A DNA stretch of 64,000 nucleotides from the NCBI GenBank assembly GCA_009760855.2, contig WPIO01000068.1:730001-794000 (forward strand). Reading direction: 5' to 3'. Below the pieces are notes generated by a model that saw only the letters and a list, made by a program, of their open reading frames with translations, made no database searches and was not told where the DNA came from. This document shows positions 1 through 64,000 of this stretch, piece by piece. Each line of letters opens with the position of its first letter. Position 1 is the first letter of the stretch. The position numbers and the translations under genes were made by a program. This stretch comes from Cristatella mucedo (Eukaryota > Bryozoa > Phylactolaemata > Cristatellidae).

Positions 1-80
1 AGCCTTATGTGTACAGCAGCCGAAAAGCCTTGACAGCCTCACCACCGCTTGCAGTTGGCAATTTGGTAGTAGAGGATGGC
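1..80 (-). mobile_element. SINE-2 relic, truncated by the window edge
   Basis: The stretch resembles the body of the SINE-2 copy at 16262-16412: a 'gccttgacagcctcaccaccgc' type stretch followed by 'ttgcagttggcaat'. It lies upstream of cyclin K. The tRNA-like head is not preserved. Confidence 0.4.
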
Positions 81-546
81 CTGATGCAGTCGCTCCTACC
101 TGCTGAGACCATGTGGCGCCGGCGGCTGTCAGCGTCCGTTGCTCTGTCTGTCTGTCTGTCTATGTCTGTCTGTCAGAGCCATGTGGCGCTGGCGGCTGTC
201 AGCTTCTCTGCTCGCTAGTATACAATGCACTGAACTTCCTGATTAATATGCCTTACGTTTAGGCGATCTTCGCATTTACTCACTGGCAATTCTTAAGCTG
301 CCCGGGTATTCTGAAGATTGAGTTTGCTGCATTTAGGGACTTGCGAATGGTCTGTGTGGATCTAGAGCCGATGCGCTTGGCATGCCGACCCATGTGAACT
401 GCAGTGACAGCCCCACACTGCTGCCGTTCTCGGCAGTTGGTGCGGCTGGTGCACGGCCATTGAAAGGCTGCTCTACCAAGCTCAGTCCAGAGCCAAGGCC
501 CGACGTCATCCGGTCACCGGTGTCAGCGATTGCTTGTTGGGTTGCA
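81..546. other. 5' flank or 5' UTR intron of cyclin K
   Basis: I recognise no coding exon here. A splice acceptor (TTGCAG, 541-546) lies 25 nt before the start ATG, so this stretch is probably the end of an intron in the 5' UTR, or promoter-proximal DNA. It contains a short TCTG-rich microsatellite (about 141-176). Confidence 0.4.
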
Positions 547-571
547 GGGTGCCCCGGCCACCTCGGCTGTC

Positions 572-3500
572 ATGGCCGCTTGGTGCTTTGACAAAAAGGA
601 CATCAGCAACAGCCCGTCGTTCCAGATGGGCGTCGAGCCGGATGTCGAGGCTCGCTACCGGCGAGAAGGTGCACGATTCATCAACAACGTGGGACAGAAG
701 CTTGGCCTGTATCCTCTACATGTCCACAGGCTGCACTGCTGCTGCTTCTGTAGCTGCTGTTGCTAGGGTTTGGCTGGTGATAAGGCAGGGCATTGCGACG
801 GGTTGGGGACCCTGATAGCTCGGCAGATTCTGCAGCAATGCTTGCTCTTGGCGGCCCACCGACCGTCTGCCGGCCGGCAGACCGCCGATGGCAGCTTTGA
901 CCCTCTGACCGTGTAGCTTGCCAGACAATGGCTGCACCGCTTTCAGTGGTGGCAGCAACCTTTACTTTGGGCGAACGAGCTGTAGGAGATTGCAATGGCA
1001 GTGGTCTGCTCTGTGTTATGCTGATATGAGTGTTGGTTGTCCTTGATGATCCGTGGATGATTAGACGCTTTGATACATGTGCAACTGGCGTAACCTACTT
1101 CCACAGATTCTACATGTTCCACTCATTCAAGGAGTTCAATCGATATGTGAGTGCACAACTAGGTGTTGTCATTTAACTTTACCTGCTTACGTGCTGCTGT
1201 CGATGTGGGCAACCTGTTAGCTGATTGCAGACGATATATTAAGCAGCTGTTGTTTGTTTGCGCATGATTGCTTATTTGGATGTTGTGTTTGCTAATGAGT
1301 GTAAGCATGTCAGTGTGTTTGTATGTGTGTGCGAGCTTGCTTATGTGTGTATTTGTGTGTTGAATCAATTTGCATAAGTGCAGCTCCTATGTGTGCCTCT
1401 GAAAGTCATACGAGTAGGTTTTATTCCTCTGCCATTAAAGTCGTTCTGTGGAAGCACACTGTCCTTAAGTTATTGTAATAATAACGATACAGTTGATATA
1501 GCGCCCTCACAGAACACAATCTCTCTCTAGGCACTTGACATTTGTGGCAAAGGAAGCACTATCGATCGAATGGTTAGTGGTAGCATGCTTAATAAACAAC
1601 AAGAATAACGTGGCTAGGGGTGAAATGCACAGAGTCAGCGTGTAAGTATTTTTAGTGGCAGCATGCAACATTGTCAGCATGCATAAGCATGGGTTAGAGT
1701 CCAACAGTCACGCGGTCATGTGCCCAGCTGAAGCACCTGCTTTCTTCAGCCTCTCGTGGCATTTTGTGCTCTGCTCGTTAGCACTAGAAACCATGACAAG
1801 CGGTGCTGCGCTTGCACAAGTCTTCGTCAGACCGTGTGCAGCAGCCAGCATGGTCTAGAGAATAGCTTGGGATGGGCCTTACACAGAAATCTTTCCCAGT
1901 GCCAAGCTTCATGCAAAGGGAAGCATCTCGGTATAGGTCCAGTAGTGCCACGGCCAGACAGGTGACTAGACTTACTGCGCTCCTGTCCCTATCCCGTGCA
2001 CTCTCGGTGGCTTGTGAATACAAAGCCTTTAAGCAAAAAGGCAGAGCTCTGAGCATTGCCAGATCCAGTGGTCGGTCACGGAGGTAGTAAGATCACTCTG
2101 CCGGGTTGACCTCCACATATGGCCTTGGCTGGCTTGCTGCAGGCCTCTGTGATCGCATCCGTAGTGCCCTGCTGCTGCTTCGCTCGTCCCAGTGTGCAGA
2201 GTGTACTCAAAGCATCTGCCCCCCCCCCCAGCGAGCACTCGACGGAAAGGTTGCTGCAAAGTCGGAGCACAAAGTTTGCATCGGGGTTTCGGCTACCTGC
2301 ATATAATCAGCCGTGGACCGTTTGAATAAGTGATTAGTGATCAGTGGCACCTAGGCATATAAAGTTGCCGGCCATAGTGGAGGTAAGGTGCTCCTGCACT
2401 TGCCGGCCCAGGTTGTGCCATGTTCGTCTTTCGACTGGCAGTCATTCACCTGCCACTGCAGGTGGGCTGAAAGCCACCGCAGGCTGCCCTACGAATGAAG
2501 CTGTTGAATCAGCCACTCCCTACTGCTTTTACTTTGTGGCAGTCCCGCGACCGATGTGCCCCTCCGTTTGTGCAGGTCATTGGAACAGCCTGTCTTTTTC
2601 TGGCTGGGAAAGTCGAAGAGACTCCGAAAAAGTGCCGTGATCTCATCAAAGCTGCGCAGAGCTTTCTGTCGGAGCAGCAGCTCGCCACCTTCGGCGAAGA
2701 TCCCAAGGTTGGCAGGTGCACGTGCTGACGCTGACAGCACCGTGTGCCATAATCATGCTTGGTGGCTTACAAATGCTCACCGAATAGAGCCGTCTGCAGT
2801 CCGCCCACTTTTTGTTGATCTTCTTACAGCCAGCGCTGCTTGTAGCCTCGCTCGGCCGTCGGCAGAGGCCGCCTCCACGCGGCGCAAGCTCCGTGCGCCC
2901 CTGTCAAGCCTTGCTGGGCGGGTCCTGCTGGTGCCGGTCCAAGCCATAGTGCACAGCAGTCGGTCCGCTGGCCGGAGCTCAGTGCTCGAAGGTATTGCAG
3001 GAAGAAGTGATGACGATGGAGCGCATCCTACTGCAGACGATCAAATTTGACCTGCAAGTGGAGCATCCTTACACATACTTGTTGAAATATGCTAAGACTT
3101 TCAAAGGTTTGTGCACTGCACTTGCTATGAGCAATCGACTGCCTTGTGCAGTCTGTCTACCAGCTATACCTTGAGGAGAGCAGCACTAGGATTGGCTAGC
3201 AGGAGACTTTTGTCGGGGTTGGAAAAGCTGTGCGTGCGTGTGCACGTGCATACGTGTGTCTGTGTGTGTACGCATATCTATATGTACGTGCCGAATACCC
3301 TGTCCATAAAGTTCTTACGCTGACCCAAAAGGCCCACCACAGCTTGGCTCCTTCGTACCTAGCTCAACTGCTGCATCATTTCAGCCTGCTTGCGCCCTCA
3401 GGTCCTGTGTGGACAATAAATTAGCTGTTCCATTCCTCCGCTTAAAGACCTTGGCTACAGAAGCTCTAGCTCTGCAGGTCCTAGACTGAGGAACTGGCTT

Positions 3501-6500
3501 CCACAATTCTTACGCAACGAAAACTATTCTCCTACTGCCGACTATGGCACATCCTTTTCAGCGCTCCTGAGCTAATGCTTCTATGCTACTCACTACCTCA
3601 GCTGCTCTCCTGACTCTGCTATGCTTGCCACTTTCTCTTTGTTGCGTGAGACAAAGTCGGTTGGCCAACGAATGCGTACCGAAAGCCGCTTAGGCTGTGA
3701 GTGTGCTATACAGAACTTTCCTGCGTAACACCCACATGGTCTTTATGACTTTATGGAGTTACAGGCAGAGATACATTACATTACATTTGCCAGGGTATTC
3801 GGCAGAATCGGATTCTTCGTGTATGGGATTTTGATTCGCATTTCGATCCCGAATTAAAGCTACTGCATCGGTCGAAGGGAAATGCTTTCGGTAGGCGCCA
3901 TATGTCCAATCAAACGAGGTGGAAAGCAGGTGTGCAGTGATTGGCAAAACCTGTGCGCGAGTGTAGTTGGAGCCCACATCGGTAGCTGGCCGGTTTTGCC
4001 CTATCCCCCAAGCCGAAACAAACAGGTCGTCGCATCATCTCCCGGCAGCGTGCTCCAGCGGTTAATATAGCTGCTGCTCTGTCTTGTGATCTTTGCAGGC
4101 GACAAGGCGAAAATCCAGAAGGTTGTACAGATGGCGTGGGCATTCAGTAACGACAGGTGAGTCTTGCGCAGTGAGCGCTTGTCGTGCCGGGAAGCCGCCC
4201 TGTACACAGACTCTTCTTTGCACGGCCTTCCCTGGCCCCTCCCGTTTGATCCTCTACCTCCTGGTGGAGCGCTCCAGCTCAAACCAGCCCTGCAGCAGCA
4301 GGCCACGTAATGCATAGTCGGCACTCTCTGCTCTGCCCCACCTCACCTCCCCCACTTCTGCCGGACCGAGGCTTGCCTCGTCTTGTGGCTGCCGTGCAGC
4401 AGCCGTTGTCGTGCCGGCGCCGACGTCCAGCTCTCCTGAGCCGGGCTTGTAGGCGGCGGGCAACCTTGCCAGTGTGCTCGCTCCCACATCCCATGCTCGC
4501 CGTTGATCATTTTCGTCCGATGGCCTAGCTGCCGAGAGGCGTGGCCCATGCCTCACCATTGGTGCCCGTGGCCTCGCCTTCTCAGCTGCCCTCGGCTCTT
4601 CCGGTCGCTCGGAGGCTTCGTTTGCTTCTTGCAGCCTCTGCACGACGCTCTGCCTGCAGTGGGAGCCTGAGATAATAGCGATCGCACTCATTCATCTCGC
4701 ATGCCGCCTCACAAAGTTTGAGATCCAGGACTGGCAGGGAAAGCTGCCCTCGCAAAAGGGCAAGTGGTGGGACCAGTTCGTCGAGGACATCTCACTGAAG
4801 CTGCTCGAAGGCAAGAGGCCATGTGCGCTCGAGCAGCGCGCCTAGAGCTGTCGAACGGCTTCTTCGAGCCGCTCCTTGCCGCGTAGTCGCGTCTTCAGCC
4901 CCCTTCTGGGCAGGCCTTCTAGAGCACGAGCCGGCCACTACGGCAGCATCGGAGCTTGGGGCCCCACTCGCCTTGCGAACAGAGGCGGCGGCAAAGCGAC
5001 CGGTCGATCGTCCTGCGGCATCGCGCAGGAAGCTGGCTGCATAGCGAGATCGCAGCCGCTGGTCTCGTTCGTTCCAGACATCTGCCACCAGGTCCTCGAC
5101 CTATACTCGCAAGTGCAGAACAAAGAGGTGGCCTCGCCCACTGCTGCAGCCGTGGGCTCGCACGGAAGCGGTGGAGGCGAAAGCTCGACGAGCCGTCGAG
5201 CATCTATGGGCGGCAGTAGCAGCAACGCCAGCAGCAGTCAGTGTAGCTGCGACCTCAGCAGCAGCCCCCCTTCCCCCGTGACCCAGCTGCCTGCAGATGC
5301 CCTAGCTGAATAGCTGCCGCCGCAGCCGCCACTGAGCCTCTGCCTGCGGCCGGTGTGGCCTCGGCCAGCGACTGAGAGCACAGGCTTTGGTACACCGTAG
5401 GCCGGGCTTCTTCGATCGGTGCGAGCTTGCCTGGATAGCAGTCGCTTGGCGAGTGGCTGGGCCATCGTGGCTGAGCGATCGCTTACCCTTCGTTCCGTCG
5501 CAGCACCGGCTTCGCCGGCAGTAAAGGTGCAGTCCAAGGCCTACGAAGCCGTCGCCGTCGGAGGCGGCAGCCTGCCCGAGCCGTTGCAGTCGAGTTCGGG
5601 TACCACTCCTGCCAGCTCGTCGGCCACCGTCGTAGGCAGCGCTGCAGCGGCTGCAATAGCTTCTGGGGCTGCTCTGCCGCAGCTGACCGGACAGCTGTCA
5701 GTGAGCGGCGGCGCTGCTGCTGCTGCAGTGACCACCTATGCCGGCCACTACATTCCACAGCAGCTTTACACATCCTCCTTCCTGTCATCGGTGAGCCCAT
5801 GCCATGCTGGCAGCGCAAAGAGAGCTTTCGGCCTGAGGCATGATATCTGGCGCAAATTCTGCCATTGTCGGGTGGTTCTCGGGTCGCGGCCTGCGTTCCT
5901 GCCGTCCAGCGATGCGAGTCCCGAGAATCCATGAGCAGGAATGAGGCATTCTCGCAGGCTGCCACCCACCTCGGTCAGCTGCCTGGTCAGGCTTGACCTT
6001 CGATGCATGCACAGGTGGTGTGCTTCAGGGTGCTCCCAGTAAGAAATGAGTGGAAAGACAGCGCGGCTTTCCGAGATGCACTCTCAAAGGCAAAAGTAGT
6101 TGGACTACCTCTGAGGCAGCCGCCGAGATGGTTGCCTACTCGACTCTGCATTTTGAGAAAATGACGAATAAGTTGATGAGACTGTCTTGAGGCTGACTTG
6201 GCCTGTTCTTAACCGTCACATGAGGGTAACCGGTCATTCTGGAAAGTAAAATTCAGTCATCGAATTCGGAGTTCGGCGTTTAGAAAGAAGACTGTCTCAA
6301 TAGTAGTTGTTTGTCATAATGCGGTCCATGTCTCGGGTACCTTTTTGCTTAGCATCCCCTCACCATGACAACTTTCATTCCAAATTGCTGCAAGCATTTA
6401 GGTGAGTGTGCTATTTTGGTTGCCGACGCACCTAAAGCCTCTCTTGCTGTTCCAAAAGAGTGTGGATTTGCTTTCGTAACTCCATAAAATTCTGCTCGAA

Positions 6501-8313
6501 TCGTCAGCAGTCCTCTGGACCCGAGCCTTTGCCCCTTGGTAAGGGCTTAACTTATTCTAAGTGGGCAGAAATGGTTTCCTCTTTGCGACTCGAGAATGCA
6601 GACTGGTCTTATCTAATCGCTTTGTGACAGGTATCGCGGCTAACTTGCTTCCCATGCGATGCATGGAGACTTTGAGCGTAAGTTCGTGCCAAAGCAAAGC
6701 GGTTCTTTAGTGCCCTTAACTTAATGATTTTGTTTTCTTGCATAATAGTAGTTCGGGACCAGTCTGGCCAAGGAGCATTTTCATGGCTTCTAATCTTTGC
6801 TACCTTCCACACACTATGTGAAACCAATGTATTATACTTGTCAATATTGATAGAGTACTAGCAGTTCAAGGGTTCGAGCCCACACTTGTAAAGTGACTCG
6901 GAGTAAGCCCTCAAGGAGCCTATGACTATTTTTCGATCTTGGGCTTAATAGTTAGGCTTTTCCCAGAGAATCAAATGATGCTCCTGAGTTAAAGCTTTAC
7001 AATTCCCACCCGTGCACAGCCTTCAGATGCCGGCATGAGCTGGTGTAGGGGTCGTTTCTCGATGCTCTTCTCTCGGGAAAGCTGCTGTTTGTAAAGGTTT
7101 TTGGCTCATTCTGGGCGTTGCCGTTGCAATTAGGTATCCAATAATCTGTAGACGCAACCTACATGCCTGCTCAGGTACAATTGGGGGCTTAGGAAAAGCT
7201 GCAAAAATCGAGGAAGCGTAGAATTCCAAATACTTTTGCGTTTGATTGCACCCGGAATATTGTCTGACTTTAGTTGCATTCACCGGTCACTCACTATTGC
7301 AGCAGTTGTTGTGGTCAAAATTTGAAGATTATGATCCATTCGGTTCGATCTGGCTTCTGGATTTGGTCGGCATTTTGAATGCTAGCTGCACTGAGCACTG
7401 AGTAGAGAAGGGGAGAGAGAAAGAAAAGAGAGATAGACACAGAGAGAGAGAGACAGAGACAGAGAGACACCAAGACACAGAGACAGACACAAAGAGGGAG
7501 GAGAGTGCGACAGACACGCGGCATGCAAAGAGAGAGAGAAAGAGGGGGAGAGAAAGGGAAGAAAAAGAAATAAGAGAGAATACACAGAAATCTGTGGTGT
7601 TTGTTACTTATACATACGTGCCTGCGTGTACCTGCTGGTCTGAAGGAGCGAAAACTAGCGGGAGGGAAGCGGCAAAGGGCAGGCTGTGGCCATGTGCTAG
7701 CTTTTCATCTGTTTTAGCTGCTTGGGCTAATCATGTGCCTGCCATGTGGCTTCGCTTGCAGGAAGGGACTCAGTCGCTTGCATCGTTGATTGGCAGCCAG
7801 CAGTTGCCGTTTGGAGGTGCTCCGCTACCGCCGTCGCCTCTGCCTCCTCATCCGATGTCGCAGCCGTTTCCGGGTGCACCATACCCTGGCAATGGTGGAC
7901 CGTTCGGTGGGCCACAACAGTACTATCCGGGCCCACCATTGCCGGGGTCTTCATTCGGAGCAGCTAGTCCGCATCCACCTCTACCCCCGACACCAGGGCC
8001 AGCTGCCGGTCCTGGCGGCTTCCCGGCGTTTGCTGGTCTCATCGGTGGTGCACCGCCTTACCCAGGCATGCCGCATGGCTACGGCTTCCCAGGTCCAGTG
8101 CCATCTGATTACCATCCACCACTGCCACCTCCACATCACCATCCTGGAGTCAATTTAGGACGTGGTGGCAGCCATCGCGGTAATCACCGTGGTGGTGGTA
8201 ATGTTGGTGGAGGTGGTGCTGGTGGAGGTGGTGGGGAAGGATCTCAGCAGCACGATGGCAAGAGTAACAAGCAGAATCTATCCTTGCGGTCCTCACTTGT
8301 GCAGATTGTATAG
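572..8313 (+). CDS. CCNK: Cyclin K, nine coding exons, complete
   Basis: Cyclin K is the nuclear regulatory partner of CDK12/CDK13, which phosphorylate the RNA polymerase II C-terminal domain. Exons read from the sequence: 572-708, 1065-1146, 2576-2707, 3001-3106, 4099-4156, 4635-4810, 5078-5277, 5533-5790, 7762-8313. They sum to 1701 nt, an open frame of 566 aa, close to the 580 aa of human cyclin K as I recall it. Hallmarks: [12 protein letters not shown] (exon 1), [12 protein letters not shown] (exon 2), [15 protein letters not shown] (exon 3), [15 protein letters not shown] (exon 4), [11 protein letters not shown] (exon 6), [12 protein letters not shown] (exon 7). Cyclin fold 1 is about residues 25-150 and fold 2 about 152-245. 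The tail is Ala/Ser/Gly-rich (exon 8), then Pro/Gly/His-rich (exon 9). The ATG at 572 starts the conserved N-terminus; an acceptor at 545-546 suggests an upstream non-coding exon. Exons 1-6 and 9 are secure. The exon 7/8 junction (donor 5278, acceptor 5531-5532, both phase 0) is the least certain. Confidence 0.95.
709..1064 (+). other. U12-type intron (intron 1 of cyclin K)
   Basis: The donor reads GTATCCTC, which fits the U12-type consensus GTATCCTY rather than the U2-type GTRAGT. Just upstream of the acceptor TTAG lies GTCCTTGAT (1039-1047), close to the U12 branch-site consensus TTCCTTRAY. Its branch adenosine is about 18 nt from the splice site, and there is no long pyrimidine tract. The reading frame and cyclin K homology fix both exon borders (phase 2). 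The paralogue has the same donor type at the same position. Confidence 0.82.
1484..1692 (-). mobile_element. Family A LINE 3' end in cyclin K intron 2
   Basis: On the minus strand this is the family A LINE 3' UTR and tail: the hairpin region (1500-1540) and the motifs 'gcagcatgcaacattgtcagcatgcataagca' in reverse. It holds only non-coding 3' sequence, so it is a strongly 5'-truncated copy. The rest of intron 2 (to 2575) shows nothing recognisable. Confidence 0.65.
3300..3789 (+). mobile_element. Family B LINE, 3' end, in cyclin K intron 4
   Basis: This is the C-terminal end of a second L2/CR1-like reverse transcriptase. The read-through gives motifs such as [21 protein letters not shown], with frameshifts and a stop (CTGA near 3488). 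It ends in 'gagttacaggcagagatacattacattacatt', the (CATTA)n tail that defines the family. It has the same orientation as the gene. Confidence 0.7.
4811..5077 (+). other. GC-AG intron (intron 6 of cyclin K)
   Basis: The exon ends GAAG and the intron begins GCAAGA, the usual context of a GC donor (AG|GCAAG). The acceptor is TTCCAG at 5072-5077. Joining at this point restores the conserved ...LLE-DICHQ... sequence in phase 1, and no GT nearby does. The paralogue has GAAG|GTAAGA at the equivalent junction. Confidence 0.85.
7408..7590 (+). repeat. GA-rich microsatellite in cyclin K intron 8
   Basis: Imperfect GA/GAGACA repeats of about 180 bp lie some 170 bp before the last exon. In the rest of intron 8 (5791-7407) I see only a short B-box-like 'gggttcgagcccac' at about 6869-6882 without a convincing A box. 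Confidence 0.8.
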
Positions 8314-8344
8314 TCATTTTTAAGTGGAAGCCTTGTTGATTTGC

Positions 8345-8350
8345 AATAAA
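8345..8350 (+). terminator. Polyadenylation signal AATAAA of cyclin K
   Basis: AATAAA lies 32 nt after the cyclin K stop codon (TAG, 8311-8313), in a T-rich 3' UTR. This implies a very short 3' UTR. Confidence 0.7.
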
Positions 8351-10075
8351 TTTGCATTGCAAACGCATCAAAACGCCTGTTAGCTTACTATGCCTAAAAC
8401 GCTGGCCTACTTAGTAATGCGACTGCTCTCTTTTCCTTACTGCCATATAAAAGGTTGCTGACAGCCTAGGTATGGTGACTAGCAAAATCCATTACTAGCA
8501 TTTAATACCTGTTTCATAGTATATACTGCTCTAAGAGAGCTTTTACTCCACTTTAGGCCCGTTGCTGCAACAGTAGGAATGATCAGAAGTAAAGAAAGAG
8601 GCACTCTTCATAGGCAAGCATACAAAAGCACTAACATCATGCTAAGTCAGCAAAAGTTGACAAATGACTCGCGACCGTCGGTTTGAATGACCCGGGCTAG
8701 CAACACTCACCCAATCGTGAGCAGACAAAGCACATGCGAAAAAAGATAATTCCATCGGGGCACTACAAAGGCTAGTTGCTTTGGCCCAGATTCTCATAGC
8801 TCACAATCACATTGAGGTCAATTTACTCGGATAGAGCAAAGCCTGTGTGAAGCAGATAGGCTTGCAGCTTACTTTTGGATGTAGTCAAATCACCTGACGA
8901 CGTCTGTTGGTATTGAGTTTTAAGCTTGGGAAGCATTGTTACTGGAGGCACGATACACTAGGGACTTGAAGTTAGTTAAGGGCAGAGAGCACAAGTAATT
9001 AATAAACATGGCATCATTTTGAGTTGACACAATCTCTGACTAAAGGCTGCGTCAAGCAAATAATTTTAAATTCAGTTTGGCTTATAAGCTCCACGGGTGA
9101 CTGGAGTTGAGATGCAAGCTTTTCACCACACAGGTCTTGCAGTGGGCAAACCCTTTGCAGCTGCCCTTTGCATGCAGCAGCGATAGCCCCGCCCCCCAGA
9201 GGGTCTTCGGCTGCTTCATGAAATGAGGCTGCAAAAATGACACTGGAAAAGTATAAGATTAGAGAAAATATTACCAACTTCTGTCTGACTTAAGTCGGCA
9301 ACATGGGCTGTGCTTCCGCGACGAAGTGGCCGGTCCATTCGAGGCAATAGGCATCCAATGTAATCCCATGTAATCCGATTGAATCGCACCTATTCATTGA
9401 TAGTTCTCCCTGAAGCCAGAAAGCCGTGCTGCTTCATTTAGTGACATTGAGTGCACATATCTCTTAAGGTCACTCTCCATGTGCATAAGGGAGGACGACA
9501 CCAGAGTGAATAAGTTGGTTCAGTGCCCTAAAGTATCGCTACAACGGCTGGAAAGTCATCGAAGACTTTAAAATGGTCGCATCCCTGATGGTCTTCAAAT
9601 GTGGTTTCGATTTTATGCCTACATGATAGCCCGAGCATTAAACCCCACTCTCACGATAGGTAGTGACCACAGCAGAGCAAGTTCACTTAAAGAACTGCAA
9701 TGTCCTGTGGGAGCCACTGTTGCTAGTCCCTTGGTAGGTGCTGAAGCTACTACTACATGCCATGGTAAGGCCTCATCATGCCGTTTTTCACTGCACTTCA
9801 GAATGAGCTAGCAGATTCAAACAGTTTAATTTCTTTAATTTAATTTGAGTTCACGGCTTTCTGGGCAAACTCAACCCTGAAAACTATGAGCAGCTAGTTC
9901 TAACTTTCACAAAAATTGTTGTAACTGTGCTTGTCATCTCCAGCCATGTTGTGCTTGTTAACAATTTTGCAAGCTACAGCTGGCCATTTGACCATGCTTC
10001 ATTTACAGCATATATCAAAAACCTTAGCCATAAATCAAGTTTTCCGAGGGCCTTATATTAGTATAATATTATTAC
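8351..10075. other. Intergenic, nothing recognised
   Basis: This is unique-looking, moderately AT-rich sequence downstream of cyclin K. Short open frames (for example 9014-9277 minus) have no supporting splice sites or recognisable motifs. Confidence 0.5.
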
Positions 10076-10096
10076 TAAAGCAGTTGTCCCTCGTTT

Positions 10097-10605
10097 ATCG
10101 AGGTTAATGTAATGTAATGTAATGTATCTCCGTCAGTAACTCCACAAAGTCAAAAAGACCATGTGGGTGTTACGCAGGAGAGTTTTGTATAGCGCACTCA
10201 CAGCCTAAGCGGCTTTCGGTACGCATTCGGTAGCCAACAGACTTCGTCTCACGCAACAAAGAGAAAGTGGGAAGCATAGCAGAGTTAGGAGAGCAGTTGA
10301 GGTAGTGAGTAGCATAGAAGTAGCAGTTCAGGACCGCTGAATAAGATGTGCCATAGTCGGCGGTTGGAGAGTAGATGTCAGTGCGTAAGAATTGTGGAAG
10401 CGAGTTCCACAGTCTAGGACCTGCAGAGCTAAAGCTTCTGTCGCCAACTGTCTTTAAGCGGAGTAATGGGACAGCTAATTTATTGTCCACACAGGACCTG
10501 AGGGCGCGAACAGGCTGAAACTGATGCAGCAGTTCAGCTAGGTATGAAGGAGCCAAGCCGTGGCGGGCCTTGTGGGTCAGCGTAAGAACTTTGCTCAATC
10601 AATTA
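10097..10605 (-). mobile_element. Family B LINE, longest open C-terminal copy
   Basis: On the minus strand an open frame of about 142 codons (10598-10170) encodes the C-terminus of an L2/CR1-like ORF2: HGLAPSYLAELLHQF, then AGPRLWNSLPQFLR and a family-specific extension ending in CECAIQNSPA. The stop is followed by a short 3' UTR ('gagttactgacggagata') and (CATTA)n. The RT palm is absent (5' truncation). It interrupts the left end of the DNA element. Confidence 0.75.
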
Positions 10606-10758
10606 CAGATTCCACCGCAATAAGAAAATTTCCGCGAAATAGATATCGTAATTCATAAATCAAATATTTTCGTAGCAAGAGCATAGAAAACCTGTTCATG
10701 TCCATCTACCTACGGTTTTTCACAATATTAGAACCCTCCGAACCTTAAAAACACCCCT

Positions 10759-10905
10759 GCCGAGCTGGTTTAGTCCAGTGGTTAATGTGCTCGCCCCGAC
10801 CAAGGTCTGGTTGAGGACGTGGGCTCGAGCCCCGAGGCAAATGTTAAGTTCCTGAATAGAGATTAAGTTTTCTTGGGGTGCTATGCAAATTGATTGTATT
10901 TATAT
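10759..10905 (+). mobile_element. SINE-1 copy a (tRNA head, LINE-like tail)
   Basis: The head begins GCCGAGCTGGTTTAGTCCAG and carries an A-box-like stretch (about 10766-10781) and a B-box-like GGCTCGAGCCC (10822-10832). Directly after it comes 'gcaaatgttaagttcctgaa', then 'agagattaagttttcttggg' and 'gtgctatgcaaatt', a close relative of the family A LINE 3' end. It is inserted in the DNA transposon relic. Confidence 0.8.
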
Positions 10906-11349
10906 TTATATATTTAGTCACAATTACCCTCGTATTACCTAATATGTTATACAAAACAAGAGAACAAAAGACAATTGTCACAAGTACCATGATATTATTG
11001 TACGTTGAAATAAACTATGATCCGACCAGCGAACAGCACGCTCTTATTAGCTTTATTTCACCACATCCAATTTTTGGAAAGAAGTTCCTGCCTACACACA
11101 AGGAGTGGTCTAGCGGCTGCACCTGGCGTTGAAGGATATGCGGAAGTTCTCGAATACAAAAGCCTACAGGTCCATATATACAATAGTTTTATTTGTAATT
11201 GTAATACATGGGTGTATATTTGATGCAGTGACTGAGCACGAGCTGCATCATTTTCACTATCTCGATTAGCTTGTTAACGAATATATATGAAAAAAGCAAT
11301 AGATTGAAGCCGCGAAAGTCAAAGCCCTGAGTTGCGAGGGATGACTTTA

Positions 11350-12094
11350 TCATAAAGAAAGCATTGTATTTGAATAATTACCATGCACTATTCGTCCGAG
11401 TCTAAAGCAATAAGGAAATAACACTACGGGGGGCACATGGCTGCCAATAGCTAGCGGCTTCTTCATCACTAGATAGGGCAGCATTTCGTTACGTCTAAGA
11501 CGATATTTTTAAAGTGCCGGGGAAGAGGTCCAGTTATGTCGCCTGCTGTGCTGACTTTTTTATTACTATTTTAAATAGATCATTTTAAGCTTTGCTAGGC
11601 CGGTTGGCCGCACAACGCTCGAAGTAGGTGTAGATACAGCGCCTGCATAAAACTCCCACCGCCTGTATAAAACCTAATGGTAAGGAACAGCACAATGAAC
11701 TAACCCGCTTGCTTTAAATACAGCATGAAATTGCAGTTTATCTCGCAGGCTCTAAATTGCCTAAATAGAGTCTAAATTTCAGGCTCGGCCGTCAACACAG
11801 GCGGCATCTCGACAACTGAATGACAGCTGATGACTCACTGGCCTGCAGTAAGGCTAGTCCATTCGTCCAACTGACACGCCTCTATCCCGCAGCATCTATT
11901 CCATTCTGTCTGTTATTGTGTGAGTGCTTGCAATGCCAGCGAGGACATTAGTAATAATAGTTTCAGCAGTTACACCCATGAAAAGTATATAATGAGATCG
12001 ATAGTACACAAATTTACGCTAATATTTATTTCCGTTTCCATCAAACTTGAATGTAAAATATTTGCGTATCTAATAAATTGGTATATATATAGCA
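11350..12094. other. Intergenic, nothing recognised
   Basis: I see no coding exon, repeat family or RNA gene here. Confidence 0.45.
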
Positions 12095-12341
12095 ATTAAT
12101 AGGTCCCTGTGATTTGTCTTTAGTGTGCTTATGCATTATGATACAGTGCATGATCCCACTAATCTGATGCATGACAACCCTGTGAATGTCAACCCTAAAA
12201 ATGTTTTTTCTTGTAGTTTATCGATCAAGATTCCACCAACCATTCGATTGTGCTTCCTCTAAAGCCAATGCAAAGTGCCTACAAAGAGATTGAGTTCTCT
12301 GTGGATGCTATAGAAAATGCGTTATTATTATTATTTTTGTA
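12095..12341 (+). mobile_element. Family A LINE 3' UTR copy
   Basis: It starts at the sequence that follows the ORF2 stop in other copies ('ggtccctgtgattyg') and runs through the 'gtgcttatgc' repeats to the hairpin region ('gattgagttctctg') and (TTA)n. There is no coding part. Confidence 0.7.
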
Positions 12342-12629
12342 ATAAGCCTCCAGATTCAGGTACTTTTTACCAATCTTGTTGAGCTGCTTCGAATGCTTAT
12401 GGTGGGGTGTCAACCTGCTGGCTTTTTCTCTTTAAGGGAGCTCTCTTTTGCATCATAAATAAGGCTAACCATGATACGATGATACTCGCGATACATCCTT
12501 TTAATGTTCACTTTTGATTACCCTGTTTTCGACGTATTTCCTGAAGTACTTTATGCCGACGTACCTCAGACGGTGTGTAACTATCATTCGGTTACCGCCA
12601 ATCTCCCATCGAGGAGCAACGCATACAAG

Positions 12630-12947
12630 GGCTAGAAGGACAAGGAGAAGATGGACAATTACAAGACGAAAATATAGAGGATGGTTACAAGAGAAGGACG
12701 GATAACTGGGGTGGAAAACCTAGACGGAGAGAAGCAAAAGGACTAGAACGAGTAATATTGTAATATAATAATATAATTCATTTGTATAGCGCCCCAAGAG
12801 AATTTAATTTCTATCCAGGCGCTTCACATATGCCTCCAGGCTCGAGCCAGCGACGTCAGCCAGACCTTGGTCGGGGGGAGGGGGGGCGAGCACCTTAACC
12901 ACTGGACCAAACCAGCTCGGCTAGTATGATGGAGAAGACAATAAGGA

Positions 12948-13028
<81 letters not shown>

Positions 13029-13565
13029 AAAGATGAGCTGCTCGAGGAGCAAAAGGAAGAGATTAACAAGGCCAAGAGTGAAGAAGGACGAGATCATGTG
13101 ATAAGACGAGGACAAAGAAGAGAAAGCCGACAAGCCAAGAGAAATGGTTGTCAAACACTGCAAGATAAGAAAATTGAGAACGATACAGCTGATGAGGAGG
13201 AGATTGACAAAGTAGACGAAGAACAGTTTGAGGACAAAGCGGAAGGAAGAGACGAAGAAGCGGATGTCGAGGACATGAAGGAAGGGGGCGAGGACGTTGT
13301 TCATCAAGCGGTAAATAATGTACGCTAGAAGAAATATGAGATAAAAGAGGACCTAGATAAGATGGAAGAGATGGAGAAGGAAGGGTGATGAATCGGGATT
13401 AGGACAAAATTAAAACGTGGATGAATAACAAGAGGACAAATTGGACCAGTAAGAGTGTAGGAAGAAGACAAAGACGAGAAGGAGAACGACGAAGAAAACA
13501 AGAAAGGCGACCAGGACGAGGAGGCAGCTGGGAACTACGTCGGGAGGAGGAGGAAGTAAAAGACG
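12630..13565 (+). repeat. Polypurine-rich tract with (GA)n core
   Basis: About 900 bp in which the plus strand is mostly A and G, interrupted by a SINE. At its centre is a (GA)n run at 12951-13025 (about 37 units). The Lys/Glu/Asp-rich open frames in it (for example 13098-13328) are what any purine-rich strand gives, and I do not call them genes. Confidence 0.85.
12754..12921 (-). mobile_element. SINE-1 copy b
   Basis: On the minus strand: the GCCGAGCTGGTTTGGTCCAG head, a poly-C-expanded middle, the B-box-like GGCTCGAGCC, then 'ggcatatgtgaagcgcctgg', a hairpin-like 'aattaaattctcttggggcg' and an ATT-rich tail (12754-12780). It is the best copy for showing the LINE-like 3' end, since GAAGCGCCTGG...GGGGCGCTAT keeps the stem. 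Confidence 0.82.
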
Positions 13566-13849
13566 TGACGTAGTTAAGGTTAGTTTTAGCTAACGACTCC
13601 GCATACATATTACATATGTATACATTTTTTTATTTCTTTGTATATATATATATATATATATATATATTTCACTTCGCTGAGTCATAATAGAAATACAATA
13701 ATGTACTTAAGCAAAGCGACGTAGCAGTGTAATATGGCCGCGTGAAATACGTGTACTACGTATTATTGATGGACGTGGCTGACTTTTTCGCTTTATTTAA
13801 TAGGGACGCGTGGGTGTTTTTCTTTTCTTCTTAGTGGGTCACCTTGTCT
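13566..13849. other. (TA)n microsatellite and unassigned sequence
   Basis: It contains a (TA)n run at about 13639-13668. Nothing else is recognisable. Confidence 0.6.
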
Positions 13850-14390
13850 TGAAGGAGGCTGCATTGGTCATATATGTGTGTGCCTGTGTGTGTGTACCTC
13901 TGCTTGTGTGTACAATGCAGCATTTTTCAAGATATGGTGGCCCATTAAGAAGGAATGGCTGCCCATTACTGAGTGCTGAACCTCCGTATGAGATTGATGA
14001 CTATAATAGGAAGTGGGGTTCGAAGTGGGCTCTCGACTTCATCCAGTTTGAGTTAATGCCCAAAAAATAATAATCATCATATGTTTTTCTAATCTTAGTA
14101 ATGCTGCTCTCGATCTAATGTCATAGACGCGTTCTAGTTTCCTGCGATTGAAAAGTCTAGGGTCAAAATATCTACCCTTTGTAGAATTCAAATCTCATAC
14201 CGGCATTTTAGTCTTTGCCTAAAAAGATCTCGCAATCGGTCTAAATCTGCCCCTTTTTGGTCTCCTATATCTCCTTACTCTAAGTAGGTAATATGCTTAT
14301 CCTTCCATCGTGGAAGTGCTATAAACAGGTTTGACTAACTAGAAGCTGCAAGTGTGCTTATCTTCCTGGCAAGGTTTTTAAAACCTAATT
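13850..14390 (+). repeat. Dispersed repeat R3, copy 1, left part
   Basis: It is similar over more than 500 bp, in the same orientation, to 22195-22740. Shared blocks include 'ggctgyccattact', 'aaataataatcat', 'ctagggtcaa', 'ttttagtctttg' and 'gcttatcttcctgg'. It is interrupted at 14390 by a LINE and resumes at 15735. Its nature is unknown; no ORF is preserved between copies. Confidence 0.75.
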
Positions 14391-15734
14391 GATCACAAAG
14401 TTCTTCTAGAGCGCCTCTCATCTCGCCTGGGCATCACTGGCACTGCTCTGCAGTGGTTCAGGTCCTATCTCAGTGGGAGACTCCAGAGTATTGACGTGAA
14501 TGGAAAAAGATTATGTGAAGTACCTCTGAAATATGGAGTACCTCAGGGCTCATTGCTAGGTCCGGTTCTTTTCACGGTTTATACTCTGCCTCTTGCTGAC
14601 GTGATTGCCAAGCACAATCTAGGCTTTCACTTCTATGCAGATGACACTCAGTTGTACCTTTGCTTTGATCCCTCCCAGCCTCCGAGCACCTCAAATTCTC
14701 TAAACTCACTAGCTGCATGCATTGATGACATCCGCACATGGATGGCAGCAAATTTTCTAAAACTTAACGATGATAAAACTAACTTACTAGTTATGGGCAA
14801 ACCCAGTGTGATCCAGAGATTGGAAAGGCTGACTCTCAAAATTGGCTCTGCCAGCATATCTCCAGTTAAATCAGCTCGAAATCTAGGTATCATATTCCAA
14901 AGCGACCTCTCGTTAGACGACCATATCAGCATCACAGTCAAATCCGCCTATTTTCAGCTTCATAACATTGCTAAAATTCGGGCTTGTTTAGATAAAGATA
15001 CCACGTCCAAGTTGGTCCATGCATTCGTGACATCCCGTCTCGACTTCTGCAACTCACTGCTTACTGGCCTACCAGCATGTGCGATCAGGCGATTCCAGCT
15101 GGTGCAAAACTCTGCAGCTAGGCTTGTCTGTCGTGAGCGTCGCAGTTGCCACATTACTCCACTTCTCGCCGACCTGCACTGGCTACCAGTCAAGCAACGG
15201 ATTGACTTAAAGGTTTTGTGGCTCACTTTTAGGTCCCTTCATTCTATGGCTCCAGCCTGTCTGTCAGATATACTACCCCATCAGGCTAAGCATCGTACCA
15301 CCCGCTTTTCAGAATCCAACAGTCTACAAATACCTCATACAAACCTTAAATCCTTTGGAGACCGTGCATTTAGTTCATATGCTCCCAAAGCCTGGAACTC
15401 CCTCCCGATCTGCGTCAGAACATCCCCTGACCTGACCACGTTTAAAAGGAACCTAAAAACACACCTATTTAGGACAGCATTTAGTGGGTCCCTGTGATTC
15501 GTCCTTGATGTGCTTATGCGTGCTGACACTGTGCATGCTGCCACTAACCATATTTGCATGCTGACCCTGTGCATGTCACCCCTAACCATATTATTCATTT
15601 CGTTTGTTTTTTCAAGCATGATTTTACTTACCATTCAATGGCATTTCACTTTGCAGCAAGTGTAAAGCGCCTAGAGAGAGATTAAGTTCTCTGAGGGCGC
15701 TTTATCAAGTGAATTATTATTATTATTATTATTA
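14391..15734 (+). mobile_element. Family A LINE (L2/CR1-like), open RT C-terminal half
   Basis: This is a 5'-truncated non-LTR retrotransposon. The frame is open from 14391 (DHKVLLERL) to the TGA at 15495-15497 (about 368 codons). It holds the RT motifs YGVPQGSLLGP and FYADDTQLY with both catalytic Asp of YADD, then a thumb region and [14 protein letters not shown] near the C-terminus. The 3' UTR ends with a hairpin (15667-15700, stem GCGCC/GGGCGC plus AGAGA/TCTCT) and (ATT)n. It is inserted in repeat R3. The upstream endonuclease and RT fingers are missing, so this copy cannot move by itself. Confidence 0.9.
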
Positions 15735-15850
15735 ATCATGCTCAGAAAAGTTCGAAAGATTCATGAAACCCAATTCTCTCCGTACGTCCTGTCCGGACGC
15801 AAGGTCCTACTAAATAAGATGCCTACACATCAGTTCTCAACATCCGGACA
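15735..15850 (+). repeat. Dispersed repeat R3, copy 1, right part
   Basis: It continues the similarity to the other R3 copy (22741-22870): 'ggacgcaa', 'ctaaataag' and 'tctcaacatccggaca' pair with 'ggacgcaa', 'ctaaataag' and 'ctcaacgtccggaca'. Confidence 0.65.
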
Positions 15851-16261
15851 TCATCATCCTACGTTTCATCTACGTCGCCTACATACAATGCAGTGGTCGC
15901 CAATACCACCAGGCATATGTGGGGGTATCGTAGGGGGCTCGGGCGAGTCATGACGCAGCGACGAAGACTAACGTCGTCCTCGTAAGCCAGTTGTGCTGCT
16001 GGCTACGGCGGATGTATTGTGTCTTACCCAGGCTACCTCAGGAGAGCAGCCTACAAACGGACGTAGAAGCCGTCGTGGACGTAGCTCCGGAACGCTCGGA
16101 GCGAAGAGAAAGAGAGGAGAGAGAGAGAGAGAGGGTGGAGAGAGAGGGAGAGAGAGAGAGGGAGAGAGAGAGAGAGAGAGAGAGGGGGGATAGAGTCCCC
16201 ACAAGCTGGTGGACAAGCAGAAAGTCAAATGAATAAAAAATAAATCCTAGCTGAAAAAACA
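15851..16261 (+). repeat. Unassigned sequence with GA microsatellite
   Basis: A GA-rich microsatellite spans about 16105-16190. I recognise nothing else. Confidence 0.6.
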
Positions 16262-16412
16262 GCCTCCTTTTGTATAGCGACAGAAGAGCCTTTACGGCCA
16301 TCACCACAACTTGCAGTGGCGATAAAAGATCGCCCACTGCAGGAATCGAAATCACGACCTCGGGACCTAGGTCGTGAAAGCAAACGAATTAACTAGTATG
16401 CCATCACGGCTT
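16262..16412 (-). mobile_element. SINE-2, best copy
   Basis: The minus strand begins AGCCGTGATGGCATACTAGTT (A-box-like), then a B-box-like GTGATTTCGATTCC, then a body with the complementary arms GGGCGATC/GATCGCC-type 'gcagtgggcgatcttttatcgccactgc' (a hairpin), and ends 'ctgtcgctatacaaaagg'. It is a tRNA-like head on an unrelated body, with related copies at 18121, 25232, 53404 and 56985. Confidence 0.6.
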
Positions 16413-16549
16413 TCTTGTTACAGGACTAGCGGGTCAGGCGACCACAGCTGACCCGTTCCAATTACATCCAGTTTAGTTAGTCGATACATCTGCAGTGTTT
16501 AATGAGGTGATACTCTGCTTGCCCGTGCGGATTGGTGTGAGTACAGCTG

Positions 16550-16593
16550 GGGCTGAACAGTGCTGTGGGCGAGGCCACGCCCACAGTACAGCC
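16550..16593. other. Perfect 9-bp stem with extension (inverted repeat)
   Basis: CTGTGGGCG (16563-16571) pairs with CGCCCACAG (16578-16586) around a 6-nt loop. GGGCTG and CAGCCC on either side extend the stem with a small bulge. A second short inverted repeat, CGGGTCAG/CTGACCCG, lies just upstream (about 16430-16457). Confidence 0.6.
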
Positions 16594-16735
16594 CTTCCTC
16601 GTCCTGTTGTGTACTACTGGGTTCTTCCACTGATGGCAATTTTTGTTTTAATAGTAAATAAATTTGTAAACGCTTGCTACCATCTATTCCAAGTGCCAGC
16701 AATTTATTTGTTTTAAAAATTATTTTAGATTTAGA

Positions 16736-18365
16736 CGAGTTCGACATACTGGAGTGTGCAAGTTCCCATGCCCAAATTGTCTGGATTAGCCACACACTAT
16801 AGTCGCCGTGACCCTTTGAGAGGTGGTTGCACCAATGCAAGCTCCGAGATGCTAAGGATCGAGGGCACCAATCGCACTCATACAGCTCGGGTGCGTACAC
16901 CTCGTGCACGTATGAGTGCACTTACAAGTCGCTGCTACATATGGCGATTTGTTGATAAATCTACTCTTTGCAACAAGTTGGCATGGCTACTGCGAATAAG
17001 GCCTCAAGTTACTGAAACCATGAGTGACTACATCAACTGGCCTGATTAAAAGCGAAGACTTACCACTATCCATCGAAGACGATTTTTTCTGCAACCTGAT
17101 GTAATCGAACCACGTTTATTAATGTGACCTATGCAGTTAGAACGTGTACTCTTAGTCCAACTACTGTATGTTGTGTTGTATGAATGCAAGTATATGAAGC
17201 TCTGGCACTACCTGCCATTTGTCGGTCAATAAATACCCCTGCTGCTCGACCTGGAACTGCTTCAGCTGCTTGTCTACTGCTAGAGAAAGGAGATACCAGT
17301 CAAGACAGTTCACCATTGCTCCACCGCAAAGGGGTCAAAGCATGTGTCACCACATTTAGTGACCTGGTTAAAAGCGAAGACTTGCCACCACTCGTCGATG
17401 ACAATGCCGTCTGATATCTAATGTTCGAGAATCCAACCACGTTTATGGACGGTGACCTAAGCAATGAGAAAGTGTACACTCTGTACGACTACGGCTGTCA
17501 GCCTCTGTATGTACGCAGGCATATGATGCCCTGTCGCTATTCGCCATTCGTCGGCGACTGACTGCCAGTGCTGCTCGACCTGGAACCGCCTCGGTTGCTT
17601 GTCGACCACTGGAGAAAGTGGATACCAGGTGAGACAGTTCACCAGTGCTCCACAGCAGAGGGGTCATGTATGACATTTGGAACCCCCCTTCCCTTCGCCT
17701 TGGATGTGCAGGAGCTACTTAGGAAAAATTGAGCATACGATCGCACTCCATAAAGTGATTTACATTTTCCCTGTTCACTTATATCTGCTGGTCTGTTCGT
17801 CACCAGTAGTAGAGCCCTAACTGCTTTTATAGGTAGCCCAGCCACAACGTAATTGCATTATTGCACCCTAGGCAAAACCAGGGAGCTTGGTACAATTTTA
17901 TTAATATACCATCGTGTTATAGTAGCTGATGCATGGATTCCCATTAGAGCTCTTGGTATGGCGGGTTCTGTTAAGTCTAAAGAAAAATTGAGGAATATAA
18001 GTGCTGGTTTTTTTAAACCTTGCTCCAATAGTTGAATTGAGATGCGAACCTCAGGCAGTGGTTGTTTAATCATGCCGTAAGTAATACAAATAAAATTAAA
18101 GGTAATCTGATCATGCAGTCTCATTCATCTAGCAGCGGTAGAGCCGTAGCAACGACGAAAATCATATCCACACTGCTCTATAAAATTGCTCCTCCAGGAC
18201 TCGAGCCTCTAACAGAATCACCATGCTGGTTTCAACTAAGATGGCGATTCTTTCATCAGTTCCTTCACACGCGTTATTTCCACTCATTTCGGCTTAGTAA
18301 TGAAGAAGCGAAATGCCCGAGATTGCGTTTTGGTATTACAATTCTAATCTCATAATTTGCTTATA
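16736..18365 (+). repeat. Repeat X, copy 1
   Basis: About 1.6 kb, similar in order and orientation to 52322-53665. Shared blocks: 'gcaccaatgcangctncgagatgc', 'ggatcgagg', 'cgacctggaacygc', 'tgcttgtcg', 'ggataccaggtgagacagttc', 'agggagcttggtac' and 'actaagatggcgattctttcatcag'. The last block contains a SINE-2 relic (18121-18260, minus). Function unknown. The frames are broken in both copies. Confidence 0.75.
17100..17735 (+). repeat. Internal tandem duplication in repeat X copy 1
   Basis: The segment from 'aaccacgtttat' through 'cagttcacca' (17100-17330) recurs at 17437-17660: 'ccacgtttatggacggtgacct', 'gtgtacactctgtacgac', 'gtgctgctcgacctggaac', 'gataccaggtgagacagttcacca'. The offset is about 335 bp. 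The copy at 52.3 kb has this segment once. Confidence 0.65.
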
Positions 18366-18371
18366 TCCTTA

Positions 18372-18955
18372 GGAACTGCCACCAACTGTTACCTTTGCCG
18401 AACTAAGACTGAGACAGTTTTGCACGTCCTGCGTTACTGCCGACCGACGCTGTAGGCAATAACTGCTCCCCACATTGGGTATCTGAGTCGCCTGATCGGG
18501 TCTCTTCCAGTCACTGGACTCTCCTGCCTCTCGGCAGATCGTGCCTTCCAGCTCGTCATGGTTCTGGCTTGAGAGCCGGACCTGGTCATAGACACCGGCA
18601 CCTATATGGTCGTAGTCGACGTAACGGTGCCGTTTGATGGCAGCAAGGATGCCCTGGTGGTGGCGGCCCACAACAAGATTGATACGTACGACGCCATAGC
18701 CTGGTATTTCTCGACCACTGGCTACCGGTCGGTGGCAGTGGCGAGGCCCGTTATGGTTAGTGCTATGCATGGCTTCTGATTGGATAATAAAGCCTGCATG
18801 GTGAACCTCGACATTTTGCGAAATGAATGGGCGGCATTACGGTGGCTATGCATCTCGGACGCCATTTCTGGCTCAGAAGCCATGTGGTCCTTGTTCCTGC
18901 ACTGGAAGGCTCTGGTATCCCCCAGGGCCACGGAAGAGCAGGGCTCCTCTGGTTA
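18372..18955 (+). pseudogene. R2/NeSL-type retrotransposon 3' end, copy 1 (restriction-like endonuclease)
   Basis: The plus-strand frame gives a zinc knuckle CYLCRTKTETVLHVLRYC (C-x2-C-x7-9-H-x4-C, as in R2-group proteins). After two stops comes EPDLVIDTG...VVVDVTVPFD...ALVVAAHNKIDTYDAIA, the PD/D..K-like endonuclease core of the R2, NeSL and HERO groups. Then LRWLCISDAISGSEAMWSLFL matches the C-terminal end of such ORFs. The stops (about 18452 and 18570) and the missing RT make it a dead relic. Confidence 0.7.
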
Positions 18956-18997
18956 AGGTGCAGTGATATATTAAAATATTGAATATATTTAAAGATA

Positions 18998-19022
18998 TGC
19001 ACATATACACACACACACACAT

Positions 19023-19066
<44 letters not shown>
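18998..19066 (+). repeat. (AC)n(AT)n compound microsatellite
   Basis: An AC run passes into an AT run, directly between the two R2-like relics. Confidence 0.9.
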
Positions 19067-19067
19067 C

Positions 19068-19412
19068 TGAACTGGTCATTGAAATCGGCACTGGTAATTT
19101 AATCATTGGTGTGGCTGATGTTAGTGATGCCGTTCGACAGAAGTGAGGATGCACTAGTGGTGGCTGTCTTGAACCAGACCAATAACTATGCAGCCATTGC
19201 CCGGTCTCTCCTGAACGCTGGCTAACCGCTAAAAGTAGGGGACTCTTCGTAGTCGGAGCTCTCGACAGCTTGTGGCCGGAAATAAAGTTTGCCTGGCTGA
19301 CCTCAACATCCCACGCATGGAGAGAGCACTTCGAGGCAGCATTGCATCTCCGACGCCATTACCGGCTTGCAAGCCTTGTGGTCCCTAATCCTGAACCGAA
19401 AGGCCCAGGTAC
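19068..19412 (+). pseudogene. R2/NeSL-type retrotransposon 3' end, copy 2
   Basis: It repeats the end of copy 1: ELVIEIGTGNLIIGVADV, then in another frame MPFDRSEDALVVAVLNQTNN, LFVVGALDSLWPE and CISDAITGLQALWSLILNRK. The frames shift between blocks. The same order of blocks as in the 18.4-18.9 kb copy shows a decayed second insertion or a local duplication. Confidence 0.62.
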
Positions 19413-19479
19413 TACCCGAAATCCCACCAAGACAGGGCACTACCTTTTTATTCACGCATGCAAATTAACCAATTTCCAA

Positions 19480-19576
19480 TGCATCGTTTTATATATGCAT
19501 ATATACGTATACATATATACATGTAACATATATATATATATATATATTCGTTTATATATATATATATATATGTGTG
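19480..19576 (+). repeat. AT-rich microsatellite
   Basis: Alternating TA runs at about 19497-19572, directly bordering the LINE tail. No coding content. Confidence 0.85.
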
Positions 19577-22155
19577 TAATAATAATAATAATAATATTGC
19601 ACTTGATAAAGCGCCCTCAGAGAACTTAATCTCTTTCTAGGCGCTTTACATTTGCTGCAAAGTGATACGCAATAGAATAGTAAGTAAAATCATGCTTGAA
19701 AAACAAACAAAATGAATAACATGGTTAGGGGTTACATGCACTGGGTCAGCATGCAAATGTGGTTAGTGGCAACATGAACAGTGTCAGCACGCATAAGTAC
19801 ATCGAGGACGAATCACAAGGACCCACTGAATGCTGTCCTAAAAAGGTATGTTTTTAAGTTTCTTTTAAATGTGGTCAGGTCAGGGGATGTTCTGATGCAG
19901 GTCGGGAGGGAGTTCCAGGCTGTGGGAGCATACGAGCTAAATGCACGGTCTCCAAAGGATTTAAGGTTTGTACGAGGTATTTCTAGACTGTTGGATTCCG
20001 AAAAGCGAGTGGTACGATGCTTTGCCTGATGGGGTAGTATATCTGAAAGATAGGCTGGAGCCATAGAATGAAGAGACCTAAAAGTGAGCGACAAAACCTT
20101 GAAGTCAATCCGTTGCTTGACTGGTAACCAGTGCAGGTCGGCGAGAAGTGGAGAAATGTGGCAACTGCGACGCTCACGACAGACAAGCCTAGCTGCAGAG
20201 TTTTGCACCAGCTGCAATCGCCTGATCGCACATGCTGGTAGGCCAGTAAGCAGTGAGTTGCAGAAGTCGAGACGAGATGTCACGAATGCATGGACCAACT
20301 TGGACGTGGTATCCTTATCTAAACAAGCCCTAATTTTAGCAATGTTATGAAGCTGAAAATAGGCTGATTTGACTGTGGAGCTGATGTGGTCGTCTAACGA
20401 GAGGTCGCTTTGGAATATGACACCTAGATTTCGAGCTGATGCAACTGGAGATATGCTGGCAGAGCCAATTTTGAAAGTCAGCCTTTCCAATTTCTGAATA
20501 ACACTAGGTTTGCCCATAACTAGTAAGTTAGTTTTATAATCGTTTAGTTTTAGAAAATTTGCTGCCATCCATGATCGGATGTCATCAATGCATGCAGCAA
20601 GTGAGTTGAGAGAATTTGAGGTGCTCGAAGGCTGGGAGGGATCAAAGCAAAGGTACAACTGAGTGCCATCCGCATAGAAGTGAAAGCCTAGATTGTGCTT
20701 GGCAATCACATCAGCGAGAGGGAGAGTATAAACGGTGAAAAGGACCGGACCTAGCACAGAGCCCTGAGGTACTCCATATTTTAGAGGTACTTCAGATGAT
20801 CTTTGTCCATTCACGTCAACACTCTGGAGTCTCCCACTGAGATAGGACCTGAACCACTGCAGAGCAGTGCCAGTGATGCCCAGGCGAGATGAGAGGCGCT
20901 CTAGAAGTACTTTGTGATCGATGGTATCAAAAGCTGCCGAAAGATCGAGCAAAACAAAAAAAGAGACACTCTACCCATGTCTGCATTCCTAAGTAGGTCG
21001 TTGTATACCCGAAGCAATGCTGACTCTGTGGAGTGATTAGCTCTAAAGCCAGACTGGAACTTACTAGCAAGGTGTGAGGTTTCGATATACGAGTTCAGCT
21101 GGTCTGCCACGACCCGTTCCAGTGTCTTTGATAGGAATGGTAGAAGGGAGACTGGGCGGTAGTTGCTTAAGTTCTCTTGGTCTAGTGTAGCTTTCTTGAG
21201 AAGTGGCCTGACTACAGCTTTTTTGAAAGGTGCTGGGGACCTGACCTGAGGCTAATGACATATTAATGATGTTGGTTATGCATGGCAGCAGCAGATCAAT
21301 GCAACTTAGGAGCAGGACAGTGGGAATAGGGTCCAGTGGACTTGTTGTCTTCTTTGATTGAGATACGAGCTTTAGGACTACATCACTAGTGACCTGTTTA
21401 ATTGCAGACATTGAGGCGCAGCCAGGAACCGAGGAACAGCATTCTAGTGGGAAGGTTGTCATCGCAGGGATGGATTCCCTGATTTTGTCTATCTTCTGCA
21501 CAAAGAATCGAGAGAAGCGATCGGCTAGATCATCACAAGGATCATCAGGTAAGGAGCTAACCTGGGAACGGTTGAGGAGATGGTTTATTGTCGACATCAG
21601 CATTTTTGGATTGTGCATCTGTGATTCAACAATGTTTCTATAGAAGCTAGACTTAGCCTTTGCTAGGATCGATTGGTACGACCTACAGTAGTCTTCATAT
21701 TCCTTTCGATGGACAGTTAGTCCGGATTATTTGTATGCCTTTTTAAGCTTTCGTTTAGTAGACTTGGCTAGTTTAATGTCTGTGGTAAACCATAGGCCTT
21801 CTGGGCGGGGGCGCACATTGCGCTTTGTCAAAGGTGCAAACTCGTTGAGCGTGTCAGCTAGTGTCGTGCTGTAGCAATCTACCAGTGATGACAGATCGGA
21901 GGGAGGACTGAGCAGCAAAGGTGAAGCAGATATGCTCGCACGGACAGCATCGATGTCAAGGGTCTTGAGGTTTCGCGATTCACAGGTTATTTTAGAGGAG
22001 AATGTGGGCACACGCTGTAGATTGAATGAGATCTGCATGTGGTCAGATAAGCAGGATTTGGTGATAACTGGTGATGACAAAGTGCAGTTATATGAGAAAA
22101 TTTGGTCGAGTGTGTGACCCTTGATGTGGGTAGGGCCATGCACATGAGTCACAAG
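19577..22155 (-). mobile_element. Family A LINE, longest copy (endonuclease end through RT to tail)
   Basis: Minus strand. It begins within the C-terminus of the AP-like endonuclease (HIKGHTLDQIF, LSDHMQISF), followed by a linker (LADRFSRFFVQKIDKIRES), RT fingers ([18 protein letters not shown] in a shifted frame), RT palm ([30 protein letters not shown]) and thumb to the stop at about 19813. It ends in the hairpin and (TTA)n tail at 19577. The catalytic motif reads FYADGTQLY, so the second Asp of YADD is lost. Frameshifts near 20950, 21200 and 21640 also disable it. Confidence 0.9.
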
Positions 22156-22200
<45 letters not shown>

Positions 22201-22870
22201 CATGTATGTATACTTCCGTGTGTACGTTTGTGTTAGTGTACAATTTTGTGTCCTTTGAGACGTGGACGCCCATTAAGGCTGGCTGTCCATTACTACTTAT
22301 TGCATTATTACTTAACTGCATAATTGCTTCACATTCGGAAGAGGTTAATGATCATACTAGGAACTGTGGTTCGAGGTGGCTCAACTAAATCATAAACATA
22401 CGACTGCCCAACCAAATAATAATCATATTTCCTGTGGTCTTACTCATTTCACTCTCGGTTTAATATCATACAAGCTCTTCCGGCGAGCGTTTAAAAAAAC
22501 TAGGGTCAACATGTTTACCCTTGTAGATCTCCAACCTCATACCAACTTTTTAGTCTTTGACTAAAAAGATTAAGCAACTCGGCATTACCTGTTCGTTTTA
22601 GGTCTGCTGTTGCTCTTACTCTGACTAGTTGGTATGTTCATCCGTCCTGCATTGACGTGACTATGCATGGATTTGATTAACTAGATGCAGTAGGTATGCT
22701 TACCTTCCTGGAATGGCTTGTAAAATATAGTCACGGTAAGCCAAGTTATAAAGAATAAAGAAATCTACGTCTCTGGCTACGTCTGGCCTGGACGCAAAAT
22801 CTGACTAAATAAGAAACGTGCACGGCAGTGCTCAACGTCCGGACAAGCGCACAACGTAACAGACTAAATG
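22156..22870 (+). repeat. (TA)n followed by dispersed repeat R3, copy 2 (uninterrupted)
   Basis: A TA run at 22157-22195 is followed by about 670 bp matching both halves of R3 copy 1 (13850-14390 and 15735-15850) without the LINE that splits that copy. Confidence 0.72.
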
Positions 22871-23159
22871 TAGACCCAAAGATCTAAGTTTCATCTCAAA
22901 TGCTTCGACTGGTAGATCTGCACTAATCTCCTTAACAGTGGAAGAATATATCTTTAAATGGTTTACAATAACCAATAACAAAAGTAATGCATATACTATT
23001 GCATCCGTTATAAACTCAAAGAGAAATAAAGCTTTTTAGAAGCATTTTAAATGTTCCGGCCAGGAAGCATGCAAATCTGTGAGTAATTACATGCAGTGTC
23101 TGCATGTAAAGGTAAAATTGCATGCATTTATGCAATTTCTTTTTGAATACTGATAACTC
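22871..23159. other. Unassigned sequence
   Basis: I recognise nothing here. Confidence 0.4.
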
Positions 23160-23625
23160 ACTACTACAGGGTCCTCTGACCAGTCCCATCGTAAGTTAAC
23201 AGCTGGCCGAAAGTCGCCAGTCGTACTTCTCTGTCAGAATTGCTGCAACTGAACCGAGTTGCTTCTTTTCAGCCTGCATTGGCTCCTCAAGTTTGGAGTC
23301 GACTTTGAAAGTTTTCATCATTCACTTTGAGGCATCTTTATGCCTTTATTGAGTTACAGACGGAGATACGCTACATTACATTACATTGCAAACTACTTTC
23401 CTATCAATCTCGGCTTTGTACCGTTCGCTATTCTGACACAAATCCCTTAGCTGTTCCTATACCCAGCTTCACATCCTATGGTTACCGGAATACAGTTCGC
23501 ATCCCCCCACAGGCTGGAACTCACTCTCGAGGGACGTCATGCTATCCCCTGACTTTGCGACATTTTAAAAGAGGGTAAAAAGACTGTTCCTCATAGCATT
23601 TGCTACGTCTACGTGAATCAGTCAT
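23160..23625 (+). mobile_element. Decayed L2/CR1-like LINE with nested family B tail
   Basis: The C-terminal RT end can still be followed (LHWLLKFGVDF before, then GWNSLSRDVM..PDFATF after). It is split at about 23337-23391 by 'tttatgcctttattgagttacagacggagata' plus (CATTA)n, the 3' end of family B in the same orientation. Many stops. Confidence 0.55.
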
Positions 23626-23644
23626 GGTATTTATAATTAGTCAT

Positions 23645-23650
23645 TTTATT
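23645..23650 (-). terminator. Possible polyadenylation signal of the cyclin K paralogue
   Basis: TTTATT on the plus strand (AATAAA on the minus) lies about 420 nt past the paralogue's stop codon. It is the first exact match I find downstream. Use is not shown. Confidence 0.3.
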
Positions 23651-24071
23651 GATAATAGAGAAATAAATATCTTGCATATGTATTACAACTCACTGGAAAA
23701 TAAATATTAGCAAGTAGTAATGATGATTTCAGCTGTATGTGAATTAAAGCACGATAATCCATACAAGATTAAAGCTCAGACTAATATGCACTAAAGCATA
23801 TATAAAGACAGCCAGAGCCGCCGGCTTTTAGGACTTGTGGTTACCTGAAAATACAGAATCATATCGCAAAATACTGGCAGTGTCAGACCTATGTTTGGAG
23901 CTTGATTTATACAGCGGCAAATACTTATTTATCACTAAAAGTGAAGTGAATGCTGCAATGGCTTTTTTGCAGAAAGATAAATGAAATTGAAGAACTTGCT
24001 AAGCTGTTGGGCAGCATCTTTGAGCACCCGAAAAGCTAACCCAAGCAGTAAAAGGATGCATGAAGCAAGAT

Positions 24072-27000
24072 CTAAGCAGCTTTATAGCTGGGAACTGATG
24101 TCCTACCCTCATATTTATCCTTTCCGATGTCAGGTGATGACTTGAGCTTCTCATCCCGATAAGCACTTTCGTCCATCGTGCCCTCAGAAAGCTTTACTTG
24201 CTCATACGAGTCGAGCATCTTGTGGCATATATCTACGATCGAAAGAGTTACATTGATGCAGTTTGAAATAATACAATGACAATTAAAGCTTGCTCTATAA
24301 CGCTGGGAAAATTCAACCCACAGAGCTGCTTTGCATATCCAAAGTCAAAAATTTTAAAAAACTTGGACTACGCCCGTATTATTCCAAAAAAGTTATTGTC
24401 GTATGAGTACCACAGTGACACGTGCGTTGACAATCATATATCAAGCTAAACTGAACCAACAATTTTGACCATAAGCCTATGAGCCCTGAAAGAATTTCAC
24501 TTTCCGCATCACTCTCCAAACTAATTACTCCATAAGCAGCCCGAAAATTCTAATATCCCAGTTAAATAACAGTGATGACACCCTTGTGAAATAAACTCTG
24601 CAATGAGCTTACCATACTAGTAACAATTACATTCCCATCAGAACAATTCGTTACCCTATCTTGAAATAATGAAATTAGAGTGAAGCAAACGCCACACGAC
24701 AGGAATCACCCGTAATTAACCACCTTGGGTGGTAACCACACAGGATTTAGTTGGAGGGAATTGTAAAGCTTTTCAAAGTAACTCATTTGACTCCGCTGCT
24801 GACCCGTGCGACCAAAAAAATGGCTAAATGACAAAATTCTTACGTGACTTGCTTCGGCTATTACCCGGAGATCGTCAGCATGTTTCCGTTTCTCAGCTGG
24901 CGCAGAAATGCTCACCTTTTACTTGAAATTTCATATCAGATTACTAGAACCTATTAACCAGTCGTCTTGAAGGACTGAATCGCAACTAAACATCGTAAGA
25001 GAAGCTGCACAATACTCCTCTGCCACATCCTCCAGGCATGATGATAATGCAAAAAGTCATTTTTGCCCAGTATGGAGATAAAAACTGCCCTCTAGATGAT
25101 ATACTCTCAACGACTATAATCCATCCACCTGAGGTGCTAACAAGGGCCCAAGAAAATGTGTTGCAGGGGTTTCTCTTGTCAAAGCTGTCCGAGAAATAAA
25201 GTAGCTGATTCACCTTCCTCACATACATTGCTGAATATGAGCATTAATGCTTATCACCACAATTTGCAGTAGACAATAGACGATAAATAACATTAAAACG
25301 ATCGAAAATAAACGACAATCGGCAATGAAGACAATAAACAATAACTATTAAACAATAAACATGACAATACAATATAAAAATTAAAGACAACAAACGATTG
25401 CCCACTGCAGGACTCAAACTCCTGACCTGGGTCGTGAGAGCGAGCCCCACCCTTGATGAAGATCTATGATGGGGCTCGTGGAACGGTGTTCTCGGCAAGA
25501 CAGCTTGAATCGGCTGCAGCAGATTCTGCCTAGTTCCTGATCGAGACGTTTCTGGACTTTTAGCTGTTTAGGCATATACGCTAAGAAATTTCAAATTTAA
25601 CATCTTCCAGACACGTCTCCTCATATTCGTGTTATCGCCAGCACAATTTGGGCTTTCATTATAAAGCTGCTCACACATGTGCCTGTGCTTTCATGCTCAC
25701 CTAGCTCTCTAGATTCTCTCTACTGCTAATATTGATTGTATATTTGAAAATAAAAACTAGACATAATTGCTGAGAAATCCCTCAAAATGAATGAGGATAC
25801 AACCCAACTTGGTCAATCTCAAAAGATGATAATAACGTACGACGAAAATATGATGTTATGATTAAATTATAACTAAAAAACCATATTGGTACGGTGCGAC
25901 ATCTGCTAAATCTCGTTCAACGCATGGACGAATGCTGAGAGAGAACAATGACTAGTATGAAGGCGCATAATCCCAGCACTCATAAGTACGAGAGATTGAT
26001 GAACAGAAATACTGTGAATTATACGCTTTAATCTCTCCAGAAAGTTTGAAACTAATTTCATTAGAACCAAAAATGTGTAGCGGCAAAGACGGTATAATTG
26101 TCACACAATCATGCACGACCATACAAGCATCATGATTAGGCAAGTATGAAAAAGCACCGAAGATGACACTCGGGTCACTGGTTAATATGACCTTGTCTAG
26201 TGATATGCGATGAATTTTACTTAGTAAAGTACTTGGGAACTATGCAAATTTAAAATCAGTTAAATATAGAAGCAAGAGTTACCAATTACGGAGAGTACAC
26301 ACTGAAGGTATTATCAACAAATGAATTAGATTTTTAGCGATGTACATTGAAACGACTAGAATTTTAGGAGCCGGCAGTGTAAAAGCTCTGTGGAAAAGAA
26401 ACAACGTCGAATAGGTAGGCTGGTGCCAGCGAGTGAAGCGAACTATAAGCTAGCGAAAGCATCTTAAATAGTATTCCATGCTTTGTATATGGAATCAGTG
26501 AAGTTCAGACAGAAGCTTTGTAATGTGATAATATCACATTTGGTTATCGAATGAAAAAGCTGCTAACATTTGCACCAGTTAAAGATGACCAGGTCAGTAA
26601 ATGCGGGTGTTTTCTTTTCAACTCCTTCAAAGCAGGGCATGTCGTTAAGTTCTCCATTAGTTAGGTGTACACTTCAAACCATGCACACTGGAGGTGCGGA
26701 CTGTAGAGGATTTGGTCATTAAAAGCTACTTCTGTCAACTAGATCGATTAAGCATAACTAGTGACATGATGCGAAGCTTAAAACTTGAGTATTTTAGACA
26801 GGTATGGCAGATAAAGCGAATACAGCATGGAATTTTACAATGGAGTCTTAACTTCAAGGTACTACTTCATGAGAATGCAGTAAATGGCATCAACAACTTT
26901 GGTATATGGAGGCCGCGACGTTCATCTTATTAAATCCAAAGCAGTGTTTTGCTCAAAGGTTCATATTGGTGGCTAAAAATTCGATCCTGCCAACTTTCAT

Positions 27001-28254
27001 CAATACGGAATTACATACATTCAACTTGCTTAGGTACTAATGGCACAGCTAAGCAAGTTCATGCACTTGTGACATCACGTCCGTTAGTGGCTGCTTACAA
27101 GCCTTCTTAAATTTGCGAAAGGGCACATAAATTCGAAGCAAATCTCAGCATTTCGGTACATCAGCAGTGGGTCTTCAATTTCCACGCTTTTAACAACTTC
27201 TAAGTGACCTGCACTGGCATCCGGTGAAGCTGAGCTTTGACTTACAAATCCTGGTATTCACTTTTAGACTGTTTTAACGTTCCATCACACTTAGAAAGTA
27301 ATTCCAGAATGGCAGCTATTTCCGGATATAATCTCTGCAGCGAAAACAAAAATATGCACCCTCTTCGAACTTACTTGCATTTAGGACGTTTTTCTTACCT
27401 TCAACCATATTTATGGTCAAGCCTTCGACATATATACTCCACCAATTTGTCTTATTTTGTTCAGTATGCTTGCTCGCCATACATAAGGTATTGCACCTTG
27501 TTATTCGGAGAGCAAGGTAAATTGAAGCGATGGCGATAATCTGAGGCTCCCATTCCAGGCACAGGGTTGTGTAAAAACTACAGCAGAGGGACTCGAGTCA
27601 GACGAAATATCACCGGAAGCAGCTGAATTAGCAACCAAATCGACTGGATTGACAGTGATTCAGCTGATTCATGAACCATTCTAAGCTAAATTAACAACTC
27701 TTAAGCTGAATCTCTTATCTATACCAATGCGGCTGCCAAAGTGAGCACGAGCACGCTGAGCTGGTGCCAAGGAACAAGCGAAAGCCTGCAGAGGCTGTAA
27801 AAGTTAACGTGTTCTGACGACGTTCGTAGCTGACCGAGTCAGGGAATACGGGCAGTTCATGGATTCCTACCTATCGTTGCAGATCGTCCACGCCTGCTGG
27901 ATCATTTTCTGTTTCTCCTCATCTTCTCCTAAAATAGCCATTCACGGAAGTTATCAAGTAACGTTTTCTCAGAACTCAATAGCAAATCACGTTATACTCT
28001 CACGCAGTATTCTTAAAATTGAAACTATAATCGGCAAGTTTTCTTCACTTTGTGCTGTAAATATAATGGGAGAAAGACAACGACTAGATGTAACAAGAAG
28101 TCTCTATAATGAACTTGAGTGTTGATAATGTGTGTAGTCAGATCCGTGAGTTCTTTCTTTCAAAGATTTGTACTGTGCCTAGTTCTACCTATTCATGTGG
28201 AATGCATGCAGAAGCACACCAAAACTTAGCCAGAATGCTGCACTCACACACACA

Positions 28255-28285
<31 letters not shown>

Positions 28286-31200
28286 GCGCACACACACACA
28301 AACACGCACACACAAACACACACACACACAAACACACACACACATGCGCGCGCGCACATACACACAAGCATACACACACAAACACACACACAAACTTAAA
28401 ATGGCAAGCTTGGGGAACGTAACGCACCGAGGGACATCATGAATTGTAAAAGAAATTATTCAGGCGTGCCTGGGCTTGCAGTTGAATGCCTTTAATAAGC
28501 TCTATGCAGCGATAGACTTTTGATAAATATAAAAAATCACGCCAAATTTATTTTTATGAAGATTAAAAATGTCTAATAGATAAAGACTTTTGTCCTTGGA
28601 GGATTCGTGCTGCAAGGGACACTACGCCACAGGCTCCTATTGCTCATAACCTAGAGGCTAGCTATATTACCACTTGTAGCTTCTACGAGAAAATTTAATT
28701 TCCGTGAATGGGTTCCAGAATTAGCATCCTCTCTAATAATTCTAGGCAAAAAGTCTATATTTGCATTTTTTCCTACCCGCCTATAGGTTCAGCATTAGAA
28801 TTTCGAACTGAGTTCATTTCATATTCCTAACTTAACTGATTTAGCAGATACAAGTATCAGGGCTATGGTTGCAAACGCGAAAAATTTTCATCGTATATGG
28901 TAATAAAAACTAGCTCAAGTATCGTATCAGAAGCGGCAACATACTTCACTGTTAATGAAAAACACGGAATATGTGAACACAGAACAGCGCATAGCCATTG
29001 CATTGAAGCTGGAAGGTCAGAACCTAATAGCCTAATTAATCTCTTTGACATAACGCCTACGAGCCCTAAGAGCCCCATATGAAGCCAATAGCTCCTGTCT
29101 CAGCCAAACTGAAAGCTTCCGAATATGCTGACAAGGTGGCTATAGCCGCGAGACTGAAGCTGCACTCAACAGACATACAATTACGACATCACTGGCTTGC
29201 TGAAAGAAATCGGAGAAATTGATCAGAGCAAAGTAAACATAACTAACCAAGAAGTCAAAAATGATAGCAGGTAAACTTGCATAGTCTTAAAAATACAGCC
29301 ATTTCTTCCCGAACGGATTTAATCTCTAATTCTCAGACGAAGCTTTGCATTGGACTTCCAAAAGGGTAGCAGTAAGTATATCTGCTGGTTTTGCAGCTGC
29401 ACTTACACAAACTTTTCTAACATTTGTAAAGCACCTAGAAACAGAATGAGCTCTCTGAGGGTGCTTTAATAAGTTTAGAATTGTTATTATCTCGAAACCA
29501 AGTGCAGGCTCTTTAGCCGGCTTTGGAATAAAGTAGAAGACTTTATTTTTAAACGGCATGATCGGGTTGCATAGCAAGGAATCCGAACTCGGGGCAAATA
29601 CTTTCCAGGAATGATGCAAGATAAACACAGGATATCAGGAAAGAGAGCTAAAGCCATCGCACGTAACATGCACATTTAGGATCATTTACAGTTGCGAGGT
29701 ATTCTCTTGCACTGCCACCAGTCAGTCTTACCATGGAAGGCCTTGCCGTACTCCATCAGATACTTGTAAGGAAGCTCTACTGAGAAGTCAAAACCTATGG
29801 CCGTCAGCAAAACGCTCTCTGTCATCAAAAGTGTACCCTGAAAATAGAAAATTGTTGTTATACGACTAGTCCGTTGTAAAATCAATGCCATCACTAGATT
29901 TTGTTCCTGAAGGGTTTTTCACTGAACTCTAGTGCTTACGGGGTCTTCAGCAGAGGAAAAAACTTCTTTTTTGATTATGCCGGCTACTTGAGTTTAATGA
30001 TGAGCAAATTATGAAAGGCAAGCAGTGGTACTTCTCGGCTTACGAGTTTAATTCGTTTTGTGCCGGTGCTCGTAACTCAAATTACTCGTGCTTCAAATCA
30101 ATTTTCTCTATTGAAATGAATTAAAACGTCATTAATTGGTTCCTGACCCCCTCAAATCGAGTTTTCAGATGTTTTTAAATTAAAAATGCACTTATAAATA
30201 ACGAATATAATTTTTTAAAATACAGTATGATGTATTTTAATAAATTAGTTTTTATTAATCCTAACGTATGGGATTAACTCGGAGATCAGACAACTTGAAG
30301 ATGCTAATAGAGTTAGACCAGAAAAGCTGAAATGAATATCTGGATCTTATTCGCCGATTTGTGTGTAAAAACGACCCAACAGCTTCTTAGCAAGTAGGCG
30401 AGCATACAGACAACCAACGTGTAGTCAAAAGCGAACTTTATTGGCAGGGCCTTTAAGAGGACGCACCGATTGTTATCAATTACACTATAAACTTTCACAC
30501 GATAATATTGCCGAAAGAGAGTACGTACTTAGCTGCTCCTGCCATGGTTGGATTTTAAACCGGAGTCATGCGATTTTATGCGTCCAAGCACCACAAACGC
30601 TCGCTCGCGTCTATCTGAGAGTGAACCAACAGGCCTGTGCTTGGCGTCAAATCCTGGTCACAGGGCAGCGTCTTGCAACGGAACGTCGTTCGCTGCTCTA
30701 CTCATATCGGCCTGAGTAAACCACACGCCGTGAGACGTTCGCTGGGGCAACTAGTGATATATTATTTGAAGCTGGCTCGTACTCCGAGTTCTAACTCACA
30801 ACTAAAAGCAAAACTTTGGCCGAGAGACAGCTCGTATCTCGAAACACTGACGTGTCAGGCACTCGTAAGCCAAGACTACGGTACATTGTCAATAAAAGAA
30901 ATGAATGAAGTCAACCTGACTTCAAGCTAACAAGTGTTTTATAAAATTTATTTTATTTAATTTAAATTATGTTGTATTTCTAGGGCTAAGTTTTTCTCTC
31001 ACAATTGATCCTTTTATAATAATAATAATAATAAATATTCTAAATGGCTTATCACTCTTTAGCTAACCTTCAAACTGACCTACTTCAACTGCTGGCCAAT
31101 TAGTTTTAGCTATACCTTTTGAAACTCAAAGCATACTCGCCCGAACAGGCCAAGAAAAATTTAAAATAAATTGTCCCTGTACCATCTTAGAATTTTGCTC

Positions 31201-33431
31201 CTTCTGGTCATTTGATAAAATTTCAATTGGATGTGGCGATATTTTTTACTAGGAAGACTTTTTGTAGTACAATTTAATTTGTCATCTGGTTCAGTTGAGA
31301 CAGATTATTCAGTCTCAGTATCATTAGAAGCTTGCATACTCATCACTTCTTTATTTTAATGGGAGAGAAACTCATATTCGAATTATTCTAAGAACAGCCT
31401 TCTCTAGTAACTCAGAAAGAAGTTGTTAGGTTAGTATCATTGCCAAGAAAAGCTTCATTACTGCTCGGCATAAGTACTACGATTTCAAAAAATGCTAGTT
31501 TTGGAATCAAATTCTCCCCTTTCTATCTTGGTCATGGCATTAATAGTTATAATAGTGTTACTGCATTTGATATTACGCCATAATCTTACTCAGTCTCTTT
31601 GTAGGTTCTTTACATTTGCCTCAAAGGAAGCATAGCTGAATGGTTAATTCTCAGAAAACCACTAAGAAAGCAGCAAGAATGGCGGTTAAGGGTGAATCAC
31701 AGGGTTAGCATGCAAGTATGGCTAGTAGCACCATGCAGCCTGTCAGCAAGCGTGAGCACGTAAAGGATGAATCATAGTAAGGCACTAGATGCTGCGATAA
31801 ATAGATATATTTTTAGTTTCTTTTAAATGTGGACAAGTCGGAAGACGTAGTAGCGAAAGCTTGGAGTGAGTTCCAGGCTTTGGGAGCATGCGAATAAAAG
31901 AGACGGTCTCTAAAGAATTTAAGATTTGTGTGAGGTATGGGTAAACGATTAAACTCCGAAAAGCTGGTGATACACTACTTAAACCGATACTGGAATGGGT
32001 ATGATTGGCAAGCCAGAGGAAAAAGAAGGAAGGGACCTAAAAGTGAGTTAAGAAACCATGTAGTCTATGTGTTGCTTGACTGGGAGCCAGTGCAGGTCGG
32101 CAAGAAGTGGTTCGATGTGGCAACAGCAATGCTCACGATTGACAAGCCTAGCGACAGAGTGACGCACCACCTGCGATGCTCACGTTAGACAAGCCTAGCT
32201 GCAGAGTGACGCACCACCTGCGATGCTCACGACAGACAAGCCTAGCTGCAGAGTGACGCACCACCTGCGATGCTCATGATAGACAAGCCTAGCTGCAAAG
32301 TTCGCTCCAGCTGTACTGTCTGTAAAGGTATGCGTGCACGGGCCGGTAGACCAGTAAGCAGTGTGTCACAAGTCGAGACAGGATGTCAAATATTCACGAA
32401 GCAACTTAGATGTGGCATCCCTTTCTAAATTAGCCCAATTTTTGTCGATGTTATGTAGTGAAACTAGTCAGATTTGACTGTAAAGCTGATGTGGTCTTTT
32501 AATGAGAGGTCACTTCGAAAAGTTTCATATAGATTGCATGCAGATTCAATAGGAGATATGCTGACAGTGTCAACTTCAAGCGTTAGCTTTTCCAATTTCC
32601 GAATCCCACTTTTTACCATAACTAGCTAAGTTAGTTTTACCATCAGTAATTTAAGAATGTTTGCTGCCATCCATGTGCGCATGTCATCAACACGTGAAGC
32701 GAGGGATTTTATAAAAGTTGACGTGCTCGAGGGCAGGGATATGTCAAAATAAAAGTACAACTGAGTTTCCTCTGCATAGAAGTGAAACCTTGGATTGTGC
32801 TTGGCAATCACTATGTCAAGAGGGAGAGTGTAAAACGTAAAAACAACGGGACCTAGCAAAGATCCTCGAGGTATCCCATATTTCAGAGGTTCCTTGGGTG
32901 ATCCGTGTCCATTTACATCAATACTATGGATTTTCCCACTGAGGTAAGACCTAACCCATTGCAACGGAGTGCCAGTGAGGCCCAGGTGAGCTCAGGAAGG
33001 ACGTGGTGATCGATAGTATCAAAAGCTGCCTAATGCTCTAGCACAACAAGCAGAGATACTCTACATAAATCTGCATTCATAAGTTGATAGTTATACACCC
33101 GATGCATTGCTGACTCTTTTTAGTGAGTATCTCTAAAACTGGGCTGAGTTCAGCTGGTGTGCCACTACTAGTTCCAGAGTCTTTGATAGGAAGGGTGTGA
33201 TGGAGACTAGGCGGAAGATGCTCAAATTATTTTGGCCTTGTGTTACTTTCTTGAGTATTGGCATGACTACAGCCTTTTTTGAATGGTGCTGGAACATGAC
33301 TTGAAAGTAATAACACATTGATGATGTTGGTTTTGCATGGAAGCATCACATTATTTGGTATTCTGTTAAAGTCGAATATTTCTTCCATAGTTAAAGGCGG
33401 GGAAGTTTTTTCACTTCCCTGTCTCTCTCTA

Positions 33432-33474
<43 letters not shown>

Positions 33475-35851
33475 ACCTCGCGTTTTTTCTTCACATTCTT
33501 TTCTTATCCTTCTTTTTTGTGTGCCTCTTTGCCTTTTTTGGTCTTATTAAACTTGTATATCCATATTGCGTTCAGCACTACACCTTTGCCGTATTCATTA
33601 CATAGCTTATACGGCTGGTCTATGGAATGGCATTGAAAAAGTGACTCTTTTTATAAATATGGATTCAAAGCGCTGTAAAATGCAATACCTGAGGATTCTC
33701 CCCAAACGCTAAGTTGAACTCGCCAGGCAGCATGAGCTCTTTCGCGCTTTCCACAACCAGGTGGCATTTCTTCGGAGTCTCTTCCGACTTTCCAGCAAGA
33801 AAAAGGCACGCTGCTCCGGTGAGCTGTGAAAAATCAGAAATCTTAATTCTTCAATCCCTTTAACATAAAACATACAACCAAGTTGTATTCATACACAATA
33901 TAATCAATTAAAAAATTTGAATGCAATTGAAAATTGTTGGGGCAGTGTCATCTGTATCAAATTATTTAAGATACACGTCCTGATGAAATAAAATTAGCAC
34001 GGCTGAAAACTGCATTTAAAAATCACTAACTAAGCATACAGCATTCTTTTTTTAATAAACAGCTTCTTCACCATCAAGGATTACAATTTTACTAACAATA
34101 ACATGCAATTTAAAAAAATATTCACCCTCGCTATAGAGAAGAATTAGCTGGTAGTAATAAAGGAGTAGCTCAATGACAGTTAATTAATTCACTGTGAATT
34201 TTGACTTCTTTTAGCATTCCCTTATCTGAGGCTTTAAAATTTACTCTATTGTGAAGATGAGTTGTTTTTTCTGTGCATGAAAAATAAAATCTCTGAAATG
34301 ACTGAGATTTCGGCACCCCTAACTTTATGTTATTTAACATTTAGTCAAAAATCTCAAACTTTTCTAAATGCTATATCTTTATGTGCTGCTGATAGCTACC
34401 ATTTAGATGTTTTTATTGCTAGAAGTTCATATTTATTGCAGCAAACCTAAATTGCCCAAAAGACATTTAATTCTCTCAGGGTGCTATATCATATGTATTA
34501 TTATTATTATTATTATTATTGGGGCCGATGTTAAGAACTGAGATCGAGACAAAAACGTCATAAGTGTCATTAACATTACTTTGCCGGTATCACCCAAGCT
34601 CACGCTGGCTATTTTATAAATCAAAACAGTAAAGCACCCCTAAGCTCAAGTTATTTTTATTTTAGAGCATGCACAGAAGGCGATTTTTACCTTTTTCCAA
34701 TTCTTAGAGTCTTCACCGTAGGCAAGGTGCTTGCTCTTCATGACCAAGGTCGCGGGCTACAGACCGGCCGGTAATTTATTTATGCCTACTATTAGCTGTA
34801 ATGATTGCCAAAAAGACTAGTATTGCTATATAATTCATAAAAATAAAATACGATACATTTGAATAGAAAATAAGAATATATATATATATATATATATATA
34901 TCTCGCAACCGCATCCTACGACATTATTTATGTAAGGTGAGTACCTAGCCCCGAGGCAAACTTGTTGTATTCGCTAATGTTATTGTTTACATCCATTAAT
35001 CCTTTCGCTCTACTATCCTAATAACTGGTGGCCATTAGTGCCTTCATACTTCCTAAGCAATCTGGCATATACATGCACTTGTTTGTTATTGCAAGATTGA
35101 TGCAGTAGGTTCACTAATTATTGGTTACAAGTGTTCTGGCTGTGAGTCTTCTTAAACAACCTAATTGTGACACCTAACTAATCCTTATTAGCACAGGCTT
35201 CTTGTGCATAGTGATAATTAAAACAATGGAAAAGACGATAAACTTACGTATATGTTGAACTCTTTTAAGTCTTTCTTGCTGTAAAATTTATGAAAGTACA
35301 CGATCGCACTGGCAGAAGTTGTGTACGGTCTACGAGCAAAGTTAAAGATAACAGGACAAAATTATGTAAGCAAGTAGCAGGTTAGTAATATCTACACGAT
35401 TCCCAGCAACAGTATATAATTGTTCTTGCTAGTAAACCTAAGCAAACGATTGACTGATGCAAGTGCATGCATCCAAACACTTGTATGCCTATTCGTAAAT
35501 TCCCTCACTTCCTTCGAGCAAACTACTTTAGCGTATATGCTAAGAATTTCACTTATTTAAGGCATGGAAACAAAATAAAAGATATCAATTAATTGCTTCA
35601 TGGCACGTAACTGACTGCAGATGGAAGTGCAACAGCGAGTTTCAAGAATGAACGGTAAAATAAGCATAGCTACACCAGACACAGTGCTCGGCAAAAACTG
35701 GCCACAATGAAGGATACAGCCGAAGTAGGTTTCCTAAATTTTTAATGAAATCCACTCCTTTGAATCTGAGCCAGTCAAAATCTTTGGTTAAACCATCTTT
35801 GCAAAACTGGCTGTCTGTAACTTCACCTTTTCCTAAGTGGGCAGTTGACAT
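24072..35851 (-). CDS. Cyclin K-like paralogue, seven coding exons, 284 aa, no Pro-rich tail
   Basis: Minus-strand exons: 35851-35718, 35329-35248, 33823-33689, 29837-29732, 27928-27871, 27577-27399, 24232-24072. They sum to 855 nt, in frame, ending TAG. Lengths of exons 1-6 are 134/82/135/106/58/179 against 137/82/132/106/58/176 in cyclin K, with all phases equal (2,0,0... as 2,0,0,1,2,1). Matches: [106 protein letters not shown]. The CDK-contact core GK-EETPKK of fold 1 is kept; fold 2 is more diverged. The ATG at 35851 follows an acceptor with a T-rich tract at 35883-35882, so a 5' non-coding exon is likely. A donor at 24106 could lead to further exons; otherwise the protein ends soon after fold 2. 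Binding to a CDK12-like kinase is inferred only. Confidence 0.93.
25232..25452 (-). mobile_element. SINE-2 copy with internal low-complexity expansion, in paralogue intron 6
   Basis: Its two ends match SINE-2 ('atcaccacaatttgcagt' and 'gcccactgcaggactcaaactcctgacctgggtcgtgagag'). The loop of the body hairpin has grown into about 120 bp of AATAAACGACAAT-like repeats. Confidence 0.6.
26790..27330 (+). mobile_element. Decayed L2/CR1-like LINE in paralogue intron 6
   Basis: Plus-strand fragments still read [13 protein letters not shown] and [24 protein letters not shown], matching the family A C-terminal region, with stops between. It ends about 70 bp before paralogue exon 6. Further relic-like sequence (about 26390-26480, minus) is too weak to place. 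Confidence 0.5.
28243..28393 (+). repeat. (CA)n/(CG)n compound repeat in paralogue intron 4
   Basis: A CA run passes into a pure CG run (28271-28289) and back to CA, then a second CGCGCG block at about 28347-28355. It is all alternating purine-pyrimidine over some 150 bp. Confidence 0.9.
28394..29411. other. Paralogue intron 4 remainder, nothing certain
   Basis: A plus-strand open stretch (about 29079-29215) reads like protein (Lys/Ala-rich) but has no splice sites I trust. No repeat family is recognised. Confidence 0.35.
29412..29490 (+). mobile_element. Family A LINE tail in paralogue intron 4
   Basis: It reads 'catttgtaaagcacctagaa', then 'ctctgagggtgctttaataag' and an ATT-rich end. This is the 3' hairpin region alone. 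Confidence 0.65.
30026..30886. mobile_element. Non-autonomous DNA transposon relic in paralogue intron 3
   Basis: The left end reads CAGTGGTACTTCTCGGCTTACGAG, broken here only by quoting, followed by 'gctcgtaactcaaattactcg'. The right end in reverse reads GTACCGTAGTC, TTGGCTTACGAGT, then 'tttcgagatacgagc'. These are imperfect terminal inverted repeats with a second inner pair. The length is about 860 bp and no transposase is visible. The ends look pogo/Tigger-like, but a TA duplication is not clear. Confidence 0.5.
31570..33360 (-). mobile_element. Diverged family A LINE in paralogue intron 3
   Basis: Minus strand, collinear with the 19.6-22.2 kb copy from the RT fingers ([18 protein letters not shown]) through [11 protein letters not shown] and FYAEETQLY to the 3' UTR. 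YADD reads YAEE and several frameshifts are present. It has the same orientation as the host gene. Confidence 0.75.
32129..32311 (-). repeat. 47-bp tandem repeat inside the LINE
   Basis: Four units start at 32129, 32176, 32223 and 32270, each exactly 47 bp apart ('atgctcacg...gacaagcctagc...gtgacgcaccacctgcg'). The last is cut short. In other family A copies this RT segment occurs once. Confidence 0.85.
33433..33473 (+). repeat. (CT)n microsatellite
   Basis: A CT run in paralogue intron 3, about 215 bp from exon 3 of that gene. Confidence 0.9.
34445..34520 (+). mobile_element. Family A-type LINE tail in paralogue intron 2
   Basis: The tail hairpin remnant ('cattaatt' region, 'tctcagggtgctatatca') is followed by (TTA)n at 34497-34520. 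Confidence 0.55.
34690..34785 (+). mobile_element. Possible tRNA-derived SINE head
   Basis: 'aggtgcttgctctt', 'gaccaaggtcgcgggctacagaccgg' resembles the SINE-1/SINE-2 heads (anticodon-loop area plus a mutated B box). No tail is visible. A (TA)n run follows at 34877-34902. Confidence 0.35.
35330..35717 (-). other. U12-type intron (intron 1 of the cyclin K paralogue)
   Basis: The donor reads GTATCCTT, an exact U12-type match. ATCTTTAAC (35349-35341), with two differences from TTCCTTAAC, puts the branch A 12 nt from the acceptor TAG. The position and phase equal those of intron 1 in the plus-strand cyclin K. Confidence 0.82.
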
Positions 35852-35881
35852 TTTACCTGGAGCGACGGAGCACAACAATTT

Positions 35882-36509
35882 CTAAAAAAAAAGTGTAGAT
35901 ATAAAACCAATCATCAAAAAAAAGCATTAATTATTTCCGTTAAATAAGCTCTCAGTTTATGTAATCGAAAAACCATTATTAATATGGCGAGAAAATAGCC
36001 ATATCATCAATCACCTTTACTAGCAGGGGGCAAGGTAAAATTAATGCTTCGAGATTTGGAAAAACGACCCGGGTCTGTAAGTGCGACCGCCTTACCCCTG
36101 TGCTGAGAGTTAAAATTACGGATACCCCTTTTGGCTCCAATTCAGACTATCAAACCGTGAATTGATAGCAATTCCGGTATACAAATGTACCTTGTCCGCA
36201 ACAATCTGATAAGTACAGGGTCCTGATAGGAGTTTTAAAGTCTCGCAGATGTAGTCTAAGCAGACCTTGAAAAGATTATTTAGGCGAGTTCACGTAGGCA
36301 GATAGGAAAATTAAAGAATCACCATAATAATTTATCCGCTTAATTCCACGTGAGAATTGTATCTTACATAAGTATTTCACATAGGCTGGAATCTAGCCAT
36401 ATGAACTGATTAGCAAGAGCAGACATTAGTTAGTGGGCTTTGGCTCCAAAATAAAATTCGCAAGGACTGAGCAAATTCCTTTATTAACTCGCGTGTTCTT
36501 ATTTTTTTA
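35882..36509. other. 5' flank or 5' UTR intron of the paralogue
   Basis: It starts (minus sense) with a T-rich splice acceptor at 35883-35882. No upstream exon or promoter element can be picked with confidence. Confidence 0.4.
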
Positions 36510-36885
36510 GATGTCACGTTGTGGGCTGTAAATTAACTGTTCCATTACTCCACTTAAAGACCGTTGGCGACAGAAGATTTAGTTCTGGGGGCTCTAGACT
36601 AGGAAACTCACTTCCACAATTTTCAACCAACGACACCTACTCTCCTGCTGCCGACTATGGCTCATCCTTTTCAGTGGTCCTGAGCTGCTACTTCGATGCT
36701 ACTCACTACCTTAACTGCTCTCTTGACTCTGCTATACTTCTCACTTTCTCTTTTTTGAGTGAGGTCTAGTCTGATGGCTACCGAATGCTTACCGAAAACC
36801 ACTCAGGCAGTGAGTGTGCTATACAAAACTCTCCTGCGTAACGCCCATATCGTCTGTGTGAATTAAAAGGCGTTCATACCTTACA
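36510..36885 (+). mobile_element. Family B LINE fragment
   Basis: It reads KLTVPLLHLKTVGDRRFSS and SRLGNSLPQFS in frame, then the family-specific end (ADYGSSFSVVLSCYFDATHY), to just before the usual (CATTA)n tail, which is missing here. Confidence 0.68.
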
Positions 36886-37245
36886 GAATTCTAGAGTGAA
36901 TTCCAAGTCTCTAGAACATGCGAACTGAAGGTGAGGTATCCATAGGATTTGATGTTAATCAGAAATGTGGCGTGCCGAAATGAGTCAGGAGAGAGGTTTT
37001 CAATGATACGAGTGACTGTGTATAGCCTAGGGTTGATGTTTAAAGCAAAAAGCCCGGGTCATAGGATTGAGTCCTGTAGGGACAGGATGGTAGATGTGAA
37101 GTTTCTTCTACTGCTCAAGGCTCAAGCTATGACGACCACAGGAAGTTAAATTCTGCTCTAGTTTTCCTTTTCGGCTCCTCTTCACCGGCCTCAGAGCAGC
37201 CTGGTATCTCCGTAGAATACTGAATACAATATAATACAATACGTA
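36886..37245 (-). mobile_element. L2/CR1-like LINE relic, minus strand
   Basis: 'gaattccaagtctctagaacatgcgaactgaagg' resembles, in reverse, the conserved F-S-x-A-x-K-x-WNSLP end of L2/CR1 proteins. It is strongly decayed, and its family is uncertain. Confidence 0.35.
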
Positions 37246-37257
37246 GAATACAATACA

Positions 37258-37757
37258 CACTTAGGTCCCTTCATTCTTTGGCTCCAGCCTATCTCTGAAA
37301 TCTACTCCACCTCCAGGCCAAGCATCGTACCACCCACTTTTCGGAATCTAACAGTTTACCAATACATCGTTCAAACCGCAAATCCTTTGGAGAACGTGCA
37401 TTTAGTTTGTATGCTCCCAAACCCTGAAACTCACTCTCGACTTGTGTCAGAACATCCCCTGACTTGACCGCATTTAAAAAAATACTTCAAAACGCACGTA
37501 TTAAGCACAGCATTTAGTGGATCTCTTTGATTTTTCCTTCATGTACTTATGCGTGATGCCACTGTGGGTGCTGCCACTAACCACACTTGCATGCTGCTCC
37601 TGTGCATGTCACCCCTAACCTTGTTATTCATGTTGTTTAAGAAGCATGATATTACTCTCCGTGTAATCGTTTTTTGCTAGCAGCAAATGTAAACTGCCTA
37701 GAAAGAGATTGATTTCTCTGAGGGCGCTTTAACAAGTAGATTATTATTATTATTATT
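37258..37757 (+). mobile_element. Family A LINE, C-terminal end and tail
   Basis: It starts in the region encoding [10 protein letters not shown] and continues with the C-terminal end (frames broken), the stop, 3' UTR, tail hairpin (37695-37730) and (ATT)n. Confidence 0.75.
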
Positions 37758-37759
37758 GG

Positions 37760-38215
37760 AAGACTTCGTTCACGTTGACGACGAGAACAAAGAAAACTAT
37801 ATTGCTGCAGTATTATAAGATGTTTACGATCTTGTATAGTAGATGAAGATTGTTGAAGGAGTGATGGATTATGATGACAAAGTCAGTCCTCAATATCCCA
37901 AAGCTGGTCTAGAAAGAGCAGTTACACTTCAGGGGTTCAAATCCCTTTATAAGAATGTTCTCGACATCGAGGATCAGCTGCTCTGCTCTGAAGTTTAAAT
38001 TGAAGCTGCTGGTACATTCACCGATCTTAAGAAACGTTTGAATCACTTCAGAGCAAGATCCGTCTTCCTCACTGAAAAGTGCTAGAAACTTCAAAACCTG
38101 CACTAAACGACTATGTATGAGATGCTTAACTAATAATTCTTGAACCCAGAAATTTAGGGAACAATATGCGTACTTAACTGGGTTGCCTACGTAAACGGGT
38201 GGGCACATAAGCAAG
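37760..38215 (+). pseudogene. Unidentified decayed coding-like sequence
   Basis: The plus strand reads FVHVDDENKENYIAAVL, then after stops KIVEGVMDYDDKVSPQYPKA, FKSLYKNVLDIEDQLLCSEV and TFTDLKKRLNHFRARSVFL in a single frame with in-frame stops. The composition is protein-like, but I do not recognise the family. It lies just after a LINE tail. It could be the relic of a gene or transposon. The minus strand also has a 101-codon open frame here (38214-37909). Confidence 0.3.
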
Positions 38216-38299
38216 GGACTACTGCTCTGTTTTTTATCTATGTTGTATCACACTAATAACATTTTTAGGTGTCATGTTTTTTAAAGGCGTTCAGCTTAC

Positions 38300-38395
38300 T
38301 TTTTGGCATATGTAAAGTACCTTGAAAGAGATTAAGTTCTCTGAGGCTGCTATACAAATCAAATGAATAGTTATTACAATTAGGAACATTATTAG
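38300..38395 (+). mobile_element. LINE/SINE-type 3' tail
   Basis: 'gcatatgtaaagtaccttga', 'gagattaagttctctgagg' and 'ctgctatacaaatca' are closer to the SINE-1 tail (CTATACAAAT) than to the LINE tail (TTTATCAAGT). No tRNA-like head is found upstream. Confidence 0.5.
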
Positions 38396-41300
38396 GAAAC
38401 ATCTGGATTGTGGCAGCTCACTATGAGTGAAGACTCTCTGAGCGAAGACCGGCAACTCAACATAATGACTCTGACGGACCGGTTTGCGAATGCTACAATT
38501 TTTTACTAGAGTGTCTGCTATGCAAACGGAATAGTGCTAAGCCAAAAAATCATGATTAGTTGGCTTAACTGCTTATAGTTTTACTTATATACTGAACGCT
38601 CTGGTGGCTAATTGCAAGCCTTGAAGGTTGAAAAAGCAGCCTCAAAAGCAAGGCTGGATTTTGCTCGCTCATCACAGCATTGTAAAGCATCAGAGAAGTT
38701 ACTCATGGGTGACCAGATTACGGCGGTGCGGCTGCGCTACCAAATTTTTACGAACAAGGTGCGCAGATATTTTTGGAAGACAGTGCTTGAAGTTAGGTTG
38801 CTAGCGACTTACAAAGTCGATGTAAATAGATGAGTCAACAGCACATGGAAACGACAAGCTAATAATCTACCCCAACCTCTTAAAGGACAATCGTGTACTG
38901 TAAGAACTGCTGAGCTAACAGTTAACTCTCTCTCTTAAAGTCTGTCATGGGATTCGGTCAGCATTCTCAATTAATCAAGAAGCCTGTGATGGGCTCATGA
39001 TAACTGAAGCAAGAGTGTGTCTAGAGCAAGTTATTGACCGAGAATGGGCAGGCTTTGCACAGCATTGAGACTTCTTTCACGACTAGTGACGACCGCTTAA
39101 TTAGACTGCAGGACTGTGGCACTGGAGGACTTTGAGACTCAAAAAACGGATCTTCTAGCAGATGCTGAACAATTACACTAAAAAATACCTCAATTCACGC
39201 CCATATACTCTCTCACTTGACGGTGAGCGAGAGGCAATTACTGACTGCACGAGCCCGCGGACCGTGCCGAAGCCACGAGGAGCTGGGCCTAAGAGACCGA
39301 GCCGCTCGGGGCGAATCTCATGCTCTCTGGCACGGGTCCTCACTCTAAGGTAGCGCACACACAGTTTTCGACCTATGGAACTTCGTGTCTTTTTTCTGCC
39401 TTACTAAAGTTAAAAATTAAGGCGCAACTTCAAACCATAGCTAGTATTGCACAGGAAACTATTAAATTACACAAAAGCAACAATTAAGCGAACGGCTTGC
39501 CCTTGGATGGCCCTGACACATCGCAAATATTCAACTAATATCACGAATCGTCAGTTTCCTTCCTAACATCGGTGCCTAAAAGGACCTGCAATAGAGATAA
39601 CGACATTTTTTATTGCACCTTAATAGAACAAAATTTCTTCCTATGAGAAAAACATGAGCTGGACTGGAAACATATCCACTATTTCGTAATAGCATGCACA
39701 GTTTTGGCTCGCACAAGCACGAAAGAGAAAACTCACAAGGACCAGCCGTAAAGCCACCAATAAGAATAAGTTCTGACAGGAAGATATGCGTAATAGATTC
39801 TTTTTAATTCCCGTCAAGTAAGGGACGTTATGGATGACATCCAATAGTGAGTTCCGGCCTTAACCAACCAATCAAAGGCGTGGTCTTTAAAGATTGCGTC
39901 GATAAGAGGCGTCGCAAGACAGCTGGGGCCAAGGGAGTCGGTGCCGTAAATTTTGGCAGCACTCACGCCTCTAAAGAGTAGCTAGTGAAAAGTAATTAGA
40001 CATGGTCCAACAGTAGCTCGCAGAGCAAGCCAGGACTGAAACTTTTAGCTCCGTGCAGCTCAGGGTACACTTAACGTTCTAGTGGGCAGATATTTGTAGA
40101 CGCACAAGTGTATGTTTGTGGCCTCTTGCAGTATGTGTTTGCATTTGCGTGAGTGTGTGTATGTGTGTGAGGGTGTGTGCGTGTGTGTATGTGTGTGTAT
40201 GTATCATTGCCTAGTCACGTGTAGCTATCAATTCCCCCGTGTTTCCTTCAAGTTTCGTTAACACCCAAGTTGACCTCTGTTGCGGGGAAGACTTCTAGCA
40301 GCATTTTCCCCTTACGTGCCTGTTTACTTGGATTAATTTGATCCTGTGTAACTCGAATGCATGGTCAGTCCCTTACTGCACTTATACGTAAACCAGATGG
40401 TTTTTAGGACTGGAGCTTACAGCTTCACAATTCATGCTTCCAGTAGTCATTCAATTTCAGTGTCCTCAGGAGGGGAACCAAATATTTGTATTCAACGAAG
40501 CCATGCCAGTGGTTGTCAGTGGAGCTCCACTAGATTTGCCTACACAGATATTTGTACGAAATTATGTACTATACTAACCACAGTAACGTTTGTCAGCACG
40601 GCCCTTTGAGACTATATGCTCCTTTAGCAGAATTTGGGACTCGGGAATCCATTACGAATCTTCTGCTCTAAGATGCAGGTGATTCTCCAAATAGGTAATA
40701 GCACCAATAGGGAATAGGGTTTACCAACTATAACACATACCAACACCACCCTTTACCTAACGGTCATTCTAAGTTTGCACATAGGTTTTTTTTAAGAAGT
40801 GAGCATAGGAAAGGCATGTACATAATAAAACTTAAGCCTACATGAGAGAGACACAGCAGAATTCCTCATTCCGATAGCAAGTACCCTAAGCAAATAAAGC
40901 ATTTGCAACGCATGCCTTGGCTCACACTTCACGGGACTTTCGTAGCACATGAATAAAGCCTGTGAGCACCATCGGAGCCAGCTGCTCATGCCCTCACACC
41001 ACGATGTCATGGCGATGCTCTGGCAAGCTTTTCTTACCGTTTCCCGAGACTATAATTCTTTAGTGCACTTAAGCAAACACCAGAGCACAGCTCAGGTTTC
41101 TTAAAAACAAATCACTCTCACAGGTAAAACTACGGTGGTAGGGATGCTGTGAACGATGCACAGTAATGTTGTTGGCCAGCTCTGAACGATATAATACTGC
41201 TATACATGGATTCAGAAAGATTAGAATATTTTTAATCTATCATCCTCAGATTTTGTCGGGCGATAACTTCGCTTGAAATGATTTTAAAAGCTAAAACAGT

Positions 41301-41710
41301 GCATTAAGCATACCTGATCGAGCCGCTGGGGTGTTTTCCAAAATGGCTGAACGAATGCTGACCTCAAAAAAGAAGGACGACAGATCGTTGTCCAGCTATA
41401 TGTGAAGTAAACATAAAGCTGGATTATAATTTTGCTAAATTGCTTTTTTAGATACCTTAGATAATTTTGGTAGAAACCACATTTTTGGTACTACTTCCCT
41501 TAATGTCATGGTTGGCAATGATGGCTGTGGCTGCCTTTGGAGAGCAGTTTGCTGATCAATCGACTACTGCTTTCCTTTACACTGCCCGAGCACTGATAAT
41601 AATAATACAAACCCTTCGATAACCAAATCTCTATCCCTGATATTTTTTCACACAAGAGAAGCAATGCACAGAGTTCATGAAAGGTCAAGTATCATTCCTA
41701 GACAAGCATA
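38396..41710. other. Intergenic, nothing certain
   Basis: It holds a GC-rich patch (about 39220-39355), a GT-rich microsatellite (40141-40205) and scattered short frames. One minus-strand frame (about 41045-40890) could be an exon but matches nothing I know. Confidence 0.4.
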
Positions 41711-43160
41711 ATAATAATGATGATACGACTATAGTGCCGTCAGAGAAATTAATCTTTTTCTATGAACTTAAGATGTGCTGCAAAGGAAGTATGGTCGAGT
41801 GGCTAGCTATAGCATGGTTGGAGATAACATGCACAGGGTCACCATGCAAGTAGGGTTAGTTTTGGCTCCGACTATGTCAGCATAGGTTTAAACAACAAGG
41901 ACGAATCATATGAACCAACAAAATTCTGTGATAGATGGGTGCGTCTTAGTTCATGTTAAATTTAGGTAATTCGGTGGATGTGATGAGCCATGTCGGACGT
42001 GAGCTCTAGGAATTTGGTGAGTACAAACTAAAGGCAAGGGCTCCGAGGATTTGAAGCTCCTAGGAGGTGAACTTCACGTTTAAATTAAAAAAAGCATGTC
42101 GCAGGACGCTTGGTATGATGGGGATTGGATACAATAGGTAGCTGTAGCCAATGAATGAATGGGCATAAAACTGAGTGGCAGAACCTTGAAATAAATCCGT
42201 TGCTTGACTGGTAGCCAGTGCAGGTCGGTTAGAAGTGGTGTGATGTGGCAACTGCGACGCTCACGACAGACAAGCATAGCTACAGAGTTGCGCACCTGCT
42301 GTAAATGCATAAGTACAGAGGCCGCGACCAGTAGTCAGTGAGCTACAAAAGTCAAGTCGGAGTGTCGCAAATGCACGTACCAATTCAGATTTAAAATTCC
42401 ATACTAAGCAAGCCCAAATTTCAGTAAGGTTTTATAGCCGTAAGTGTGCAGAATAGACTTGGGAGCTGATCTGACTCCCTAATGAAATGTCACTTTGAAA
42501 CAGGACATTTAGATTTCAAAAATATTCAAAAAGACATATACTGACAGATCCAATTTCTATTGTTTGTTATTCCCATTTCTGAATCACGCTCGGTTAATCC
42601 ATAACTAGTAAACTTGTTTTACCTCCATTCAGTTTAAAAAGGTTTGCTGCAATCAATGAGGGAATGTCACGATTACGTGCTGCAAGGGCATTGGCAGAGT
42701 TCGATGCACTTGTAAGCTTGAAGAATTGCAGAAAAGGTACGGCTGTGTGTCATCCTAGATTGTGCTTTGTGGTCGCATCTGCAAGTAGGAGATCATAAAA
42801 CATGAAACAAACGGACTAAGCACAGAACCCTGTGATATTCCGTTCTTCAGTGGTTATTCCGAGGTGTTTGTCTGTTTACAGCAATACTCCAGGGTCTTCC
42901 ACTGAGAAGGTACTTGAACCATTTTAGCACACTACCAGTGAGGCCAATGTGAGATGAGAGGCACTCGAGAAGGGCTTGACGATCAATAGTATCAAAAGCA
43001 GTCGAACGAACAATCAAGACTAACGAATAGACTCTACCTAAGTATACGGTCCTGAGAAGCTCATTTTACATCCAAAGCAAGTCTGGCTCCGTGGAGACAT
43101 CAGCTCTAAAGCCAGACTGAAACTTGCAAAGTAAATTTGAAGTTTTAATACATGATTGCA
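41711..43160 (-). mobile_element. Diverged family A-like LINE
   Basis: Minus strand, collinear with the 19.6-21.1 kb copy: tail region (41711-41790), 'tagccagtgcaggtcgg' (HWLPVKQRI), LVCRERRSCHITPLL, then RT palm remnants to about 43160. Many stops. Confidence 0.68.
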
Positions 43161-43832
43161 TGCAAAACCGGGCATGAGGCACTCTGGGCCGCTGTTAGCC
43201 CGGGTAGGTGCATGCACTAATTCGTGAACAAGTAATGTGTAACCCGCTCGAACTACCGTAAGCTCGTATATTTATAGCGAACTCTAAGCAGATGAATTTA
43301 CAGCTGAGAATCGAATATTGATTGAAAATCGACGCAGGTGATGACAGGTGCGGTAAAACGATCATTTCAGTTTATCACGAGTAAACAGCACACCGATTTG
43401 GGGGTGGTGCACATCACATTGAAAATTTAAGATGGGTATTTAGGTTTATTCAAACGAGTGGCTCGGCTTCAAGACTAATGATATGAATGATGTTATTAAA
43501 TGCACGTGTAAATAGAATCCTCGTAGAACGCAAGCTCAAGCTAAGCATTTTAAAGAATGCTCAAGTTGATAGGATACTTCATAGGGAGCCAGAAGTTAAA
43601 AGTTTTGTGATGCAGCAATTCTGTGCTTGACAATGGGCCAGTAGAGCAGTTGAGTTTTGCATCTGTTGAATGGGATTGAGGTTACTCAGGCCGGATGTCT
43701 TGAAGCAATATCGGATGTCCTGAAGCAATATCGGTAATCTCTATGTGATTTTAAAGGCATGTGACTTAATTAAAAAGAGTACGGCAGCTAAACTAACGCT
43801 CTAATTTACGTAACTCTTCACAGCTGAGCTGT
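43161..43832. other. Unassigned, LINE-like debris
   Basis: A direct 24-bp duplication 'ggatgtcytgaagcaatatcgg' lies at about 43685-43735. 43560-43680 vaguely resembles the minus-strand LINE end. Nothing else is seen. Confidence 0.35.
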
Positions 43833-44235
43833 TGCACGAGTTTCCGCTTTCTCGTGCCCTCAAGTCTCTTCTAAACAATGAATTAGATGCTCCATATTTC
43901 GCTTAAGCATCAATGGCGACAGCATTTTTTGCACTATAGTTTATCGACCATTGAACTCGCTTCCACAATCTTACTCGACGAAATCTACTCGGCTCCGGCC
44001 GACTATGTCACATGCTTTCCAGCCGTCCTGAGCGGCTACTTTTATGCTGCTAACTACTTCAACTGCCTTCCTGACTTAGCTATGCTTCTCAATTTCTCCT
44101 TTTTGCGTGAGATTGAGTCTGTAGGCTACCAAACGCCTTTCGAAAGCTGCTGATTCATTGAGGGTGCTACAGAAAACTCTGCTGCCTATTTCCCACATTG
44201 TCCTTGTAGAGTTACAGCCGAATGGAGATACGCAC
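43833..44235 (+). mobile_element. Family B LINE fragment
   Basis: It is collinear with the other family B ends: 'gctgttgcacgagtttc', PADYVTCFPAVLSGYFYAANY, then 'gagttacagccgaatggagata'. The pentamer tail has decayed. Confidence 0.62.
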
Positions 44236-44304
44236 AGTACATGCATAAATCTGAATTTAGGACCGCTGGAGAGTACATTGGATGTGTTCATCCAGAGACT
44301 AGGA

Positions 44305-45015
44305 TAATGATGACAATTATATATTTGCTTAGAGCCATCAGAGAGCTTAATCTCATTCTAGGCTCTTTAATATTCTGAAAGAAAGATTGGTCGTAAGGCT
44401 AGTGCAAGCATGCGAAATGCCAATCAGTATAAAAAAATTAGAGGCGAAATGCACAGGGTCAGTATTCAAAGATTGCTAGCAGCGGCATGCACAGTTTCAG
44501 TGTGCATAAACACACAAAGGACCAATAAAAAGGACTCACAAACTGCTGGGACTAATAGGTGCATTGTAAACTTCGTTTTCAATTCCTTAAGGTCTAGGGA
44601 TGTCGTGTTGTATTTCGGAAGTGAGTTGTAGGCTTTGAGATACGAAACTAATACCACATCAAATATAATTAATAGTACTAGTAATAATAATAGAATTAAT
44701 TTGTATTGCACCATACAAAACTAAATCTCTATTCATGCACTTCCTATATGCCTCGGGCTCGAGCCCATGACCTCAGCCAGTCCTTTTTCGGGGAGAGCAC
44801 GTTTACAACTGAACCAAATCAGCTCGGTCACCAAGGATTTTAGGCTCGTTGATGGTGTGGCTAAGAGACGGGATTCAAAAACCCGTTTGTTAACATGCCG
44901 AACCTTGTGAGGCAGTAGTTCTAGTAGGATGGCTGCAGCCAGATAATGAAGAGACCTAAAAGTGAGTGACAAACCATGAAGCCAATACGCTGTTTGGTTG
45001 CGTGTTTTCAATCAG
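44305..45015 (-). mobile_element. Family A-like LINE relic split by a SINE-1
   Basis: The tail region (44310-44375), 3' UTR and the C-terminal end reach 44658. The LINE resumes at 44829 ('ccaaggattttaggctcg') exactly where other copies continue ('ccaaaggatttaaggtttg'), and ends near 45015 (HWL...SLTFRSLHYLAAA). Confidence 0.68.
44659..44828 (-). mobile_element. SINE-1 copy c, nested in a LINE relic
   Basis: Minus strand: GACCGAGCTGATTTGGTTCAG head, B-box-like GGGCTCGAGCCC, then 'gaggcatataggaagtgcat' and 'gtgcaatacaaattaattct', the LINE-like tail with an ATT-rich end. Confidence 0.78.
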
Positions 45016-45229
45016 TACTCTCATATTTATGGCAGATATCAATTGAGTGCTGCGAAGTCCAAAGGGTATAGCTGTTTACTTGCACTGCATACAATGATGA
45101 AGACTTGAAAAAGTATCTTCAAGTCTCATTAACTTTGATATGCATTTCAATTAGTCGCTAAACAGTAACCTTTAATAGAGGAGAAGGGGCTCAACTAATA
45201 ACCAGGGTCATTATTGCAGGATTCGGTAG

Positions 45230-45480
45230 GATGGACAGAATCAGGGTTATAAAGCGACAGAAAAGTAAGACGCCGAACCACTGAATGAAGCCGATGCAAC
45301 GCTTGGCTTTCCGATGCTTTGTGGTAAGCTAATGCACGTCACAGTTAAGTGATTTAATGTAGTGACTGCAAAGTTTACCTCAGCTAAGCCTAGCTGTCCA
45401 GTTTTGCACATATTGATTGCGTTTTATGCCGATTCGCAGGATGTGCATGGCACGCTGCAAGAATGGCCGGGAGATAATCG
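45230..45480 (-). mobile_element. Decayed L2/CR1-like LINE
   Basis: 'tgaatgaagccgatgcaacgcttggc', 'aagcctagctgtccagttttgcaca' and 'tgcatggcacgctgcaagaatgg' follow the order of the family A minus-strand RT end at low similarity. Confidence 0.45.
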
Positions 45481-46620
45481 TTGTAGTCTCATAGCTTGAC
45501 CAACCATAGCACTCATTTCGCCACGGCATTAATGACGAGCACGCCCAAGCATCAGCAACACTGAAACATATGCGTTAAATTGTCTCGAAAGAATTTGTGC
45601 TCGCCTTCCTGGTAATCTCCGAGACCGTTCAAAAACTGCTGACTTGTCCCTCAGTCCTATTCCAGTGAAGTGGTGCCGATAGCTAATGGACCAGATAATA
45701 GGCTAGAGACCAGCTATGTCCTATTTTGTAAGCCACCAATAATGTGACACTTTCTGGGGTATAAGTGATTATAAACGAGGCACCTGACTTAGCTGTTACC
45801 TCCTTTTCTTAAACTGCTGTAGCCAGAACGCCACAAAGATACAAAAGTTATTTCGCTCGGTTCTCGGCAGTATGTGAATCATACTTTCACTCCAGAGAGC
45901 TGCATCCTTTGTTTCTAGTTTCTATGAATAATAGTCCAATAAGGCAGAACCGACCATAGTTGATTTGATCAATCGATCCCGTGGCTGTAGATGGATACGA
46001 CAAGACTTTTTTCTCCTACTCAAGACTATTTAAAATATTCCAGTTATATCTCAATGGCAAACTCTGAAGGCAATAGCGGCCACACAACAGAACGTAAAAT
46101 TTAAAATTTTCGGCAAGTCATGTGCAAGATGACTATGTCTCCATTAGGATAGCTTAGCAGTTTACTCATTTGCAATAACTCAAAAAGACAGTTAATGGCC
46201 GGGAAGAAAAGTGTTTTGCTGTTTAGCTACAATTGAACTATTTCGATAAAAAGGACGTGGCTTTAGCCTGAGCGAAAGCAGTAGACAAGGGAGACAAAAA
46301 TTTTAAGGTGGACAGTCATTTCTGACTTTTAGGCCACATTTCCATGCCTATATCTCTAGTTTCACAAGTAGCTGACAACAAGTAGATCTGACTCAGTTTG
46401 CAGTTTCAAAGTAGCCAAATTTTTAAGTAACCAAAACCTATGGCTATTGACACTGGGGCTTTTTGAATGAATAGTCAAAGCCGATGGTAACTTGTATACA
46501 AACATACTGGAATACAAAATGTGGTAAGAAAATTGTTATATCCACCATCAGCCATCTCATTTAATCACTTCCAGGTCAGCACCTTTCCTAGGGATCTTTA
46601 GAATTAGTTGTCCGGTCAAC
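45481..46620. other. Unassigned sequence
   Basis: I recognise no gene or repeat family. Confidence 0.4.
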
Positions 46621-46630
46621 GAACACACAC

Positions 46631-46869
46631 CTCTGTCACATTTGGTCCATCTGCACCACAACCAAGTCGTTCAGTCACACCGTTGGCTTGACCGTCGGCG
46701 TTACCAGAGACCGGCGGCTCAGTACGTAAGGTGGAATATCCGCTATGAAACAGGAGCTGAAGTGTGTTTTTCTGCTCAATACCGAGCGAAAGACCAAGTA
46801 CATGCATAGCAGGGAGTGCTATCTCTGGATGTGGACGAATCCCGCAACTGAACAGTCGTGATGAGTCGA
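46631..46869 (-). CDS. Candidate internal exon of an unknown gene
   Basis: On the minus strand a T-rich acceptor (TTTTCTGAAG, AG at 46871-46870) opens 79 codons without a stop, closed by a donor GAG|GTGTGT at 46630. The product has the look of a folded protein (PEIALPAMHVLGLSLGIEQK, later a Gly/Asn-rich stretch) and a less AT-rich composition than its flanks. I do not recognise the family and found no partner exons, so this may be chance. Confidence 0.25.
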
Positions 46870-47558
46870 CTTCAGAAAACGAAAAAGTGGATATCATTGC
46901 AATTGTAATATAATTTAAAGTATCTCAGTCTTACTGTATATTGCCTAAATTTTTGCAAAGATATTTAATATTTAACAGTGAGAATTTAATTCATCATTAC
47001 AATGTACGCTTGTGCGGAATTATTCTCCATTTGTCAGCTGAGGCCACCAATAGTTTTCATAAGACTTTCCCTTCCCGTCTAAGCACGTTTGTATTCTACA
47101 ACTTGATTATAAAATTTTATTGAAGCGTTTAGTCGAATGGATCTCTCCGAACGCTTTGAAGTATTTAGTATCCCTTATCACTCATTGAAACTTCAGCTTT
47201 GTAATTTCTTTACTAGTACCTCTTTAGTAACCCTAATCCTTTGAAAATAACTGGTCAGCAACATCAGGATTCAATATTTGTAATTTTCTATTCCTTTATA
47301 CTTTGATTCACTTTCTTAATTTCGTTTAATTCTTTGGGGACGTACTCGTGTACTCTGATTCAGTTTCGCGGAGCTTCTAAAGGATTTTAGACACGTCTAT
47401 TGTCTAACGTGGATTCTCCCTGGGCTTTCGGATACCACATAGAACCTTCTGGAATTTTCCAAAAACCTCACTACTCTCATAAATGTTCTTGGTATTCAAC
47501 AGTTTTAAAAATATCTAGAAGTAAATTTCGTTGTAACTTAATGCAAAATTTCCTTTGT
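46870..47558. other. Unassigned AT-rich sequence
   Basis: I recognise nothing here. Confidence 0.4.
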
Positions 47559-48177
47559 AATAATAATAATATTAATAATAATAATGCACTTGATAAAGCG
47601 CCCTCAGAGAACTTAATCTCTTTCTAGGCGCTTTACATTTGCTGCAAAGGGAAGTGCTGTTGAATGGTAAGTAAAATCATGCTTGAAAAACAAACAAAAT
47701 GAATAAAATGGTTAGGGGTTACATGCACAGGGTCAGCATGCAAGTGTGGTTAGTGGCAGCATGCATAAGCACGTGAAGGACGAATCACAGGGACCCACTA
47801 AATGCTGTCCTAAATAGGTGTGTTTTTAAGTTCCTTTTAAATGTGGTCAAGTCAGGGGATGTTCTGACGCAGGTCGGGAGGGAGTTCCAGGCTTTGGGAG
47901 CATACGAACTAAATGCACGGTCTCCAAAGAATTTAAAGTGTGTACGAGGTATTTCTAGACTGTTGGATTCTCAAAAGCGGGTGGTACGGTGCTTGGCATG
48001 ATTGGGGAGTATGTCGGAGAGACAGGCTGGAGCCATAGAATGAAGGGACCTAAAAGTAAGCGACAAAACCTTGAAGTCAATCCGTTGCCTGACTGGTAGC
48101 CAGTGCAGGTCGGCGAAAAGTGGAGTAATATGGCAACTGCGACGCTCACGACAGACAAGCCTAGCTGTGGTAGTTAT
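47559..48177 (-). mobile_element. Family A LINE, young-looking 3' copy
   Basis: Minus strand: open C-terminal end ([25 protein letters not shown]...), stop, 3' UTR, tail hairpin and (TTA)n at 47559-47585. It is very similar to the 14.4 and 19.6 kb copies, with few differences by eye. It is 5'-truncated at 48177. Confidence 0.85.
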
Positions 48178-48251
48178 ATTGAACCCTTTAGCCAAAACGA
48201 AACAAAATTGTAACGCGCGCCATAAAGAATGGGCAGTATCAACGATATGTA

Positions 48252-48375
48252 ATGCAATGCAAAGTAATTTAGTTTATCGATGCCTGTAACTCCGCAAAGT
48301 CATAAATATTATGTTTGTGTCACGCAGGAAAGTTTTTTACAACCCACTCAAAGTCTAAGCGGTTTTCGGTACAAG
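48252..48375 (-). mobile_element. Family B LINE tail
   Basis: In reverse: 'ccgcttagactttgagtggg', 'aactttcctgcgtgacac' and 'gagttacaggcatcgata', with the pentamer tail decayed. Confidence 0.6.
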
Positions 48376-49835
48376 CGCTTACCTCCAGTCATCCAAACGA
48401 TTATTCTTAAGTACTAACATTAGAATTAAAACTATTATTATAACCAAATATATGTAAACCACAGCGCTGCAACTCAGTAAATTTAGTATCAAAACCACTT
48501 ACAATAGCAAGTAATAAATACCTTAAAGATAGAATGAATAACTAATTTTCTTCACGCTAACAAATGATGCTTAGCTTACTTGCTCAGATAAGCTTCTTCC
48601 ACTTTGCACGAATCTCAGAATCGACTTTGGTACTGCCTTCGTAGCCTCCGTGCAGATATTAACGGATTCTTAACTTATAAAGCTTGTTGTGCGCCTCCTT
48701 TCAGAAGAATAAGAGAGCTCTTTTGGTACTTCCTCCGAGCTGCCGCCCACTCGCTCTTTCATACCTTTGCCTATCAAATCTTTAGCTCGAGCTGACTACT
48801 GCTTCCTGCCAATTATCACGACGCTAATTCTTTTAATTTTTTCCGATTTTAAACCAAACAAGGTTGTTGGGGAGGCTTGAATCTATTCCTTTTAATGAGG
48901 TTCGCTTATGATTTTTGATCCAAGTATTCGGAAGCCACAAATGTGTGTCCAATGAAAAGAGAGTGCGAACGCCAATCTCTCATGTGAGCTCGCCATGGAG
49001 ATTGCCGAAGTCACAAGTCAATCTACTTTGTGAGCTTCATAAGAAAAGACAAGTGTGGAATAGTAGCGTACCTGTTTAGGTCAACCTAATGTTAGTTGCT
49101 GCATTTTAGCTGAGCACTTCCTATCCGGGTTCCTTCACGCTGACCGAAAACGAGGCTATTGCCTTCGACGGACAAAATATTGCCACGGGATCGACTAGAC
49201 TACATCACTCCAATTCACGAGTCATCAACAAATACCCAAATCATTATACCTTGGAAATCACATGGCGCGTACAAAACTATATTTGACGTGAGCTGTAGAA
49301 ATAATTGCAGACTTTTGCACTTTAAAATTCACGAACCTTTTCTATGATGCGTTTAAACATCCTGAAGAGCCAGACGAAAGTTTGTTTAGTGTCGCTCAAT
49401 GCGGTTAGATTATTGTATATCCAGGTTGGGGCGGCTCACGTTCCCTATCCAAATAACACACCCAAAGGCAGATTCTAGTTATTCTGTCTACGTTTTTTTT
49501 CTTACCCAGACATTAGAACCAGCTCGCGACTAATGCCGTTCAACAATGATTTCCGAGCATGAGTGTTGAGACGTTGAACTATTTGTCCGCTAAATAGCTC
49601 AGTTTTTTTTAAAGCAGCAAGACAATCTTAGAATGTATTCAAAGAAAATCCTCCTGAACCGGGTATGCGATAATTTGTCGCTAAGACCTAGTGAGGTACA
49701 GACTACAGCGAAAAACTACTACACAAAACTACTGGTTGACAGATTCAATCTTTTTATGTCGCAAAATATACCCGAATAGATTAAGGCTCCGGGCTCGTTT
49801 TAAGGACAGTCTCGTTGCCCCATTTATAAAAAAAT
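48376..49835. other. Unassigned sequence
   Basis: I recognise no gene or repeat family. Short frames only. Confidence 0.4.
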
Positions 49836-50190
49836 GTTCGGCCAGAATAAGAGTATCCGTATCCAAGCTGCCTCGAGCTATCTGCCGGTCCTAGACTGCG
49901 GAACTCCCTGCAATGATTCTTGAGCAACGACAACTGCTCGCCAGCGGCCGACTATGGCTCATCATTTACAGACCTGCAGGCTGAGCCGCTACCTCTGTGC
50001 TGCTCAACTTTTCTTCTAACTCTGCTATGCTTGACTCTCTCTCTCTCTTTTTTGCGTGAGGTGAAGTCTGTTTGCTACCGAAAGCGCACCAAAAGCCGCT
50101 TAGGCTGTGAATGCTTTATACAAAACTCTCATGCGTAAAACCAACATTGTCTTGGTGGAGTTTCAGACGGAAGTGCTTTACATTGAGCAT
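49836..50190 (+). mobile_element. Family B LINE fragment
   Basis: 'cggtcctagactgcggaactccctgca', ADYGSSF and LGCECFIQNSHA are in the right order, then 'gagtttcagacggaagtgctttacatt'. The pentamer tail is mostly lost. Confidence 0.6.
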
Positions 50191-50539
50191 GCTTTTAAGA
50201 CCTGTGTCCACAAGTTTGTGCATGCTATGTGTTTTAATTGTTGCTATGTGCCTAACTACATCTCAACTCTAGGCAGTCTTAAGTTGGGTCATTTGGTGAC
50301 ATCCACTTAGGCTACAACAGGGCTTTCCCTGGCCTAAGCCTCTCCTATTTCTACTAGTAGTCATTCTTAGCCATTCTACAATGTGACTCCTCCCCCAAGA
50401 CTTTCAATCTTATCCTCCTGCTTTAACTCAATTGTATGCTACCGTTCCATGTAACTATCAAGCTCTGCGCATCTGACCACATGCGGATCCAAGTTATTTT
50501 GCAGTGTGCCCTCCTCTACATCCAAAATCAGCCTTGAAT

Positions 50540-51545
50540 CTCGAAACCCTAACAAATTCGATATCGGTGCTGTCCGTACACAAATCCCTTCTTCTTCCCC
50601 GCTGCTAATTGCTCTGCCGACCTGTCATCGTAGGTAGAGTGCACCATCGTGAGTTTAACTGAAATGCTAGACGAGTTTGGCCCTCTGTCTGAGGATATTG
50701 TGTGTTCTCGCCAAGATGGCAGATGGTTTGCTGCAGACATTAAACTAGCTAGGTCTACCAAGCGCAAGCTTGAGAAAGCATACGTTAGACAGAACTGAAA
50801 ATCAATTGGCAGGCATACGAGCATTACTACCCATCCTAACAATATATCCGAACAAAGGATAAGTATCGCTTACATTAAAATGTATTGTTGAATTACGGAT
50901 TCAAAATCCAATAATGCTTAGGTCTGCGATTCCATTGACGTTCAGTGTTAGCTTTTTATCGGGTGTTGATTGTCGTGATCTTGCAGATAGTCACTTCTCT
51001 AGCTTCTTTGTCAGCAAGATAGATAAGATTGATAGTCCATCCCTGAGTTAGTAGCATACCTTCCAGACTACCTTCTTCGAATAAAAACCCGGCCTGACAC
51101 TTCTCCCTCAATTCAGTGCAGTTCATCAAAGTCAGTATTACTCAAGGCGGCTAAGAATGACCTCATCCCAATTTCGTCAGCGCGTCAAAGAAGACTACTG
51201 GCCTTCTAGATACTATTCCAACCACCTTAATGCAGCGATGCACTCTGTCATTCATAGCTAAGATCTAGAATACATAGCTAGCTTAATAAATATGTCCACA
51301 GCCGCAGCTTTGGTCCCTTCACCTTTGAAAGAGGCTGTGATTAAGCACTAATTGTGAGAGTAACAATAGGCCAAGAGATCATGAAGAACTCAACTTAGAA
51401 GAGATCTTGAAGAACTTAGACGCCCAGTCTCTCGACTGCCACGTATACCAAAGTCATTGGAACTGTTTGTGGCTAACCAGCTCTCTTACAATGAAACTCC
51501 GATTCTAGCAAGTATTCCACTGTCTGGTTTTATAGGTAATTTCTA
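50540..51545 (+). mobile_element. Diverged family A-like LINE, endonuclease-RT linker region
   Basis: It is collinear with 22.1-21.1 kb on the other strand: LDEFGPLS, RWFAADIKLARSTKRKLEKAY, LASFFVSKIDKID-like, KKTTGLLDTIPTTL and RLPRIPKSLELFVANQLSY. It is strongly frameshifted. It begins just after the endonuclease-like end, so it covers a part of the element rarely kept in this window. Confidence 0.6.
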
Positions 51546-51689
51546 GGTAGGGTTTTTGGGCGTATCAATGCGATCACGTGATTCTCCACCAACAGAAGCT
51601 CCAACAACCATACGTGAATTCACCTTGAGCATAGTTGTTATAGGCGAGCACCGTAGCGATTGGGCCAAAATTATATTCAGTTTTGTTAA

Positions 51690-52310
51690 AGGCACAGCTA
51701 AGCAAATTGAGTCAGACTAGCTCGTTTTAAGCTATAAAGCATTGAGGGATCCTACAAGTGAGTAACAAAGCTTTGATGTTAATAGGTTACATTGTGGTGG
51801 ACCACTGTAGTTTGGAATGAATTGGTGCTTTATGGCATTTGATTCAATCGCGACACTTGAGCCTAGTTGCAGATTGTTGCAGCAACTATAAGCGTCTTTT
51901 TACCAGAAAACCACTTAGTGATGGAACGAGTCGTGGCGGACCACCTGAACCCATATATTAGAACTTTGAAAAGCACCTAGAAAGAGATTGAGTTTTATGA
52001 GGGTGCTTTATTATTACTATTATTATTATTATTATTAAAGTCCCATAAGTCCATACATATTTCAAAGTAGGCGGAACTTGACTGTGAGTCAGTTGGAGTT
52101 AGCTCTGGAATGGTCACTAGAGAACGGCAAGCCTAGAACGAATGTAAAGTCTATGGAAGATATACTGGCCTAACTCATCTTGAGGCTAGACTTTCCAATT
52201 TCAGGGCAACACTATGTTTTTCACTAACGGTAAGTTGATTTTTATCGTAGATCGATTTGGAAAGGCTTGCTATCATTTAGTTCCAATGTCAGCAACACAA
52301 CTCTCCGTGA
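51690..52310 (-). mobile_element. LINE relic (minus) interrupted by a LINE tail (plus)
   Basis: Minus-strand RT remnants (51690-51935; 52060-52310, 'ctttccaatttcagggcaacacta') surround a plus-strand family A tail at 51965-52038 with (TTATTA)n. Confidence 0.5.
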
Positions 52311-52321
52311 AATTTAGGAGA

Positions 52322-53665
52322 GTTAAACATACTTGAACGTGCGACTGTGCATGCCGGAAGTTCTGCACTGGAATCATACAATAGTCACTCTGACTTGTTC
52401 GGCTGTGCTTGCACCAATGCACGCTTCGAGATGCCGAGGATCGAGGACACTACTCGCCCTTCAGCACGCTTGACTGAGCTCAGCACTCACGCGTTTGAGT
52501 GTACCTGCAAGTCACTTCTACGTACGGGATTGTAGTTGATTAATCTTCTCATGCAGCAAGTTGCCAGTGGCTACTGGGAACGTGGCCTCAGTTCACTGAA
52601 AGCATGTGTCAGCACATTTAAAGACCTGATTAAAGTGATAACATGCCCGTGATTGTCTGAAGACTACCCGTCAAAGGCGATGCCGTCAGCTGTCTGATGT
52701 TGTACTATTCAACTACGTTTATGGATGCGACCTATGCAATGAGAGCTGCAACCTCTGTCCGACTACTGTAAGTTTAATGCGTGCTAGCACATGCTGTTCT
52801 GGCGCGATTGGCTATTCCTCAGCGAACGGTTGCCCGTGCAGTTCGATCGGGAACCGCCTCAGCTGCTTGTTGGCCATTGGAGAAAGAGGATACCAGGTGA
52901 GACAGTTCGCCAGTGCTCTCGAGGATGGAGGTCGTTTATGACATTCGGAAGCTCCCCTCGTCCGCTTTGCCTCATATGTGCAATAGCTACTTATGTGAAG
53001 TTGTCTGTACCGTCGATCTCCAGAAAGTGATTTTCTTTTTGCAATTACGTCTGCTGATCTATTTGTAATCAGCTCCAAAGAGCTAATATAATGTAACATA
53101 ATGTTAACGGCTTTTTCAGGTAGCCTATTCTTAAAATAATTGCAGTCGTGGAGTTAAACAGAACCAGGAAGCTTGGTACGTTTACATCCATCCGCCGTGG
53201 TAGTTATTGAAATTGACGGGTTTATTGGTATAGTTCTCGATAAGGCGGGTGCCATGAAGCATTAAGAAAAATGAAAGAATACAAGTATATAGTGTTTTAC
53301 AAATTCACTTTGTTGATTGAATTGAAAAGCGAAAACTCTAGGCAAAGGTAAAGTAGTCAAGCTATAAGTAATTTGAAGGAAAGAAAAAGTCGAGCCTGGA
53401 GTCTCATTCAACTAGCAGCTGCCGAGTCATGGCGGCTATGAAAATCGCTTCCACGGTCCACTATAGGATTGCCATCTCCTGGATTCAAGCCGCTACCAGA
53501 ACCGCCTTGCAGGGTACAACTAAGATTGTGGTTCTTTCATCAGCTCATTCGTGCGTGGCATCTCTGCGCATTGCTGCTAAGTAATGAGCTGAAATGCCTC
53601 GAGATGGCGTTTTTGTTCTCATATTCTCAATCCCATAATCTGTGCCGGCCTTAAAGGCTATGCTA
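52322..53665 (+). repeat. Repeat X, copy 2, first part
   Basis: It is collinear with 16736-18365 but lacks that copy's internal duplication. It contains a SINE-2-like segment at 53404-53530 (minus: B-box-like GGCTTGAATCC). It is followed, after a LINE tail, by the second part of the repeat. Confidence 0.75.
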
Positions 53666-53667
53666 TC

Positions 53668-53749
53668 TTTACAGCAAATGTAAAGCGCCTAGAGAGATAT
53701 TAAGTTCTCTGAGGGCACTTTATCAAGTGAATTATTATTATTATTATTA
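53668..53749 (+). mobile_element. Family A LINE tail inserted in repeat X
   Basis: 'cagcaaatgtaaagcgccta', the hairpin and (TTA)n. At the same place in the third copy (about 57230) there is no such insert. Confidence 0.7.
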
Positions 53750-56330
53750 TATCATCTCAACCGGCTTTATTTGGCTGCAAATCACTGTCTCTGGCTGCTT
53801 GTCTGACAGCTGATCAAAAGTTGTTGTATCCCATCAAGCTCTTGGCGACTTTCGTGGCATTCCGTAGCTCTGCCTTTTAGGTAAGAAATTCACAAGAGTG
53901 TTTGATTCTTTTGGCATGACGATTCGCTTCCGTTTTAACTATGCTTCTTAGCTTAGACCTATTTTTTGGCAGATTCAAAATCTATAGGCTTGCAACATAT
54001 GCGGTCGATTTCTAAATGAATAGCATTAAGGTGTATGACTATTCTCCTAACGGAGGGATGTTTGAGAGATGAATGAGTGGCACTGTCATGGCTTCAGCAA
54101 CTCAGTTATAATGGCAGCTGTGATTCAGCTGTCATGGCTGCAGCGACTTCACCTGGGAATCTCGATATTAACCCTACACATCAACTAATGACTCCAAAAG
54201 CTGCTCACTTTTTCAAAGAGGGTAGTAGAAGAATGGTGGCCGAACAAACGAATATAGTCTGCAGCTCGATTGGTATTGTTTAAGCTTAGCTTGGGCTAGT
54301 TCAACAGTATCTCATTCAAGCAAAGTAGTTTAATCGGCAGGAGATCAGCTGCCAACGCTTATAAATCTAATAGTATGCAGTATTACTAGATGTATGATAA
54401 ATAACTAATAAACCCTACTTTAGTATGGAGTATCTTGAAAATGCTTGAATGAAATCTATCGGATGCCTCTGACACTGATGGATTGCCTCACATTGACTGC
54501 TGCCTATTGTGGAAAAACGGCGGTTGACTAAAGTGGCTCACTAATGAAGATGGCAGGATCATCCTCGAATAGAGACTGATTGGAATTATCAGACTTATAG
54601 CCAACAAGCTTGCTGTACATGCCGTTGACGGCTAAGGCAAGAGCAGAAAGGCGAGTAAATATTCTACCTCACTGGTAATGTTTTAGATATGAAAGAGCAG
54701 CACTGTTAGTGCTGCAGCGACTTGGTTGTCCTAGCAGCACCGAATGGACCTGCACTTTGAGTTTTCATCTTGATCGCTAACAAACAGCAGCCGCAGGTGC
54801 TCAATTTTACAGTGACTGCAGTAAAAGAATGTAGGTCAAACGTACAGATAGTGTGCAGCACGATTGCCCGCTTCAATTTAACTCATGACACACTCAAAAG
54901 GACCTCTGTAGTTTAAGCTGCAGACGACATTTATAAATCTAAAATTAGTAATAGACTAAAAATAACTTATACCCCAGCCTTATTACAATGGATCGTTGTA
55001 AAACTTGGATGGAATCCATCGGATGCCTCTGAAGCTGATGGATTGCCTCACGTAGACCGCTGCCGATTGCCAAAAAACGGCAGCTGCCTTTCGTTGCTCC
55101 CTTAAAAAGGCGGTGATATCGTCCTCAAGTACAAACTGGCCTGGAGTATCGGCCATATAGACAGCACATAATCTATTCCAGTAGGCAAAGATAGAGGTCT
55201 GTTGTTGAGCCAGCAGGATTGCTAGTCGGAAAAGGCATGGGCGGGATTAGAAGATTAAAGACAACATGATTGTCAGTCGACCAACACTGAGGCCAAAAAT
55301 TGTGGAATTTAAACCAGTAGGCAGTGCGGCACTGCTAGTTGTCTGTACCGGGCCGAGTCCACGCTCTCCGTATACTTCCTGAAAAGCAGCACGGTAAGAA
55401 ACCCAGTCGCTCTGAAATCGAGCTTCAATCGTCGCCAAGTTCTGAGGTCTAGTAAAAGAACCGTGGTGGAACCAAGAACCAAGGTGACCGTAGCTCGAAC
55501 TGAGCTGCAGCATCTGAAAATGCCAGCCGCCCACATATTCTGTCAAGCTCCTCTGTTCGCAGCCATTGACAGTGTGCTCCACGGGCCGTGATCAACATTA
55601 GCAGCCAAGGCTTAGAATTTTCCGAGACTAGCTGGTTCGCTCTCGCTGGCCGGAGGTTTTCTCTTTTTTGTTAGATTGCATCTCTCGCTCAAGGTCTCTT
55701 CTTTACATTCGGTTATAGAATAAATTACCTTCAGCCGTTCAGTAAAAATGTATCTTAATTACAGTAGTTCAAAAAAGATTAGACGACAAAGCTATTTCCT
55801 TAAAGGCATTATTATTTGCACAGGTTCCGACTCTCGACGGTTGTTCTGCAGCAGAATCTGCAGACACCATGTTGAAATGGCGACCGGAGCCAAAGTGCAG
55901 CATGCGAAATTGGTTGATTAGTTCGGCTAAGGCCCTTGCGCCAGGATGGTTCAAACACAAATCGAAATATTCACCCATGTACAATCTGCTGCGTTTTTAT
56001 TGGTCTGACTCGAAATGAAGCCAGCTATGTGTCGATACTGATCAGTCGCCAGCACATTACTTTCAATTACCAGCCTACTATTCCATCTTCTGTCGTCCGA
56101 TTCATAGATCGGCGTTAGATATGAAATACCTCTCACACGGAGTTGCATTTGCAGCACCTCAGAATAATCCCCTATTAAAAACGCCAAAAGCAAAGGCATT
56201 TGACTTTAAATCGATTGCATCTTAATGACACTACGAACGCAGAGAATTAATGTCCATAGATCCACATGCAAGTGCTCTCACTAGAATGAAATTTCAAGTA
56301 ATTACGACAGGCGACAAACACAGGCATTCT
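53750..56330 (+). repeat. Repeat X, second part, copies A and B in tandem
   Basis: Unit A (53750-54660) and unit B (54690-56330) share 'catggctgcagcgactt', 'gtctgcagctcgattg', 'atcggatgcctctgacactgatggattgcctca' and 'aaacggc'. B extends further, with minus-strand frames 55582-55247 and 55984-55769. The third unit is at 57.2-59.2 kb. Its class is unknown. Confidence 0.68.
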
Positions 56331-56460
56331 CATGAAGTTCTATAAAAATATTTCCTTTTCCGATGTCAGCCCATATTCCATGGCTCATTGCTCTACATAG
56401 GATTGCTATACAGTAAGACCCATCTTCTGACTTTGCGCTTCTTTTCCACGTTGCGAGCAT

Positions 56461-56550
56461 GTATATATGTGTGTGTGTGTGTGCGCGCGTGCGTGCGTGC
56501 GTGCGTGCGTGTGTGTGTATGTGGGTGGATGTGTGTGTGTATATATATAT
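56461..56550 (+). repeat. GT/GCGT microsatellite
   Basis: (GT)n with (GCGT)n core. Confidence 0.9.
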
Positions 56551-56729
56551 TTGGGTATTTAGTTTTTACGTTTATTACTATCTGAAAGTATTTCAGACAT
56601 TTCATGCTGCGAGAAATTGTTTCAAATCTAAATTGACAGTTAAGAAGGGTCAGCAAGAGTGTTGGAAAACGACAGCATTAATAGCATCAATTCTATGCAA
56701 ATATTTGGTGCACATTTGGTCTGCAGGAA

Positions 56730-59240
56730 TTTTCAAGAGTTTAATATTTATTAAGCCATTTCTTTGCCTCCATTGGAGCTGTTGATGGGGCGGGTGTTTT
56801 AAAACACTAAGAGAAATCAATGAATACAAGTGTTGATTTCTTTCAAATGTCACTTCTGTATTAGAATTGAGATGCCAACTTTAGGGAACGAAGACGAAGT
56901 CAAGCTAACTAATGCTAAGGAAAGTACGAGAAATCGGATCAAGTAATAGAAAATGAAATTAGAGGTAATCTGATCAAGCAGGTTTGGAGCCTTAACGGCA
57001 ATGAAACCACTTGCAGAATTCTCATTATATGATTTCCCACTCCAGTCGTCAAGACAGAATAGCTTGTGCAGGGTCCGACTAAGATGGCAATTTATTTGTC
57101 AGTCCATTTTCACTCAGCAGCTCTGCTCACTACTTTTACTCACTACTACTGACTGATTTTTAACAGTGGCCGACTGCCTCAATGTATTGTTGCATATCTT
57201 ATTGCGAATCGCATAATCTGCTTACATGCTCATTACCAACATGACCATTTCAGTCTTTCTTTTGGAAAAGGTAGCTGTCTCTCACTGCTTGGTTGACAGC
57301 AGTTCAAACATATCAATTCACCTGAATGTTGTCCTAGCCTTTAAAGGTGATAAAATCACAAGAGGGAATTTGAAATCTAGCGATAATGCTCCTGCTTTTC
57401 GACTATGTTTCTTAGCTCACTCACATTTTTACACAGATAAAAAATCTATAGACTTGCGGTTGACTGCTTAGCGAACTTCAGAACCATGCACAACTATTCT
57501 CCAGTAGGAGTAAACATTAAGAAATGAAGAATTTACAATGTCACAGTGGCAGAGACTCAGCTTGCATGGCTGCAGTAACTTCGCTTTCATGACTGCAGCG
57601 ATTGCATTGCAATTAGCGCTTTCACCCTGCATGTGAATGCGGAAGTGGCTTGCATATTAAAATGAATATAGCAGAAGAACAGGGTTCGAACAAACAGATA
57701 TAATCTGCAGCATGACTGCTCTCACTCCAGCTTAACATAGTCTTGTTTAGCACTACCCCTGTCAAGCTTATCAGTTTAATTGTATGTTGATCAATTGACG
57801 AGGTTAATAAAGCTGATCTTAGTACGATGTGTATAATGAATAACTTGCTGTACCTTCTTTAGTATGGCGGACCGTTATAAAATTATTTGATGGAATCCAT
57901 CGGATGCCTCTGACAATGATGGATTTCTTCCAGTAGGCTGCTGCCTATTGCCGACAAAGAGGCGGTTGCCTTGTCGGTGGTGACATACTCGTGTACAAGC
58001 TGGCTGGTAAAATCTGCCCTGTAGAAAACTCTGCGATTCCTCCAGTTGGCAAAGACGGTGGTGTCATCCTCGCCTACAAGCTGCCTAGTAAAATCTAAAA
58101 TTTTGAAACCCCTCGATTACTCCAGTAGGCAAAGACAGAATTGTTGGATTGTAGACTACACGATTACTAGCCCACCAAGTTGGAGGCGGGATTTTGGAAT
58201 TGAACCCGACAGGATTGCTGGTCGACCAACTCAGACGCAGAACCGTGGGATTGAAGCGAGCAAGCAATTCAGCACTCTGAGTTGTCTGCAACTGGCCGCA
58301 TCCGTGCTGTAAGTACACGTTCTGGAAAGTACCTGGCTGAGAAATCGAGTTGCTCAGAAATCGTGCATCAATTTTTGCCGAGTTTTGAGGTCTGTAATAA
58401 AAAATTGATCCCAGCCCACTCTGAACTGCAGCGGTTGGCACTGTATGCAGCATATTCTGTGAAGCACCACTGTAAAGAGCCGTCCATGTTAGGCTCTGAG
58501 AACTGCAATCCAGACCCGGCTGGGGGGCTTCGAATTCTCAGAGCTAAGCAGTGTCTAATCGCTCTCGGTGGTCGACAAATTTCTCTTTGCAGTAAGAAAT
58601 TGTTGTTCCGTCGAAGTCTTTTTTAAAATACTGGTGTAGGGTGATTTAAATTGTCATTCAGTCAAGGTATTTGCAAACTTTGCTATTTCGGGAATTACAT
58701 TAGAAAAAAAAGCAATTTCCATACTGGCGTAAAAAGCTGAGCAGGTTCCGACCCTCTGAAGATTGTCTGTGATGTTTCCACAATGTAAAGTGCAGAGAGA
58801 CCATGTTAAGATTATGACCTCATGAAAGTGCTGAAGGCAATATTGGTCGCATAGTTTGGCCAAGTCACAGAACATGCGAGGATACAAACACAAATGCTAT
58901 ACACGGCCAAGTAAAACCTGGTGCACTGGTACTTGCCTGAGTAAAAAAACAAACAGCTGTGCTTCGAGACTGATCAGCCGCCAGCCTATTACCTCCCAAA
59001 AACTATTAAATATTCAGTCTTCTGCCATCCTATTTACAGCATAGCCTCTTTTCTCAAATACCTCTTCGGTCGAGTCGCATTTGCAGAGCCATTGACTTAT
59101 GTCATGTTTCAAGACGTCGGTTGCTACCTTAATGTCACAATAAAGTTGTATTATAAATTACCATGCATCCACATGCAAGACCTTCCATTATAATTAATTT
59201 TAAAATATTTCTGACATTAGGCAAATAACTCACTGTTCAA
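56730..59240 (+). repeat. Repeat X, copy 3 (first part end and second part, copy C)
   Basis: 56730-57230 matches the end of the first part (including the SINE-2-like 56985-57100). 57235-59240 matches units A and B: 'ctgcagtaacttcgcttt', 'atcggatgcctctgacaatgatgg', 'ccgagttttgaggtct' and 'caggttccgaccctc'. Minus-strand frames 58453-58085 and 58893-58654 align with those of unit B. Confidence 0.68.
57975..58135 (-). repeat. ~78-bp tandem duplication in repeat X copy C
   Basis: On the minus strand 'tttgcctactggagtaatcg...cagcttgtaggcgag' is followed by 'tttgccaactggaggaatcg...cagcttgtacacgag'. The pair is absent from unit B. Confidence 0.6.
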
Positions 59241-59679
59241 AAACTATTAAGATGCTTGCATTATGCCACTGTTATCGCTTATTCCGTTCCTCCTTCCTCA
59301 ATTAAGGTTATTATCTAGTATGACCAGTCCCTCAAAACTGAGCTCCTTACCACGTTGCGATTTTACGCTCCATTCAAGCATGCACATCCTGCTAAATCTG
59401 AAACCAAATATCTTAAGTCAGCTCAAATCGGAGTTGCCGAGATTCAGTTTTACTTTATCGGACACATTAGATCGACAAAGCTCTAGGCAGGAGAACATTT
59501 GAACTAATTTCTTATTATCGTCGGGCTGCATCTAAAATTCTATCAACCTTTCAGTTATGTGCTATGAAGTAACGTCCGCCCACCGGTACACTAAAAATCC
59601 GTTTCTATACTAGTTGTGGGTGGTTTTTTGCTTCATGCCAGCCTTGTTACTTAGAAGCTGACTGGCACAACTTAAGGCG
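59241..59679. other. Unassigned sequence
   Basis: I recognise nothing here. It lies between repeat X and the satellite. Confidence 0.4.
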
Positions 59680-59771
59680 GTTGGACATCATCAGGAAAAT
59701 GAAATTCGATTGCTGAGTGCTAATGCCCAAACCTCTACACTTGTTATTGTCGACAGCATGATCTATAAATG
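59680..59771 (+). repeat. Satellite array, left remnant unit
   Basis: 'ggacatcatcaggaaaatgaaattcgattgctgagtgctaatgcc' and 'ttgtcgacagcatgatcta' match the middle of the ~300-bp satellite unit. It is cut by a LINE at about 59772. Confidence 0.7.
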
Positions 59772-61277
59772 ATCACACCTTGCTAGTAAGTTCCAGTCTG
59801 GCTTTACAGCTAATCACTCCACAGAGTCAGCATTGCTTAGGGTATACAACAACCTACTTAAGAACGCAAACAGTGGTAGATTGTCTCTGCTTGTTTTACT
59901 CGATCTTTCGGCAGCTTTTAAGACCATCGATCACAAAGTTCTTCTAGAGCACATCTCATCTCGCCTGGGCATCACTGGCACTGCTCTGCAATGGTTCAGG
60001 TCCTATCTCAGTGGGAGACTCCAGAGTATTGACTTCAATAGACAAAGATCATCTGAGGTTCCTCTGAAATATGAGGTACCTCAGGGCTCCGTGCTAGGTC
60101 CGGGTCTTTTCACGGTTTCTGCTCTCCCTCTTGCTGATGTGATTGCCAAGCACAATCTAGGCTTTCCCTTCTATGCGGATGACACTCAGTTGTACCTTTG
60201 CTTTGATCCCTCCCAGCCTTCGAGTACCTCAAATTCTCTCAACTCACTTGCTGCATGAATTGATGGCAACTGCACATGGATGGCAGCAAATTTTCTAAAA
60301 CTAAACGATGATAAAACTAATTTACTAGTTACTGGAAAACCCAGTGTGATTCAGAAATTGGAAAGGCTGAAGCTCAAAAGTGGCTCTGCCAGCATATCTC
60401 CAGTTGAATCAGCTCGAAATCTAAGAGTCATATTCCAAAGCGACCTCTCGTTAAACGACGACATCAGCTCCGCAGTCAAAGCAGCATATTTTCAGTTTCA
60501 TAACATTGCTAAAATTTGGGTTGTTTAGATAAGGATACCTTGTCCACGTTGGTCCATGCATTCGTGACATCCCGTCTTGACTTCTGGAACTTACTGCTTA
60601 CTGTCCCATCAGCATGTGCGATCAGGCGATTGCAGCTGGTGCAAAACGCCGCAGCTAGGCTTGTCTGTCGTGACCTTCGCAGTTGCCACATTACTCCACT
60701 TCTAGCCGACCTGCACTGGCTATCAGTCAAGCAACGGATTGACTTCGAGGTTTTGTCGCTCACTTTTAGGTCGCTTCATTCTTTGGCTCCAGCCTATTTC
60801 TCAGATATACTTCCCCATCAGGCCAAGTATCGTTCCACCTGCTTTTCGGAATCCAACAGTCTACCAATACCTCGTACAAACCTCAAATCCTTTGGAGACC
60901 GTGCATTTAGTTCGTATGCTCCCAAAGCCTGGAACTCCGTCTCAAACTGTGTCAGATAATCCCCTGACCTGACCACATTTAAAATGAACTTACAAACACA
61001 CTTATTTAGGACAGCATTTAGTGGGTCCCTGTGATTCGTCCTTGACGTGTTTATGCGTGCTGATACTGTGCATGCTGCCCCAACCACATTCGCATGCTGA
61101 CTGTGTGCATGTCACCCCTAACCATGTTATTCATGTTGTTTATTTATCAAGCATGATAATACTCACCATTCAATTGACTTTCCATTCGCAGCAAATGTAA
61201 AGCGCCTAGAGAGAGATTTAGTTCTCTGAGGGCGCTATATCAAGTGCATTATTATTATTATTATTTTTATTATTATT
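59772..61277 (+). mobile_element. Family A LINE inserted in the satellite
   Basis: RT from the [18 protein letters not shown] region through [40 protein letters not shown] (intact YADD) to the C-terminus, 3' UTR, hairpin (61204-61236) and (ATT)n. There is an in-frame TGA at 60256-60258 and a frameshift near 60520. The longest open part is 59833-60258. Confidence 0.88.
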
Positions 61278-62879
61278 GCTGATACCGGTTTTCTGTGGTT
61301 CTCTGCTCTTTTGGTGCACTCGCACTGTTTCAATGATGTGAAGTTTTGTTGTACTTTTTCTTTTGGCGAATAACTGTGAAAATAATGGTTATCCCGGGTC
61401 AACTTTGAAATGTATACCATTGCAAATATCATTGCAGGTTTAGAGAGACTTAAAGCTTTGTATGCTAAGTGACACTGCGGGACATCATTGGAAAAATAGA
61501 AATTCAATGGCTGAGCCCTGATGCCCTTACCTCATCTCTTCTTGTTGTCGTCAGGTGTGATATATGTGGTCCGCTACTGGTTTTCTCTGATTCTCGTGCT
61601 CTCCTGGTGCACTCGCACTGGTCGAGTTTTGCTGAGGTGAAGGATTTTTGCACGAATTCATGATCCGTTGACGAATATCTGTGGAAAAAACGGTCGTCCT
61701 AGGTCAACTTGGAAATATATGAAATTGCATATAGCATAGCAGGTGTAGCAAGACTCTAAGCTTTGTATGCTAAGAAGTGCTGCTGGTCATCACAAGAAAC
61801 AAGAAATTCTAAGGCTGAGCAGTTTTGTCCACACCTCCTCAATTCCTTTTTTTGATAGTATTCTGGTACTGGTATTCTCTGGTTCTCGCACTCTCCGGGC
61901 ACACTTGAACCGGTCCGGTTTTGCTGAGGTGAAGGTATTTTCTACGAGTTCGTTATCTGTTGACCAATATCTTGGAAAATGTTAGTTGTCTCGGGTCAAG
62001 TTCAAAATATATGCCTATGGAAATAGCACAGCACGTTTAGGGAGACTTAAAGCTTTGTATGCTAAGAAACGCTGTGGGACATCATTAGAAAAAAAGAAAT
62101 TTAATGGCTGAGCACTGATGCCCATACCTCCACTCTTCTTGTTGTCGTCAGTACGATCGATGTTTTCCGATACTTTTTTCTCTGGTTCTCGTGCTCTTCA
62201 GGTGCACTCGGACTGGTCGAGTTTGCTGAGGTAAAGTTTTTTTTACGAGTTCATTATCCGTTGGCCAATATCTCGGATACTAATGGTCGTCCTAATTCAA
62301 CTTTGAAATAAATGCCATTGTAAATAGCATTGCTAGTTTAGCGAAACTTATAGCTTGGTATGCTAAAAAAAAGCTGTGGGACATCATCAGAAATAAGAAA
62401 TCCGGCGGCTGAGGGCTTATGCCCTTACCTCTTCACTTCTTATTTTAGACAGTATGATCTACGTTATCCAATACTGGTTTTCTCCGATTCTCTCGCTCTT
62501 CTGGTGCAATCGCAGTGTTCGGGTTTTGCAGAGGTGAAGGTTTTTTGCGCGAGTTCATTATCAGTTGGCCAATATCTTGGTAAATAAAGGTCTTCCTAGG
62601 TCAACACTGAAATATATGCCATTGCAAATACCATTGCAGATTTTGAGACAATCGAAGCTTTGTATGCTAAGACACATGGCAAAACATAATCAGACAAAGG
62701 CATTTCAGCGGCTGAGTGTTCATGCCTACACCACCCCACTTCTTATAGTTGTCAGTATGATCTATGTTTTCCGATACTGGTTTTATCTGGTTCTCGTGCT
62801 CTTCTAGTGCACTCGCACTGGTCGTGCTTTGCAAAGGTGAAGGTTTTTTGTACGAATTCGTGATCTGTTTGCCAATCTC
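61278..62879 (+). repeat. ~300-bp satellite, five consecutive units
   Basis: The block 'aagctttgtatgctaag' recurs at 61453, 61758, 62050, 62351 (mutated) and 62655, spaced 292-305 bp. Each is followed by 'gacatcat', 'ggctgagc', 'ttctctgrttctcgtgctct', 'gtgcactcg' and 'tttgctgaggtgaagg'. Units differ by many substitutions and small indels, so the array is old. Confidence 0.85.
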
Positions 62880-63676
62880 CACAGCCAAATCTGCTTACTT
62901 TCAGCTACATAACATTCCTACAATTCGGGCTGGTTTAGATAAGGATACCACGTCTAAGTTGGTCCATGCATTGATGACATCCTTTCTCGACTTCTGCAAC
63001 TCACTGCTTACTGGCCTACCGGCATGGGTGATCAGTATTGCAGCTGGTGCAAAACTCTACAGCTAGGCCTGTCTGTCGTAAGCTTCACAGTTGCCACATC
63101 ACACCACTTCTCGCCGACCTGCACTGGCTACCAGTCAAGCGACGGATTGACTTCAAGGTTTTTTCGCTCACATTTAGGTCGCTTCATTCTTTGGCTCCTG
63201 CTTATCTTTCAGATCTACTCCCCCACCTGGCCATGCATCGTATCACCCGCTTTTCGGAATACAACAGTCTGCCAATACCTCGCACAAAACTCAAATCCTT
63301 CGGAGACTGTGCATTTAGTTCGCATGCTTCCTAAGCCTGGAACTCCCTCCCGACTTGCGCCAGAACATACCATGACTTGACCACATTTAAAAAGAACTTA
63401 AAAACACACCTACTTAGGACAGCATTTAGTTGGTCCCAGTGATTCGTCCTTGATGTGCTTATGGGTGCTGACACTGTGCATGCTGCCACTAACCACATTT
63501 GCATACTGACCCTGTGCATGTCACCCCTAACAATGTTAGTCATATTGCTTGTTTATCAAGCATGATATTACTCACCATTCAATTGCATTTTCCTTTGCAG
63601 CAAATGTAAGGCACCTAGAGAGAGATTGAGTTCTCTGAGGGCGCTTTATCAAGTGCATTATTATTATTAATATTAT
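62880..63676 (+). mobile_element. Family A LINE, 5'-truncated, inserted in the satellite
   Basis: It starts at the codons for TAKSAYFQLHNI, continues with the C-terminal RT end (frameshift near 63040, LVHALMTSFLDFCNSLLTGLPA then HWLPVKRRI), 3' UTR, tail hairpin and (ATT)n. Confidence 0.85.
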
Positions 63677-64000
63677 AAGGGAAAGCAATTGTCGTCCTAC
63701 GTGAATTTGGAAATAAATGCCATTTATAATAGCACTGCAGGTTTAGCGAGACTTCAAGCTTGGTATGATAAGCAATGCTGTGGTACATCATCGGAAATAT
63801 GAAATCCAGTGGCTGAGGGCTTACGCCCACACCTCCCTTCTTATTGTCGATAGTATGATCTAAATTTGTTGACACTGGTTTTCTCTGATTCTCGTGCTCT
63901 TCTGGTCCTCACGCACCGGTTGATTTTTGCTGAGGTAAATATTTTTGTACGAGTTAATCATCCGTTTAGCTATATCTGGGTTATCAAAGGTCGTCCTAGG
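63677..64000 (+). repeat. Satellite continues to the window edge
   Basis: It resumes with 'gtcgtcctacgtgaatttgg', then 'cttcaagcttggtatgataag' and the rest of a unit, and runs off the window. Confidence 0.8.

Follow-up and report, generated by a model that had tools for sequence, protein, structure and literature searches.

At RNA polymerase II, CDK12 and CDK13 work with cyclin K, which helps to tune RNA-making and, as far as is known, is conserved and single-copy in animals. The stretch of Cristatella mucedo DNA analysed here (the window: 64,000 nucleotides, taken from contig C645 from position 730001) raises the question of what a second, strongly diverged cyclin K gene opposite the conserved one represents: a working cyclin, a cyclin with a changed partner, or a copy on its way to loss. 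The initial annotation described the two as a facing pair. Gene 2 does face gene 1, but the locus is larger than a pair, as a third gene and a broken fourth lie beyond the window. Positions below are those of the window unless a contig is named.

572-8313, plus strand: gene 1, the conserved cyclin K (386-387 bits to human cyclin K in PDB)
572-708, 1065-1146, 2576-2707, 3001-3106, 4099-4156, 4635-4810, plus strand: gene 1 exons 1-6
5078 (start), plus strand: gene 1 exon 7
~7762-8313, plus strand: gene 1 Pro-rich tail exon
24072-35851, minus strand: gene 2, the second cyclin K; 7 exons, 284 open codons, then TAG
35718-35851, minus strand: gene 2 exon 1; predicted ATG at 35851, U12-like donor GTATCCTT directly after
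35248-35329, minus strand: gene 2 exon 2
33689-33823, minus strand: gene 2 exon 3; KSEET segment and a one-codon insertion common to genes 3 and 4
29732-29837, minus strand: gene 2 exon 4; helix H5, with Ser as the equivalent of Arg145
27871-27928, minus strand: gene 2 exon 5
27399-27577, minus strand: gene 2 exon 6; WEPQIIAIA segment
24072-24232, minus strand: gene 2 exon 7 as read to TAG; internal phase-1 donor GAGG/GTAGGA

Gene 1 has an AATAAA 32 bases 3' of its stop codon, and because stops occur within the frame of its exon 7, one more intron must lie somewhere in ~5.1-5.5 kb. After exon 6, intron 6 of this gene opens with a GC donor (4811-4812, GCAAGAGG). A dispersed repeat in intron 2 (1476-1687) recurs inside and upstream of gene 2 with 70-74% identity.

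The seven minus-strand exons and intact frame that the initial annotation proposed for gene 2 are borne out at the same coordinates, with 284 codons and six introns, all GT-AG (12/12 splice-site dinucleotides intact); the stops, frameshifts and lost splice sites that would mark a pseudogene number 0. The lengths of exons 1-6 in gene 2 and gene 1 (134/137, 82/82, 135/132, 106/106, 58/58 and 179/176) differ by whole codons, so that intron positions and phases are the same over these exons, as had been proposed, and the six introns agree with the earlier view that gene 2 is not a retrocopy. It is uncertain where exon 7 ends at its 3' side: the donor GAGG/GTAGGA within it is the site homologous to the exon 7 donor of gene 3, and the last codons read in gene 2 are therefore perhaps intron. 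The annotated lack of a Pro-rich tail holds in that nothing like the tail of gene 3 was found for gene 2 at ~8.4-24.3 kb, between genes 2 and 1, among frames of at least 35 codons, a listing that a short or diverged tail exon could escape; short Pro-rich frames do exist there, however, the richest having 54 codons with 10 Pro. Gene 2 is probably tail-less, and its exon-1 ATG, exon-7 end and absence of a tail are predictions.

A sequence search against solved structures returned cyclin K as the best match of gene 2 (198 bits, E 1.7e-57), with cyclin L1 next at 75 bits and cyclins L, T and C all at 75 bits or below. The low identity and fast divergence noted earlier are confirmed, as gene 2 shares 105/244 aligned residues with gene 1 and 99/242 with human cyclin K, compared with 166/243 for gene 1 and human cyclin K, and with human as reference gene 1 carries 11 unique changes and gene 2 carries 77 (chi-square 49.5). 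The alignment of gene 2 to human cyclin K covers both cyclin-box regions (query residues 29-245); Pfam recognised Cyclin_N alone in gene 2, that is, the first box and not the second, and both boxes in gene 3, whose cyclin part scores 241 bits to human cyclin K versus 111 to other cyclins. Descent of gene 2 from cyclin K is firm; a cyclin K function of gene 2 is putative.

Two contacts with the kinase are informative here. In the available text of the structural reports, Glu108 within the KPhiEEPhi motif pairs with the PITAIRE arginine of the kinase, Arg773 in CDK12, and Arg145 of helix H5 is the likely CDK12 specificity contact (PMC3973122); CDK12 Phe802 sits on helix H5, and Arg145 pairs with Thr794 or Gly807 (PMC4656997). 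We use Arg145 as a proposed specificity contact and not as a formal criterion of the cyclin K family. Glu108 is present in genes 1, 2 and 3. Position 145 is Arg in genes 1 and 3 and Ser in gene 2. The core motifs said to survive in gene 2 do so in part, WEPQIIAIA and Glu108 being kept, but KPhiEEPhi now reads KSEET, with Ser at its first hydrophobic position.

On the kinase side we recognised a multi-exon CDK12 gene on contig C111, which human CDK12 matches in five exons, at 75-79% in four of them and at 56% in the other. It reads TDKQKALDFRKDKG at the T794/F802/G807 loop and PITAVRE, which keeps the PITAxRE arginine; the exact PITAIRE codon pattern gave 0 matches. The loop facing Arg145 is thus intact and the partner side unchanged, and the loss of Arg145 to Ser in gene 2 would hint at a partner change. 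The kinase search of the genome gave 115 matches, few of which were looked at, so a second CDK12-like gene could be among them. Two intronless frames on contig C22, 51-52% identical to human CDK12, were considered as a second, co-duplicated CDK12 and set aside as CDK9 type, one of them scoring 550 bits to CDK9 against 311 to CDK12 and the other being nearly identical to it.

C22:8577299-8578165 and 8588897-8589763: intronless CDK9-type frames, ~11.6 kb apart

We searched the 572-Mb, 688-contig assembly with the proteins of genes 1 and 2. Its mitochondrial cox1 is consistent with the invertebrate genetic code (AGR Ser, ATA Met, AAA Lys, TGA Trp). With gene 1 there were 21 matches, 17 of them on C645, where they form four loci, and the other four fall on C62 (2), C653 and C86; one C62 match is a cyclin T by the structure-sequence search. 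With gene 2 all matches (17/17) are on C645. As these searches scored the best candidates, the cyclin K loci number at least four, and more distant copies are possible. The locus holds a local cyclin K family of at least four loci.

C645:797644-807120, minus strand: gene 3, the third cyclin K; readable exons 1-7 and a Pro/Gln-rich tail exon
C645:807120-806978, 806607-806526, 804051-803917, 802432-802327, 801658-801601, 801472-801312, minus strand: gene 3 exons 1-6
C645:799542 (start), minus strand: gene 3 exon 7, one of two top acceptors (score 32)
C645:~839380-848867, minus strand: gene 4, the fourth cyclin K, broken

Each of exons 1-6 of gene 3 has a GT donor, and AG precedes exons 2-6. The acceptor of exon 7 was sought among 2,499 AG sites, the tied site sitting in a repeat array of exon 7 described below; two control regions reach no more than 15 and 22, and close to gene 2 a false site scores as high as 25, so the score of 32 is not decisive by itself, and the homologous site in gene 4 supports it. 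Downstream of exon 7 lies a frame of 204 codons with 28 Pro, 23 Ser, 17 Thr and 14 Gln. Relatives of this frame were found at the cyclin K locus on C645 only (5/5 matches; 8 candidates scored), and for this reason we take it as the Pro-rich tail exon of gene 3 and reject the idea that it is a dispersed transposable element. The exon 7-8 junction is predicted, and its exact position is approximate.

Gene 4 has an extra base in a short run of exon 1 and an exon 2 without its 3' part and donor; its exon 7 is frameshifted, and its tail frame contains one stop. The change in exon 1 alone could be a sequencing error, the loss in exon 2 hardly so, and as read gene 4 is a pseudogene. The non-coding DNA of genes 3 and 4 has diverged by 0.15-0.20 near exons 4-7 and by 0.32-0.41 near exons 1 and 2, where the compared stretches are short (149 and 89 sites). 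Exon 3 is identical in the two (135/135) within flanking non-coding DNA that differs at 45/839 sites (divergence 0.056); identity inside such a low-divergence tract looks like recent conversion followed by constraint. Over exons 4-6 (108 codons) dN is 0.072 and dS 0.16-0.19. Over the tail (200 codons) dN is 0.060 and dS 0.103, the three codon positions differ at 0.07/0.06/0.07, and there is little constraint between the two tails.

The first intron provides a further character shared by the copies. In genes 1 and 2 it opens with GTATCCT, and genes 3 and 4 have GTATCCC instead, forms that we take to be minor-spliceosome (U12-type) donors. GTATCCTY is not rare in itself, with 9 occurrences in the window against 3.0 expected, so the weight lies in its holding the same position in four copies and in mouse Ccnk. 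A U12 intron is reported for mouse Ccnk in the accessible text of PMC12332006, with the primer placed in the homologous exon; that primer translates as ARFIFD, the exon preceding intron 1, a place judged from the primer. Gene 2 has this cyclin K-type structure, with the U12-type intron following the GARF exon. The branch sites of intron 1 match 8/9 consensus positions in gene 1 and 7/9 in genes 2 and 3, and among ten further introns from genes 1 and 2 there is one that likewise scores 8; the putative branch sites are therefore of moderate strength, less clear than the donors. A search for U6atac gave 0 matches (46/16,209 candidates scored), and no control gave a signal in it.

To place the copies relative to one another, we built a tree from genes 1, 2 and 3 and human cyclin K over 239 columns. 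Genes 2 and 3 are sisters with a bootstrap of 100, and 21 informative sites favour this grouping, against 1 and 2 that favour the other two. The branch of gene 1 measures 0.12; the stem common to genes 2 and 3 measures 0.51, and from it gene 2 extends by 0.66 and gene 3 by 0.37. Genes 2, 3 and 4 also have one extra codon of exon 3 in common, and all three are on the minus strand, opposite to gene 1. The sister grouping and the shared codon indicate a single founding duplication of gene 1, after which the copy changed rapidly and then multiplied.

Copies of single exons, and transposon fragments, are also present around these genes.

59645-64000, continuing to ~66175, minus strand: degenerate tandem array of gene 3 exon 7 with the intron end, unit ~300 bp
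57948-58534, minus strand: orphan copy of the tail exon, 70-71% amino-acid identity to the gene 3 tail in two pieces
55105-55702, minus strand: second orphan copy of the tail exon, more decayed, 31-44% identity over the main pieces
~31800-33300, minus strand: LINE-type reverse transcriptase fragment in gene 2 intron 3; frame 32626-32991 resembles the RVT_1 frame by eye
14382-15497 (plus), 19813-22272 (minus), 59773-60959 (plus) and others: LINE-type fragments, 14382-15497 confirmed by Pfam

The exon-7 array is ~6.5 kb long, two thirds of it within the window and ~2.2 kb past the window end, and comprises, genes 3 and 4 not counted, 17 stretches that match in full or in part in the 264 kb searched. 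We compared 14/16 aligned copies, leaving out one that is disrupted and one that overlaps its neighbour. The codon positions of these 14 copies differ at 0.26, 0.28 and 0.28, and such equal change is what makes the array look like a decaying repeat and speaks against a set of alternative last exons. The acceptor AG is retained in 11/14 copies and some frames are open to about the donor, and copies of the array may be used as exons. Fragments resembling, by eye, one LINE-type reverse transcriptase family lie both within the cyclin K genes and in the DNA that separates them. Ten frames of the window put to Pfam gave one reverse transcriptase match and nothing else, and the window had no hit in Rfam or in a tRNA scan. 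Elsewhere on C645, at ~945-963 kb, there are open, metalloprotease-like frames with the segment FAHEIGHNFGSPV, which are presumably ADAM10-like.

Given a frame that remains open after so much change, we asked how often neutral change would leave one. In simulations run without indels, on frames of 248 or 284 codons and from two starting sequences, stop-free outcomes never exceeded 2/2,000 at any of the eight branch lengths tried, which spanned 0.2-1.2 substitutions per site. At 0.26 per site they numbered 4/40,000 and 3/40,000, and at 0.1 per site 663/40,000 and 630/40,000. The fitted branch of gene 2 corresponds to 0.8-1.2 neutral substitutions per codon, or ~0.26-0.39 per site, which is too long for the frame to have stayed open by chance; gene 2 has therefore not been neutral over the whole branch. 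At a length of 0.1 per site enough frames stay open to allow a short, recent neutral phase. The initial annotation had gone further, reading the open frame as selection for a new role; the simulation upholds the part that gene 2 was not neutral for most of its history, but a new role is more than the frame can show.

A codon model fitted to the three sequences (239 codons) gives branch dN/dS values of 0.13 for gene 1, 0.66 for gene 2 and 0.15 for gene 3. Fixing the ratio at 1 costs 5.2 log units for gene 3 and 0.09 for gene 2. One ratio for genes 2 and 3 together (0.29) is 1.35 log units worse than separate ratios, and one for all branches (0.22) is 3.3 log units worse. The comparison of dN/dS between the paralogues, proposed earlier as a check, is thus split in its outcome: the gene 3 branch rejects 1, but that of gene 2 is indistinguishable from it. 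Since the own-branch value of gene 2 fits about as well as 1 and the shared value is barely worse, these fits do not establish that gene 2 is neutral, nor that it evolves under a regime of its own, and with a cost of just 1.35 for the shared ratio no difference between genes 2 and 3 can be claimed. Gene 3 shows signs of purifying selection. Genes 1 and 2 differ at 0.43, 0.30 and 0.59 of first, second and third codon positions; their dS of ~2.0-2.5 is near saturation (NG86 and YN00 yield no usable dS) and GC3 is 0.69 versus 0.52, so that the codon model is strained and the dN/dS values are rough.

The reading that we favour, at a probability of roughly 55%, is that gene 2 codes for protein and belongs to a small, lineage-specific family of cyclin K genes, as a relaxed or re-targeted and probably tail-less member. 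The sequences show that the founder copy arose by duplication of gene 1 at the DNA level, introns included, and that it diverged fast before splitting into gene 2 and the line of genes 3 and 4; the latter two were duplicated later, and gene 4 broke. Gene 3 keeps the cyclin boxes, Glu108, Arg145, a tail and the signs of purifying selection, and is most likely a second working cyclin K, presumably made for the CDK12 recognised here. Gene 2, with Glu108 and its frame kept, Arg145 lost and no tail found, would most likely make a short cyclin-box protein whose binding to CDK12 is weaker or different; the face around Glu108 may continue to hold CDK12, and its role would have been narrowed, or the gene would be sliding towards loss. 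The sequence shows the gene anatomy, the family, the divergence, the open frame of gene 2 and the signs of constraint on gene 3; the expression, kinase binding and roles of the extra copies in this scheme are what we infer.

The possibility to be taken most seriously beside this is that gene 2 was recently silenced, having been constrained until lately and now drifting with its frame open by chance, as gene 4 would have done early in its decay. Such a history is possible: the own-branch dN/dS is compatible with 1, no tail exon was found, Pfam does not recognise the second cyclin box, the related gene 4 is broken, and 0.1 neutral substitutions per site leave 663 and 630 of 40,000 frames open. 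Set against it are the 12/12 intact splice dinucleotides together with the U12-type donor, a fitted branch too long for neutrality throughout, and a ratio of 0.29 common to genes 2 and 3 that is not rejected. A more speculative reading is that cyclin K, a general and normally conserved transcription cyclin, has in one lineage of animals turned into a tandem family that evolves fast, gene 2 being a short competitor for CDK12 or the cyclin of another kinase, perhaps in the germ line only; we put it forward tentatively. Positive selection on gene 2, as a cyclin-box protein competing with cyclin K or tracking a changed partner, seems unlikely to us. It would account for 77 unique changes against 11 in an open frame and for the loss of Arg145 opposite an unchanged CDK12 loop; no fitted ratio exceeds 1, however, three sequences cannot reveal site-wise positive selection, and no fast-diverged CDK12 copy was recognised among the kinase matches looked at. 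An artefact is highly improbable, as we found no point in favour of it and the 43% protein identity excludes allelic copies, the match to solved cyclin K (E 1.7e-57) refutes a chance reading of non-coding DNA, and 17/17 gene 2 matches lie on C645.

Gene 2 can be set beside systems already described. With cyclin K (CCNK), the partner of CDK12/CDK13, it shares descent, exon phases, the U12-type intron, an alignment over both cyclin-box regions and Glu108, and it differs in its 41-43% identity, Ser for Arg145, the lack of a tail in our search and the recognition by Pfam of the first box only. The vertebrate cyclins T1/T2 and L1/L2 are paralogous transcription cyclins that are dispersed and well conserved. 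They are likewise duplicated transcription cyclins kept in one genome, whereas the cyclin K copies here are clustered and fast-diverging, and one is dead. Decaying tandem duplicates are resembled by the broken gene 4 and by an own-branch dN/dS of gene 2 that is compatible with neutrality, but genes 2 and 3 keep their frames and splice sites and the gene 3 branch rejects neutrality. As read, gene 4 shows that copies at the cyclin K locus do die.

Cyclins T and K are reported in metazoans, and the available text of that account describes no such cluster (PMC3923393); among the papers listed in our searches on cyclin K duplication, no title or abstract opening reports an extra cyclin K gene. What is new here is thus not cyclin K itself, which is known, but a cluster of fast-diverged extra copies, two readable and one broken. 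As the locus offers two extra copies that can be read, a dead one that serves as a control and one recognised CDK12, it would allow natural variation to be used to ask which surfaces of cyclin K matter, among them Arg145 and the tail.
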